From: a virus
Direction: 5' to 3' (one strand)
IMG/VR virus record: IMGVR_UViG_3300029787_000039
Location: 25,694-59,154 of that record
Length of the DNA stretch: 33,461 nt
Shown here: positions 1-33,461 of the stretch, one piece after another
Layout of the letters: every line of letters starts with the position of its first letter
How positions within the stretch are numbered: position 1 is the first letter of the stretch
The notes under the pieces: model-generated
Seen by the model: the letters and a program-made list of their open reading frames with translations, nothing else
Databases searched by the model: none
What the model was told of the DNA's origin: nothing
Translations under genes and position numbers: made by a program

Positions 1-585
1 TGCATCATATCCAATAAAAGTATTTGCATCGGCAGTTGTTACAGCATCGCCAGCAACATAACCTATAAATGTATTGTTAGCTCCTGTCGTGACATAAGCT
101 CCAGAAGCATGACCGACAAGTGTATTTCCCGCTGCCGTTGTTTGAGTCATACCAGCTTGATGACCAACTGCGACGTTGTAACTTGCTGTCGTATTGTTAG
201 CTAAAGCATCACTGCCAACAGCAACTAAACTTGTTCCCGTAGTATTATCAAACCCTGCTGCATACCCAACAAAAGTATTATTTGAAGGTGTTGTTGTACC
301 ACTACCAGCAGCATGTCCTATAAAAGTATTAGCTGAACCAGTTGTAAGAGCATCGCCAGATTCAGCACCTACCATCACATTAGCAGGGCCAGTTGTAACA
401 GACATGCCAGCTTGACGACCAACAGCCACATTACTAGCTGCTGTTGTATTTTCTGATAAAGTATTATATCCTATTGCAGTGTTACTAGCTCCAGTAGTAT
501 TTGCATCAAGAGCAGCATAACCTACCGCTACGTTATTATCTCCTGTCGTGATAGCTGTTCCAGCTTCATCACCTACTGCGACGTT
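1..585 (-). repeat. 51-bp (17-residue) repeat array in tail fibre
   Basis: Eleven full units and a partial twelfth encode exact 17-residue repeats beginning NVAVG, NTAIG, NTFIG or similar, with TT(G/A) near position 12-14. The period is constant at 51 bp, but the DNA of the units has diverged, so this is an old protein-level repeat and not a recent DNA expansion. The array continues beyond the left edge. Confidence 0.85.
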
Positions 586-2655
586 GTAGTTACCACCTGA
601 TTCTATTGAGTTACCTGCGTTAACACCTGCAGCAAAGTTAGATGTACCTGCTGTTTTCTTTTGTATGTCAGCAGTAAATACTGCATTACCAACAACTGTC
701 ACAGTAGATGCAAAAGTAGCAGCCCCTCCAACAGATACAGTACTTTGTAAATGTGTAGCTCCTACAATAGTTGTAGTTCCACCTACTATTAACGCTCCAG
801 AGACTGACACATCATCTTCAAATTCAGCTTTACCTGTTGCTAAGAAAGTCCCACCTACTGATGTATTACCAGCTATATTAACAGCCCCACTTACAGATAC
901 TGCATCTTCAAAGACTGCTGCACCTGCAACTGTTACTGTTGAAGCAAAGTGTGAAGCCCCACCTACACTCAATGTTGATGCTAGGCTAACTGCACCTGTT
1001 ACACTTAGAGTCCCACCTACTGATACATTACCACCTACAGCTAAATCACCTGATACAGATACATCACCATCGTAGGTAATACCACCTGCAGCAAAGAACG
1101 TACCACCTATTGATACATTACCAGCTACATCTAAATTACCACTTACAGATACACTATCTTCAAAGATTGCTGAACCAGCTATTGTTACTGTAGAGTTAAG
1201 TTGTGTTGCTCCACCTACAACTAATGCACCAGATACTGATACATCATCTTCAAACTCTGCTTTACCAGTAATATTACTTGTACCACCTATTGAGGTATTA
1301 CCTGTAACATCTAATGTACCACCTACTGTTACATTACTTTTTAAAGCTGCTGCACCTACCACTGTTACCGTAGAAGCAAACGTAGCTGCTCCTCCTACTG
1401 AAGCAGTACTTTGTAAGTGTGTAGCACCTACAATAGTTGTAGTTCCTCCTACTATTAATGCACCACTTACAGATACATCATCCTCAAACTCTGCTTTGCC
1501 TGTTGCTAAGAAAGTTCCACCTATTGAGGTATTACCTGTAACATCAAGTGTACCTCCTACTGTTACATTGCTCTTCAAAGCCGCTGCGCCCACTACTGTA
1601 ACAGTAGATGCAAAGTTAGCTGCTCCACCTACACTAAGAGTAGATGCTAAACTTACAGCCCCCGTAACACTAAGAGTACCACCTACTGATACGTTGCCAC
1701 TTGCTGCTAAATTACCACTTACAGATACACCATCATTAAATATAGCACTACCTACAAAATTAGATGTACCACTAACTGATACATTTCCACCTACATTTAT
1801 ATATCCTGATACAGATATATTATCGACAATACCAACAGAAGCTTTAACACCTGTTAGATTTTCACCATTACCATAATATGCTGAAGCACATACTCTTGCA
1901 TTTGGAGCAACAATGTTTGTTCCTACAACGGTTAAATTACTTGTTAAATTTAAATTACCACTTACAGTTACCGTACTTTCAAATGTAGCAGCACCTGTAG
2001 TTTTAAATGTACCACCTACAGAAGTATTACCTGCTGCATTTAAATTTCCAGAGACTGATACACCACTATTAAATTCTACATTAGATTCAAAAGTAGCAGC
2101 CCCAACTGTTCTTAATGTGCCGCCTATTGATGCATTTTCTAATACATCAAGTTGACCACTAACAGATACATCAGATTTAAATGCTGCAGCACCTAATACT
2201 GTTACCGTGCTTTGAAGCTGTGTAGCACCTGATACTGTTACTGTAGAACCAAACTGTGCAGCACCACCAACTGATACAGCAGCCTGTAGATGGGTAGCCC
2301 CTACAATAGTTGTTGTACCACCAACATATAAGTTACTACCTATAGTAGCATTACTTACTGATATGTTACCACCAACATCAGCAGTTATTCCTGTAAGATT
2401 AGAACCATCTCCATAGTAAGCAGAGGCACATACTTTTTCTTTTACATGTAGATCAGAAGCAATAGATGTAGCTCCTGTTATTGCCATTGTTCCTGTAAAC
2501 TTAGCAGCACCTGTTGCTAGTTGAAAAGAACTATCAGTGCCATCTCCTGTTTCAATAGTAGTTAGACCTGCACTTACACCGCTATTGGTACTAACCCCTA
2601 AACGTAGAAGTTGTTTATAAGTGTTGGCAATTTGTTTTCCTGTTAAGTCTGTCAT
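1..2655 (-). CDS. Repeat-rich tail fibre / receptor-binding protein, C-terminus outside window
   Basis: An open frame runs from ATG at 2655 off the left edge (885 codons seen, no stop). About residues 1-660 are short beta-type repeats built on SVSG, SVGGT, TVxGAA and FxSTVTV. Two copies of a YYGxGxNLTG motif occur near residues 80 and 260; this motif is common in phage fibres. Residues 691-885 are a different array of exact 17-residue units of the type N-[TV]-[FA]-[VI]-G-x-x-A-G-x-x-x-TTG, resembling YadA/Hep_Hag head repeats. The start overlaps the upstream gene by ATGA. It probably forms a trimeric, beta-helical fibre that contacts the host. A C-terminal chaperone or peptidase S74 domain could follow outside the window but is not seen. 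No similarity search was possible, so fibre rather than another virion adhesin is an inference. Confidence 0.8.
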   Translation of the reverse strand, partial: MTDLTGKQIANTYKQLLRLGVSTNSGVSAGLTTIETGDGTDSSFQLATGAAKFTGTMAITGATSIASDLHVKEKVCASAYYGDGSNLTGITADVGGNISVSNATIGSNLYVGGTTTIVGATHLQAAVSVGGAAQFGSTVTVSGATQLQSTVTVLGAAAFKSDVSVSGQLDVLENASIGGTLRTVGAATFESNVEFNSGVSVSGNLNAAGNTSVGGTFKTTGAATFESTVTVSGNLNLTSNLTVVGTNIVAPNARVCASAYYGNGENLTGVKASVGIVDNISVSGYINVGGNVSVSGTSNFVGSAIFNDGVSVSGNLAASGNVSVGGTLSVTGAVSLASTLSVGGAANFASTVTVVGAAALKSNVTVGGTLDVTGNTSIGGTFLATGKAEFEDDVSVSGALIVGGTTTIVGATHLQSTASVGGAATFASTVTVVGAAALKSNVTVGGTLDVTGNTSIGGTSNITGKAEFEDDVSVSGALVVGGATQLNSTVTIAGSAIFEDSVSVSGNLDVAGNVSIGGTFFAAGGITYDGDVSVSGDLAVGGNVSVGGTLSVTGAVSLASTLSVGGASHFASTVTVAGAAVFEDAVSVSGAVNIAGNTSVGGTFLATGKAEFEDDVSVSGALIVGGTTTIVGATHLQSTVSVGGAATFASTVTVVGNAVFTADIQKKTAGTSNFAAGVNAGNSIESGGNYNVAVGDEAGTAITTGDNNVAVGYAALDANTTGASNTAIGYNTLSENTTAASNVAVGRQAGMSVTTGPANVMVGAESGDALTTGSANTFIGHAAGSGTTTPSNNTFVGYAAGFDNTTGTSLVAVGSDALANNTTASYNVAVGHQAGMTQTTAAGNTLVGHASGAYVTTGANNTFIGYVAGDAVTTADANTFIGYDA
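680..1741 (-). repeat. 666-bp internal duplication in tail fibre gene
   Basis: The block at about 680-1075 matches 1346-1741 in order and spacing with a constant offset of 666 bp (222 codons). Examples are the segment at 741-790 against 1407-1456 and the segment at 1009-1040 against 1675-1706. A shorter third match to the CCTACAATAGTTGT part lies near 2300. Similarity is clear at DNA level but imperfect. Confidence 0.7.
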
Positions 2656-2927
2656 ATTGTATTCCACCAATTATCTGTGTCTTCCCAATTTGTTTCTGCC
2701 TGATTCCAGATAACACCTCTACCTCCAGTATCGGGACGAGGATTAAGAATAGCGGGGTTATCTCTAAGATCAGGTACTTTATTCTGTGGATGATTCTTTA
2801 AATCAAAACCTCCCTCAAAGTCTTCAGGGCATACTAACATGCCATAACTATTTAATCTCATAATTCTATGTGGATATACAAACCCACATGTATCGCACAT
2901 GGCTAATGCATTTTTATTACTTGCCAT
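2652..2927 (-). CDS. Small Cys-containing protein, possible zinc ribbon
   Basis: This 91-aa protein has CDTCG near residue 11 and a further Cys in LVCPEDFEGG near residue 33, then a Pro- and Trp-rich tail ending DNWWNTI. Three cysteines at these spacings suggest a small metal site, but the fourth ligand is not obvious (perhaps His21 or His46). It sits between the neck-type protein and the tail fibre, with a TAATG junction upstream and an ATGA junction downstream, so translation is probably coupled. I infer a small virion or assembly protein; function is unknown. Confidence 0.75.
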   Translation of the reverse strand: MASNKNALAMCDTCGFVYPHRIMRLNSYGMLVCPEDFEGGFDLKNHPQNKVPDLRDNPAILNPRPDTGGRGVIWNQAETNWEDTDNWWNTI

Positions 2928-3601
2928 TATACATATCTCAATCTAGGAACAACTTTCATTACAGCAAGCTCTCTATCCTCAAGCATTGCTCTAGCAAGTG
3001 TTTCTTCATAATTTACTTTTAACATTTGTATTCTATTTGCATCTACACCTACTCTCTTCATAGATAGATAGTATGCAAGACCACAAGTAAGACATGGTAA
3101 AAATCTTTTTGGTAGATCAGCATTTTGTGTTGCTGATTTATTTACATCTTGTAACTCACTAATAGTTTCTATTTTTAAAACATCAGTAGAGTTTTCTGGA
3201 ATGGGCCATAAAGATATAACAGGATTATCTCTTTTTCTTCTAATAGAATATTGAGAAGGTCTGCCTGTTTGAGTTTTATTTGGTATCAGTAAATACTCTT
3301 CAGGTGATACACGCTCTAATTGAATGTCTGTATTATCTCTATTTAATACAACTTCAAGTGCATCTATTGTAGAAGAAGCTAAGTCATAAGCTGTTGTACT
3401 TGCAGTAACCGTAAGAGAAGAAACAGATGTACTCCAAAGAAGAACGCCTCTATTCTGCCAATCTTTTAGCATAAGATTTATAGAACGTCGTGCAGAAGCA
3501 GGGGTATTACCAAGAGTATTCTCTCCCCCGATCATTTCTGTTGCTTCTTGTATTACTTCATCTATATCAAGATTAAAATTATATGTGCCTGATACTGCCA
3601 T
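2927..3601 (-). CDS. Putative neck / tail-accessory protein (gp4-like)
   Basis: The 224-aa product contains ARRSINLML-KDWQNRG near residues 37-52, followed by a beta-rich middle (SSLTVTAST-AYDL, then GRPSQYSI) and a helical end with LPKRFLPCLTCGLAYYLSMKR. This layout is typical of small phage head-tail connector or tail-accessory proteins placed between the capsid genes and the fibre. The specific family name is recalled, not searched. The gene is joined to its neighbours by TAATG overlaps on both sides. It most likely forms a ring below the portal and adaptor; a tail-tube role is the main alternative. Confidence 0.6.
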   Translation of the reverse strand: MAVSGTYNFNLDIDEVIQEATEMIGGENTLGNTPASARRSINLMLKDWQNRGVLLWSTSVSSLTVTASTTAYDLASSTIDALEVVLNRDNTDIQLERVSPEEYLLIPNKTQTGRPSQYSIRRKRDNPVISLWPIPENSTDVLKIETISELQDVNKSATQNADLPKRFLPCLTCGLAYYLSMKRVGVDANRIQMLKVNYEETLARAMLEDRELAVMKVVPRLRYV

Positions 3602-3891
3602 TATTTTTTAGCCCTTCTTTTTACTGCTTTCTTTTTTCTTTTGAAGGTCTTTACCATCGTAGGTTTGCCCCCTACTCCTTGTGCTTTGGACCTCTTCCTT
3701 ACAACAGCACTCTTGATCTGACCTTTGCTCATGCTCTTTGCAGTAGACCTTGGTACGCATTTTGGATATTTCCTTTTACTAGTTTTTGTAGATTTACGAC
3801 CACAGGATTGGAACTTGCCCTTTTTCTTTGGCGCACCAATATCAACCCAATCACCTTTTGAGCCTTTTCCAAACCATTCCTTTAGGCTCAT
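3601..3891 (-). CDS. Small very basic protein of a marine-phage type
   Basis: This 96-aa, Lys/Arg-rich protein has the recognisable segments GDWVDIGAPKKKGKFQSCGRK, KRKYPKCVPRSTA and RKRSKAQGVGGKPT. Similar small proteins are common in marine myo- and podoviruses as domains of unknown function. The two Cys sit in short conserved-looking motifs (SCGRK and PKCVP). The gene lies in a string of short basic genes between lysis-like membrane genes and the neck gene, with ATGA and TAATG junctions. A DNA-associated virion protein is plausible from charge and position only. Confidence 0.7.
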   Translation of the reverse strand: MSLKEWFGKGSKGDWVDIGAPKKKGKFQSCGRKSTKTSKRKYPKCVPRSTAKSMSKGQIKSAVVRKRSKAQGVGGKPTMVKTFKRKKKAVKRRAKK

Positions 3892-4058
3892 GCGTACTTA
3901 CCACCACGTTTCTTATAGGTACGTACTAAATATGCATTTGCATATGCTGAAGGATATACCTTGAATTTACGCTTAGTTTCTGATTTTACCTGTGCATAAA
4001 GACTAGGATTTGTAGGTTTAGGAGATCTTTTTTTTCTTTTTGGTTTTTTAATTGCCAT
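3888..4058 (-). CDS. Small basic protein with YPSAYANAY motif
   Basis: ATG at 4058 to TGA at 3888 gives 56 aa. The N-terminus is a run of Lys/Arg (KKPKRKKRSPK), followed by KRKFKVYPSAYANAYLVRTYKKRGGKYA. The YPSAYAN segment is a recurrent motif in marine phage small proteins of unknown function. The start overlaps the upstream stop (TAATG) and the stop overlaps the next start (ATGA), which supports the reading despite its short length. Confidence 0.65.
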   Translation of the reverse strand: MAIKKPKRKKRSPKPTNPSLYAQVKSETKRKFKVYPSAYANAYLVRTYKKRGGKYA

Positions 4059-4222
4059 TAACGACCTACTTTCTTCATTGCCTCTTTATGAGCAGCACCA
4101 AATGTTTTTCCACCTCTCATAGCTTTTCTCATACTAGTCATGTGTTTTTTAGTATGATGTTTAGCATGTCTTTTTAAAGTTTCTTTTTGCCTCATAGTAA
4201 GAGGTTTAGTTTTATTAGGCAT
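4058..4222 (-). CDS. Small basic His/Lys-rich helical protein
   Basis: ATG at 4222 to TAA at 4058 gives 54 aa with LTMRQKETLKRHAKHHTKKHM, then MRKAMRGGKTFGAAHKEAMKKVG. The pattern of Lys and His on predicted helices followed by a G-x-TF-x-x-AH-K-x-A motif is one I recognise from many marine phages as a hypothetical protein. TAATG junctions link it to both neighbours. DNA binding inside the virion is possible; nothing in the sequence proves it. Confidence 0.65.
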   Translation of the reverse strand: MPNKTKPLTMRQKETLKRHAKHHTKKHMTSMRKAMRGGKTFGAAHKEAMKKVGR

Positions 4223-4515
4223 TAACACCTCCACCTTCTTCTAGCTTGTCTTAATCTACTGTTAGGGTTTTTCGCAGCCTTGGGAAACTTTTTCATTTGT
4301 CCTGCTGATCTAGCACAATATGATTTACGTCTTGCTGCACGTTTACCAGTAGGTTTCTTTTCAGTAACAGCAGTCTTTAATTTAGAACCGGGATTCTGTC
4401 TACGATACTTGGCTACACCTTTTTTAGTCATGCCAGCACCAGCCTTGGTAGGACGCTTCATGCCCCGACCAATGGTGATCCCTTTCATATTACTTTTTTT
4501 TCTTTTGACTGCCAT
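4222..4515 (-). CDS. Basic protein with GKRAxRRKSYCAR motif
   Basis: The 97-aa product has AGAGMTKKGVAKYRRQNPGSK followed by KTAVTEKKPTGKRAARRKSYCAR and ends RQARRRWRC. This order (MTKKGVAKYRR, KRxxRRKSYCAR, terminal RW-x-C) matches a widespread marine-phage domain of unknown function (DUF6321-like by memory, not searched). The C-terminal Cys and the Cys in SYCAR may form a pair. The upstream gene overlaps it by 26 bp and the downstream one by TAATG. Confidence 0.7.
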   Translation of the reverse strand: MAVKRKKSNMKGITIGRGMKRPTKAGAGMTKKGVAKYRRQNPGSKLKTAVTEKKPTGKRAARRKSYCARSAGQMKKFPKAAKNPNSRLRQARRRWRC

Positions 4516-4687
4516 ATGTATATCTATACTTTTCTTTCAAATATTTTACAAGTGCTTCAAAATAATCATCCCAATATGTATAATCTTTTTTAATAGGTTT
4601 AATACAACCTTCATCTATTAAACTATAATTATCTTCACCTAAATCTACAGACTCTCTGTATCTTTTTAAAAAATCTTCGTCAACCAT
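4490..4687 (-). CDS. Small acidic/aromatic protein, unknown
   Basis: A 65-aa protein starting MVDEDFLKRYRESVDLGED and ending in a basic YRYTYGSQKKKK tail. It overlaps the start of the next basic gene by 26 bp and shares a TAATG junction with the upstream gene. Its composition (many Tyr, Asp and Glu) is unlike the neighbouring Lys/Arg-rich proteins. No family recognised. Confidence 0.6.
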   Translation of the reverse strand: MVDEDFLKRYRESVDLGEDNYSLIDEGCIKPIKKDYTYWDDYFEALVKYLKEKYRYTYGSQKKKK

Positions 4688-4860
4688 TACTCTACTTTAA
4701 AAGCTTTACCCTGTTCATAATCATCATCAACTACAACATCTTGAGGTGGACCCTTTACAGATGGTCCTTTACGTGCAGCACCAAACCCCTGTCCTGTAGG
4801 CTTCCCTACAATCTCATCTAATGGGATACTGCGATCTATTAATGTATGTGGTCCTGCCAT
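4687..4860 (-). CDS. Small Gly/Pro-rich protein, unknown
   Basis: I choose ATG at 4860 (MAGPHTLIDRSIPLDEI, 57 aa) because GGGAG lies about 6 nt upstream. The longer frame from 4902 would overlap the upstream membrane-protein gene. The product is mostly unstructured-looking with FGAARKGPSVKGPP and an acidic DVVVDDDYEQG stretch near the end. No membrane segment and no recognised domain. It follows two membrane-protein genes in the cluster. Confidence 0.6.
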   Translation of the reverse strand: MAGPHTLIDRSIPLDEIVGKPTGQGFGAARKGPSVKGPPQDVVVDDDYEQGKAFKVE

Positions 4861-4861
4861 C

Positions 4862-5029
4862 TTACTCTCCCTTAGTATATTTTCTATAAAAATACCAAGC
4901 ACCTATTGCAATAACACCAATAATTGCTATACTAATACCTAGCATACTATCTTCTTTTGCTGGTATAACTTCTGCTTTACTGGGTTGTTCTACAACAGCT
5001 ACTGTTTTAGTTTCTATTTTCTTATCCAT
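4862..5029 (-). CDS. Small single-pass membrane protein
   Basis: ATG at 5029 to TAA at 4862 gives 55 aa. About 27 mostly polar residues (MDKKIETKTVAVVEQ...) precede one clear membrane segment, SMLGISIAIIGVIAIGAWYFY, ending in basic RKYTKGE. An AGGAGAATTAA ribosome site stands directly before the ATG. One-pass proteins of this size next to another membrane gene are often holin or antiholin components, but no specific motif shows this. Confidence 0.65.
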   Translation of the reverse strand: MDKKIETKTVAVVEQPSKAEVIPAKEDSMLGISIAIIGVIAIGAWYFYRKYTKGE

Positions 5030-5040
5030 TTAATTCTCCT

Positions 5041-5283
5041 TTATTTACACGCTGATGGAACCCATCTATGTGTCTGCTGAAAATCTGTACAAAGCCTATT
5101 AAGGAGAGCTTTATTACCAGATTGTTTAGCTATTTCTATTTTAGTTAAAGCTATTTGTTGTGCATTACTTCCTACAAGTTGTATTAATTCTTCTTTATTA
5201 GCATAACGATCTTCTAAAAAATATCCTGTACCTGCTAATCCTGCTACTACAGTCATTGCTGAAAGAACATTAATCATATTCAT
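5041..5283 (-). CDS. Small membrane-anchored protein, holin/spanin candidate
   Basis: I choose ATG at 5283 (MNMINVLSAMTVVAGLAG, 80 aa), one base after the upstream stop; a longer frame reaching 5355 would overlap that gene. A single N-terminal membrane segment (about residues 4-22) is followed by a helical polar domain with SNAQQIALTKIEIAKQSG and a C-terminal LCTDFQQTHRWVPSACK carrying two Cys. This layout fits an inner-membrane spanin or a one-pass holin, but it could also be a virion membrane-contact protein. Confidence 0.6.
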   Translation of the reverse strand: MNMINVLSAMTVVAGLAGTGYFLEDRYANKEELIQLVGSNAQQIALTKIEIAKQSGNKALLNRLCTDFQQTHRWVPSACK

Positions 5284-5284
5284 T

Positions 5285-5752
5285 CTAGTAATCTTGAGAA
5301 GGTGTGAATGGTGTTGATATGGGAGATATAGAACCAATACCTCCTGCTGGATCAACTAAAGGACTTGGATCAGGCTTAGAGTCTCCACCAAGTTTTCCTA
5401 CTAATCCTTCTAAACCTTCTAATAATCTTTCAAATCTATTTAAAAAATTACCTCCTTTACCACCTATAGGTTTAAAAACTTCAGGTTGAGGCATTACTGC
5501 AGGAAGCATTACGTTTGGACGAGGTAAAGATGTTACGGGTTGCCCTATTAAATTAGTTAAGTTTGTACCTAATCCCTGATAATTACTTATTGTAGGAGGA
5601 GCCGCTACCATAGGTTGAGACTGATACTCTTGAAGGCGACCTACATTATTAAACATAGAATCTAAACCTGTTCTAGTACCACCCTGCATACCAAGATGCA
5701 TTTGATCTAATCTTTGTTGTTCTTCTATGGGTAGATCTGGACTATATCTCAT
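5285..5752 (-). CDS. Pro/Gly-rich protein, unknown
   Basis: A 155-aa product with MRYSPDLPIEEQQRLDQMHLG at the start, a Pro-rich centre (LPRPNVMLPAVMPQPEVF), a short Leu-rich helix (FLNRFERLLEGLEGLVGKLGG) and a Pro/Ser/Thr-rich end. No catalytic motif is visible. TAATG junction upstream; the next gene starts one base after its stop. It may be a flexible virion component; no family recognised. Confidence 0.65.
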   Translation of the reverse strand: MRYSPDLPIEEQQRLDQMHLGMQGGTRTGLDSMFNNVGRLQEYQSQPMVAAPPTISNYQGLGTNLTNLIGQPVTSLPRPNVMLPAVMPQPEVFKPIGGKGGNFLNRFERLLEGLEGLVGKLGGDSKPDPSPLVDPAGGIGSISPISTPFTPSQDY

Positions 5753-5955
5753 TATGCTTTTCCTTTTTTTCTACCTTTTGCAGCCATCTTTGCCATTCTC
5801 TTATTACCGTACTTCTTACGTCCTATATGTGCAGCAAGAGCTTTAGGATTTTTTGCTCCACCTTTTTTTAGTTTTTTTGTTAAAGACCTAAATTTAGTTC
5901 CACTTCCTAGTGTTGGTTTCATAATCTGTTGTCTAGCACTAGAACGATTAGTCAT
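5752..5955 (-). CDS. Small basic protein with GSGxRF-x-L-x-x-KLKK pattern
   Basis: This 67-aa, strongly basic protein reads GSGTKFRSLTKKLKKGGAKNP, then ALAAHIGRKKYGNKRMAKMAAKG. The combination of a KLKK-GG-x-NP turn and AA-x-IGRKKYG occurs in many tailed phages as a small hypothetical gene. It overlaps the upstream gene by 8 bp and the next by TAATG. A second in-frame ATG at 5922 is possible; neither start has a good Shine-Dalgarno. Nucleic-acid binding is likely from charge only. Confidence 0.65.
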   Translation of the reverse strand: MTNRSSARQQIMKPTLGSGTKFRSLTKKLKKGGAKNPKALAAHIGRKKYGNKRMAKMAAKGRKKGKA

Positions 5956-6613
5956 AACTATTATCGACTACCTGACCACCCGTCATACGATAAGAAATAG
6001 GTCCACCTTTTTTATAACCTTTTATTCTACCACCAGATTTTTTTCTAGATGGAAAACTTGACATCATTCTTTCTTGTGCTTTAGGTAACTTAGATACAGA
6101 ATCACTTATAGCTTTTTTAGTTGTCGCTTGATTAAGTCTACCTATTCCTTCATGATCTGGTTGTGGTCCTCTTTTTTCAGCAGCTATTTGAGATTCTTTA
6201 TGTTTTTTATGAGTTATTCTTTCTCTAGCAGTTTTACCGCCATGCTTTCCTACTTTATCTTCATCAGGTACGAGAGCAAGTGGTAATCCCAATAGTCCTG
6301 CACGTCCTGCCAAACGTCCAATATTTCTTAACGTGCGTGTTCTAATATTTTTATTTACACGTTTTTGAGTTTTATCCATACCTTTTTTTGTAACTTGAGT
6401 TTCAGGTTTTTTTCCTGATGTCATTGCTTTTGAATTTTTTCTATTTGTTCTACGAGCAACAGTTTCTCCAACAGTTCTACCTTGTGAATCGGTTCTAATC
6501 TTACCTGATTTTAAACTTTGATTTGCTGTAGCTTTATTTTTTAAAGACCGTGGTAATTGTTTGTTTCCATTCTTTCTCATTGTAGTAGTATAAAGTCTTT
6601 TCTTTTTAGCCAT
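5948..6613 (-). CDS. Basic 221-aa virion-module protein with KKGG tail
   Basis: Very rich in Lys, Arg, Thr and Asn, with a short hydrophobic patch (LAGRAGLLGLPLALVPDE, about residues 103-120). The C-terminal region SGGRIKGYKKGGPISYRM ends GGQVVDNSYD. That ending resembles the end of the adjacent 106-aa protein (GERLVDSCYGKVK). The hydrophobic stretch could be a membrane-active or buried helix. No known domain recognised; the position among virion genes suggests an internal or DNA-associated structural protein. Confidence 0.65.
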   Translation of the reverse strand: MAKKKRLYTTTMRKNGNKQLPRSLKNKATANQSLKSGKIRTDSQGRTVGETVARRTNRKNSKAMTSGKKPETQVTKKGMDKTQKRVNKNIRTRTLRNIGRLAGRAGLLGLPLALVPDEDKVGKHGGKTARERITHKKHKESQIAAEKRGPQPDHEGIGRLNQATTKKAISDSVSKLPKAQERMMSSFPSRKKSGGRIKGYKKGGPISYRMTGGQVVDNSYD

Positions 6614-6614
6614 C

Positions 6615-6935
6615 TTATTTCACCTTTCCATAACAGGAATCTACTAGACGTTCCCCCTCACGTTTTCCTTTCATAGAACCGCCTGACTGCATATAAAGCA
6701 TACGACCACCACCACGTTTTTTATAAACTTTACCACCACCACGTTTTTTTAGTGGACTTTTAAAAATGTCTTTTGCATCTATTTCTCTATTTTTTTTATT
6801 TTTTTCTATAGCAGTTTTAAGCTGTGGTATTGTAAGATCTATATAACTATTAGGATTTTGTGAACCTGTTAAATTACTAAGTTCAGTTATTAATTGTTCT
6901 TTTGTTTTTACTTTAGGTACTATTCTTATTCCCAT
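6615..6935 (-). CDS. Small protein: SAP-like helical N-terminus plus KKRGGG tail
   Basis: This 106-aa protein starts with a helical region (KTKEQLITELSNLTG, then DLTIPQLKTAIEKNKK) reminiscent of SAP or Rho-N type helix-turn-helix DNA-binding folds. The second half is basic and Gly-rich, with KKRGGGKVYKKRGGGR and QSGGS, ending LVDSCYGKVK. It may bind DNA with both parts. It lies directly downstream of the adaptor gene; the next gene begins two bases after its stop. Confidence 0.65.
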   Translation of the reverse strand: MGIRIVPKVKTKEQLITELSNLTGSQNPNSYIDLTIPQLKTAIEKNKKNREIDAKDIFKSPLKKRGGGKVYKKRGGGRMLYMQSGGSMKGKREGERLVDSCYGKVK

Positions 6936-6946
6936 TTAATTTCCCC

Positions 6947-7630
6947 TTATGGTGATCCCTGTTGAACAGGATCTGGTGATCCAGCAGGACTTGCAGCAAT
7001 CTCCATATCGTCCTGTCGTGTTCTACGAGCTTGGTTTCTAAGTGTAATTATTGCTGCTTCATATTGCTGTTGCCATACAGGAAGCGTTTGCCAATCTTTC
7101 ATAAACATTGTAGCTTCTAGCATACATCCATAAAATAAAGCATCATAGCAATACTGACTAAAATAATTAGTTGTTGTAACGCTAGTACCCGTAGCCGAAG
7201 CTAGGGGAAGAGGTTGTTGAACTGTTTGAATTTCCCCCGTCAATGTTGAGGTAGGAGTAGGAACAATATAAATAGAACTATTAGTTTTTCTAGAATAATA
7301 CCGTGGATCACCCACAGATGCACTAGCATAGGGCCAATAGTCAATTGCATATTCATATGTTCTCTGTAATAAACTTGTTTTTATACTTGATGTGCTTGTA
7401 GTATAGTTTACATTTCGTACAATGCGTACTCTGTCATTAGGTAAATCTACAACAGGATTATTCGCTGAAAGCGTAATCGTTGTATAAACATCTAATCCAA
7501 CATCATCAATATCTTTAGTTAATCGAAGTTCTGTTCTTTCGATAAAACTAGCAATAGCACTTGTAAATTCAGCACCATCATTTTCGCTTGCACTGATAAT
7601 ATCAGCTTTTAGATCAGAGTACGTAGCCAT
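6947..7630 (-). CDS. Adaptor / head-completion protein (SU10-adaptor-like)
   Basis: I choose ATG at 7630 (MATYSDLKADIISASE, 227 aa), just after the upstream stop at 7633. The pattern is an N-terminal helical part with EFTSAIASFIERTELRLTKD, a beta-rich centre with VDLPNDRVRIVRNV and GDPRYYSRKTNSSIYIVPTP, and a C-terminal helical part with YCYDALFYGCMLEATMFMKDW. This arrangement is characteristic of small phage adaptor proteins that join the portal to the tail. The family name is from memory. It lies two genes after the major capsid protein, the usual place for an adaptor. Confidence 0.7.
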   Translation of the reverse strand: MATYSDLKADIISASENDGAEFTSAIASFIERTELRLTKDIDDVGLDVYTTITLSANNPVVDLPNDRVRIVRNVNYTTSTSSIKTSLLQRTYEYAIDYWPYASASVGDPRYYSRKTNSSIYIVPTPTSTLTGEIQTVQQPLPLASATGTSVTTTNYFSQYCYDALFYGCMLEATMFMKDWQTLPVWQQQYEAAIITLRNQARRTRQDDMEIAASPAGSPDPVQQGSP

Positions 7631-7632
7631 AA

Positions 7633-7974
7633 TCAGCCTACAAATGCAGTCAAAACACATCCATCAGTAGGACCAGATACACTAACAACACCATAGACAG
7701 GAACTCCAAGTTCCCCCATGTAAATGTCAGTTGCTTCATTGGCAGCTACTTGAAATTTAATTGCAGTACCTTCTGCTGTTTTATTGGTAATCTGCCTTTG
7801 TCCTTTAATTGAATAAGAACCAGCAGCCGTAGCCAATGCATGTACAGCCAAGATACGAGTAGTTGATGGTGTAGGGTTATCACCTGTACCATTACTACCT
7901 ACAGTCGTATCATCTTCTACATATGTAAGAACTGCATCTGCTGTTGCAATCCCGACTTTAATATTTGTTGTCAT
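7633..7974 (-). CDS. Small beta-rich structural protein, unknown
   Basis: The 113-aa product is rich in Thr, Ala, Val and Gly with no charged helices, suggesting a compact beta-fold (VGIATADAVLTYVEDD, VYGVVSVSGPTDGCVLTAFVG). It has a GGGAGTTATT ribosome site. It is the first gene after the capsid gene and the hairpin at 7995-8023, so it may be made in smaller amount than the capsid protein. A head decoration or head-completion role is plausible but unproven. Confidence 0.65.
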   Translation of the reverse strand: MTTNIKVGIATADAVLTYVEDDTTVGSNGTGDNPTPSTTRILAVHALATAAGSYSIKGQRQITNKTAEGTAIKFQVAANEATDIYMGELGVPVYGVVSVSGPTDGCVLTAFVG

Positions 7975-7994
7975 AATAACTCCCTTATAAGTAT

Positions 7995-8023
7995 GAGAGA
8001 GGTAGCATTACACTACCCCTCTC
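7995..8023 (-). terminator. Hairpin after the capsid gene (attenuator or partial terminator)
   Basis: Reading the minus strand, an 11-bp stem (GAGAGGGGTAG with CTACCTCTCTC, one G-U pair) closes a 7-nt loop TGTAATG. No U-run follows, so complete rho-independent termination is unlikely. It sits in the 59-bp gap after the capsid stop, where phages often reduce read-through or stabilise the abundant capsid mRNA. Confidence 0.55.
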
Positions 8024-8033
8024 TACCGTTAGA

Positions 8034-8951
8034 TTAGCCAGCGGAACCGAACCACCCACGCCAATCAGAGACACCGAAGCTATAACGCTCACGGGCTTTG
8101 AAACGAAGGTTTCCAGTATCAAAATCAGGCTCCATCTTAGTCTGAAGTGGAGAACGAACAAACATCTTTGTTCCATTCGGCACGTCAGTCTTTACAAACC
8201 ATGCATCAGTATCAGTGAAGCGACGGTTAATGAAGTAGCCTTCAGGGACCATACCCATGTTACGAATAGCATTGATAGCATTCGTGTTAGGGTTAGCCGC
8301 TGCAGCACTCGTTCCAGTGTTACCGGGGCTGCTGAGTACCTTGTCAGCAACGGCCCAATAGTCAACGGGAATGTGCAAAGAAACTACAGAAGCACCGATC
8401 AGAATACCACGATCATCTTTGATCTTCTGAGCAGTGGTTAGTGCAGTTTCAAGAGTTGCTTCTGATAGGTCAGACGCAGCCAAAAGGTTGGACTGATTAC
8501 CATCAGAAATAGTTGGATGAGCCGCAGAGAAGAATGCAGCACCGTCACCAATGGTATCAGAGAAACCATTGTTGTAGATGTTTGCAGCTTTCACCTGTTT
8601 GGTATTTGCCATTGCTCGTGCAAGACCTTTCGCACGAAGTTTAGCAAACGTATCATACAGGTTATCTTCCATTGCTTCTTCAGTAACAGCAAAGGCAAGA
8701 GCCACAGTCTCAGCCGTATAACGGGCCGTGTAGCTTTCCTGTGCGTCATCATAAGAAACAGCAGCACCTTCACCCTTAGTTGGTGCAGTACCGAAACCCG
8801 TGAAGAGTACTTCTTCTTCAAAGGCACGATCTGAGTTCTCAATTTCAAAGAGAGGCTCATGCTCATTATTAACCTCTCCATACTCCATTCCAAATACGGC
8901 ATTAAGACCGGGAAGGAGTTCTTTGCTAATACTAGCTCTATTAATAGCCAT
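8034..8951 (-). CDS. Major capsid protein (HK97-fold type)
   Basis: This 305-aa protein has the usual pattern of phage major heads: an N-terminal arm (ISKELLPGLNAVFGMEYGEV), an E-loop-like region with FGTAPTKGEGAAVSYDDAQ, a long helix AVTEEAMEDNLYDTFAKLRAKGLARAM, a Gly-rich segment with FFSAAHPTISDG, and an A-domain/C-terminal part with GYFINRRFTDTDAWFVKTDVP and RYSFGVSDWRGW. It is preceded by a scaffold-like gene and a 204-aa protein and followed by a hairpin. No protease gene is seen nearby and no N-terminal delta domain is obvious, consistent with a separate scaffold protein. Confidence 0.9.
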   Translation of the reverse strand: MAINRASISKELLPGLNAVFGMEYGEVNNEHEPLFEIENSDRAFEEEVLFTGFGTAPTKGEGAAVSYDDAQESYTARYTAETVALAFAVTEEAMEDNLYDTFAKLRAKGLARAMANTKQVKAANIYNNGFSDTIGDGAAFFSAAHPTISDGNQSNLLAASDLSEATLETALTTAQKIKDDRGILIGASVVSLHIPVDYWAVADKVLSSPGNTGTSAAAANPNTNAINAIRNMGMVPEGYFINRRFTDTDAWFVKTDVPNGTKMFVRSPLQTKMEPDFDTGNLRFKARERYSFGVSDWRGWFGSAG

Positions 8952-8966
8952 GATTAATCCTCCCTA

Positions 8967-9581
8967 TTATGCCGAAGAAGCCGTAGCCGTTACGTAGCGG
9001 TCACGGTGCATATTCAACCAGACTTCTACGATTGGATAAGCATCAGAATCCTTCTCATCAGGATACTTAGCTTTTCCAACGACTCGTACTTGCTTTTCGG
9101 ATTCAGCACCACTTGCACCATCAAGGTAATAACTGGATTGACCAGTAGTTGTATTACCAGATGAAGCAGTAGAACTGACAGTTACGTTATAGTTCTTGAC
9201 AATTGCCAACTCTGCAGCCGACAATGACAAGGACGCTTGAATGTAATAAGTCTGATTAGGATCAGTTATTACAAAGAATTTAATATCCGTGGCACTTACT
9301 CCCCCGTTCCAATAACGAGCGAATTTTTGCTCCCCGTTTTCAACATATTGACAACCCATGAAAACGCCAGAAGGTTTAAGCGTACCTGCAACATATGGTG
9401 TAATAGTTGCAAAGTTAGCTCCCGGCATTACCACTGGATCACCAGTGAAAATGTTGTTGGTGGGTGACTGAGCCTGACCAGTTGAAGTCAACGTGATCAT
9501 ATCGGTTACAGCCTCATTATTATAGTTACCACCTTTTTTACGAGCAGGAATGAAACCACGAAATGCTTTAGTAGTAGACAT
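8967..9581 (-). CDS. Probable capsid-associated (decoration) protein
   Basis: The 204-aa protein is beta-rich and Thr/Ser-rich, with KGGNYNNEAVTDMITLTSTG, FTGDPVVMPGANFATITPY, LKPSGVFMGCQYV and a C-terminal YPIVEVWLNMHRDRYV. It lies directly before the major capsid gene, has an AAGGAGATGAAAC ribosome site, and its gene is less AT-rich than the surrounding small ones, as is the capsid gene. Such pre-capsid genes often encode head decoration or cement proteins. No motif proves the role. Confidence 0.65.
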   Translation of the reverse strand: MSTTKAFRGFIPARKKGGNYNNEAVTDMITLTSTGQAQSPTNNIFTGDPVVMPGANFATITPYVAGTLKPSGVFMGCQYVENGEQKFARYWNGGVSATDIKFFVITDPNQTYYIQASLSLSAAELAIVKNYNVTVSSTASSGNTTTGQSSYYLDGASGAESEKQVRVVGKAKYPDEKDSDAYPIVEVWLNMHRDRYVTATASSA

Positions 9582-9606
9582 GTTTCATCTCCTTTTTATG
9601 TGGAGG

Positions 9607-10101
9607 TTAGTCCTGAAAATTAGGAACTCGACCTCTCGTTGTTACTGATTTACTTGTATTGGAGATTGGCATACGAGAGTCAGAGCTTTTCATCAATTGT
9701 GCATTTACTGCATCCATCATATCATTTGCTTTATTCTCGTAAAACTTTCTCCTAGCCTTTACCTTACCTGCTGGCATTTTAGCCAAAGCTAAGTCTCCAC
9801 GACAGACTGTACCAAGGTATCGGCCTTCTTCCCTTACGAAGGATGTAACAGCCATTTCAGGAACTTCATCAGGAGTTACGAAGACCCATCCTGCTTGTTG
9901 TTTCTTACCAACATTCGTGATGTCATCTTGACCTTTTAACGATATACGTATCCAACGAAGGGCCATGCCTTCATTGTCAAAACGTGCTTGTACCATATCT
10001 GGTATGGCGAGGGCATCGGGTTCCTCAAAGGTCCATTCTTCTTCTCTTAGATTTTGTTCTCTCAAGTTGTCACTACGTAGTTCATTTCGTGTAGTATTCA
10101 T
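9607..10101 (-). CDS. Conserved-looking head-module protein, unknown
   Basis: A 164-aa product with a charged N-terminus (LRSDNLREQNLREEEW), a central MALRWIRISLKGQDDITNVGKK and GWVFVTPDEVPEM, then VCRGDLALAKMPAGKVKARRKFYENKAND. The region from WIRI to the end of LAKMP looks like a folded domain. Its place between scaffold and decoration-type genes suggests a virion or assembly factor. I recognise the pattern as recurrent in marine phages but know no function. Confidence 0.65.
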   Translation of the reverse strand: MNTTRNELRSDNLREQNLREEEWTFEEPDALAIPDMVQARFDNEGMALRWIRISLKGQDDITNVGKKQQAGWVFVTPDEVPEMAVTSFVREEGRYLGTVCRGDLALAKMPAGKVKARRKFYENKANDMMDAVNAQLMKSSDSRMPISNTSKSVTTRGRVPNFQD

Positions 10102-10118
10102 TGTATTCTCCCACGCTG

Positions 10119-11042
10119 CTATTTGTAAACATCTGTATACTCACCTTCAGCTTGATTAACTTTAAGCTTTTCGGCAGCATACGTTTCAAGAGGTATATTC
10201 CATTTTTGAGCAAGTCTTAAATCTTCTTGCGAAAGTTTAACTTTGCTCCTAGAAGTCGGAGACGAGCGAGAGCCTCCCGACACCACTTGAGCAGGACTTG
10301 ACGTATTTTCCTGCACACGTTCTTTATCTTCTCCAAACTTTTGTGGAAAAGAGTTTCTAATTCTTTTATCAACTTCTGTATAAAAGTCTTGATCATTTGG
10401 ATTATATCCTTCTCCCTTTAGCTCTGCATCTATAGCAAGTGCAGCAGCCGTCATTACATTATCTTTTCCAAACCAATCATTATCAGCCGCCCATTCTTGT
10501 GCTTTTGGATCATTAGCTTGTTGTTGTGTTATTTGTGGTTGTGGTGCTAATGGTTGCTGTGGTGCTGGTTGTTGTGCTTTTTGTTGATCTTCTCTTTCAT
10601 ACTTTTGTTTTGCCATAGAAACACTTTTTAAATCGCCTTGTGCTTCATTTAACATTTCTTGTGCCTGAAGAACTTTTTCTTTATTTCCTTCATCAAAGGC
10701 TTCTAAATATACAGCCCTTGCAAGATCAATTTTATCCTCTAATTGTTTTTCAGAAGCATTGAGACTTAACTTATTCATCTCAGTAACTTCAGTACTTTTA
10801 GTATTTACAGCTTGTTTTAATTGTTCATTTTGCTGTCTAAGTATTTGAATTTCTTCTTCACGGTCTTTACGTTGCTTAACTAATTGCCGTATTCTTTTTT
10901 CAGCCCCTTTAGTTTCAATACCTTCTAATTCTGCAGGTTCTTCTTGTTTAGCTTCTACAGTCTCTTCAATTTCATATTCTACTTTAGCTTCCTCTTGGCC
11001 TTCTGGGATTTCTACGGTTCCCCAACCGTCATCTTTTGCCAT
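10119..11042 (-). CDS. Putative scaffolding protein
   Basis: I choose ATG at 11042 (MAKDDGWGTVEIPEG, 307 aa) because CGGAGAGAC lies just upstream. The N-terminus is very acidic, followed by a long predicted coiled coil (about residues 47-150: RQLVKQRKDREEEIQILRQ and onward), a Gln/Pro-rich linker (QQKAQQPAPQQPLAPQPQ) and a folded C-terminal part with KLSQEDLRLAQKWNIPLETYA. Acidic, coiled-coil, Gln-rich proteins two genes before the capsid gene are typical scaffolds. The short basic/helical C-terminus could be the capsid-binding end. Its own late promoter precedes it. Confidence 0.75.
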   Translation of the reverse strand: MAKDDGWGTVEIPEGQEEAKVEYEIEETVEAKQEEPAELEGIETKGAEKRIRQLVKQRKDREEEIQILRQQNEQLKQAVNTKSTEVTEMNKLSLNASEKQLEDKIDLARAVYLEAFDEGNKEKVLQAQEMLNEAQGDLKSVSMAKQKYEREDQQKAQQPAPQQPLAPQPQITQQQANDPKAQEWAADNDWFGKDNVMTAAALAIDAELKGEGYNPNDQDFYTEVDKRIRNSFPQKFGEDKERVQENTSSPAQVVSGGSRSSPTSRSKVKLSQEDLRLAQKWNIPLETYAAEKLKVNQAEGEYTDVYK

Positions 11043-11086
11043 TTTGTCTCTCCGTTGTTTACGATACAAACGATTTACGTAATATA

Positions 11087-11115
11087 ATTATAACATATTA
11101 TTAGCTATTTCCCAA
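11087..11115 (-). promoter_or_regulatory. Late promoter B (TTGGGA-N17-TATAAT)
   Basis: On the minus strand the -35 hexamer TTGGGA (11115-11110) is 17 bp from TATAAT (11092-11087). The predicted start near 11080 gives a leader of about 38 nt before the scaffold ATG. The element closely resembles the one before the holin-like gene, including the flanking ATTTGGGA and TATGT-TATAATTATATTA. Confidence 0.65.
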
Positions 11116-11116
11116 A

Positions 11117-11530
11117 TTATGTTAAATGAAAACTAGGATCAAGGTCTGTAGGATCATCTACTTTCATTATAATTTGATCATCAAACAATAAAATCATTCT
11201 AATATTCTGATAAAATAGTTTAGTTCCAGCATGTTTACCATAACATATATGATCTCCTACATTACACCAATTACCATTGGGAAACTTTTCTTTCTCTTTA
11301 TAAGCTAATTCTCCTAATTTTAATACTCTACCCACAGTAGTTAGATATGCCATATCATCTCTAGTTGAGTCTGGTATAAATATTCCACCTTTTGTTTTAC
11401 GCTTTACTGATACTGGTCTTACTAACACATGAAACCCCGGTAAATGCGGAAGGGTTATTGGATCTGCTATCTCTGCGCTATCAATCCACTCATCATTTTT
11501 TAACGCATTACCCATCTGTACTTGTTGCAT
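11117..11530 (-). CDS. Phage GroES-like co-chaperonin
   Basis: The 137-aa protein carries a Cpn10 fold signature: GFHVLVRPVSVKRKTKGGI, FIPDSTRDDMAYLTTVGRVL, then NVGDHICYGKHAGTKLFY and MILLFDDQIIMKVDD. TKGGIFIPDST corresponds to the mobile loop, whose hydrophobic tripeptide (IFI here) docks on GroEL. It is longer than host GroES (about 95 aa) by an N-terminal extension and a Trp/Cys-containing insert, as seen in phage versions such as T4 gp31. It likely adapts host GroEL for folding the capsid protein, fitting its place next to the scaffold gene. Confidence 0.8.
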   Translation of the reverse strand: MQQVQMGNALKNDEWIDSAEIADPITLPHLPGFHVLVRPVSVKRKTKGGIFIPDSTRDDMAYLTTVGRVLKLGELAYKEKEKFPNGNWCNVGDHICYGKHAGTKLFYQNIRMILLFDDQIIMKVDDPTDLDPSFHLT

Positions 11531-11531
11531 A

Positions 11532-11720
11532 TTAGTCCTCGCTATACGTCCTTTTCTTTATAAGAGTTGTTAAATTTTCTCTAGACCATTCTAGACCTTG
11601 TATAGAACCTACAAGTTGTCTATAATGAGCATAGTCTTCTGCAGCCCCTTGTCCAAGAGATACTTTTAATCTTTCAATTTCTAAGTTAAACTCTTGAATA
11701 ACTTCATCCCAAATTTCCAT
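11532..11720 (-). CDS. Small coiled-coil protein, unknown
   Basis: A 62-aa, mostly helical product: MEIWDEVIQEFNLEIERLK, then GAAEDYAHYRQLVGSIQGLEW and ENLTTLIKKRTYSED. The IERLKxxLxxGxAxDYAxYRxxVGxIxGL pattern is familiar from many tailed phages near the head genes, without a known function. It ends one base before the co-chaperonin start, so the two are probably co-translated. Confidence 0.7.
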   Translation of the reverse strand: MEIWDEVIQEFNLEIERLKVSLGQGAAEDYAHYRQLVGSIQGLEWSRENLTTLIKKRTYSED

Positions 11721-11725
11721 TGGAA

Positions 11726-11905
11726 TTAAAGAGAAGCTTTCCTAGTGCTTTTTTTAGGATTAGGCATTTCATAAGATTCCTTATCCCATTCATTTAGAGA
11801 GCTACGCATACTGCGTCCACCCCAAACACCTTGTTTAAATGGATTACCAAAACCTTTAGAATTAACTTTTACATGTTCTGGATAACCCTTACCTTTCTTC
11901 ATCAT
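11726..11905 (-). CDS. Small basic protein, unknown
   Basis: I choose ATG at 11905 (MMKKGKGYPEHVKVNSKG, 59 aa) because GGAGAAAACC lies just upstream; a longer frame to 11932 has no such site. The gene overlaps the end of the portal gene by 17 bp. The product has WGGRSMRSSLNEWDKE and a basic tail KKSTRKASL. No domain recognised. Confidence 0.6.
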   Translation of the reverse strand: MMKKGKGYPEHVKVNSKGFGNPFKQGVWGGRSMRSSLNEWDKESYEMPNPKKSTRKASL

Positions 11906-14477
11906 TGGTTTTCTCCTTTTTCCTATTTTCACTATCTAATTCTTTTTGACTTTCTACTGCCATTTTAGAAAGTGTTTGTAATGCAATCATTTCTTTGTCT
12001 CGTTGATCTAATTGTTTTTCTCTATTTAAATCTTTTAATAACTTGTCTATAGTTTTTCTGCCTTCAGCACTTAACTTCTCTTCTTCTATACCAACCTTGG
12101 CAAGAATGTCCATAATTTTTAATTCTTTTTTAGCTTCTCTATCTGCTTCTGCTTTTTCTTTCTTAAACTTATCAGTAGCTCCTGCTTTTAGAATATCAAG
12201 TATTTGTTCATTCTCTTCAAGTTCAAGCTTCTTATTCTTTAGTTCCATCTCAGCCGCTTGTACTGCTGTATCTGATTGCAGTTTCTGTTGTTGCAACTTA
12301 ACCTTCTCTTGCTCAAGTCCAACAAGCTGTTGTTCTGGAGTAGGTTGTTGTGGCTGTTGATTAGCTTGCATAACTTGTTGTGCAGCTTGTGCCATAGCCA
12401 TTTCAACTGCTCTAGGATCTTGTGCTTGTTCTGGTGGAATCTGTTGCATCATCTGTTCAGTAACACCATTCATTTGCTCTTGATACTTTAACACAGAATG
12501 TTCTTGTATATTAGATTGAATTACAGGTGTTATACGTTGCATTATTGGATTAGCACCGTTAGCTGGATCTTGTAAATACATAGTCTTAACCTGTATATGA
12601 GCATCATGATTCTGACCGGGAAAAGCAGCAATCGGTAATCCTTTAGTAGCTGCCATAATATCAGAGACAGGATCAAGAGGCCGTGCTTCAATTTTAGGCG
12701 GTAGTATTTGCTCAAGATTTGGCATATTAGCAGCATGAAGAATTGTTCTATTTAATGCTTCAATGTTAAACATTCCCGGTGGAGATTGTTGTGCCATTTG
12801 CAAAGCCATATTTGCCAACATCATACGATGGGCATTAGAAGGAATATTAGGATCAGAGACAGGTACAATATCTACACGTCCATCAAAGTCAGCTTTAAAA
12901 ATATTACGATCTTCAAATGGTACTTCATACGGATATTCTTCTGGCAGATAATCATAATCTATTTGTGCCAGTATTTTAAATTCATCTCTTTGTGACTTAT
13001 GTAATCTTTTATGTATTGCCGTAAAAAATTTACTAGAGGCTTCTAATAAAGCCATCGTTGTTCCAACGGGTCCATAGGAGGCAGCATCAGAGACTATCTG
13101 TTCCGTGCTATCTGCAAAACGCTGTCCTGCAGCGGTTACAAATTGTAGCATCTGGTAGAGCGTTTGGGAAGGCTCTTTATAGGGCAGGGGAACTATTGCC
13201 CTAGATAAATCAATACCAGTAGCTTCAACCTCCTTGAACTCGCCGGGGGCGATAGGATCGTTGTCTCCAACCATCCTCACTCCTTTAGCCTTAAACCCTC
13301 CCGGTAAATTGGCGAACTGCCCTGCATCAATCAGGGAGCGCATTGCTGCGGTTGCCGACATGGTAAGATTACCAAGGAAATGAATTAGGCCCAATCCATA
13401 GAATCCAAAGCCCGGTACAAACCTGTAATGAACGAAATGACTTCGTTTCTCTTTGTTTGGATCGTCCTGCTTGTAGTTTCTACGAATACTTAAAACTTCT
13501 CTTGACTGTTCCTCTACTGTAACAATATAAGGAAGAGGTGTTTCACTATCTTCAATATCAAGATAACAGTGTTGTTCTAACAATACATATTGTGGATCTG
13601 TATCATAAGAAGGAGACAGTCCAAGAATAGTATCCATCTTACTTGCAAAAGGTGTAATACTTAATTGCTCTGGAGATGGTAGTTGCATTTCTTTATATAC
13701 TCCTGACATCATATCTTTCTGTATTTCTACAGGACTACGATAGATAACATGAGTATACCGATCCGCATTTCGCAGATCAGTTGCATAGTAAGACACATAA
13801 AACTGGTCTATAGGAATAAACTCAGAAGAGGGTCTTTTCAATGTTGAATTATAATAAACCTTTTTAAATGCAGAACCTATTAAAGGGAGATGAAAAAGCA
13901 TTCTTTCAAACTCTTCAAAGTATTCTGGCATCTGTTCTGTAAGCTGATAGTTCATAAAATTTTGAACTCTATTAGCTTGCATTTCTTTATCAGGTGTTGC
14001 CTTACCTAGTATATTAGCTTTTACTGGTCCTAATGGTGGAAACAATTCTTGTGATGCTTTGGATTGAAACTTAACAGCCGACTCAATCAATAAGGGATGT
14101 ACTGCTGTACATGCTCCTTCAAAAGGTTCAGACCCCTCTTGAAGTTTAAGACCCAATAAATCAAATCCCCGTTCAAACATAGACTCCCATTCAGCACGAC
14201 TATCTTTATCTGCTGTATAGTTATCAATAACAGTCGAAGCAATGTCACCTAGATCTTCAGGTTCAAGAGTATCTGTAAGATCTCCATACCATTCTATTAT
14301 TTCTTCTGACCCTTCCATTTCAGCTTGTGCAAAATCAACAATAACTCCACCATCTTCAGGATCAATTTCAATACTAACACCTGATTCTTCTACAGGCATA
14401 GGTATAACATTCATACCTGTTTCTGATTCTGCAAATTGATTTCCAATTGAATCGTAGGGATTACGCTCAGTAGCCAT
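11889..14477 (-). CDS. Portal protein (P22-type family)
   Basis: The 862-aa product has a portal-like body: RAEWESMFERGFDLLG, FEGACTAVHPLLIESAVKF, PDKEMQANRVQNFMNYQ, then the wing and stem with LPLIGSAFKKVYYN, FIPIDQFYVSYYATDL and a Gly-rich GFYGLGLIHFLG. Residues about 655-860 form a long Gln- and Lys-rich coiled coil that probably makes the internal barrel seen in P22-type portals. The length is in the range of long-barrel portals. It is followed downstream by assembly genes and shares a TAATG junction with the upstream 614-aa gene. Confidence 0.85.
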   Translation of the reverse strand: MATERNPYDSIGNQFAESETGMNVIPMPVEESGVSIEIDPEDGGVIVDFAQAEMEGSEEIIEWYGDLTDTLEPEDLGDIASTVIDNYTADKDSRAEWESMFERGFDLLGLKLQEGSEPFEGACTAVHPLLIESAVKFQSKASQELFPPLGPVKANILGKATPDKEMQANRVQNFMNYQLTEQMPEYFEEFERMLFHLPLIGSAFKKVYYNSTLKRPSSEFIPIDQFYVSYYATDLRNADRYTHVIYRSPVEIQKDMMSGVYKEMQLPSPEQLSITPFASKMDTILGLSPSYDTDPQYVLLEQHCYLDIEDSETPLPYIVTVEEQSREVLSIRRNYKQDDPNKEKRSHFVHYRFVPGFGFYGLGLIHFLGNLTMSATAAMRSLIDAGQFANLPGGFKAKGVRMVGDNDPIAPGEFKEVEATGIDLSRAIVPLPYKEPSQTLYQMLQFVTAAGQRFADSTEQIVSDAASYGPVGTTMALLEASSKFFTAIHKRLHKSQRDEFKILAQIDYDYLPEEYPYEVPFEDRNIFKADFDGRVDIVPVSDPNIPSNAHRMMLANMALQMAQQSPPGMFNIEALNRTILHAANMPNLEQILPPKIEARPLDPVSDIMAATKGLPIAAFPGQNHDAHIQVKTMYLQDPANGANPIMQRITPVIQSNIQEHSVLKYQEQMNGVTEQMMQQIPPEQAQDPRAVEMAMAQAAQQVMQANQQPQQPTPEQQLVGLEQEKVKLQQQKLQSDTAVQAAEMELKNKKLELEENEQILDILKAGATDKFKKEKAEADREAKKELKIMDILAKVGIEEEKLSAEGRKTIDKLLKDLNREKQLDQRDKEMIALQTLSKMAVESQKELDSENRKKEKTNDEER

Positions 14478-16321
14478 TATATATTCATTCCATAAGGATT
14501 ATTATAATAAGATGTAGTACTTGAGGTATCGTCTGGATCAGGTGCAGGTCTATAACCTAGCCTTCTGTATATTTCATCTGTACTTAAATCAGGATATATT
14601 TGTTTTTGTAAAGAAACTAAATATGGATTAGGCGTTGCTGAATAAAAAGGAGTAGTCTTTTGATTTTCAAAATAATCTGCCATACTAAATTCAAAAGGTT
14701 CAGTTGTACCTCCATCCTCTCTATAAACAACACCACCCATACTACGGTTTTCTCTTTGTACTCTATCTAGTGCTTCTCTATCTCTTTTACTAATTGCTGC
14801 TAATGCGGCTTGGGGATCTGTTGGTCCTCTAAGGGCGGCAGCTATACTAGAAAGAAAATCACTTACTGCTGTACTTGACGCTTCTTTTTCTTTTGCTTTT
14901 GTAGTAGTTGGTGTTACTCCTAGAGCATCATAACTAATTTGCCCTCTACGGTCAGCTTCAGTTTGATCTTTACCACCAAGAGAAGGAGTTGCTCTTGAAA
15001 GATCTGGCCCCATAACTATATCTTCCATTCTTTGACTTTCAGTAGCTTTTGCATTTTCTGCTGCTATTGCGGCTGCTGCTAGATCTGCTGAAGTTATTGA
15101 TCCTAAATCTACTCTATCAGGATCATATGTAGGATCACCTACTTCATAAGCTTGTGATCCCGGTCCACCAACACCTTCATAAGATCTAAAATCTGCATCT
15201 GTTAGTGAAGACAAACCAGTTGTACTAGGAGCATCTGGAGCTACAAAACCTAAATCTCTACTTAATTGATCTGCAGTAGCGGCTCTATTAGCTGCTTCTC
15301 TTTCGGCTTCTTCACGGGCTATAGCATTACTAAGCATACCATAATAGCCTTCTTCATCTATTTCATTAGGATTTTTATTTGCTAATTCTGCTGCAACTTC
15401 TTCAACAGTCTTTCCTTCTTTTTTAGCTTTATCTTCTAACTCTTTAGCATAAGCTCTCATTGATGGAGAATCATAGGGATCTGCTTTAAATTTACCACCA
15501 CTGAATAGTCCTCCTAAAATTGGATCATATTCACCAATAGCCATTCTGGTTAAACCGCCTCCCGGTCCTCTTCCTGTTAAGGCTCCCATTACTAAACCTT
15601 CTGGTGTTACGCTTGTCAAGCCTTTAGCCATATCTGTTAAAGCACCAAAGCCTGATTTTATTCCTGAACCTATTTCGCCCATACCTACTTCAAAAGCATC
15701 TGGTCCTGAGTAACTAAAATTACCGTCTTTATCTACCGTAACATTTACATCTAGTCCATTGTACATTGCATCCATTTCTATTTGATCAGCTTTAGCTTGA
15801 GCATTTGCTTGGACACTATCATCAACTAAACCAAAATATCCTGAACCAACTAAATCATTATAGCCAACTTCATCTGTAACATCTTTACCTGTTCCATCTT
15901 TAACCTGCGGATCGCCTGTATCAGGATTAATACCAGCATATAAATCTTGTGAAGGATCATATTCATCACCCGGTAATCTACCTTGTTCATCAGGTCCAAA
16001 TGATATATCAAAGCCGTCTGTAGCAGCAGGACCAGTATTAGGACTTCCTACTTCATCTACCGTTTGGTCTGTTGCCGCTGCTGCTGCACTTGCCGCCGCT
16101 GCCGCAGCCGCTGCTGCTTCTTCATCTCTTTCTTGCTGTGGTGATTTATCTTCTCCTTCTCTACCGCTGATTGTATTATCCGTCTTACCACTACCATTAT
16201 CATCATTGTCACCATCACTACCAAAGCAGCAATGCTGAAGCTCATATTCATTGAAGTAGTTTAACCACGGCTGTTTAGCAGGGCCATCATTCCACATTTG
16301 TTTTTTAAATTCTTTCAACAT
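14477..16321 (-). CDS. Acidic Ala-rich 614-aa protein, unknown (possible internal virion protein)
   Basis: The product has an acidic low-complexity N-terminus with a run of ten Ala, a Ser, then five Ala (about residues 69-84). A Gly-rich centre (SVTPEGLVMGALTGRGPGGG) and several Ala/Glu-rich helices follow. Near the C-terminus is a Gly-Gly motif RSMGGVVYREDGGTTEPF, resembling motifs in the small basic virion proteins. It lies between the acyltransferase and portal genes, and an AGGGTGAACA site precedes its ATG at 16321. It could be an ejected core protein. The gene overlaps the end of the acyltransferase gene by 17 bp. Confidence 0.6.
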   Translation of the reverse strand: MLKEFKKQMWNDGPAKQPWLNYFNEYELQHCCFGSDGDNDDNGSGKTDNTISGREGEDKSPQQERDEEAAAAAAAAASAAAAATDQTVDEVGSPNTGPAATDGFDISFGPDEQGRLPGDEYDPSQDLYAGINPDTGDPQVKDGTGKDVTDEVGYNDLVGSGYFGLVDDSVQANAQAKADQIEMDAMYNGLDVNVTVDKDGNFSYSGPDAFEVGMGEIGSGIKSGFGALTDMAKGLTSVTPEGLVMGALTGRGPGGGLTRMAIGEYDPILGGLFSGGKFKADPYDSPSMRAYAKELEDKAKKEGKTVEEVAAELANKNPNEIDEEGYYGMLSNAIAREEAEREAANRAATADQLSRDLGFVAPDAPSTTGLSSLTDADFRSYEGVGGPGSQAYEVGDPTYDPDRVDLGSITSADLAAAAIAAENAKATESQRMEDIVMGPDLSRATPSLGGKDQTEADRRGQISYDALGVTPTTTKAKEKEASSTAVSDFLSSIAAALRGPTDPQAALAAISKRDREALDRVQRENRSMGGVVYREDGGTTEPFEFSMADYFENQKTTPFYSATPNPYLVSLQKQIYPDLSTDEIYRRLGYRPAPDPDDTSSTTSYYNNPYGMNI

Positions 16322-16712
16322 TGTTCACCCTATTGCTCCCCAACCGTTTAAAATTAACTTTATTTGGTAATCCTAATTCTTTTCTTAGGTTATCCAATCT
16401 CTTAATTGCAATACGTGTACCACCAAAAGGACATATCACATCTATCAACCAAAGGTTATCTCCACTGTTCCAATCGTGTGGTTGAATCTTTCTTGTTTTA
16501 TTTTTATAACCTTCTTCAGCTTCTTCTGGTAACATTGCCCAACTTGCATAACAGAGTGGAACTTCTTTATCCACATATATTCTATATTGATTTAACCTTA
16601 GTGGTGGTATAACCAATCGCTGTATATCTTTTATAGTAAAGTTCTCATGTTTAACAGACAATGAAAATATAAATAATACCTTTTCTAAATCACTTTGATA
16701 ATCGTGCTGCAA
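16305..16712 (-). CDS. HlyC-family toxin-activating lysine acyltransferase
   Basis: The frame shows the HlyC signature in order: S-x-x-H (SLSVKHENF), IPPLRLNQYRIYVDKEVPLCYASWAML, then PHDWNSGDNLWLIDVICPFGG. In HlyC the S-x-x-H His and the Asp of SGD are catalytic, and both are present with similar spacing. HlyC transfers a fatty acyl group from acyl-ACP to internal lysines of RTX toxins. I prefer the TTG at 16712 (His becomes residue 22, as in HlyC His23, with AGAAGAG upstream); a TTG at 16757 would add 15 residues and a 68-bp overlap. No RTX toxin is in view, so the substrate may be a phage protein. Located between holin-like and 614-aa genes. Confidence 0.8.
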   Translation of the reverse strand: MQHDYQSDLEKVLFIFSLSVKHENFTIKDIQRLVIPPLRLNQYRIYVDKEVPLCYASWAMLPEEAEEGYKNKTRKIQPHDWNSGDNLWLIDVICPFGGTRIAIKRLDNLRKELGLPNKVNFKRLGSNRVNNVERI

Positions 16713-16983
16713 TAATCTCTTCTGCCTTTGGTAGTAATCTAATTCCACAGTATCCAATCATGAATGCTATGGCTGGACCCCAAGTCACGTCTAAAGCCCA
16801 ATGTTTCATTATGGGTGGTATAAACCATTCTGCGGCTATCCACCCTACTATAATTGCTAGACCAACATCTTTAATAGCAGTCCAGTTAAAATTCTTTTTT
16901 GTTAATACATTTGTTGCACCACCCACACCGCTTGATAAAATACAACAAGTTTTAGCTCCCAGAGTTTGAATTAACCATTCCAT
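16690..16983 (-). CDS. Holin-like small membrane protein
   Basis: I choose ATG at 16983 (MEWLIQTLGAKTCCILSSG, 97 aa) because GGAGGAACATC lies directly upstream. Two strong membrane segments (VGLAIIVGWIAAEWFIPPI and WGPAIAFMIGYCGIRLL) follow a weaker Gly-rich one (CCILSSGVGGATNVL), and the C-terminus is charged. Size, topology and a position next to the terminase gene fit a phage holin, which makes lesions in the inner membrane for lysis. The endolysin is far away at 24.7 kb on the other strand. Late promoter A drives it. Confidence 0.7.
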   Translation of the reverse strand: MEWLIQTLGAKTCCILSSGVGGATNVLTKKNFNWTAIKDVGLAIIVGWIAAEWFIPPIMKHWALDVTWGPAIAFMIGYCGIRLLPKAEEIIAARLSK

Positions 16984-17004
16984 GATGTTCCTCCGTATAA
17001 TATA

Positions 17005-17033
17005 ATTATAACACATATTTACGTTAATCCCAA
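17005..17033 (-). promoter_or_regulatory. Late promoter A (TTGGGA-N17-TATAAT)
   Basis: On the minus strand TTGGGA (17033-17028) and TATAAT (17010-17005) are separated by 17 bp. The predicted start near 16998 lies about 15 nt before the holin-like ATG, leaving room only for its GGAGGAAC site. The element lies just after the terminase stop (17035-17037) and matches late promoter B. Confidence 0.65.
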
Positions 17034-17034
17034 A

Positions 17035-18573
17035 TTAAAATGTCCAATAGGTACTTCTTTGTTCTTTTGTTTCCTCTTCCCATTCAGGATCGTCAGGATG
17101 CATTAGGTGCCATGATTCTTTCATATAGTGTATAGCCATTGTCATAGCATCTACCTGATCATCATGGGCAGCATTGGGGAAACGTATTAATTCCTCTATT
17201 AATTCATCGGACCATTTCTTATTAACAGGTATCCATAATCTCCCTGCTTCTATAATAGGAGAAGCTGCGTACACTCTGGATACCTTATCTCTATCAGGAT
17301 TATATTCCATGACAGGAAGCCCTGCCCTTCTCATATCCTGTATTAATGATTGACCACTGGCCTTCTTCTCTATCATACATACATCAGGTCTATACTGATT
17401 GTATAACTTCTGTGCCATTTTCCTTAATTCAGGATACTCAAACCTGCCCCGAATGTTTCCTAGTAAGATAAGATGAGAAACAAAATCCTCTATACCTATC
17501 TTATCTTGATTATACATGGAGAATATACCCCATGTTTGTATTACGCTATAATCTGCTGTTGTGGCTGTAGAAAAAGCTGTGTCATACGTTTGTATTACAA
17601 AATCACAGCTAGGTGGTTCTTCATATGTCCATTCTTTTAGCCACCTTTTCTTTATTAATCCCCCTTCTTCTGGTGTAGGGTCTTGCATGTACAGTGCATT
17701 CCAGTATCGGCTACCATTACTGGCTTTAATCTCGTTCTCATCCGTTCTTAGTATCTCATCCGTCTTCCATTCTGGAAAATAACTGGAACCTACAGGAAGA
17801 TCTAGCAATTCTGCAGCATCTTCGTCCACCCATGCAGGGATTTTTATAACTTCCCAAGGAATTGTTTCAAATTCACTCATATTCTCCTGTTGTTTTAATA
17901 ACCATCCACACAAATCATCATAATGATACCGTGTATTAATTATTACTATAGCTCCGTTAGGCATAATACGTGTACGTAAGCCAGCAGGATACCATTCTTT
18001 AATGTATTTACGTCCTGATGCACTAATTGCATCCTCTTCAGACATAACATCATCAAGTATTGCTATATGTGCGCCTCTACCTGCTATCTGTGAACGTACA
18101 CCTGCAGCATAATACGTACCATTCTGGTTTGTTTTCCATTTACCAGCGGCTCTAACATCACTTCTTAAAGATACTCCTTTAAATATCTTTTGAAATTCTT
18201 CTGTATTAACAACATCCCTTACAGATCTACCAAAATCACTAGATAATTGATCACTATGGGAGACAGTTAGTATCTCATGTTCAGGATTCCTACCAATATA
18301 CCAAGCAGGAAACAACTTAGAGCAGATAACAGACTTAGAAGAACGTGGTGGCAAGAACACCATTAACCTTCTTATCTTTCCTTCCTCTAAATCTTTTAAC
18401 TTATTTGATATAACTTCTATATGACGACCCATTCTCCAATCAGATACAAGCATAGGAGCCATCATCCTAACAAAAGTTAGGAAATCAGTCTTTGATTGTT
18501 CGTTAACCTTTTGAGATAACAAACCTTGAAGGTTAATATATGGATCAAGTAGAGTTTCTTGTAAACTATTCAT
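17035..18573 (-). CDS. Terminase large subunit
   Basis: The protein (512 aa from ATG at 18573; a GTG at 18588 would add five) has an N-terminal ATPase with Walker A-like LPPRSSKSV (about residues 73-81) and Walker B IAILDDVM, then motif III-like VIINTRYHYDD. The C-terminal nuclease has acidic residues in VIQTYDTAFS, VCMIEKKAS and AAHDDQVDAM. It cuts and pumps phage DNA into the procapsid through the portal. A small terminase subunit is not recognisable in the window. It is the first gene of the late leftward operon, facing the control region. Confidence 0.9.
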   Translation of the reverse strand: MNSLQETLLDPYINLQGLLSQKVNEQSKTDFLTFVRMMAPMLVSDWRMGRHIEVISNKLKDLEEGKIRRLMVFLPPRSSKSVICSKLFPAWYIGRNPEHEILTVSHSDQLSSDFGRSVRDVVNTEEFQKIFKGVSLRSDVRAAGKWKTNQNGTYYAAGVRSQIAGRGAHIAILDDVMSEEDAISASGRKYIKEWYPAGLRTRIMPNGAIVIINTRYHYDDLCGWLLKQQENMSEFETIPWEVIKIPAWVDEDAAELLDLPVGSSYFPEWKTDEILRTDENEIKASNGSRYWNALYMQDPTPEEGGLIKKRWLKEWTYEEPPSCDFVIQTYDTAFSTATTADYSVIQTWGIFSMYNQDKIGIEDFVSHLILLGNIRGRFEYPELRKMAQKLYNQYRPDVCMIEKKASGQSLIQDMRRAGLPVMEYNPDRDKVSRVYAASPIIEAGRLWIPVNKKWSDELIEELIRFPNAAHDDQVDAMTMAIHYMKESWHLMHPDDPEWEEETKEQRSTYWTF

Positions 18574-18634
18574 AGTACTATTATACACTATAAATACTAA
18601 TACTAGAAATAAATAATAATAATATAATATAATT

Positions 18635-18692
18635 AGTACTTTAGTAAAGTACTAGTACTATACTAAGGTACTACTTTAGTAAAGTACTAGTA
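18635..18692. repeat. Two direct copies of a palindromic 20-bp element
   Basis: ACTTTAGTAAAGTACTAGTA occurs at 18638-18657 and again at 18673-18692, 35 bp apart, about three and a third DNA turns. Each copy contains the near-palindrome ACTTTA-G-TAAAGT, and the first extends to AGTACTTTA-G-TAAAGTACT (18635-18653). This looks like a tandem operator, lying about 50-110 bp upstream of the terminase gene. Confidence 0.65.
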
Positions 18693-18942
18693 TCAGCCGA
18701 TGGGTTGATGACAAGTCCGAGTATTTTTGAAAATATTTGAGAGTCCTAATATAATATATGGGATGACCCTCCGGGTTTTTTGGGTGGGGTAGTCATTATA
18801 TATTGTGCGGCATGGGATCACCTTTTCAATGGATACCTTATTCTTTCAATTTGGGGATATTTTGGGAATGTGGATTATGGCCGTTCTTTTATCATCCAGA
18901 AAAGGTATAGAATGGTAGTTATAACTCAGCTATTCCTCTAAT

Positions 18943-18962
18943 CTTGTGAAAATTTTCACAAG
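18943..18962. promoter_or_regulatory. CRP-like palindrome, copy 1
   Basis: A perfect 20-bp palindrome CTTGTGAAAATTTTCACAAG. Its core TGTGA-AAATTT-TCACA equals the CRP/FNR-family consensus TGTGA-N6-TCACA. Its centre is about 90 bp upstream of the predicted start of the first early promoter. Confidence 0.7.
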
Positions 18963-19007
18963 TTTATATAGCTATTTCAATAACTTATAAAATAGTTAAA
19001 TAAATGC

Positions 19008-19036
19008 TTGTCATTATATGAGAATAAGCCGATAAT
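19008..19036 (+). promoter_or_regulatory. Early promoter P1 (TTGTCA-N17-GATAAT)
   Basis: TTGTCA at 19008-19013 and GATAAT at 19031-19036 with 17-bp spacing. The predicted start is near 19043, about 42 nt before the ATG at 19085. An inverted repeat GTCATCA-ATGA-TGATGAC begins right at the start site. Confidence 0.6.
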
Positions 19037-19043
19037 CCTATCT

Positions 19044-19061
19044 GTCATCAATGATGATGAC
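19044..19061. promoter_or_regulatory. Operator-like inverted repeat at the P1 start
   Basis: GTCATCA (19044-19050), four bases ATGA, then TGATGAC (19055-19061): perfect 7-bp arms. It begins one base after the predicted start of P1, the usual place for a repressor operator. As RNA it could also form a 5' hairpin. Confidence 0.5.
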
Positions 19062-19084
19062 GTTAAAACAAGGATATGATTATT

Positions 19085-19678
19085 ATGACTAACACTACAG
19101 AAGACATTCAAACCGAAGACTTGAACAAGGTTGAATTGATCAATCAATATTTCAATAGCCGAAAAGAAATGTTGAAGGGTGAAGTACCGTTCTACTTATC
19201 AGCCTACAAGGTAATGGGTGAGGCAATGAAAAAGGCCAAGGTAACCGTCTTTAATAAAAAGGCGCAAGAATACCTCAAAAAAGAATACGGGGTAGAATTG
19301 TTTGAGGGTTTCCCCGAAGATATCCGAAGGCAGCACGTATCATATGCGAATTTTGTTGGCAAAAACCCCAAAGAGTGCGAGAAGGTAGCCAAGGAAACCG
19401 GAAAGGCAATTTCTGGGGTTGTTGGGGCTGTTAAAAAGAAAGACAAAAAAGAACCAGCCGAAAAGGTTGAAAATAAAAAACCAGCCAAAGACTTAACCGA
19501 AAAGGACATGGTATCGCAATTGATAGAAATGCGAATGTACTGCCAGTTAAAGAAATGGGATTTTGAGGCATTGGTGCAGTTATCGGCACAAGATACCAAG
19601 AAAACCCTAGCCACCTTAATACAGAAGGACGGTATACAGGAAACTGTTGAAAATGTGAAAGAGAAGGTAGCGGCATAG
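19085..19678 (+). CDS. First early protein, 197 aa, unknown
   Basis: I choose ATG at 19085 (MTNTTEDIQTEDLNKVELI) since AAGGA lies about 10 nt upstream; the ATG at 19076 is too close to it. The N-terminal half is helical (NSRKEMLKGEVPFYLSAYKVM, AQEYLKKEYGVELFEGFPEDI). A Lys/Glu/Pro-rich linker (KKKDKKEPAEKVENKKPAKD) follows, then a helical C-terminal domain (MVSQLIEMRMYCQLKKWDFEAL). Higher GC and different codon use from later early genes. It is the first gene of the rightward transcript, with its own promoter and operator-like element, so a host-takeover or regulatory role is plausible. No domain recognised. Confidence 0.75.
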   Translation: MTNTTEDIQTEDLNKVELINQYFNSRKEMLKGEVPFYLSAYKVMGEAMKKAKVTVFNKKAQEYLKKEYGVELFEGFPEDIRRQHVSYANFVGKNPKECEKVAKETGKAISGVVGAVKKKDKKEPAEKVENKKPAKDLTEKDMVSQLIEMRMYCQLKKWDFEALVQLSAQDTKKTLATLIQKDGIQETVENVKEKVAA

Positions 19679-19688
19679 GGTAGGGGTT

Positions 19689-19720
19689 GGGGGGTATAAA
19701 AGCCCCCCTATACCTTTGTT
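19689..19720 (+). terminator. Probable terminator after first early gene
   Basis: GGGGGG (19689-19694) and CCCCCC (19703-19708) close a short A/T loop TATAAAAG; the following TATACCTTTGTTT is only partly U-rich. Placed 10 bp after a stop codon and directly before the next promoter, it probably ends the first early transcript. Confidence 0.55.
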
Positions 19721-19748
19721 TGACTTGGGTATGGTCATATATTATGAT
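19720..19748 (+). promoter_or_regulatory. Early promoter P2 (TTGACT-N17-TATGAT)
   Basis: TTGACT at 19720-19725 and TATGAT at 19743-19748 with 17-bp spacing. The -10 overlaps the palindrome ATGATCAT (19744-19751), a possible small operator. The start near 19755 precedes an AAGGAAGGAAGG ribosome site. Confidence 0.65.
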
Positions 19749-19779
19749 CATATCTAAGTTAAAGGAAGGAAGGTAAGAT

Positions 19780-19848
19780 ATGATAGTTTACCAATTCACG
19801 ACAAGTTTAGTTCTAATTTATTTAATAGGCGCAACCATATTAGGGTGA
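19780..19848 (+). CDS. 22-aa hydrophobic peptide
   Basis: ATG at 19780 to TGA at 19846-19848 encodes a single hydrophobic helix, MIVYQFTTSLVLIYLIGATI plus LG. A very strong purine site (AAGGAAGGAAGG) stands about 7 nt before the ATG, the stop is 4 nt before the next start, and promoter P2 lies directly upstream. I infer a translated membrane micropeptide. Alternatively it is a leader whose translation opens the next gene. Confidence 0.5.
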   Translation: MIVYQFTTSLVLIYLIGATILG

Positions 19849-19852
19849 CATA

Positions 19853-20047
19853 ATGGAAAACGTATACACATTTTTGGGCTTCCTTGTGTTGGTCATTGTT
19901 GGCTGGTTTATGATACTATCCGGCATGGCCTACGGTTTAAGTTTCGCAAGCTATGGCTGGCCAGCCTATGGTGTAGCTGGTGGCCTTGCCGCTATTGGCG
20001 TAGTCTTAAACTGTTTAGCTATTAAGGTATTGTGCTTAAACTTGTGA
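19853..20047 (+). CDS. 64-aa two-pass membrane protein
   Basis: Nearly the whole protein is hydrophobic: a first segment FLGFLVLVIVGWFMILSGMAY and a second AYGVAGGLAAIGVVLNCLAI, joined by a short aromatic loop. It follows the 22-aa peptide in the same short P2 transcript. The stop codon TGA lies inside CRP-like palindrome copy 2, whose first bases encode the last Leu. Early membrane proteins of this kind may alter host membrane processes or exclude other phages; nothing specific is recognised. Confidence 0.65.
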   Translation: MENVYTFLGFLVLVIVGWFMILSGMAYGLSFASYGWPAYGVAGGLAAIGVVLNCLAIKVLCLNL

Positions 20048-20060
20048 AAATTTTCACAAG
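20041..20060. promoter_or_regulatory. CRP-like palindrome, copy 2
   Basis: Perfect CTTGTGAAAATTTTCACAAG. It contains the stop codon of the upstream gene and ends two bases before the -35 of promoter P3. Its centre is about 47 bp upstream of the predicted P3 start, near the position of class II CRP activator sites. Confidence 0.7.
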
Positions 20061-20062
20061 AT

Positions 20063-20091
20063 TTGACAACGTAAAAGGATTATATTAGTAT
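20063..20091 (+). promoter_or_regulatory. Promoter P3 for the structured RNA (TTGACA-N17-TAGTAT)
   Basis: TTGACA at 20063-20068 and TAGTAT at 20086-20091 with 17-bp spacing. The predicted start, about 20098, is the first base of the 20-bp outer stem of the structured RNA. Confidence 0.65.
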
Positions 20092-20097
20092 CTATTT

Positions 20098-20244
20098 AAC
20101 TGCTTACCTATGGGAAGTCATGGCGAGCGAATGTTACAGGCCAACGAAAGCACTAGTGGCTGGAGGTTTTACACACTGTAACAAGGTAGAGTGTAGCTAC
20201 CTAGCGTGAGGTTCGATTCCTTGCCTTCCCATACGTAAGTAGTT
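20098..20244 (+). ncRNA. Structured RNA with tRNA-like 3' half (candidate)
   Basis: An outer stem pairs AACTGCTTACCTATGGGAAG (20098-20117) with 20225-20244, with one mismatch and one G-U over 20 bp. Inside are GTTACAG/CTGTAAC (20133-20139 with 20176-20182), AGGTAG/CTACCT with a 7-nt loop (20184-20202), a 4-nt linker, and a T-arm-like hairpin TGAGG-TTCGATT-CCTTG (20207-20223). The last two arms mimic the anticodon and T arms of a tRNA, but the part replacing the D-arm is over 60 nt and U33 is absent, so it is not an ordinary tRNA. Promoter P3 predicts a start exactly at the stem. No long reading frame. It may be a regulatory or decoy RNA; the function is unknown. Confidence 0.6.
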
Positions 20245-20428
20245 AAGAGCTTGGTTCCACTAAGGCGTGGTCATCTATTACAATGCCGCACAAGTAATAG
20301 GGGAAGAGAATAAACTAAGGCGGCACATTGCCTTGCGTTTAGTGAATGCATACACTAAAAGGCAACCATAGCTCCCTAGTATGTTGTGGTATGATGTACT
20401 AGGGAGCGTCTAAATATATGAGGTACAC
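20245..20428 (+). promoter_or_regulatory. Hairpin-rich leader before the 20429 gene
   Basis: Further helices follow the structured RNA: CCAC/GTGG (20257-20270); CTATTAC/GTAATAG (20275-20300), whose loop TGCCGC can pair with GCGGCA at 20320-20325 as a pseudoknot; a long hairpin TTGCCT..TTTAGTG/CACTAAA.AGGCAA (20328-20365); and a perfect 11-bp hairpin GCTCCCTAGTA/TACTAGGGAGC (20371-20407). No U-run follows the last one. This may be part of one larger RNA or a 5' leader controlling the gene at 20429. Confidence 0.5.
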
Positions 20429-20764
20429 ATGGCAAAGAAACAACGCCACCACTGGCAAACAAATAATAGTGGACACTATCCCAACATGAGAAATTCATCT
20501 ACTGATGTTGAGATACTACACGACAGTAACCGTGGACGCATGGTGCATGACCACATGGTATCCGTTAGCAATCAACAACAAATTGATGAGTACAACAAAC
20601 AAGAAGAACTCAGACAATTTGCAAAAGATATCTGGGACAGTAAATCTTGTGAAAATTTTCACAAAAAAGAACCTGATATAGAGTGGACCCTAGATCCCGA
20701 TGAGTACATAACCCTTGATGGAGTAAAATACTATGAGATTATGGACAAAATGGAGGCGATGTAA
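20429..20764 (+). CDS. Early protein, 111 aa, unknown
   Basis: Hydrophilic, His/Asn/Asp-rich product: a basic start (MAKKQRHHWQTNNSGHYPN), a central helix (NQQQIDEYNKQEELRQFAKDI) and an acidic end (EWTLDPDEYITLDG). CRP-like palindrome copy 3 lies inside the gene and encodes SCENFHK, so the element is tolerated within a coding frame. No family recognised. It ends in a TAATG overlap with the next small gene. Confidence 0.65.
   Translation: MAKKQRHHWQTNNSGHYPNMRNSSTDVEILHDSNRGRMVHDHMVSVSNQQQIDEYNKQEELRQFAKDIWDSKSCENFHKKEPDIEWTLDPDEYITLDGVKYYEIMDKMEAM
20646..20664. promoter_or_regulatory. CRP-like palindrome, copy 3 (inside a gene)
   Basis: CTTGTGAAAATTTTCACAA, with the full 18-bp core TTGTGAAAATTTTCACAA at 20647-20664. 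It lies within the reading frame 20429-20764, about 100 bp before the next gene start. Confidence 0.65.
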
Positions 20765-20919
20765 TGAGTGATAGAACAGTACAGGTAGAAGGTTGGGAGC
20801 AACTCAATTGGTTAATAAAAAGATTTAATTATGATGTCGAACACGCCATAGATACTATGGTTAAGCATAACCAAGACATGTCTTTTCTACGGGATAAGAT
20901 AGATGACTTGGTTAATTAA
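20764..20919 (+). CDS. 51-aa helical protein, unknown
   Basis: ATG at 20764 overlaps the previous stop (TAATG) and runs to TAA at 20917-20919. The product reads MSDRTVQVEGWEQLNWLIK, then YDVEHAIDTMVKHNQDMSFL and ends DKIDDLVN: a probable helical hairpin. Coupling and composition support translation. No function recognised. Confidence 0.6.
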   Translation: MSDRTVQVEGWEQLNWLIKRFNYDVEHAIDTMVKHNQDMSFLRDKIDDLVN

Positions 20920-21076
20920 GGTAGAGTGTGTTAACTGTGACACTAGTGGTTGCATATACTGTGACAACAAACACCTAATCATACATACACAGTCAGGTAA
21001 TTATAATATTGACAACGTAACAGAAGATTACGATAATGTCTTATCAATAACGTGGCAAGAACCAATGGGGTATTAA
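20903..21076 (+). CDS. 57-aa zinc-ribbon-like protein
   Basis: ATG at 20903 overlaps the end of the previous gene by 17 bp. Residues about 9-20 give ECVNCDTSGCIYC, two CxxC pairs six residues apart, a compact zinc knuckle. The rest is hydrophilic (HTQSGNYNIDNVTEDYDN). It ends 1 nt before the Gp88-like gene. Promoter P4 lies inside its 3' half. Confidence 0.55.
   Translation: MTWLIKVECVNCDTSGCIYCDNKHLIIHTQSGNYNIDNVTEDYDNVLSITWQEPMGY
21009..21037 (+). promoter_or_regulatory. Promoter P4 (TTGACA-N17-GATAAT)
   Basis: TTGACA at 21009-21014 and GATAAT at 21032-21037 with 17-bp spacing. TTGACAACGTAA matches the start of P3. The predicted start near 21044 lies 34 nt before the Gp88-like gene. Confidence 0.6.
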
Positions 21077-21077
21077 T

Positions 21078-21716
21078 ATGCTAGTAAAAGAAGCACTACA
21101 ATTTGGCAGAGTATCTAAGGGCAATACCAAAATGCCGGGAACTACCTTCGCCATCGACGCCTTTGCCTGTAACGTAGGCAGTAAACTGGCAGAGATTGAA
21201 GGGACACCATGTCATGACTGCTATGCCCGTAAGCTACAAAAGCTACGGCCTAGTGTGGACAAGGGGTGGAAGGCTAACCTTGTTAAATGGCAACAGTCAG
21301 ACAAGTCTTTGTGGGTTACGTCTATGGTGTTTCAGATTAAACGCTACAACGTAGATAACTATCATCGTTGGTTTGATAGTGGTGATCTACAATCGGTGGA
21401 GATGTTACACAACATCGTAGACGTGGCCTTACTAACGCCAGAAATTCAACACTGGCTACCTACGCAAGAACGTGCCATAGTTAAACAATATCGTAAGCAG
21501 TACGGAATGGAGCCGGATAACCTTACCATTCGGGTATCGGCCTCAGAGGTAGACACGGATACCATTCCTAACTTCGAATGTACATCAAGAGTATTTACCA
21601 AGAAGGGTAATCCACTAGGTAAAGAGTGCAAGGCAAGAACAAGAGGCAACCAATGTGGATCATGTCGAGCTTGCTGGTCTAAGGACGTACCAGTTATATC
21701 ATATCCTAAACATTAA
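21078..21716 (+). CDS. Gp88-family protein
   Basis: The 212-aa product has the pattern of the phage Gene product 88 family: KMPGTTFAIDAFACNVGSKLA, then GTPCHDCYARK, WFDSGDLQSVEMLHNIVDVAL, TPEIQHWLPTQE and a C-terminal Cys cluster (NQCGSCRACWSKD). The cysteines (CHDCYA and CGSCRAC) suggest a metal or Fe-S site. The family is widespread in phages of actinobacteria and other hosts and its role is not established. It has its own promoter P4 and is less AT-rich than the small genes that follow. Confidence 0.75.
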   Translation: MLVKEALQFGRVSKGNTKMPGTTFAIDAFACNVGSKLAEIEGTPCHDCYARKLQKLRPSVDKGWKANLVKWQQSDKSLWVTSMVFQIKRYNVDNYHRWFDSGDLQSVEMLHNIVDVALLTPEIQHWLPTQERAIVKQYRKQYGMEPDNLTIRVSASEVDTDTIPNFECTSRVFTKKGNPLGKECKARTRGNQCGSCRACWSKDVPVISYPKH

Positions 21717-21723
21717 TAAGAGC

Positions 21724-21752
21724 TTGACATGATCTACATAGGGATATATAAC
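21724..21752 (+). promoter_or_regulatory. Promoter P5 (TTGACA-N17-TATAAC)
   Basis: TTGACA at 21724-21729 and TATAAC at 21747-21752 with 17-bp spacing, directly after the Gp88-like gene. The start near 21759 precedes the small gene at 21784. Confidence 0.65.
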
Positions 21753-21783
21753 TATTTTAATTATTAAATGATAGGAGAATAAA

Positions 21784-21903
21784 ATGACTGACCAAGAAAT
21801 AAAAGATTTGTTTGATGAAAATTTAAACTTAACACTCAGGGAGTTGTCAAATATTAGTGGTAAAAGTGTGGAAGAATTAAAAAATATTTTAATGGGGAAT
21901 TAA
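21784..21903 (+). CDS. 39-aa acidic helical protein, unknown
   Basis: ATG at 21784 follows an excellent GATAGGAGAATAAA site and runs to TAA at 21901-21903. The product has DQEIKDLFDENLNLTLRELSN, then SGKSVEELKNILMGN, suggesting two or three short helices of a helix-turn-helix size (LTLRELSNISGKSVEELKNIL). A small transcription-related protein is possible. Promoter P5 drives it. Confidence 0.6.
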   Translation: MTDQEIKDLFDENLNLTLRELSNISGKSVEELKNILMGN

Positions 21904-21926
21904 GAATAAGTGAGATTGTTTTAAAA

Positions 21927-21945
21927 CTTGTGAAAATTTTCACAA
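21927..21945. promoter_or_regulatory. CRP-like palindrome, copy 4
   Basis: CTTGTGAAAATTTTCACAA, full 18-bp core at 21928-21945, in the gap between two genes, 7 bp before a GGAG ribosome site. No promoter is visible between it and the next gene. Confidence 0.65.
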
Positions 21946-21961
21946 AATTATGGAGAATTAT

Positions 21962-22222
21962 ATGTTAACAGTTAAAAAAAATAAACCTTGGTTACGTGTT
22001 AAACCTTTGAATGATGGCACCAAGGGCTATCGCCTTTCCTGTAAGGTTGAATTGTTTGGTCATGTCGTAATAGCACTCACCGTGATCTATCGTAAGCGTA
22101 AGCACAAGTTAAACAATGGCTTTACCTCTGGTACATCAACCTTTGGTATTCATAGAGGACTACGCTCAATATATTTTGAGAAGTCATCAACGGCTCGACC
22201 CTTCTGGGGATTGGCTGGTTAA
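21962..22222 (+). CDS. 86-aa basic protein, unknown
   Basis: I choose ATG at 21962 (MLTVKKNKPWLRVKPLND) because TGGAGAATTAT lies directly upstream; the ATG at 21950 has no site and overlaps it. The product is basic and beta-rich (RLSCKVELFGHVVIALTVIYRKRKHK) with a Gly/Ser-rich end. Its start lies about 16 bp after CRP-like palindrome copy 4. No family recognised. Confidence 0.6.
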   Translation: MLTVKKNKPWLRVKPLNDGTKGYRLSCKVELFGHVVIALTVIYRKRKHKLNNGFTSGTSTFGIHRGLRSIYFEKSSTARPFWGLAG

Positions 22223-22238
22223 CATAAGGATTTAAAAT

Positions 22239-22439
22239 ATGATTGACTATGATAAACTAAAACCATTGGGTGAATGGATGACCCAAAGAGAATGGGAAAC
22301 TATAATGGAGTATACCTATGACAGGCTTCCCGTATGGTACTTCAATCAATGGGAACGTGATGCCGCTTACAAAAATTATATCAAAGGTAAGGAACAAACA
22401 TTAAGTGACTATCACGAAGCAGTAGAAGAAAGAAAATGA
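22239..22439 (+). CDS. 66-aa aromatic-rich protein, unknown
   Basis: Preceded by AAGGATTTAAAAT. The product has many Trp and Tyr: LGEWMTQREWETIMEYTYDRL, then VWYFNQWERDAAYKNYIKGK. It ends in an ATGA overlap with the next gene. Composition suggests a small folded domain. No function known. Confidence 0.65.
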   Translation: MIDYDKLKPLGEWMTQREWETIMEYTYDRLPVWYFNQWERDAAYKNYIKGKEQTLSDYHEAVEERK

Positions 22440-22606
22440 AAGCTAAACAAAGAGATGTGTGGGTGCGACACTATGACCTACATAAGTTAGCCAATCACCC
22501 TGCTAACATAGCTACCGATTGGATTAAAGAATGGACATGGTATCAGTATCCGGCAGAGTTTCAGAAGCTGGCGATTAAATTGTTATTAAGAATTGAAGGA
22601 GAATGA
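22436..22606 (+). CDS. 56-aa protein, unknown
   Basis: ATG at 22436 overlaps the previous stop (ATGA). The product reads KQRDVWVRHYDLHKLANHPAN, then IATDWIKEWTWYQYPAEF and a helical end KLAIKLLLRIEGE. The Trp-rich centre resembles its upstream neighbour in composition only. Its 3' end supplies AAGGAGAATGA, the ribosome site for the next gene. Confidence 0.6.
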   Translation: MKAKQRDVWVRHYDLHKLANHPANIATDWIKEWTWYQYPAEFQKLAIKLLLRIEGE

Positions 22607-22609
22607 CTA

Positions 22610-22741
22610 ATGTTAATACTTGTAAAATTAACCTTAAAAGATGATACACATGATGCAAAAATAAAGACTATAGAGGAAGTTGACTATAGTTTTAATCATG
22701 ATAATATAGTTTGTACAGAGATTGTTGAGGAGATAGACTAA
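22610..22741 (+). CDS. 43-aa beta-type peptide, unknown
   Basis: ATG at 22610 follows AAGGAGAATGACTA and ends at TAA 22739-22741, overlapping the next ATG (TAATG). The product (MLILVKLTLKDDTHDAKIK, VCTEIVEEID at the end) suggests a short beta-alpha-beta fold. Good start signals and coupling support it; no family recognised. Confidence 0.55.
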   Translation: MLILVKLTLKDDTHDAKIKTIEEVDYSFNHDNIVCTEIVEEID

Positions 22742-22842
22742 TGTTTAACAACCCTTTAACTGGATACATAATATGTCTTGGTATTGTAGTAGCTGTTTTA
22801 GTATTGGTATATTTAAAAGCAACTGGGTTCACTATAGGATAG
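22741..22842 (+). CDS. 33-aa single-pass membrane peptide
   Basis: ATG at 22741 is joined by TAATG to the previous gene. The product has one membrane segment, GYIICLGIVVAVLVLVYL, between short polar ends. It is too short for a known holin class and may be an early host-membrane-directed peptide. The stop is 10 bp before the HNH-like gene. Confidence 0.55.
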   Translation: MFNNPLTGYIICLGIVVAVLVLVYLKATGFTIG

Positions 22843-22852
22843 GAGTTGACCA

Positions 22853-23359
22853 ATGGCTTGGGTAGATAAAGATAAGGAAAGAAAATGGAAAAAAGAATAT
22901 AAAAGAAAACGATACCAAGATGATCCTGAGTTTAGAGAAAAAGAAAAAGCCAGAAGAAGAAAGTATCATGCCACACACCCTGAACAAAGAAAGGCCCAAG
23001 CTACGAGATGGAAAGAAAAAAGTAGTGTATTAGGTTCGGATGCTTTCTTTACAGATAGATTGAGTACTCTAAGAGTGAGAGCAAAAGAAAAAAGTTTTGA
23101 TTTTAACTTGACTAAGCAGTACCTTAAAGATATATATCCTAAAGATAATAAGTGTCCTGCATTAGGAATAGAATTTAAAGTAGGAACTGAAGGGGGTAGA
23201 GCAACCTCTCCTAGCGTTGACCGAATTGATAATTCAAAAGGTTATATAAAAGGTAATGTAATTTGGGTATCCTCTTTAGCTAATATGATTATGACATCAG
23301 CCACACCTCAACAAGTCCTAGATGTAGGAAAGTTTTTTAAAAATCAAATGGAAAAATAA
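22853..23359 (+). CDS. HNH-like endonuclease
   Basis: The 168-aa product has a very basic N-terminal third (about residues 7-60: WKKEYKRKRYQ, KEKARRRKYHATH) and a C-terminal nuclease-like domain: CPALGIEF, then SPSVDRIDNSKGYIKGNVIWV and VSSLANMIMTSATPQQVLDV. The S-V-D-R-I-D...GY..GNV.WVS pattern is typical of phage HNH/treble-clef homing-type nucleases, in which the DRI segment carries metal-site residues. A second Cys for a zinc knuckle is not evident. It is probably a free-standing mobile endonuclease, or a DNA-processing enzyme. Confidence 0.7.
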   Translation: MAWVDKDKERKWKKEYKRKRYQDDPEFREKEKARRRKYHATHPEQRKAQATRWKEKSSVLGSDAFFTDRLSTLRVRAKEKSFDFNLTKQYLKDIYPKDNKCPALGIEFKVGTEGGRATSPSVDRIDNSKGYIKGNVIWVSSLANMIMTSATPQQVLDVGKFFKNQMEK

Positions 23360-23369
23360 GGAAAAGATA

Positions 23370-23684
23370 ATGAGTAATGAAGAAGACCTATGGAAAGACT
23401 ATAAATGGAAAGACTATAAACGTCACTCAAATATATCATTTGCTATTGAAGGATTAGGATTAGACGGAATTGTAGGTGATATAATCTTTGAAGAAGTTGA
23501 TAATATTATTGACAAATATAACTTGACACATAAAGACATTGAAAGATATAAAGAAAATCGGAGCAGTCTTTATGATGAAACTGGAAAAATGTCTGATCCT
23601 TTTTGTGTGGTAGAAACATTTATTGTTAACAGGTTAACTAATGAACTCTATGAAAGGGAAGATCGTGAGCAATATACACAATGA
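23370..23684 (+). CDS. 104-aa acidic protein, unknown
   Basis: Preceded by AAGGAAAAGATA. The N-terminus carries a tandem KDYKWKDYKRH motif, followed by an acidic helical body (LDGIVGDIIFEEVDNIIDKYN, KMSDPFCVVETFIVNRLTNEL). No domain recognised. A TTGACA-N18-TATAAA match lies within it (23523-23552) and might serve downstream genes, but it could be chance in AT-rich DNA. Confidence 0.6.
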   Translation: MSNEEDLWKDYKWKDYKRHSNISFAIEGLGLDGIVGDIIFEEVDNIIDKYNLTHKDIERYKENRSSLYDETGKMSDPFCVVETFIVNRLTNELYEREDREQYTQ

Positions 23685-23817
23685 TGCCATCAAAGAATTG
23701 TTATTTGAAGCAGCAATGACTGAAGCAATAGAAGGAGGTGCGCCTGATAACGAAGAGACAGAGTTAAAGGCTGCTAAGTTAGTGGAATTTTTATGGGAGA
23801 ATTATAGAGATGAGTAA
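23665..23817 (+). CDS. 50-aa acidic protein, start uncertain
   Basis: The frame is open from ATG 23641 (58 aa) to TAA 23815-23817. I prefer GTG at 23665 because AAGGGAAGATC precedes it; ATG codons at 23641 and 23650 lack a site. The product has VSNIHNDAIKELLFEAAMTEA, then NEETELKAAKLVEFLWENYRDE, mostly acidic helices. It overlaps the previous gene end and, by 8 bp, the next gene start. Confidence 0.5.
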   Translation: MSNIHNDAIKELLFEAAMTEAIEGGAPDNEETELKAAKLVEFLWENYRDE

Positions 23818-24172
23818 CATACACCCAAGCCTAGAAAAATTACCCAAGAGCCATAGGCTACACCCTGACAAGGTGAAAGAATGGATCAAGGTTAATTCAG
23901 ACATGCTCGTATCTATCCGTAAAGATGTACGACAGAATGTGAAAGGTTCTCTTGCTAAACAAACAGACATCGAAGGGTACATCAGAAATATGCGTAAGTA
24001 TTTAAAAGATGGTGATTGGATTGATATGTTTTATGGTGTAGCACAAGAGGGTAAGATAATGCCAAAGTGTGTAGCTATGGCATACAACAGTGACGGCACA
24101 GCTAAACGTGACGTTGGAACTTGGTATCCAGATATGGGTATCTATACAAAGGAGATGAGAGATGACGAATAA
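23810..24172 (+). CDS. 120-aa protein, unknown
   Basis: A soluble product with a basic helical N-terminus (HPDKVKEWIKVNSDMLVSIRK, DIEGYIRNMRKYLKDGDW) and a beta-rich C-terminus (FYGVAQEGKIMPKCVAMAYN, VGTWYPDMGIYTK). No catalytic motif is recognised. It overlaps the next gene by 11 bp. Its place within the small-gene run suggests an accessory early function. Confidence 0.65.
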   Translation: MSNIHPSLEKLPKSHRLHPDKVKEWIKVNSDMLVSIRKDVRQNVKGSLAKQTDIEGYIRNMRKYLKDGDWIDMFYGVAQEGKIMPKCVAMAYNSDGTAKRDVGTWYPDMGIYTKEMRDDE

Positions 24173-24446
24173 GAATCCATTTGGTAAAAGTACGACACAA
24201 GATAAGCCCTATGCTGTATATAAGAATGACTTTGGTTGGGAGTGGCGGGTATTAAAAACATACCAACGGCCTGACAAAGAACCAAGCAATCAGTATGCAC
24301 GGTGGTTTGTTGCGGCTACCTCACCACACATGCACGATGGCGGCTATGAACTAGGTGATACCTACATTGCTGACATAATGGGGCCAGCCCAAGGCTACCT
24401 CTTATCAGCCACTGATGAATGGAAGGAACACTATAAAGATGTCTAA
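24162..24446 (+). CDS. 94-aa protein, unknown
   Basis: The product reads NPFGKSTTQDKPYAVYKNDFG, WEWRVLKTYQRPDKEPSNQY, then ARWFVAATSPHMHDGGYELGD and ends in DEWKEHYKDV. The pattern of aromatic residues and the GWEWRVLKTYQ core suggest a small beta domain, often seen among phage hypothetical genes. It overlaps both neighbours (11 bp upstream, 8 bp downstream). Confidence 0.65.
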   Translation: MTNKNPFGKSTTQDKPYAVYKNDFGWEWRVLKTYQRPDKEPSNQYARWFVAATSPHMHDGGYELGDTYIADIMGPAQGYLLSATDEWKEHYKDV

Positions 24447-24699
24447 TAATTCTATATGTTTTGTTGAGAAAGAGTTACCCAACAAAGACAAACTTATTAT
24501 TCAGTTAAACTACATACTGAATAACAGTAAAATACTTTCAACAATTACCACATTCATTGTGTACGCTAACAGTACCCTTGTAAAAGATATGTGTTTTATA
24601 TTTAAGTACGATAAGAAGTTGACACCTGAAGAAGGATATGATATATCTATAGAACATTATAATAAAATACTAAAAGAAGAACATAGTTATTTGGAGTAG
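24439..24699 (+). CDS. 86-aa protein, unknown
   Basis: I choose ATG at 24439 (MSNNSICFVEKELPNKDKL), overlapping the previous stop by 8 bp; a longer frame from 24415 is contained in the upstream gene. The product is alternately beta and helical (LIIQLNYILNNSKILSTITTF, YDISIEHYNKILKEE). No family recognised. A promoter-like sequence for the endolysin lies in its 3' part. Confidence 0.6.
   Translation: MSNNSICFVEKELPNKDKLIIQLNYILNNSKILSTITTFIVYANSTLVKDMCFIFKYDKKLTPEEGYDISIEHYNKILKEEHSYLE
24619..24647 (+). promoter_or_regulatory. Possible endolysin promoter (TTGACA-N17-TATATC)
   Basis: TTGACA at 24619-24624 and TATATC at 24642-24647 with 17-bp spacing, inside the preceding gene. The predicted start near 24654 is 50 nt before the endolysin ATG. 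The -10 matches only four of six bases. Confidence 0.4.
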
Positions 24700-24703
24700 A
24701 GTA

Positions 24704-25174
24704 ATGAGAATATTAATAACAGTAATACTATCATTGTTAATAACATCTAAAGTATATGGTGATACTAATAAGAGATGTCTTGCTGAAGCTGTGTACTTTG
24801 AAGCTAGAGATCAAGGGTGGAATGGTATGCTTGCTGTTGGTGTTGTTATACAAAACAGAGTAAGGGATAAGAAGTATCCTGATAATATATGTGGAGTTGT
24901 TAAACAAGGTAAGTATTGGCGTGGCAATCCTGTTCGTAATGCTTGTCAATTCTCTTACTACTGTGATGGTAAGTCAGAGAAACCATTTGAAACTGAAGCA
25001 TGGTACATAGCCGTAGAGATTGCAAAACTTCTTACTTCAACAGAAGTAAAAGTAAAAGGATTGGAAGAAGCTACACACTACCATGCGGTATGGACAAATC
25101 CTTTCTGGTCTAAGTATCTGGAAAGATGTAAACAAATAGGATCTCATGTGTTTTATAAACGTAGAAAGTTGTGA
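24704..25174 (+). CDS. Endolysin: SleB-type cell wall hydrolase
   Basis: The 156-aa protein starts with a signal-like or anchor helix (MRILITVILSLLITSKVYG), followed by the hydrolase_2/SleB core: CLAEAVYFEARDQGWNGMLAV, GVVIQNRVRDKKYPDNICGVV, then NACQFSYYCDG and HYHAVWTNPFW. Glu33 in YFEAR matches the catalytic Glu of SleB, a peptidoglycan lytic transglycosylase. The N-terminal helix suggests export through the host Sec system, either cleaved or as a SAR anchor. Unusually it lies among early rightward genes, away from the holin-like gene. Its stop codon is inside CRP-like palindrome copy 5. Confidence 0.85.
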   Translation: MRILITVILSLLITSKVYGDTNKRCLAEAVYFEARDQGWNGMLAVGVVIQNRVRDKKYPDNICGVVKQGKYWRGNPVRNACQFSYYCDGKSEKPFETEAWYIAVEIAKLLTSTEVKVKGLEEATHYHAVWTNPFWSKYLERCKQIGSHVFYKRRKL

Positions 25175-25187
25175 AAATTTTCACAAG
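25169..25187. promoter_or_regulatory. CRP-like palindrome, copy 5
   Basis: TTGTGAAAATTTTCACAAG, with the 18-bp core at 25169-25186. As in copy 2, TTGTGA supplies the last Leu codon and the TGA stop of the upstream gene. The next gene starts 15 bp downstream. Confidence 0.65.
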
Positions 25188-25201
25188 ATTGGAAATGAAA
25201 G

Positions 25202-25444
25202 ATGTCTGATAAATTAAAAACCATATCACCACACTTCAATAATGTGGGTGAAGTTAAAAGTTTTTTAGCAGGGGATTCAGACTTATGGTTAAAGTCTATT
25301 GTCGAAGGATACTTTGATATGTTCGGTCCCAACGTAAAAGCTGATGATGAATTTATACAAGAACTAAATGAGTTTTTAGACTACGAATTAAATTCTTTTC
25401 AAGAAGGGTATAAGGAGTACGCCGATGGAAATACCAACCTTTAA
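25202..25444 (+). CDS. 80-aa acidic protein, possible paralogue of next gene
   Basis: Acidic, helical product: NNVGEVKSFLAGDSDLWLKSI, VEGYFDMFGPNVKADDEF, then ELNEFLDYELNSFQEGYKEY. The order V..F.....S..W....E......NV....F......EN resembles the neighbouring 65-aa protein, suggesting an old tandem duplication. Preceded by GGAAATGAAAG. It overlaps the next gene by 20 bp. Function unknown. Confidence 0.6.
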   Translation: MSDKLKTISPHFNNVGEVKSFLAGDSDLWLKSIVEGYFDMFGPNVKADDEFIQELNEFLDYELNSFQEGYKEYADGNTNL

Positions 25445-25622
25445 ATCTATGCAAGACGTTAGAAATTTTGTACACTTTGGGCCACACCCTACATCAATGT
25501 CAGATAGCTGGTGCTATACAATGCTTGAGTATTGCATCGACAACTCTTCTAACGTGGAGGATGTAAATAAATTTGTTATTGATGAGATAAATATATACGA
25601 GGATTATGATGCAGTCATTTGA
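25425..25622 (+). CDS. 65-aa acidic protein, possible paralogue of previous gene
   Basis: Reads MEIPTFKSMQDVRNFVHFG, then SDSWCYTMLEYCIDNSSNVED and NKFVIDEINIYEDYD. The positions of V, F, W, E and NV match those of the preceding 80-aa protein. The ribosome site AAGGAGTACGCCG lies inside the upstream gene. It overlaps the following gene by 17 bp. Function unknown. Confidence 0.6.
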   Translation: MEIPTFKSMQDVRNFVHFGPHPTSMSDSWCYTMLEYCIDNSSNVEDVNKFVIDEINIYEDYDAVI

Positions 25623-25836
25623 TAAGTTCAGCACTACCTTAGATTTCTTAATGGATCTCAATGCTTTTTTAAGTGAACAAGAAGAGCTTGGAATAAAATT
25701 TAGTTACACATATAGAGGAGATCAAGATGAAGATAGAGCATGGGTAGACCTTGAAGTATGGGTTGATGATGAATGGGATGGGGACGTTGTAAGTCTCTTC
25801 GATCTTGAAAAATCTGACCCAACAGAGGAAAGCTAA
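25606..25836 (+). CDS. 76-aa acidic protein, unknown
   Basis: Two adjacent ATGs (25606 and 25609) follow GAGGATT; either may be used. The product has FDKFSTTLDFLMDLNAFLSEQ, then a beta-rich acidic part with RGDQDEDRAWVDLEVWVDDEW. No family recognised. Its stop overlaps the next start (TAATG). Confidence 0.6.
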   Translation: MMQSFDKFSTTLDFLMDLNAFLSEQEELGIKFSYTYRGDQDEDRAWVDLEVWVDDEWDGDVVSLFDLEKSDPTEES

Positions 25837-25895
25837 TGGTTACTTTTATAATCATATCTCTTGTCATAAATGTTATTTTGTTAATTACAGAATAA
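25836..25895 (+). CDS. 19-aa hydrophobic peptide
   Basis: ATG at 25836 overlaps the preceding stop; AGAGGAAAGCTA is a good ribosome site. The entire product is MVTFIIISLVINVILLITE, a single membrane helix. It is a third very small membrane peptide in the early region. It could be non-functional, but its start signals are as good as those of longer neighbours. Confidence 0.4.
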   Translation: MVTFIIISLVINVILLITE

Positions 25896-25899
25896 ACAT

Positions 25900-25928
25900 T
25901 TGAGTACTGATTGAAAGTGTGGTATAAT
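25900..25928 (+). promoter_or_regulatory. Promoter P7 (TTGAGT-N17-TATAAT)
   Basis: TTGAGT at 25900-25905 and a perfect TATAAT at 25923-25928 with 17-bp spacing, in the only clear gap of this stretch. The predicted start near 25935 is 25 nt before the ATG at 25960. Confidence 0.65.
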
Positions 25929-25959
25929 TAAATACATACCAATTGTAAGGGAGATGTGT

Positions 25960-26166
25960 ATGTACATTATAACCCAAGGGGCATCAACATTTAGGAAAGA
26001 TATAAGCTTGAAATCATTTGATATTCTTACTGATGAGGTAGGCTTACCTCTTAAATTTGCTTCAGAAGGAGAGGCTTGGTCTTTCCTAGAAAGCATAGCA
26101 CGGGGAACCGATTGGGATCTAGAAGTATTACATGATGGGGAGATAAGAGTTGACCATTTACACTAA
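25960..26166 (+). CDS. 68-aa protein, unknown
   Basis: I choose ATG at 25960 (MYIITQGASTFRKDISLKS) because GGGAGATGTGT precedes it at normal spacing; an ATG at 25954 touches the site. The product has FDILTDEVGLPLKFASEGEAW, then LESIARGTDWDLEVLHDGEI. First gene after promoter P7. No family recognised. Confidence 0.6.
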   Translation: MYIITQGASTFRKDISLKSFDILTDEVGLPLKFASEGEAWSFLESIARGTDWDLEVLHDGEIRVDHLH

Positions 26167-26341
26167 AGAACGTGTGTATCATCAGTCGATAGAGTTGCTT
26201 AAAAAACAACTGACAGATGCTAACGAAACCATACGTCAATTAAGACGTGAACTTTCTGTTGCTAAGAAAGATAACAGTTACAGGGATGATAAATCATGGG
26301 CAGAATTAGATATGGAAGATTATCATGGGAGAAGTAATTAA
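26150..26341 (+). CDS. 63-aa coiled-coil protein with TTG start
   Basis: The frame begins at TTG 26150, about 7 nt after GGGGAG, inside the end of the previous gene. A Leu-spaced helix (HQSIELLKKQLTDANETIRQL, RRELSVAKKD) predicts a short coiled coil, followed by an acidic end. No in-frame ATG precedes the helix, so the TTG start is likely. Function unknown. Confidence 0.55.
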   Translation: MTIYTKERVYHQSIELLKKQLTDANETIRQLRRELSVAKKDNSYRDDKSWAELDMEDYHGRSN

Positions 26342-26489
26342 GTTTTATCCTAAGTGGAAAGAGCGACAAGAAAAGATACGTAGATCATTAGGATTGCCAG
26401 CCGACTTATATTACTTTATGTATGACAACGGTTATGATCCTAGTAATGCAAAAGATTTAGAAGATTTTATAGAGGATATGAAGCTATGA
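26325..26489 (+). CDS. 54-aa protein, unknown
   Basis: ATG at 26325 overlaps the previous gene by 17 bp and ends in an ATGA overlap with the next. The product reads MGEVIKFYPKWKERQEKIRRS, then LPADLYYFMYDNGYDPSNAKD and LEDFIEDMKL. Chained overlaps support translation. No domain recognised. Confidence 0.6.
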   Translation: MGEVIKFYPKWKERQEKIRRSLGLPADLYYFMYDNGYDPSNAKDLEDFIEDMKL

Positions 26490-26671
26490 CTAAGAACTTA
26501 TGGCAAAGGGAACGCCAAGCCATGTTTCGTGAATTGGTTCGCCAGTATCAAGATGAAGGTTACAATACAAAAGAAGCTAAGAAGTACGCCAAGCAGGAGA
26601 TAAATGAAATCATGGAGGATAAAGAAAGTTTTGTACAAGAACTTTGGGAACAAACCTACGAAGATACATAA
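26486..26671 (+). CDS. 61-aa helical charged protein, unknown
   Basis: Almost entirely predicted helix with Arg/Glu/Lys: RERQAMFRELVRQYQDEGYN, TKEAKKYAKQEINEIMEDKES. ATGA overlap with the upstream gene. The pattern fits a small DNA- or protein-binding helical bundle, but no specific family is recognised. Confidence 0.65.
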   Translation: MTKNLWQRERQAMFRELVRQYQDEGYNTKEAKKYAKQEINEIMEDKESFVQELWEQTYEDT

Positions 26672-26682
26672 GGATTAATACA

Positions 26683-26967
26683 ATGAATTTACCTAAAGAC
26701 TTTTGTGAATGGCTGTTCAATATAATGGGCATTTCATTCCCTCAACAAATGGATTGGAAACTTAAACATCAACGATCTCCAAACGAGAGAGAATATAAAA
26801 ATGTTAATCGTTATACAAGGGCAGGGAAGTATGGTAAGTTTATCATGTGTCCTCACTGTCATGCTGATACCCGTGTCTATGGTTTCTCATGGGCTGCTAT
26901 GACCTGTGATAATTGTATGACATCTGTTGATAAAAATGATTGGCTCGTAATTGATTGGAAATATTAA
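26683..26967 (+). CDS. 94-aa zinc-ribbon protein
   Basis: I choose ATG at 26683 (MNLPKDFCEWLFNIMGISF), with AAGGATTAATACA upstream; the longer frame from 26644 overlaps the previous gene. The C-terminal half is a clear zinc ribbon: MCPHCHADTRVYGFSW, then TCDNCMTSVDKNDW, four Cys as CxxC...CxxC. The N-terminal part is basic (KLKHQRSPNEREYKN). It lies just before the primase-helicase gene and may bind nucleic acid. Confidence 0.65.
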   Translation: MNLPKDFCEWLFNIMGISFPQQMDWKLKHQRSPNEREYKNVNRYTRAGKYGKFIMCPHCHADTRVYGFSWAAMTCDNCMTSVDKNDWLVIDWKY

Positions 26968-27161
26968 TGTGGAATATAAAACATATTGATACCAATAACT
27001 TAGTATGTTCTTTTAAATCAAAACGTGAGGCAAAAGAAGAGCTAGACAACAGAAGTAATTTATGTTATATATTAAAAACTAACATCAACAAAACTTACTG
27101 CATCGAAAGGGGAACAAATCATGCAGACAAAAGGTTGGGGCAAGAGAGGCCCATGTCCTAA
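26967..27161 (+). CDS. 64-aa protein, unknown
   Basis: ATG at 26967 overlaps the previous stop (TAATG); a TTG at 26955 would add four residues. The product (IKHIDTNNLVCSFKSKREAKE, NLCYILKTNINKTYCIERG) looks like a small alpha-beta fold. Its last 41 bp overlap the start of the primase-helicase gene, so the two are probably translationally linked. Confidence 0.55.
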   Translation: MWNIKHIDTNNLVCSFKSKREAKEELDNRSNLCYILKTNINKTYCIERGTNHADKRLGQERPMS

Positions 27162-28746
27162 ATGCAATTCAAGTGATGCGAATGTCCAACACTCTGACGG
27201 GTACTCACATTGCTTTAGTTGCGACACACACTTTAAGAATGGAATAGAAGAAGTAGAAGCAGAGGTAGTGCCTATGCAACGCCCTATTGGAGGAACTACA
27301 GAGGGAAGGGTAGCTGCCCTTACCGATAGAAAAATAAGTCTTGATACAGCTAAGTTTTATAATGTTAAAACTAAAATGTCAGGCTCAGTAATATCTCACC
27401 ACATCTATCCTTACTATGATAGTAATGGAAACCATGTGTGTGATAAGATAAGAGAGACACAGAATAAAAAGTTCTGGTCCGAAGGGAACATGGAAAACTC
27501 TATGTTGTTTGGTCAGAACCTTTTCCCTGCAGGTGGTAAGATGATTACCATTTGTGAGGGAGAGCTTGATGCTATGTCAGCTTATCAAATGATGGGATCA
27601 AAGTATCCTTATGTATCTATAAAGAATGGAGCAAAGGCAGCAGTTAAAAACTGTAAACAGGCTTTTGAATATCTTAATACGTTTGCTACCATTACATTAT
27701 GTTTTGATAATGATGAGCAAGGCAAGCAAGCAGCCGTAGAAGTAGCGGCATTGTTTGAACCTCATAAATGTAAGATAGCAACTCTCCATCACAAGGATGC
27801 TAATGAGTATCTAAAGTTAGGTAAGTCTAAAGAATTTTATAATGACTTTTGGGCAGCGGCTCACTATACTCCAGCAGGTATTTTAAATCTCGCAGAGTTA
27901 GGAGATACTCTTTACGATGAGTCTCACTACGAGACATGTCTCTATCCTTGGTCTGGTCTTAACGATAAGACCTATGGCATAAGGACAGGAGAGCTTGTGT
28001 GCTTTACCAGTGGTGCTGGCATGGGTAAGTCGAGCATCATGCGAGAGCTTATGCATCATATAATGGGCAATGCTAAAGATAATATTGGTGTGCTTGCGCT
28101 AGAAGAAAGTGTACGTAATACTGCATTAAACATTATGAGTGTTGAAGCTAACGCAAGGCTATACATTAAAGAGATACGTGATGAATTTTCTATGGATGAG
28201 TTAAGAAAATTTCAATCGAAGACTATAGATACTGGTAGGTTCTTTGCCTTTGATCACTTTGGTTCTATCTCTAATGATGAGATCCTTGATCGTGTTAGGT
28301 ATATGGCAAAGGCATTAGAATGTAAGTGGATATTTTTAGATCACCTTAGTATCTTAGTATCGGGTCAGGAAGATAATGGCGATGAACGTAAGTCTATAGA
28401 TATCTTAATGACCAAGCTACGATCTTTAGTAGAGGAGACAGGCATAGCCCTGCTACTGGTGAGCCACCTACGAAGGCCAAGTGGTGATCGTGGGCATGAG
28501 GATGGGCGTGAGGTATCATTGTCGCATCTACGTGGCTCTGCCTCTATTGCACATCTAAGTGATAGCGTTGTAGCCTTGGAGCGTAACCAGCAAGCAGAGG
28601 ATGACGTAGAAGCTAACACAACTACGATACGTGTTCTCAAGAACAGGTACACTGGTGATACAGGTGTCGCTTGCTACTTGCATTATGATAAAGATTCTGG
28701 TAGAATGACACAAATTGATAACCCTTTTATGGAGAATGAAGAATGA
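27121..28746 (+). CDS. Primase-helicase (T7 gp4-like)
   Basis: The 541-aa protein has a zinc-binding part (PCPKCNSSDANVQ, then HCFSCDTHF, residues about 11-40), a Toprim domain (ITICEGELDAMSAYQMMG; LCFDNDEQG near residues 197-205) and a RecA-like helicase. Walker A is SGAGMGKSS with Lys303; Walker B is WIFLDHLSI; a later LLLVSHLRRP and LRGSASIAHLSDSVVAL complete the DnaB-like core. It would unwind DNA and lay primers for the adjacent polymerase. A good AAGGGGAACAAATC site precedes the ATG. It overlaps the next gene by ATGA. Confidence 0.9.
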   Translation: MQTKGWGKRGPCPKCNSSDANVQHSDGYSHCFSCDTHFKNGIEEVEAEVVPMQRPIGGTTEGRVAALTDRKISLDTAKFYNVKTKMSGSVISHHIYPYYDSNGNHVCDKIRETQNKKFWSEGNMENSMLFGQNLFPAGGKMITICEGELDAMSAYQMMGSKYPYVSIKNGAKAAVKNCKQAFEYLNTFATITLCFDNDEQGKQAAVEVAALFEPHKCKIATLHHKDANEYLKLGKSKEFYNDFWAAAHYTPAGILNLAELGDTLYDESHYETCLYPWSGLNDKTYGIRTGELVCFTSGAGMGKSSIMRELMHHIMGNAKDNIGVLALEESVRNTALNIMSVEANARLYIKEIRDEFSMDELRKFQSKTIDTGRFFAFDHFGSISNDEILDRVRYMAKALECKWIFLDHLSILVSGQEDNGDERKSIDILMTKLRSLVEETGIALLLVSHLRRPSGDRGHEDGREVSLSHLRGSASIAHLSDSVVALERNQQAEDDVEANTTTIRVLKNRYTGDTGVACYLHYDKDSGRMTQIDNPFMENEE

Positions 28747-29090
28747 GTAAAATCAAATGGTTTATTCATAAATTATTTCATAACTCAAACTTTTTTGTAG
28801 GACTTTACTGCTTTGATTGTGAAGGTGAAGATTGGGATTGTTCTACATGTGAGGGAAAAGGATGGCATGTTGTCTTAGAAAAAAACTGTAAAACTGTAAA
28901 CGCAGTTGAGAAAAAATATGATAAGTTAGATGGTAGCTTTATGATGTGTTGTCATGCAGAATATCTTTTAGATTCTGATAATGAATCAAACTTTGTAACA
29001 GCAATAAAAGAAACTTTTACACAAGATCAGATAGATGCTTCCATTAATTGGGATTGGGTAAAAGATAATCCCTTACAAGTTAATGATTAA
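28743..29090 (+). CDS. Small DnaJ-type Cys-motif protein
   Basis: The 115-aa product has CFDCEGEDWDCSTCEGKGW at residues about 23-41: four Cys in two CxxC pairs, the second within CxxCxGxG, as in the zinc domain of DnaJ. The rest is acidic and helical with a further Cys-Cys pair (MMCCHAEYLL). It lies between primase-helicase and nuclease/polymerase genes and overlaps the helicase by ATGA, so a replication-linked role is likely. In HMO-2011-type phages a DnaJ-like segment is described inside the polymerase; here it is separate, and any relation is inference. Confidence 0.6.
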   Translation: MSKIKWFIHKLFHNSNFFVGLYCFDCEGEDWDCSTCEGKGWHVVLEKNCKTVNAVEKKYDKLDGSFMMCCHAEYLLDSDNESNFVTAIKETFTQDQIDASINWDWVKDNPLQVND

Positions 29091-29107
29091 CAAAAGGAAA
29101 ATGAAGA

Positions 29108-29572
29108 ATGAGTACGATGGGCAAGCGCAAACAATTTGATAGGGCGTTGTATGAAGTAGCAGATAGAGATGCAAAGGCTGCTACCTTGAAGTACATTAAA
29201 GATATGAACTACACTACTGTAGACACAACAGAGAGGAAAGACTTTGATATTGTTTGTAAGGCAGAAAAAGCAACCCACCACCTTTATGAAGTAGAGGTAA
29301 AGTATGCTTGGAAAGGTGAGTGGAATCCTAGCTGGAAAGAGATACGAATACCTTACCGTAAGAACCGCTTATTAACTAAGTGGAAGGAACAATACCCTGA
29401 TGCACTCTTCACATTCATAGTGTGGCGTAATGATTGTAAACAGGCGTGGCATATTAACGCAAATATTTTACTTAACTGTGAGGTAAAAGAAGTGTCTAAT
29501 AGAAACATCAGAGAAGGTGAGAAGTTCTTCCACATTAAAGTAGAGGATGCTTGTCTTATTGAGGTAGACTAA
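29108..29572 (+). CDS. PD-(D/E)XK-like nuclease, putative
   Basis: The 154-aa product has KDFDIVCKAEKATHHLYEVEV followed by KYAWKGEW: an Asp, then E-V-E-V-K, which fits the D...E-x-K core of PD-(D/E)XK nucleases. An N-terminal helix (DRALYEVADRDAKAATLKYIK) and basic RIPYRKNRLL follow the same layout. Between helicase and polymerase, it may serve as a Holliday-junction resolvase or other repair nuclease (T7 gp3 occupies a similar place). The assignment rests on motif spacing alone. Confidence 0.6.
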   Translation: MSTMGKRKQFDRALYEVADRDAKAATLKYIKDMNYTTVDTTERKDFDIVCKAEKATHHLYEVEVKYAWKGEWNPSWKEIRIPYRKNRLLTKWKEQYPDALFTFIVWRNDCKQAWHINANILLNCEVKEVSNRNIREGEKFFHIKVEDACLIEVD

Positions 29573-31206
29573 TGTTAACCGCTGTCGTTGATATTGAAAC
29601 AGATAGCTTAACTCCAACAAAGATTCATTGTATTGTAGCTGATCCTCTTACTGGCCCAGCTATTACATGGGTAGGTGAGGAGTGTAAGCAATTTGCATCT
29701 TGGTCTAAGAATATAGATCAATTCATTATGCACAACGGTATTAGTTTTGATGCTCCTGTATTGAATAAACTTACAGGTTCTAATATAAAACCAAATCAAA
29801 TAAGGGATACATTACTTGAGTCTTATTTATATAATCCTGTTAGAGATGGGGGACACTCCTTATCAGCATGGGGCGAAAGGTTGGGGTACAGCAAAGGAGA
29901 TTTCAATGAGTTTGAAGAATACAACGAAGACATGCTGGAGTATTGTAAACGTGATACGGAACTTACGAGGAGGGTTGCTCTTGAATTACAAGAAGAGGGA
30001 AAAGATTTTTCAAAAGAATCCTATGACCTTGAAAGAAAAGTAAGGGGCATCATAGATCAACAACAAGAAAATGGTTTTGCTTTTAATATAGATAAAGCTA
30101 TAGGACTTCTTGCTGAATTAACAGATGAACAAGATGCGCTTGAACGTAAATCATTAGAGATGTTTGAACCAACTAAGGTTGAGTTAAAAACAAAGACTAA
30201 GTATATACCTTTTAATATAGCTAGTCGTAAACAAATTGCAGAAAGATTAGAACAGAGGGGCTGGAAACCTAAATTAAAAACAGAGAAGGATAACATTATA
30301 ATTAATGAAGCTGTTCTTTCTAAAATTAAAATGCCTGAAGCAGAGATGTTTAACAGATATTTTCTTTTACAAAAGAGAACAGGGCTTCTTAAATCTTGGA
30401 TAAAAGAATGTACAGATAGTGATAGAGTACATGGTAAAGTACTGACACTACGTACTATAACTGGAAGGATGGCACATGCAGTACCTAATATGGCACAAGT
30501 CCCTGCTGTCTATAGTCCTTACGGCAGAGAATGTCGGGGACTCTGGACGGTTGATGATGTTTCTAAATATCGCTTGGTAGGTGTGGATGCCAGCGGTCTT
30601 GAACTAAGATGCTTGGCACATTATATGAAAGATGCTGAGTTTACTAATGAAGTACTGAGTGGTGATGTACATACAGCTAATCAAGAAGCTGCAGGACTAA
30701 AGACTAGAGATCAAGCTAAGACTTTTATCTATGCTTTTCTCTACGGTGCAGGTCCAGCTAAGATTGGTAAGATTGTTGGTAAAGGAGCAGGGGCAGGGCA
30801 AGCTTTAATTAAAAAGTTTCTCAGTAATATGCCAGCCTTAAAAAGACTTAGAGAAAATGTTCAAAAGAGGGTTAGCAAACATAAGACTATACAAGGATTA
30901 GATGGTAGGCTTTTGCAAATAAGATCAGAACACTCAGCACTTAACACACTATTGCAGGGTGCTGGTGCAATCATATGTAAGCAATGGCTTGTTCATATCA
31001 TGGAGCGTGTTTATAAATATGAGATGGATGTTAAACTGGTGGCCTCTATTCACGATGAATACCAGTTTGAAGTGGCAGTACCTGATATAGAGAGGTTCTG
31101 TCGTATTACAAAAGAGGCCATGAGGCAAACACAGAGAACTCTTAGTGTTCAATGTGATCTAGACTGTGATTATAAAGTTGGTAAAACATGGGCAGAAACC
31201 CATTGA
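29572..31206 (+). CDS. DNA polymerase, family A (T7-like)
   Basis: The 544-aa enzyme has a 3'-5' exonuclease (ExoI VVDIETDSL with Asp7 and Glu9; ExoII MHNGISFDAPVL; ExoIII MLEYCKRDTELT) and a polymerase domain. Motif A is GVDASGLELRCL (Asp339), motif B is TRDQAKTFIYAFLYGAG with Tyr387, and motif C is SIHDEYQFEV (Asp495). No 5'-3' exonuclease. It is compact beside T7 polymerase (704 aa), so the thumb or thioredoxin-binding region is reduced or absent. It replicates the phage genome with the adjacent helicase and binding protein. TAATG overlap with the upstream gene. Its stop codon lies in the -35 of promoter P8. Confidence 0.93.
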   Translation: MLTAVVDIETDSLTPTKIHCIVADPLTGPAITWVGEECKQFASWSKNIDQFIMHNGISFDAPVLNKLTGSNIKPNQIRDTLLESYLYNPVRDGGHSLSAWGERLGYSKGDFNEFEEYNEDMLEYCKRDTELTRRVALELQEEGKDFSKESYDLERKVRGIIDQQQENGFAFNIDKAIGLLAELTDEQDALERKSLEMFEPTKVELKTKTKYIPFNIASRKQIAERLEQRGWKPKLKTEKDNIIINEAVLSKIKMPEAEMFNRYFLLQKRTGLLKSWIKECTDSDRVHGKVLTLRTITGRMAHAVPNMAQVPAVYSPYGRECRGLWTVDDVSKYRLVGVDASGLELRCLAHYMKDAEFTNEVLSGDVHTANQEAAGLKTRDQAKTFIYAFLYGAGPAKIGKIVGKGAGAGQALIKKFLSNMPALKRLRENVQKRVSKHKTIQGLDGRLLQIRSEHSALNTLLQGAGAIICKQWLVHIMERVYKYEMDVKLVASIHDEYQFEVAVPDIERFCRITKEAMRQTQRTLSVQCDLDCDYKVGKTWAETH

Positions 31207-31231
31207 CAAGTGATTACAGTTGTGTTAAAAT
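31203..31231 (+). promoter_or_regulatory. Promoter P8 (TTGACA-N17-TAAAAT)
   Basis: TTGACA at 31203-31208 and TAAAAT at 31226-31231 with 17-bp spacing. The TGA stop of the polymerase is inside the -35. The start near 31238 gives a leader of about 58 nt before the single-strand-binding gene, allowing its separate high expression. Confidence 0.65.
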
Positions 31232-31295
31232 GCTTTTGTTGTAGTAGTAGACAACACGTTATTATCAATCGTTATTAACAAAAGGAGAATTAAGT

Positions 31296-31748
31296 ATGAG
31301 TATTATTTCTGGTGAAGCTTATTGGGCGCATGTCATGACGCCTAATACTAAATTTAACCCCGATGGAGAGTGGTCTGTTGAAATTTGTAATCTTGATGCT
31401 ACCAATAAAAAGATTGCTGAAGCTGACGGCCTCACCCTTAAAAACAAAGGAGATGAACGAGGTGACTTTGTAACACTGAAGCAGTATGCAAGGACTAAGG
31501 ATGGAACATTTAAACCTATGTCAGTAAAGGATGCCCAACGAAATCCTTTTCCAGCAGACAAACGTGTAGGTAATGGTTCTAAGGTTAATGCAAGTTACTA
31601 CCCTAAACCATATGACCAATATGGTGGAGGCGTCAAAGGATATCTACAAGGTGTTCAAGTAGTTGATCTTGTAGAGTACAATACCGATGACTTTGATGTA
31701 GTCGAGGGCGGTTATGTAAATCAGGAAGAAAGTAACGTACCCTTTTAA
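31296..31748 (+). CDS. Single-stranded DNA-binding protein, phage type
   Basis: The 150-aa product has a beta-rich OB-fold-like core (SGEAYWAHVMTPNTKFNPDG, WSVEICNLDATNKKIAEADG, GDFVTLKQYARTKDG, GYLQGVQVVDLVEY) and an acidic C-terminal tail ending EESNVPF. An acidic tail with a terminal aromatic residue is typical of SSB and T7 gp2.5, where it contacts polymerase and helicase. A strong AAAAGGAGAATTAAGT site and promoter P8 precede it. Gene order polymerase, SSB, exonuclease is that of a replication module. Confidence 0.8.
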   Translation: MSIISGEAYWAHVMTPNTKFNPDGEWSVEICNLDATNKKIAEADGLTLKNKGDERGDFVTLKQYARTKDGTFKPMSVKDAQRNPFPADKRVGNGSKVNASYYPKPYDQYGGGVKGYLQGVQVVDLVEYNTDDFDVVEGGYVNQEESNVPF

Positions 31749-31756
31749 TAATAAGA

Positions 31757-31797
31757 AAGGAGGGAGGGGTGTTTAAAAGCACTCCTCTCTATTCTTT
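31757..31797 (+). promoter_or_regulatory. Hairpin between Shine-Dalgarno and start of exonuclease gene
   Basis: AAGGA (31757-31761) is followed directly by a 10-bp stem GGGAGGGGTG/CACTCCTCTC (31762-31771 with 31780-31789, two G-U pairs, 8-nt loop), then eight bases to the ATG at 31798. Unfolded, the site is about 36 nt from the ATG; folded, it is at normal spacing. A terminator is the alternative, as the tail is only partly U-rich. Confidence 0.55.
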
Positions 31798-32658
31798 ATG
31801 AAAAATATAGAAACATTAGTAAAAGATATCTATGATCTTTTTAATCTTAGCCCTATAGAAAGAGATGAGAAAGAAGTAGATGAGCTTATAGATAAGTTTG
31901 GAGATATGATTAAAATTCATATTAAAGAATTTATGTATAGTAAACCAAGAGATAGTGGTAATCTTAGGTTATCTGGTATTGGTAAGCCAGATAGACAACT
32001 ATGGTATGATGTCAATACTGAAACTACAGAAGAGCAACTACCCCCAAGTACACGCATTAAATTCTTATATGGATACATCCTTGAAGAATTACTTTTACTA
32101 TGTGCTGAAGTAGCTGGTCATACTGTAGAGGCACAGCAAGCAGAGGTATCAGTAGAAGGTGTATTAGGACATCAAGATGCAATGATTGATGGTGTTCTTG
32201 TGGATTGTAAGTCTGCTTCTGGTAGGAGTTTTGAAAAGTTTAATTCTAATAATCTAGTTAACGATGATCCCTTTGGCTATATCGCTCAGATATCTGCTTA
32301 TGCTGAAGCTAATAATGTAGATAAAGCGGCCTTCCTTGTTATAGATAAATCTACTGGTAAGATATGCCTAGCTCCTGTGCATTCAATGGAGATGATTAAT
32401 GCGGGGAGTAGAGTTAAAGCATTAAAAGAAATAGTCACTAGCCCTACGATGCCTAATAGATGTTATGATCCAGTGCCTGATGGTAAATCTGGTAATTATA
32501 AATTAGCTATAGGCTGTTTGTATTGCCGACATAAAAAAGAATGTTGGTCTGATATAAATGGCGGTAAGGGATTAAGAGTGTTTCAATATGCAAATGGAAA
32601 GAGATATCTTACCAGCGTAGTGAAGACCCCTGATGTACCAGAGGTAGTTGATTGGTGA
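31798..32658 (+). CDS. RecB/Cas4-like exonuclease (PD-(D/E)XK)
   Basis: The 286-aa product has LYGYILEELLLLCAEVAGH, then the nuclease core GHQDAMIDGVLVDCKSAS with Asp127, Asp136 and Lys138, an FGYIAQISAYAEA helix (Q...Y) and a C-terminal Cys cluster CLYCRHKKECW. Cys in this place suggest an Fe-S or zinc site as in Cas4/AddB. Likely a 5'-3' exonuclease for host-DNA breakdown, recombination or concatemer processing, comparable in place to T7 gp6. The start has no close Shine-Dalgarno unless the upstream hairpin folds. It overlaps the GIY-YIG gene. Confidence 0.8.
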   Translation: MKNIETLVKDIYDLFNLSPIERDEKEVDELIDKFGDMIKIHIKEFMYSKPRDSGNLRLSGIGKPDRQLWYDVNTETTEEQLPPSTRIKFLYGYILEELLLLCAEVAGHTVEAQQAEVSVEGVLGHQDAMIDGVLVDCKSASGRSFEKFNSNNLVNDDPFGYIAQISAYAEANNVDKAAFLVIDKSTGKICLAPVHSMEMINAGSRVKALKEIVTSPTMPNRCYDPVPDGKSGNYKLAIGCLYCRHKKECWSDINGGKGLRVFQYANGKRYLTSVVKTPDVPEVVDW

Positions 32659-33056
32659 GATCCCATTGGAAGTATAAGAAGAACCCAAACGTAGAACATA
32701 TGTTTGGTTTTGTTTATGTTATTACAAATAAAAAAACAAAAAAATCTTACATAGGATGTAAACAATATTGGCATTACTCAAAAACAAAAAGAACACGACA
32801 AACAAATTGGAAAGTATATATGGGTTCTTCTAAACACTTATTAGAAGATATAAAAAAATTAGGTAAGAGAGCTTTTAAGTTTGAAATAATATCAGAGTTT
32901 AAAAATAAGCGTAGCCTTAGATACTATGAATGTTATTATCAAATGAAATACAATGTATTATCAACAACTTTAGAAGGAACTGATGAACCTGCCTACTATA
33001 ATAATTATGTAGGGGGTAAATTTTTTAGACCAGTACAGGCGTATGAAGACAAGTAA
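32655..33056 (+). CDS. GIY-YIG endonuclease
   Basis: The N-terminal half shows the GIY-YIG motifs FGFVYVITNKKTKKSYIGCKQ followed by WKVYMGSSKHLLEDIKKLG and FKFEIISEFKNKRSLRYYEC. The last segment includes the Arg and Glu typical of the catalytic site. I choose GTG at 32655 (133 aa), overlapping the exonuclease stop by GTGA with GAGG upstream; TTG at 32652 is an alternative. Such short free-standing enzymes are usually phage homing endonucleases next to replication genes. Confidence 0.8.
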   Translation: MRSHWKYKKNPNVEHMFGFVYVITNKKTKKSYIGCKQYWHYSKTKRTRQTNWKVYMGSSKHLLEDIKKLGKRAFKFEIISEFKNKRSLRYYECYYQMKYNVLSTTLEGTDEPAYYNNYVGGKFFRPVQAYEDK

Positions 33057-33378
33057 ATCCGAAGTTAAAATATTAGAACAATTATATAATGATAGTAAAA
33101 AAGATCCTTATAGATCCCTGTTTATATCTGTTATTTTTCAAGCTATCTTAGACGCTTCAAAGCCAGAAAGAGATAATGAAACAGAAGATTCAAAACTAAA
33201 TCGTGATCAGGCTTCTGCATGGTTCTTTGCTTCTATTGGAGTGACGTGTGAGAATTTTGAGTTTGTGTGTGACTATGCTGGCTTCTCTCCTAAAGATGTG
33301 AGAAGTTTTGTAAGCCATGTGATTAACTCAGACAACGTAGGACCAGTGCGTAATCGAATAAGTAAATTACTTGCATGA
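33043..33378 (+). CDS. 111-aa protein, unknown (possible HTH)
   Basis: A helical product: EVKILEQLYNDSKKDPYRSLF, FISVIFQAILDASKPERDN, then DQASAWFFASIGVTCENFEFV and AGFSPKDVRSFVSHVI. The pattern SAWFFASIG..CENFEFVC..AGF.P..VR is common in marine phages near replication genes. The end looks like a helix-turn-helix, suggesting DNA binding. It overlaps the GIY-YIG gene by 14 bp. Function unproven. Confidence 0.6.
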   Translation: MKTSKSEVKILEQLYNDSKKDPYRSLFISVIFQAILDASKPERDNETEDSKLNRDQASAWFFASIGVTCENFEFVCDYAGFSPKDVRSFVSHVINSDNVGPVRNRISKLLA

Positions 33379-33385
33379 GGTAAAA

Positions 33386-33461
33386 ATGAAAACAGAATCG
33401 AGAGATAATTATATTTTAAGAAGAATGAAAGAAGATAGAGAACAAGTAGTGATTGAATCTT
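33386..33461 (+). CDS. Partial gene at right edge
   Basis: ATG at 33386, preceded by GAGGTAAAA, opens a frame that reaches the window end: MKTESRDNYILRRMKEDREQ and five more residues. Hydrophilic and helical so far. Too short to classify. Confidence 0.5.
   Translation, partial: MKTESRDNYILRRMKEDREQVVIES

Follow-up and report, generated by a model that had tools for sequence, protein, structure and literature searches.

A palindrome array in the early region

The window analysed here is a stretch of 33,461 nucleotides, positions 25,694 to 59,154 of the 59,154-bp viral record IMGVR_UViG_3300029787_000039, and the phage it comes from, a marine virus of bacteria, is called W below. The perfect 18-bp palindrome TTGTGAAAATTTTCACAA is present in the record in five exact copies, all of them in the early region and at the positions given by the original prediction (Table 1). 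The earlier claim that the array is confined to this region was confirmed by a scan of the whole record, which returned no further copy at up to two mismatches; none was found at three mismatches either and a single one at four, and the half-site TTGTGAAAA is absent outside the five sites. Within the window the same five sites alone are found when up to three mismatches are allowed, whereas shuffled sequence, the comparison proposed at the outset as a measure of chance density, contained 0.04 such sites on average and never more than 1. The 18-mer also occurs in nine other viral contigs, nearly always as a single copy, and these occurrences were taken as background.

Table 1. Palindromic sites, predicted promoters and ORF1 in the early region of W (window coordinates).
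Feature	Position	Strand	Remarks
Site 1, 18-bp palindrome	18944..18961	.	Intergenic, upstream of ORF1
P1, predicted sigma-70 promoter of ORF1, TTGTCA-17-GATAAT	19008..19036	+	Downstream of site 1; consensus match only
ORF1, first early gene, 197 aa	19085..19678, alternative start 19076	+	Candidate cognate DNA-binding regulator
Site 2	20042..20059	.	Overlaps stop of ORF 19853-20047; -35 box (20063) 3 bp downstream
P2, predicted sigma-70 promoter, TTGACA-17-TAGTAT	20063..20091	+	Directly 3' of site 2; consensus match only
Site 3	20647..20664	.	Within 111-aa ORF 20429-20764
Site 4	21928..21945	.	Intergenic; ATG at 21950 (ORF 21950-22222) 4 bp downstream
Site 5	25169..25186	.	Overlaps stop of SleB-type hydrolase gene (24704-25174)

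Site 1 precedes P1, and sites 2, 4 and 5 are found at gene boundaries, the last of them 15 bp upstream of ORF 25202-25444. Together with their flanks (C...G), sites 1 and 2 form perfect palindromes of 20 bp. Copies 2 and 5 hold the stop codon of the upstream gene as TTG TGA and copy 3 lies inside a gene, both as first described. Sites 1 and 2 had also been placed at activator-like distances from promoters; the consensus boxes do exist, and the claim is plausible but weak, a promoter scan having found 42 sites where 34 were expected (sd 5.3). As both sites lie upstream of the predicted promoters and not over them, activation is a possible outcome of binding.

A concerted one-base change in two sister phages

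Two sister phages, L018 and L116, have DNA that is mostly 95-100% identical to that of W, and all five sites are present in them at orthologous places, with their sequence changed. Each site is 18 bp long in W and 19 bp in both sisters (TTGTGAAA-N3-TTTCACAA, with a variable 3-nt centre), and the centre between TGTGA and TCACA measures 6 bp in W and 7 bp in all five sister sites. At site 3 the additional base is offset by the loss of one base from the A-run 3' of the site, thereby restoring the frame of ORF 20429-20764, while at site 5 it is the sole indel relative to L018 across about 4 kb. With the background of 1-bp indels estimated from the alignment of W with its sisters, the Poisson probability of five such changes is about 1e-8. 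Selection on the whole site, as suggested in the original prediction, is supported, and so is the view that the sites look regulatory and are specific to the early region.

ORF1 is the only gene that is strongly diverged between W and the sisters (69-71% at the amino acid level, against mostly 92-100% elsewhere), and the ORF1 proteins of L018 and L116, which both have 19-bp sites, are 98% identical to each other. No other gene was found to differ consistently with site type between W and these two phages. Because the word changes together with ORF1, the sites look like targets of a fast-changing control protein of the phage itself, and not of CRP.

ORF1 and the arrays of wider relatives

The ORF1 product is predicted to comprise a helical N domain, a charged linker and a short helical C-terminal part. 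Scans with Pfam and PHROG gave no match and recognised no DNA-binding domain, no relative is present in the PDB, and a Foldseek comparison with the PDB and with viral models gave no match for its fold, the AlphaFold models being of modest confidence (pLDDT 62 and 73). A Pfam scan of most of the other early ORFs recovered no DNA-binding regulator; an HNH ORF (22853-23359) matches an endonuclease PHROG best, with weaker matches to regulator-like PHROGs.

Single-sequence and profile scans of IMG/VR with ORF1 returned near relatives only, and the family was therefore reached through the neighbourhoods of TerL and GP88. The TerL scan gave at least 599 matching stretches. The nearest cultured TerL proteins, at about 40% amino acid identity, are those of Pelagibacter phages HTVC027P and HTVC023P and of phage 023Pt_psg01, in which the gene order differs from that of W. 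When nine other ORF1s were pooled into a profile, the ORF1 of W was the top new match among 3,217 ORFs (E 0.0013). The ORF1s of L203, L222/229, L227, L247 and L268 are assigned by position only, and the positional ORF1s of L222, L247 and L270 are acidic, an unusual property for proteins that bind DNA.

In these relatives ORF1 is bracketed by two to seven copies of a palindrome, so that the layout met in W, a symmetric multi-copy site on both sides of ORF1, recurs with at least ten other half-sites. The palindromes are unrelated to that of W (for example TTCTAGAAATTCTAGAA, TGTACCTAGGTACA and TCTGGGANNTCCCAGA). Among the 15 ORF1-bearing relatives listed, a site stands before ORF1 in 14 and after it in all 15. 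Three or more palindromes with identical arms are present in 10 of 31 early regions, in 0 of 26 late regions and in no shuffled sequence, and arrays tend to occur together with ORF1-type genes (Fisher p 0.001, shared ancestry ignored). All of the arrays are palindromic, and those with even spacing have self-complementary central bases: AATT in W, CTAG in L268, ACGT in L262 and GTAC in L227.

The identity of the half-site follows the similarity of the ORF1 N domain. Every pair of ORF1s with a normalised score above 0.3 has its half-site in common, the sole intermediate pair, at 0.16, has different half-sites, and the 127 pairs below 0.1 have a mean half-site identity of 0.46 (Mantel r 0.72, p 5e-5, shared ancestry ignored). 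In the best case, an independent one, L270 and L313, which have no blastn similarity, encode ORF1s with N domains that are 40% identical (7e-19), and both have arrays of CTGGGA..TCCCAG; ORF1, the half-site and two short tblastx matches are all that they have in common. The ORF1s of L257 and L262 are 39% identical and their palindromes are different.

A candidate operator system and its alternatives

The array, its confinement to the early region, the concerted change, its linkage to ORF1 and the ORF1 family are seen in the sequence itself, and they suggest that the five palindromes are probably operators of a phage-encoded regulator, for which the ORF1 product is the most likely candidate. Of the binding proteins envisaged in the original prediction, one carried by the phage itself is thus probably the right one. 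There is a good likelihood that ORF1 represents an undescribed family of phage proteins that bind their own palindromic operators, probably as dimers. According to this model, P1 would drive ORF1 as the earliest product, and a dimer would contact the half-sites TTGTGAAA and TTTCACAA through the N-terminal domain, the distance between them (18- versus 19-bp sites) being set by the way in which the two subunits are joined. The dimer would occupy the site that precedes ORF1, which would give autoregulation, and the site that follows it, and may tune or silence early transcription from P1 and P2. At sites 3-5, on gene boundaries within the early operon, it might act in the manner of a stoperator; we infer repression or a roadblock, rather than activation. 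Specificity and array would diversify together between phages, and the avoidance of cross-control by co-infecting relatives may be the selective reason. Several observations weigh against this model: ORF1 shows no recognised DNA-binding domain and its models, of modest confidence, match no known fold, some of the relatives' ORF1s are acidic or assigned by position only, and the palindromes of L257 and L262 differ although their ORF1s are 39% identical.

The alternative that survives best, although unlikely, is that the array is read by some other protein of the phage, or by a repressor of the host that varies from host to host, with ORF1 as a linked, fast-evolving accessory gene. The lack of a recognisable DNA-binding domain and the acidity of some ORF1s are in keeping with it. 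However, ORF1 is the one gene that follows the type of site when W is compared with L018/L116, and the pairing of ORF1 and half-site holds in L270 and L313, which share almost nothing else. A 39-aa ORF with a possible HTH (21784-21903) lies in a stretch with large gaps in L116, yet L116 keeps the sites.

It is very improbable that host cAMP-CRP or another host Crp-family protein binds the sites and ties early transcription to host physiology, as the original prediction had proposed. The word in W does resemble CRP/FNR-family sites, being a perfect TGTGA-N6-TCACA, and a predicted start follows site 1 after about 90 bp and site 2 after about 47 bp. Unlike such sites, it keeps neither spacing nor sequence in relatives: every one of the five sister sites has a 7-bp centre, and the palindromes of relatives that share the layout are unrelated. 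A search for degenerate CRP-like sites (TGTGA-N6-TCACA with up to two mismatches) gave 13 against an expected 19.5, which is no enrichment, and no HTH_Crp domain was found in the W record. Natural CRP sites within one genome are usually degenerate, and the copies in W are identical. Sister spacing, the sequences of relatives and the absence of a Crp gene from the record led us to reject the proposal.

Slightly less probable again is a role in RNA, in which a hairpin in the transcript would be read by an RNA-binding protein or RNase, or would end transcription. Such a role would suit sites 3-5, which are located at gene boundaries in what are presumed to be transcription units, the terminator-like label given to site 1 in a scan and the variable 3-nt centre of the 19-bp version. 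Against it, the even-spaced arrays have self-complementary centres, which a dimer site in DNA needs and a hairpin loop does not, the sequence is fixed within a genome beyond mere pairing, and each arm is short and rich in A+T. There is next to no likelihood that the palindromes are a mobile or gene-converted repeat that spread recently and has no regulatory role: gene conversion could give identical copies in W and a simultaneous difference in every copy of a near relative, but the sites of the sisters are orthologous and changed in place between highly identical flanks, those of L018 differ in their centres and so were not copied by gene conversion, relatives hold other palindromes at comparable positions, and the mobile element that the original prediction had also raised is rejected, without support, on these orthologous positions and non-identical sister copies.

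As putative operators of ORF1, the palindromes can be compared with several known systems. In Cluster A mycobacteriophages such as L5 and Bxb1 the repressor sites are multiple and nearly identical: some lie at promoters, the majority occupy short spaces between genes, one is upstream of the repressor gene, and from one phage group to another the consensus changes along with the repressor (PMC6550527, PMC9283540). These stoperators are asymmetric 13-bp sites of temperate phages, oriented with transcription, present at 20-30 per genome and bound by a monomer (PMC6550527, PMC9283540). W is similar in having multiple copies, known here from sequence, at promoters and short gene boundaries, an array site upstream of ORF1, and a site and ORF1 that differ together between phages. 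It is dissimilar in that the arrays are symmetric, number 2-7 per genome and are confined to the early region, and in that ORF1 is not recognisably related to the Cluster A repressor. The lambdoid operators bound by cI and Cro are symmetric and autoregulated, with specificity classes among relatives. Symmetry and specificity classes are shared by the W sites, for which autoregulation is proposed, but these are single and dispersed over 6-8 kb instead of clustered at divergent promoters, and no HTH repressor is recognised in W. The SAS and ESAS of Cluster K mycobacteriophages are short repeats dispersed near gene starts, the ESAS with inverted repeats; SAS are asymmetric and conserved across Cluster K, whereas the word described here changes from lineage to lineage, in step with the first early gene.

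No Phage_integrase domain (tyrosine integrase) was found in the W record or in nine relatives of 53-61 kb. Our work raises the prospect, for and against which the case is evenly balanced, of an undescribed family of transcription factors in seemingly virulent phages, matching no known fold, with a DNA specificity and a half-site spacing that diversify at the pace seen in immunity repressors and yield many mutually insulated control classes. If true, such a family would correspond to heteroimmunity without lysogeny, perhaps serving against relatives that infect the same cell, and would suggest that repressor-like specificity classes exist outside temperate phages. The natural pairs of regulator and site variants, including near-identical phages with all five sites shifted by one base in spacing, would make the evolution of DNA-binding specificity directly testable. 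A regulator candidate and a list of its targets can now be named for a large group of uncultivated marine phages in which the early genes are otherwise unannotated.

The array in the window phage

The 18-mer TTGTGAAAATTTTCACAA occurs five times in the 59,154-bp record. Variants differing from it at one to three positions are absent, as are half-sites TTGTGAAAA outside these copies; 0.04 copies with three or fewer mismatches would be expected by chance in the window. The original observation of five early-only copies is borne out in both window and full record, and the whole array lies in the rightward-transcribed early region, which starts past the gene for the terminase large subunit (TerL). 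Sites 2, 4 and 5 fall at gene boundaries, predicted promoters adjoin sites 1 and 2, and site 3 lies inside an ORF, as had been noted.

Features of the window discussed here
Feature	Position	Strand
HlyC-like ORF	16305-16757	-
TerL	17035-18588	leftward
Near-consensus promoter	18727-18777	
Site 1	18944-18961	
Predicted promoter P1	19008-19036	
ORF1	19085-19678	+
Site 2	20042-20059	
Predicted promoter P2	20063-20091	
Non-coding stretch	20098-20428	
Site 3	20647-20664	
GP88 gene	21078-21716	
Site 4	21928-21945	
Site 5	25169-25186	

The record encodes a primase-helicase, DNA polymerase, gp2.5-like SSB, Cas4-type exonuclease and ribonucleotide reductase, together with TerL, TerS, major head protein, holin and endolysin. 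A Phage_integrase domain was found neither in this record nor in any of nine relatives of 53-61 kb, and judged on that domain the phage and its relatives look virulent. The region also holds a near-consensus promoter (TTGAAA-17-TATAAT) upstream of site 1, with a terminator-like hairpin and T-run no more than about 10 bp beyond it. The non-coding DNA that follows site 2 and P2 folds far better than shuffles (z -3.5); its fold comprises a tRNA-like acceptor/T-arm (about 20113-20233) set in a long stem, and a terminal hairpin that is also strong. It contains no tRNA, its best Rfam match (mir-327, E 0.028) lies far below cut-off and is not credible, and in the sister phage L116 a tRNA-Trp (L116 3019-3093) lies right beside its counterpart. 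A 150-aa ORF matching HlyC (PF02794, RTX toxin acyltransferase family, E 7.8e-27) sits between TerL and the structural genes, an unexpected place for an acyltransferase-like protein. The Cys-rich GP88 family protein (PF17338, E 1.9e-19), of unknown function, is encoded beside the arrays in many relatives and is a useful neighbour marker.

Sites and ORF1 in sister phages

The sister phage L018 (IMGVR_UViG_3300025128_000592) is collinear with window 17513-33460 and mostly 92-99% identical. All five of its sites stand at orthologous places, and each is a 19-bp TTGTGAAA-N3-TTTCACAA (centres, in order, AAC, AGT, TTT, ATT, ATT); L116 likewise has five orthologous 19-bp sites (AAT, AAT, ATT, ATT, ATT). 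The expectation that relatives carry the element at the same positions thus held for place, each site being 19 rather than 18 bp long. The outer flanks differ as well: C...G predominates in the window, and the left flank in the sisters is usually T. Across window 22.85-26.95 kb, site 5 contains the sole indel relative to L018, in flanking DNA that is 93-100% (mostly 99-100%) identical, while at site 3 the sisters gain one base in the site and lose one from the A-run after it, restoring the ORF frame. Against a background, estimated from the alignment, of some six further 1-bp indels over about 7.5 kb, the Poisson probability of a 1-bp gain at all five sites is near 1e-8. The sites are therefore altered in place and in concert, as expected if one trans-acting recogniser reads them all.

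Neutral drift would not be expected to add one base at all five sites, nor would spread of a mobile repeat, as originally proposed, be expected to leave orthologous sites that change together in place. Binding by host CRP had been proposed because of the consensus TGTGA-N6-TCACA, which all five sites match; however, concerted change is not expected under CRP binding either, CRP membership fails on the spacing in the sisters, and loose matches to the consensus are not enriched (13 observed, 19.5 expected). The suggestion that the phage carries its own binding protein fared better, with ORF1, the first early gene, as candidate on grounds of covariation. No HTH_Crp domain was found in the record.

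Site 1 and the predicted promoter P1 directly precede ORF1. Gene by gene, early proteins of the window are mostly 92-100% identical to those of L018 and L116, except for three small ORFs (83-89%), a 51-aa ORF without a match in L018, and ORF1 itself (69-71%); the ORF1 proteins of L018 and L116, which both have 19-bp sites, are 98% identical. The window ORF1 matched neither Pfam nor PHROG, and ORF1 alignments are shallow. Its AlphaFold model, which is uncertain (pLDDT 62), shows an N domain built of helices throughout, a charged linker, and a C-terminal part that is short and helical. An 11-residue segment near the C terminus, absent from the sisters, may, as a guess, set the half-site spacing.

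Covariation across the wider family

Scanning with TerL gave at least 80 relatives, all uncultivated contigs in the family survey (TerL 77-99% identical), and many have a dispersed early-region palindrome of their own, with copy numbers from partial contigs being minima.

Early-region palindromes of TerL relatives
Palindrome	Contigs
TTCTAGAAATTCTAGAA	L211, L215, L217, L077
TTTAGTGNCACTAAA	L222, L229
GGGTAGTACTACCC	L227
TTTACANTGTAAA	L247
TCGGACNGTCCGA	L257
TAGATGCAACGTTGCATCTA	L262
TGTACCTAGGTACA	L268
TCTGGGATNTCCCAGA	L270
TAGYCCATNNATGGRCTA	L203

Three or more copies sharing identical 7-bp arms were found in 10 of 31 early regions; none of 26 late regions and no shuffle had them. L077 (61-kb record) carries seven copies of its word, all inside a stretch of about 8 kb, with no one-mismatch copy elsewhere in the record; L262 (56.7 kb) has its word twice and no near copy. 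Of the 15 listed phages whose first gene is of the ORF1 type, all have a site downstream of it and 14 at least one upstream, none being detected there in L270. By a strict criterion, arrays accompany the ORF1-type gene (9/14 with it, 1/17 without; Fisher p 0.0012, ancestry ignored).

The site is not predicted by TerL closeness: L203 and L215 have TerL 88% identical to that of the window yet unrelated palindromes. It does follow ORF1. Across 17 ORF1s, N-domain similarity correlates with the half-site (Mantel r 0.72, p 5e-5, ancestry again ignored): in each of the eight pairs above 0.3 the two members share their half-site, the half-sites of the next pair (L257/L262, 0.16) differ, and the 127 pairs below 0.1 have a mean half-site identity of 0.46 (raw best-match score). 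A second scan, with the neighbouring GP88 gene as query, yielded L313 and L332. Between L313 and L270 blastn detects no similarity, and tblastx little outside ORF1; their ORF1 N domains are 40% identical (7e-19), and the L313 array, CTGGGA-N2/3-TCCCAG, has the L270 half-site with a centre mostly one base longer. L332 has an ORF1 homologous to those of L211, L215 and L217, and six copies of GCTCTANNTAGAGC. A profile of nine ORF1s, leaving out the window family, ranked the window ORF1 at the top of 3,217 ORFs (E 0.0013), followed by L116 and L199; the ORF1s of L203, L222/L229, L227, L247 and L268 showed no sequence link to this family.

Other arrangements were also seen. Six contigs without an ORF1-type gene (L202, L205, L226, L233, L235, L275) have two to four early-region copies of GAGTATCTTACGATACTA, which is conserved between phages rather than variable and is possibly the site of another regulator. 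Further early-region arrays, without a clear ORF1 homologue, occur in L244, L246, L266, L251, L252, L258, L273, L315 and L305 (for example ACTACTACTTAGTAGTAGT, TAGCTTACTCGTAAGCAG, TAGTAACNNNGTTACTA and TAACTACA..TGTAGTTA). Many contigs (among them L088, L090, L097, L102, L114, L120, L130, L132, L135 and L140), several apparently from isolate genomes, have exactly two TTGTGAAA-N5-TTTCACAA sites separated by about 5.9 kb. This is a distinct conserved arrangement of the window's half-site. On the 103-kb contig L151, four TTGTGAAA-N2-TTTCACAA sites lie in a 1.1-kb stretch (2707-3842).

A proposed role for the array

Genome comparison shows that the site is symmetric, present in several copies and confined to the early region, and that its sequence and spacing shift in concert and in step with ORF1. 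We infer that ORF1 binds the sites as a dimer. The palindromes could instead form RNA hairpins, but a DNA dimer would fit better because the sites are symmetric and the centres of even-spaced arrays self-complementary. We found no description of such arrays in this phage group in the open-licence literature. In mycobacteriophage stoperator systems the repressor stops both initiation and elongation, and the window array similarly mixes promoter and operon-internal sites (PMC6550527, PMC9283540); membership of that class fails on symmetry, the sites here being symmetric. By analogy, the array may function in the manner of stoperators or heteroimmune operators. Activation of P1 and P2 through the sites is possible. 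Our preferred reading, because of the resemblance of this site mix to stoperators, is that the sites would act as operator plus roadblock, blocking both initiation and elongation, perhaps for early-gene shut-off.

Follow-up and report, generated by a model that had tools for sequence, protein, structure and literature searches.

A conserved phage RNA family with a probable origin in tRNA-Ser and a predicted loop-loop kiss

The tmRNA has an acceptor and a T-arm but lacks a normal D-stem or anticodon, and YrlA, a bacterial Y RNA, is a structured noncoding RNA with a tRNA-like domain. In the accessible part of a study of phages T5 and T6, their tRNA-Tyr molecules counter retron-Eco7 and Septu, which cut the variable loop of a class II tRNA (PMC13096335). 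Allo-tRNAs are reported from bacteria and soil metagenomes in the accessible sections of a review, where phages have no occurrence; the same sections describe some irregular tRNA relatives that are not charged by E. coli enzymes and have no known function (PMC7609411). Here, we describe an RNA family from marine phages that resembles each of these systems in part.

The analyzed stretch (the window) comprises 33,461 nucleotides, positions 25,694-59,154 of IMG/VR record IMGVR_UViG_3300029787_000039. The virus record has 59,154 bases and encodes a terminase, a DNA primase/helicase, and a DNA polymerase belonging to the family known from T7-like phages. The closest isolate DNA polymerases are those of Pelagibacter phages (about 46% identity); the family RNA was not found in HTVC104P and HTVC115P, two Pelagibacter phages near by DNA polymerase. 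The window also carries a SegE-type GIY-YIG homing endonuclease at 32652-33056 (PF19835, E = 7e-31).

A first-pass annotation had proposed a structured RNA at 20098-20244 and suggested an Infernal/Rfam search. No Rfam 15 family matches the window RNA, and neither ARAGORN nor Rfam 15 called a tRNA or other RNA in the window. The RNA is not recognized as a tRNA by RF00005 (the Rfam tRNA model) or ARAGORN, no tRNA-like Rfam match appeared in 19980-20440 even at E values up to 10, and no tRNA was found in the remaining part of the record. In the window and at eleven loci that contain family members or kin, no family RNA reached an Rfam 15 gathering score, the sole gathering match being a separate tRNA in locus L002. 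Neither Rfam nor ARAGORN gave a tmRNA match in the window. YrlA was considered and rejected, as there was no match to the RF02553 covariance model and no TROVE (Ro60) gene in the window's own record. BLAST searches of five members (L374, L369, L390, L386, and L097) against 50,697 phage records returned short matches or none, with nothing above 80% of the query; the window region likewise had no isolate match that exceeded 80% of its length. The ORF upstream of the RNA, used as a protein query, gave no match, and no title or abstract opening found in the open-licence literature describes such an RNA.

The 20098-20244 segment is predicted to fold with a minimum free energy of -54.9 kcal/mol (z = -4.61), and none of 200 shuffled sequences was as stable. 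All parts given below lie on the + strand. The closing stem, annotated earlier as 20 bp, is real (20098-20117/20225-20244, 19 pairs and one C-C mismatch) but does not define the RNA. Its outer 14 bp, in which the leader (20098-20111) pairs with 20231-20244 (trailer strand, 20232-20244), occur only in the window, L003/L004, and L002, that is, in this phage and its close kin. The inner part is the acceptor helix, formed by GGGAAG (20112-20117; G1 at 20112, U-1 at 20111) and CTTCCC followed by a discriminator-like A (20225-20231; A at 20231), with no encoded CCA. Next comes TCATGGCGAGCGAA (20118-20131), a conserved motif that aligns to UGGCCGAGUGGUUGAA of tRNA-Ser and appears to be a shortened counterpart of the D-arm, with no evident D-stem; none conserved was seen by eye in the alignments. 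Helix C, the anticodon-arm counterpart, has its 5' strand at 20132-20139 and its 3' strand, placed by alignment and hand parsing, at 20176-20183. Its loop contains an extra domain of small helices (20140-20169), which has letters in 6 of the 18 sequences and is absent from the compact members described below, and then the segment TACAC (20170-20174), predicted to pair with 20191-20195. Hairpin E (AGGTAG-AGTGTAG-CTACCT, 20184-20202) carries the other half of this kiss, GTGTA (20191-20195), in its loop, as identified by a loop-partner permutation test. The linker AGC (20203-20205) leads into the T-arm (20206-20224; stem GTGAGG/CCTTGC, loop TTCGATT), which is as first described and has a loop of the TTCRANY type. 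An ATG-started reading frame covers part of the window RNA; a coding role was rejected, as a single-base difference in L003 shifts the frame and L097 has no ATG there (by eye). Downstream, 20245-20425 forms a second structured stretch, in which a 17-pair hairpin spans about 20371-20407 (z = -2.0, 5/200 shuffles); L002 has a tRNA-Trp at this position.

Relatives were collected by pattern scans of IMG/VR and with a four-sequence covariance model (R1), which together brought in 22 records besides that of the window. Of the scans, one yielded members in 3/3 contigs and others in 6/25, 6/17, 15/15, and 18/26 stretches; two more (at least 118 stretches and at least 119 bacterial stretches) were screened with a stricter expression only. 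R1 matched 9 of 50 related records at E <= 1, namely five already-known members and four weak or tRNA-like sequences. The family found here thus stands at 23 phage records with 18 distinct complete cores. Complete members have E values from about 1e-38 to 1e-7, and L370, whose 5' end is cut, has 4e-6. Twenty-two loci were parsed, L004 being left out as identical here to L003; the counts below omit L370 (partial) and L103 and L375 (duplicates), leaving 19 rows, 18 of them distinct. This RNA family is real and conserved, and it is absent from Rfam 15.

Members fall into a long class of 121-159 nt, to which the window RNA belongs, and a compact one of 92-95 nt. They have in common a 6-bp acceptor helix followed by a GGCGAGUGAAUG-type motif that varies in the compact class, helix C, hairpin E with a 3' strand ending in CCU, the linker A[A/G]C, and a T-arm whose stem has 6 bp in every member. 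Decoding is still conceivable in the compact class: ARAGORN calls four of its records tRNA-Arg(acg) or tRNA-Ala(cgc) (L369 3570-3660, L372 3859-3949, L374 5664-5754, and L375 4013-4103). Automatic annotation may therefore hide the family among phage tRNAs. In Citrobacter phage Moogle (L376; KM236239.1, 63120-65144), the tRNAs are annotated on the strand opposite to that given by ARAGORN, and what looks like a permuted piece of a tRNA or tmRNA sits in a gap of the array. The T-arm and acceptor end of L386 (12320-12490, - strand) match the tmRNA of Enterococcus phage 113 at 25/25 bases.

Compensatory changes, which the first-pass annotation had suggested looking for among relatives, were found in all helices and support them. 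In alignment A5, 21 of 31 pairs are changed on both sides, including five of six in the acceptor helix, seven of eight in helix C, and three in the T-arm; hairpin E is likewise placed by covariation as well as by parsing and by alignment to tRNA-Ser. These changes occupy 101 cells, compared with 29 in shuffled alignments (0/500), and 95.7% of cells pair versus 77.4% in shuffles. The covariation score is 0.497 versus 0.182 in shuffles, with 0/500 reaching it, and it falls to 0.05-0.15 when partners are slid by one to three columns. A5 was fitted to R1, which biases the pair counts in favour of the structure; concordant results come from the slid controls and the hand-parsed table. The acceptor/T stack is 6+6 bp in 18 of 19 rows, the exception being L386, which has two mismatched acceptor pairs. 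The earlier claim of a structured RNA is thus extended to a conserved, covarying family.

The loop of hairpin E bears on whether the RNA could decode. In the window, five bases of AGTGTAG, GTGTA, can pair with the TACAC that lies nine bases upstream of the hairpin. The longest Watson-Crick match of each distinct E loop was sought in the 30 bases upstream of its stem. All 11 distinct loops find their own partner, with 4-7 bp (mean 5.5) versus 3.3 bp with the segments of other members, and loop swaps equalled the observed Watson-Crick sum in 0/100,000 permutations. When G-U pairs were allowed, 0/3,000 permutations and 0/2,000 shuffles reached the observed kiss. The pairs co-vary (UACAC/GUGUA, UUACAC/GUGUAA, GUGACA/UGUCAC, CUGUAC/GUACAG, CCAAA/UUUGG, UCGCA/UGCGA, UAACG/CGUUA, UCGAC/GUCGA, AGCCAAA/UUUGGCU, UGUGAG/CUCACA, and AGCG/CGCU), and for most members the end of the partner lies 8-12 bases upstream of hairpin E, on the 3' side of the helix C loop. 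Against the kiss, the partner lies 15-20 nt from hairpin E in L368 and L379, the kiss of L373 has 4 bp, and an alternative pairing of similar length is available in the window, L372, and L374. The helix C loop differs in size from a 7-nt anticodon loop and can pair with the E loop; no free anticodon was found. On balance, the supposed anticodon arm appears to be tied to the neighbouring helix. The 6-bp arm with a 7-nt loop that was first taken for an anticodon arm does exist at 20184-20202, but its loop is predicted to pair internally and it corresponds to the variable arm of tRNA-Ser. We found no description of a kiss between anticodon-arm and variable-arm loops in the open-licence literature.

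The identity of these arms comes from comparison with bacteria. A second covariance model (R2, 19 sequences) found no family member under strict filters in the genomes of two bacterial classes (385 and 369). At E <= 1e-5, it matched loci in 42/385 and 34/369 genomes, none above 37.7 bits; complete members re-scored with R2 give 59-91 bits. Ten of those matches were typed, and all ten are tRNA-Ser. All R2 matches in three genomes amount to 28 tRNAs (12 Ser, 3 Tyr, 3 Gly, 2 Phe, 2 Thr, and six others, with 0 Leu), the best in each genome being a tRNA-Ser. In alignments with tRNA-Ser, the variable arm is matched by hairpin E, the anticodon arm by helix C, and the D-arm by the GGCGAGUGAAUG motif. 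The family and tRNA-Ser also have AGG..CCUAACG before the T-arm in common, where the tRNA-Ser of L398 has ...AGGUCUAAAGCCUAACGAGGGUUCGA. Because of these best bacterial matches and arm-by-arm alignments, we conclude from sequence comparison that the family probably descends from tRNA-Ser, having lost the anticodon and any evident D-stem.

We very probably have the architecture right: a 12-bp acceptor/T stack divided 6+6, a long variable arm, a shortened D region, a helix C loop kissing the variable-arm loop, and no usable anticodon. The end by which proteins that handle tRNAs take hold of them is retained. For the RNA as a whole, we tentatively prefer a tRNA-Ser-derived, non-decoding phage RNA that would act in trans as a mimic or decoy, a reading to which we give somewhat less than an even chance. 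It is conceivable, though short of probable, that host RNase P and 3' processing would release the RNA, that CCA (encoded in 0/19 rows) would then be added, and that the product would persist as a stable tRNA-Ser mimic in trans, occupying a protein that grips class II tRNAs. G1-C72 occurs in 19/19 rows, U at -1 in 17/19, and A at 73 in 16/19, a pattern that fits the features of an RNase P substrate. Placement resembles that of tRNA genes, at several different gene junctions and, in L002, 14 bases before the start of a tRNA-Trp. Against such processing, the leader and trailer of the window RNA pair together and could hinder RNase P. The first-pass annotation had left the choice between a tRNA mimic and a regulatory RNA; the mimic is favoured by the kinship to tRNA-Ser, and a base-pairing regulator is less likely because the most variable loops are explained by intramolecular pairing.

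An acceptor that is charged is an unlikely alternative. SerRS, or LeuRS given A73, would aminoacylate the RNA, and the charged form would serve a non-ribosomal reaction or tie up the synthetase. Conserved G1-C72, together with G-C at pair 2 in 14/19 rows, speaks for it. According to the accessible text on serine identity, the variable arm is needed and the anticodon is not, and most bacterial tRNA-Ser keep G1-C72 and G2-C71; charging is possible because SerRS does not need the anticodon (PMC9976931). Leucine identity, in the same text, requires A73 and D/T-loop contacts (PMC9976931), and A73 would favour LeuRS. G73, however, is present in 1/19 rows, pair 3 varies (GC 9, AU 8, GU 2), CCA is not encoded, the D region is shortened, and charging has no clear need for the kiss. 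The G3-U70 pair of L097 and L105 and the apparent lack of a D-stem had suggested a tmRNA-like or alanine acceptor, which was rejected because pair 3 varies.

The surroundings of the RNA bear on both the mimic and the remaining alternatives. In the window, a promoter-like TTGACA-N17-TAGTAT (20063-20091, + strand; hexamers at 20063-20068 and 20086-20091) would place a start at about 20098. The site has 10 of 12 consensus letters, and its region is conserved in L005, L006, and L007 (with TATTAT as second hexamer in the latter two). The promoter claimed earlier at the RNA start is thus plausible but unproven: hexamers and conservation are there, yet the site alone is not beyond chance, the scanner having found two such sites versus a mean of 1.8 in shuffles. 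The CRP-like site claimed beside it was borne out as a perfect 18-bp palindrome, TTGTGAAAATTTTCACAA (20042-20059, no strand assigned), just upstream. The window has five exact copies of it (18944, 20042, 20647, 21928, and 25169; 0.04 expected, allowing up to 3 mismatches), and the remaining 25.8 kb of the record none; it is probably an operator for a CRP-like regulator encoded by phage or host. Elsewhere, L105 has TTGCAT-N17-TATAAT upstream (by eye), and the L097 RNA, which has no obvious promoter to itself, begins 9 nt after a coding sequence and precedes a terminator-like hairpin.

Rather unlikely is a processing signal, in which the tRNA-like fold would direct RNase P and 3' cutting of phage polycistronic transcripts and the released RNA would be a by-product. 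Its location between genes at different junctions, the 12-bp stack, G+1, and the frequent U-1 would suit this role, which leaves unexplained why the kiss, the D motif, and the variable arm are conserved; the window copy, moreover, has the promoter-like site before it and a long hairpin of its own after it. A cis-acting 5'-UTR element of the next gene, whether a switch or a translational operator, is improbable. Seven copies (L372, L374, L375, L379, L388, L389, and L105) end 20-30 nt before a start codon, and in seven records the RNA lies between genes for ssDNA-binding-protein-like and exonuclease-like products, identified in the one case tested (L371) as a Gp2.5-like ssDNA-binding protein and a Cas4-domain exonuclease. 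In L388 and L389, it lies between a weak annealing-protein match and an endolysin-type hydrolase, and in the remaining records between other genes. These differing neighbours, with downstream genes that change between clades, argue against a cis element, as do the hairpin after the L097 copy and the 197 nt that separate the window RNA from the next ORF. A tRNA pseudogene in decay, or an attP site that copies the 3' half of a host tRNA, would account for the tRNA-like 3' half and the lack of a usable anticodon but is hardly credible, because strong covariation and the kiss are kept over 18 distinct cores, which indicates selection on structure.

For the trans-acting mimic of tRNA-Ser, the likeliest target would be a host antiviral tRNA nuclease or a nucleotidyltransferase, since both loops that tRNA nucleases cut are predicted to be tied up in the kiss. 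MenT3 prefers serine tRNAs, according to the accessible part of its description (PMC10435456). A decoy is favoured because retron-Eco7 and Septu cut the class II variable loop, phage tRNA-Tyr counters them, and both vulnerable loops appear to be hidden here. In its most specific form, which we consider speculative and unlikely, the RNA would be a nuclease-resistant tRNA-Ser decoy with kiss-locked anticodon and variable loops, which host enzymes cutting or modifying class II tRNAs could bind and could not inactivate; on that doubtful reading, it would represent a previously undescribed class of counter-defence RNA. If the family is what we propose, phages would be shown to turn a tRNA into an RNA that does not decode. 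A decoy role would indicate a tRNA-Ser-directed defence in marine bacteria and would make the RNA a ready reagent for finding the enzyme.

Compared with known systems, the family is closest in its parts to bacterial tRNA-Ser, with which it shares the T-arm, the long variable arm, the CCUAACG-type junction, the start of the D-arm, and the 12-bp acceptor/T stack; it differs in dividing that stack 6+6 rather than 7+5 bp, in its shortened D region, in the replaced anticodon loop with its predicted kiss, and in having mostly A73. tmRNA likewise has an acceptor and T-arm and lacks a normal anticodon, but G3-U70 is found in only 2 of 19 family rows. Allo-tRNAs and irregular relatives have the class II shape and an unusually divided 12-bp acceptor domain; as far as the accessible sections describe them, however, allo-tRNAs are 8/4 or 9/3 with anticodons, whereas the family is 6/6, and no kiss is described (PMC7609411). 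The tRNA-Tyr of T5 and T6 is, like the RNA described here, a phage-made class II molecule, suggested in the accessible part of that study to be a decoy or a supplement; it is encoded by full tRNA-Tyr genes, whereas the present family appears to be a remodelled, non-decoding RNA (PMC13096335).
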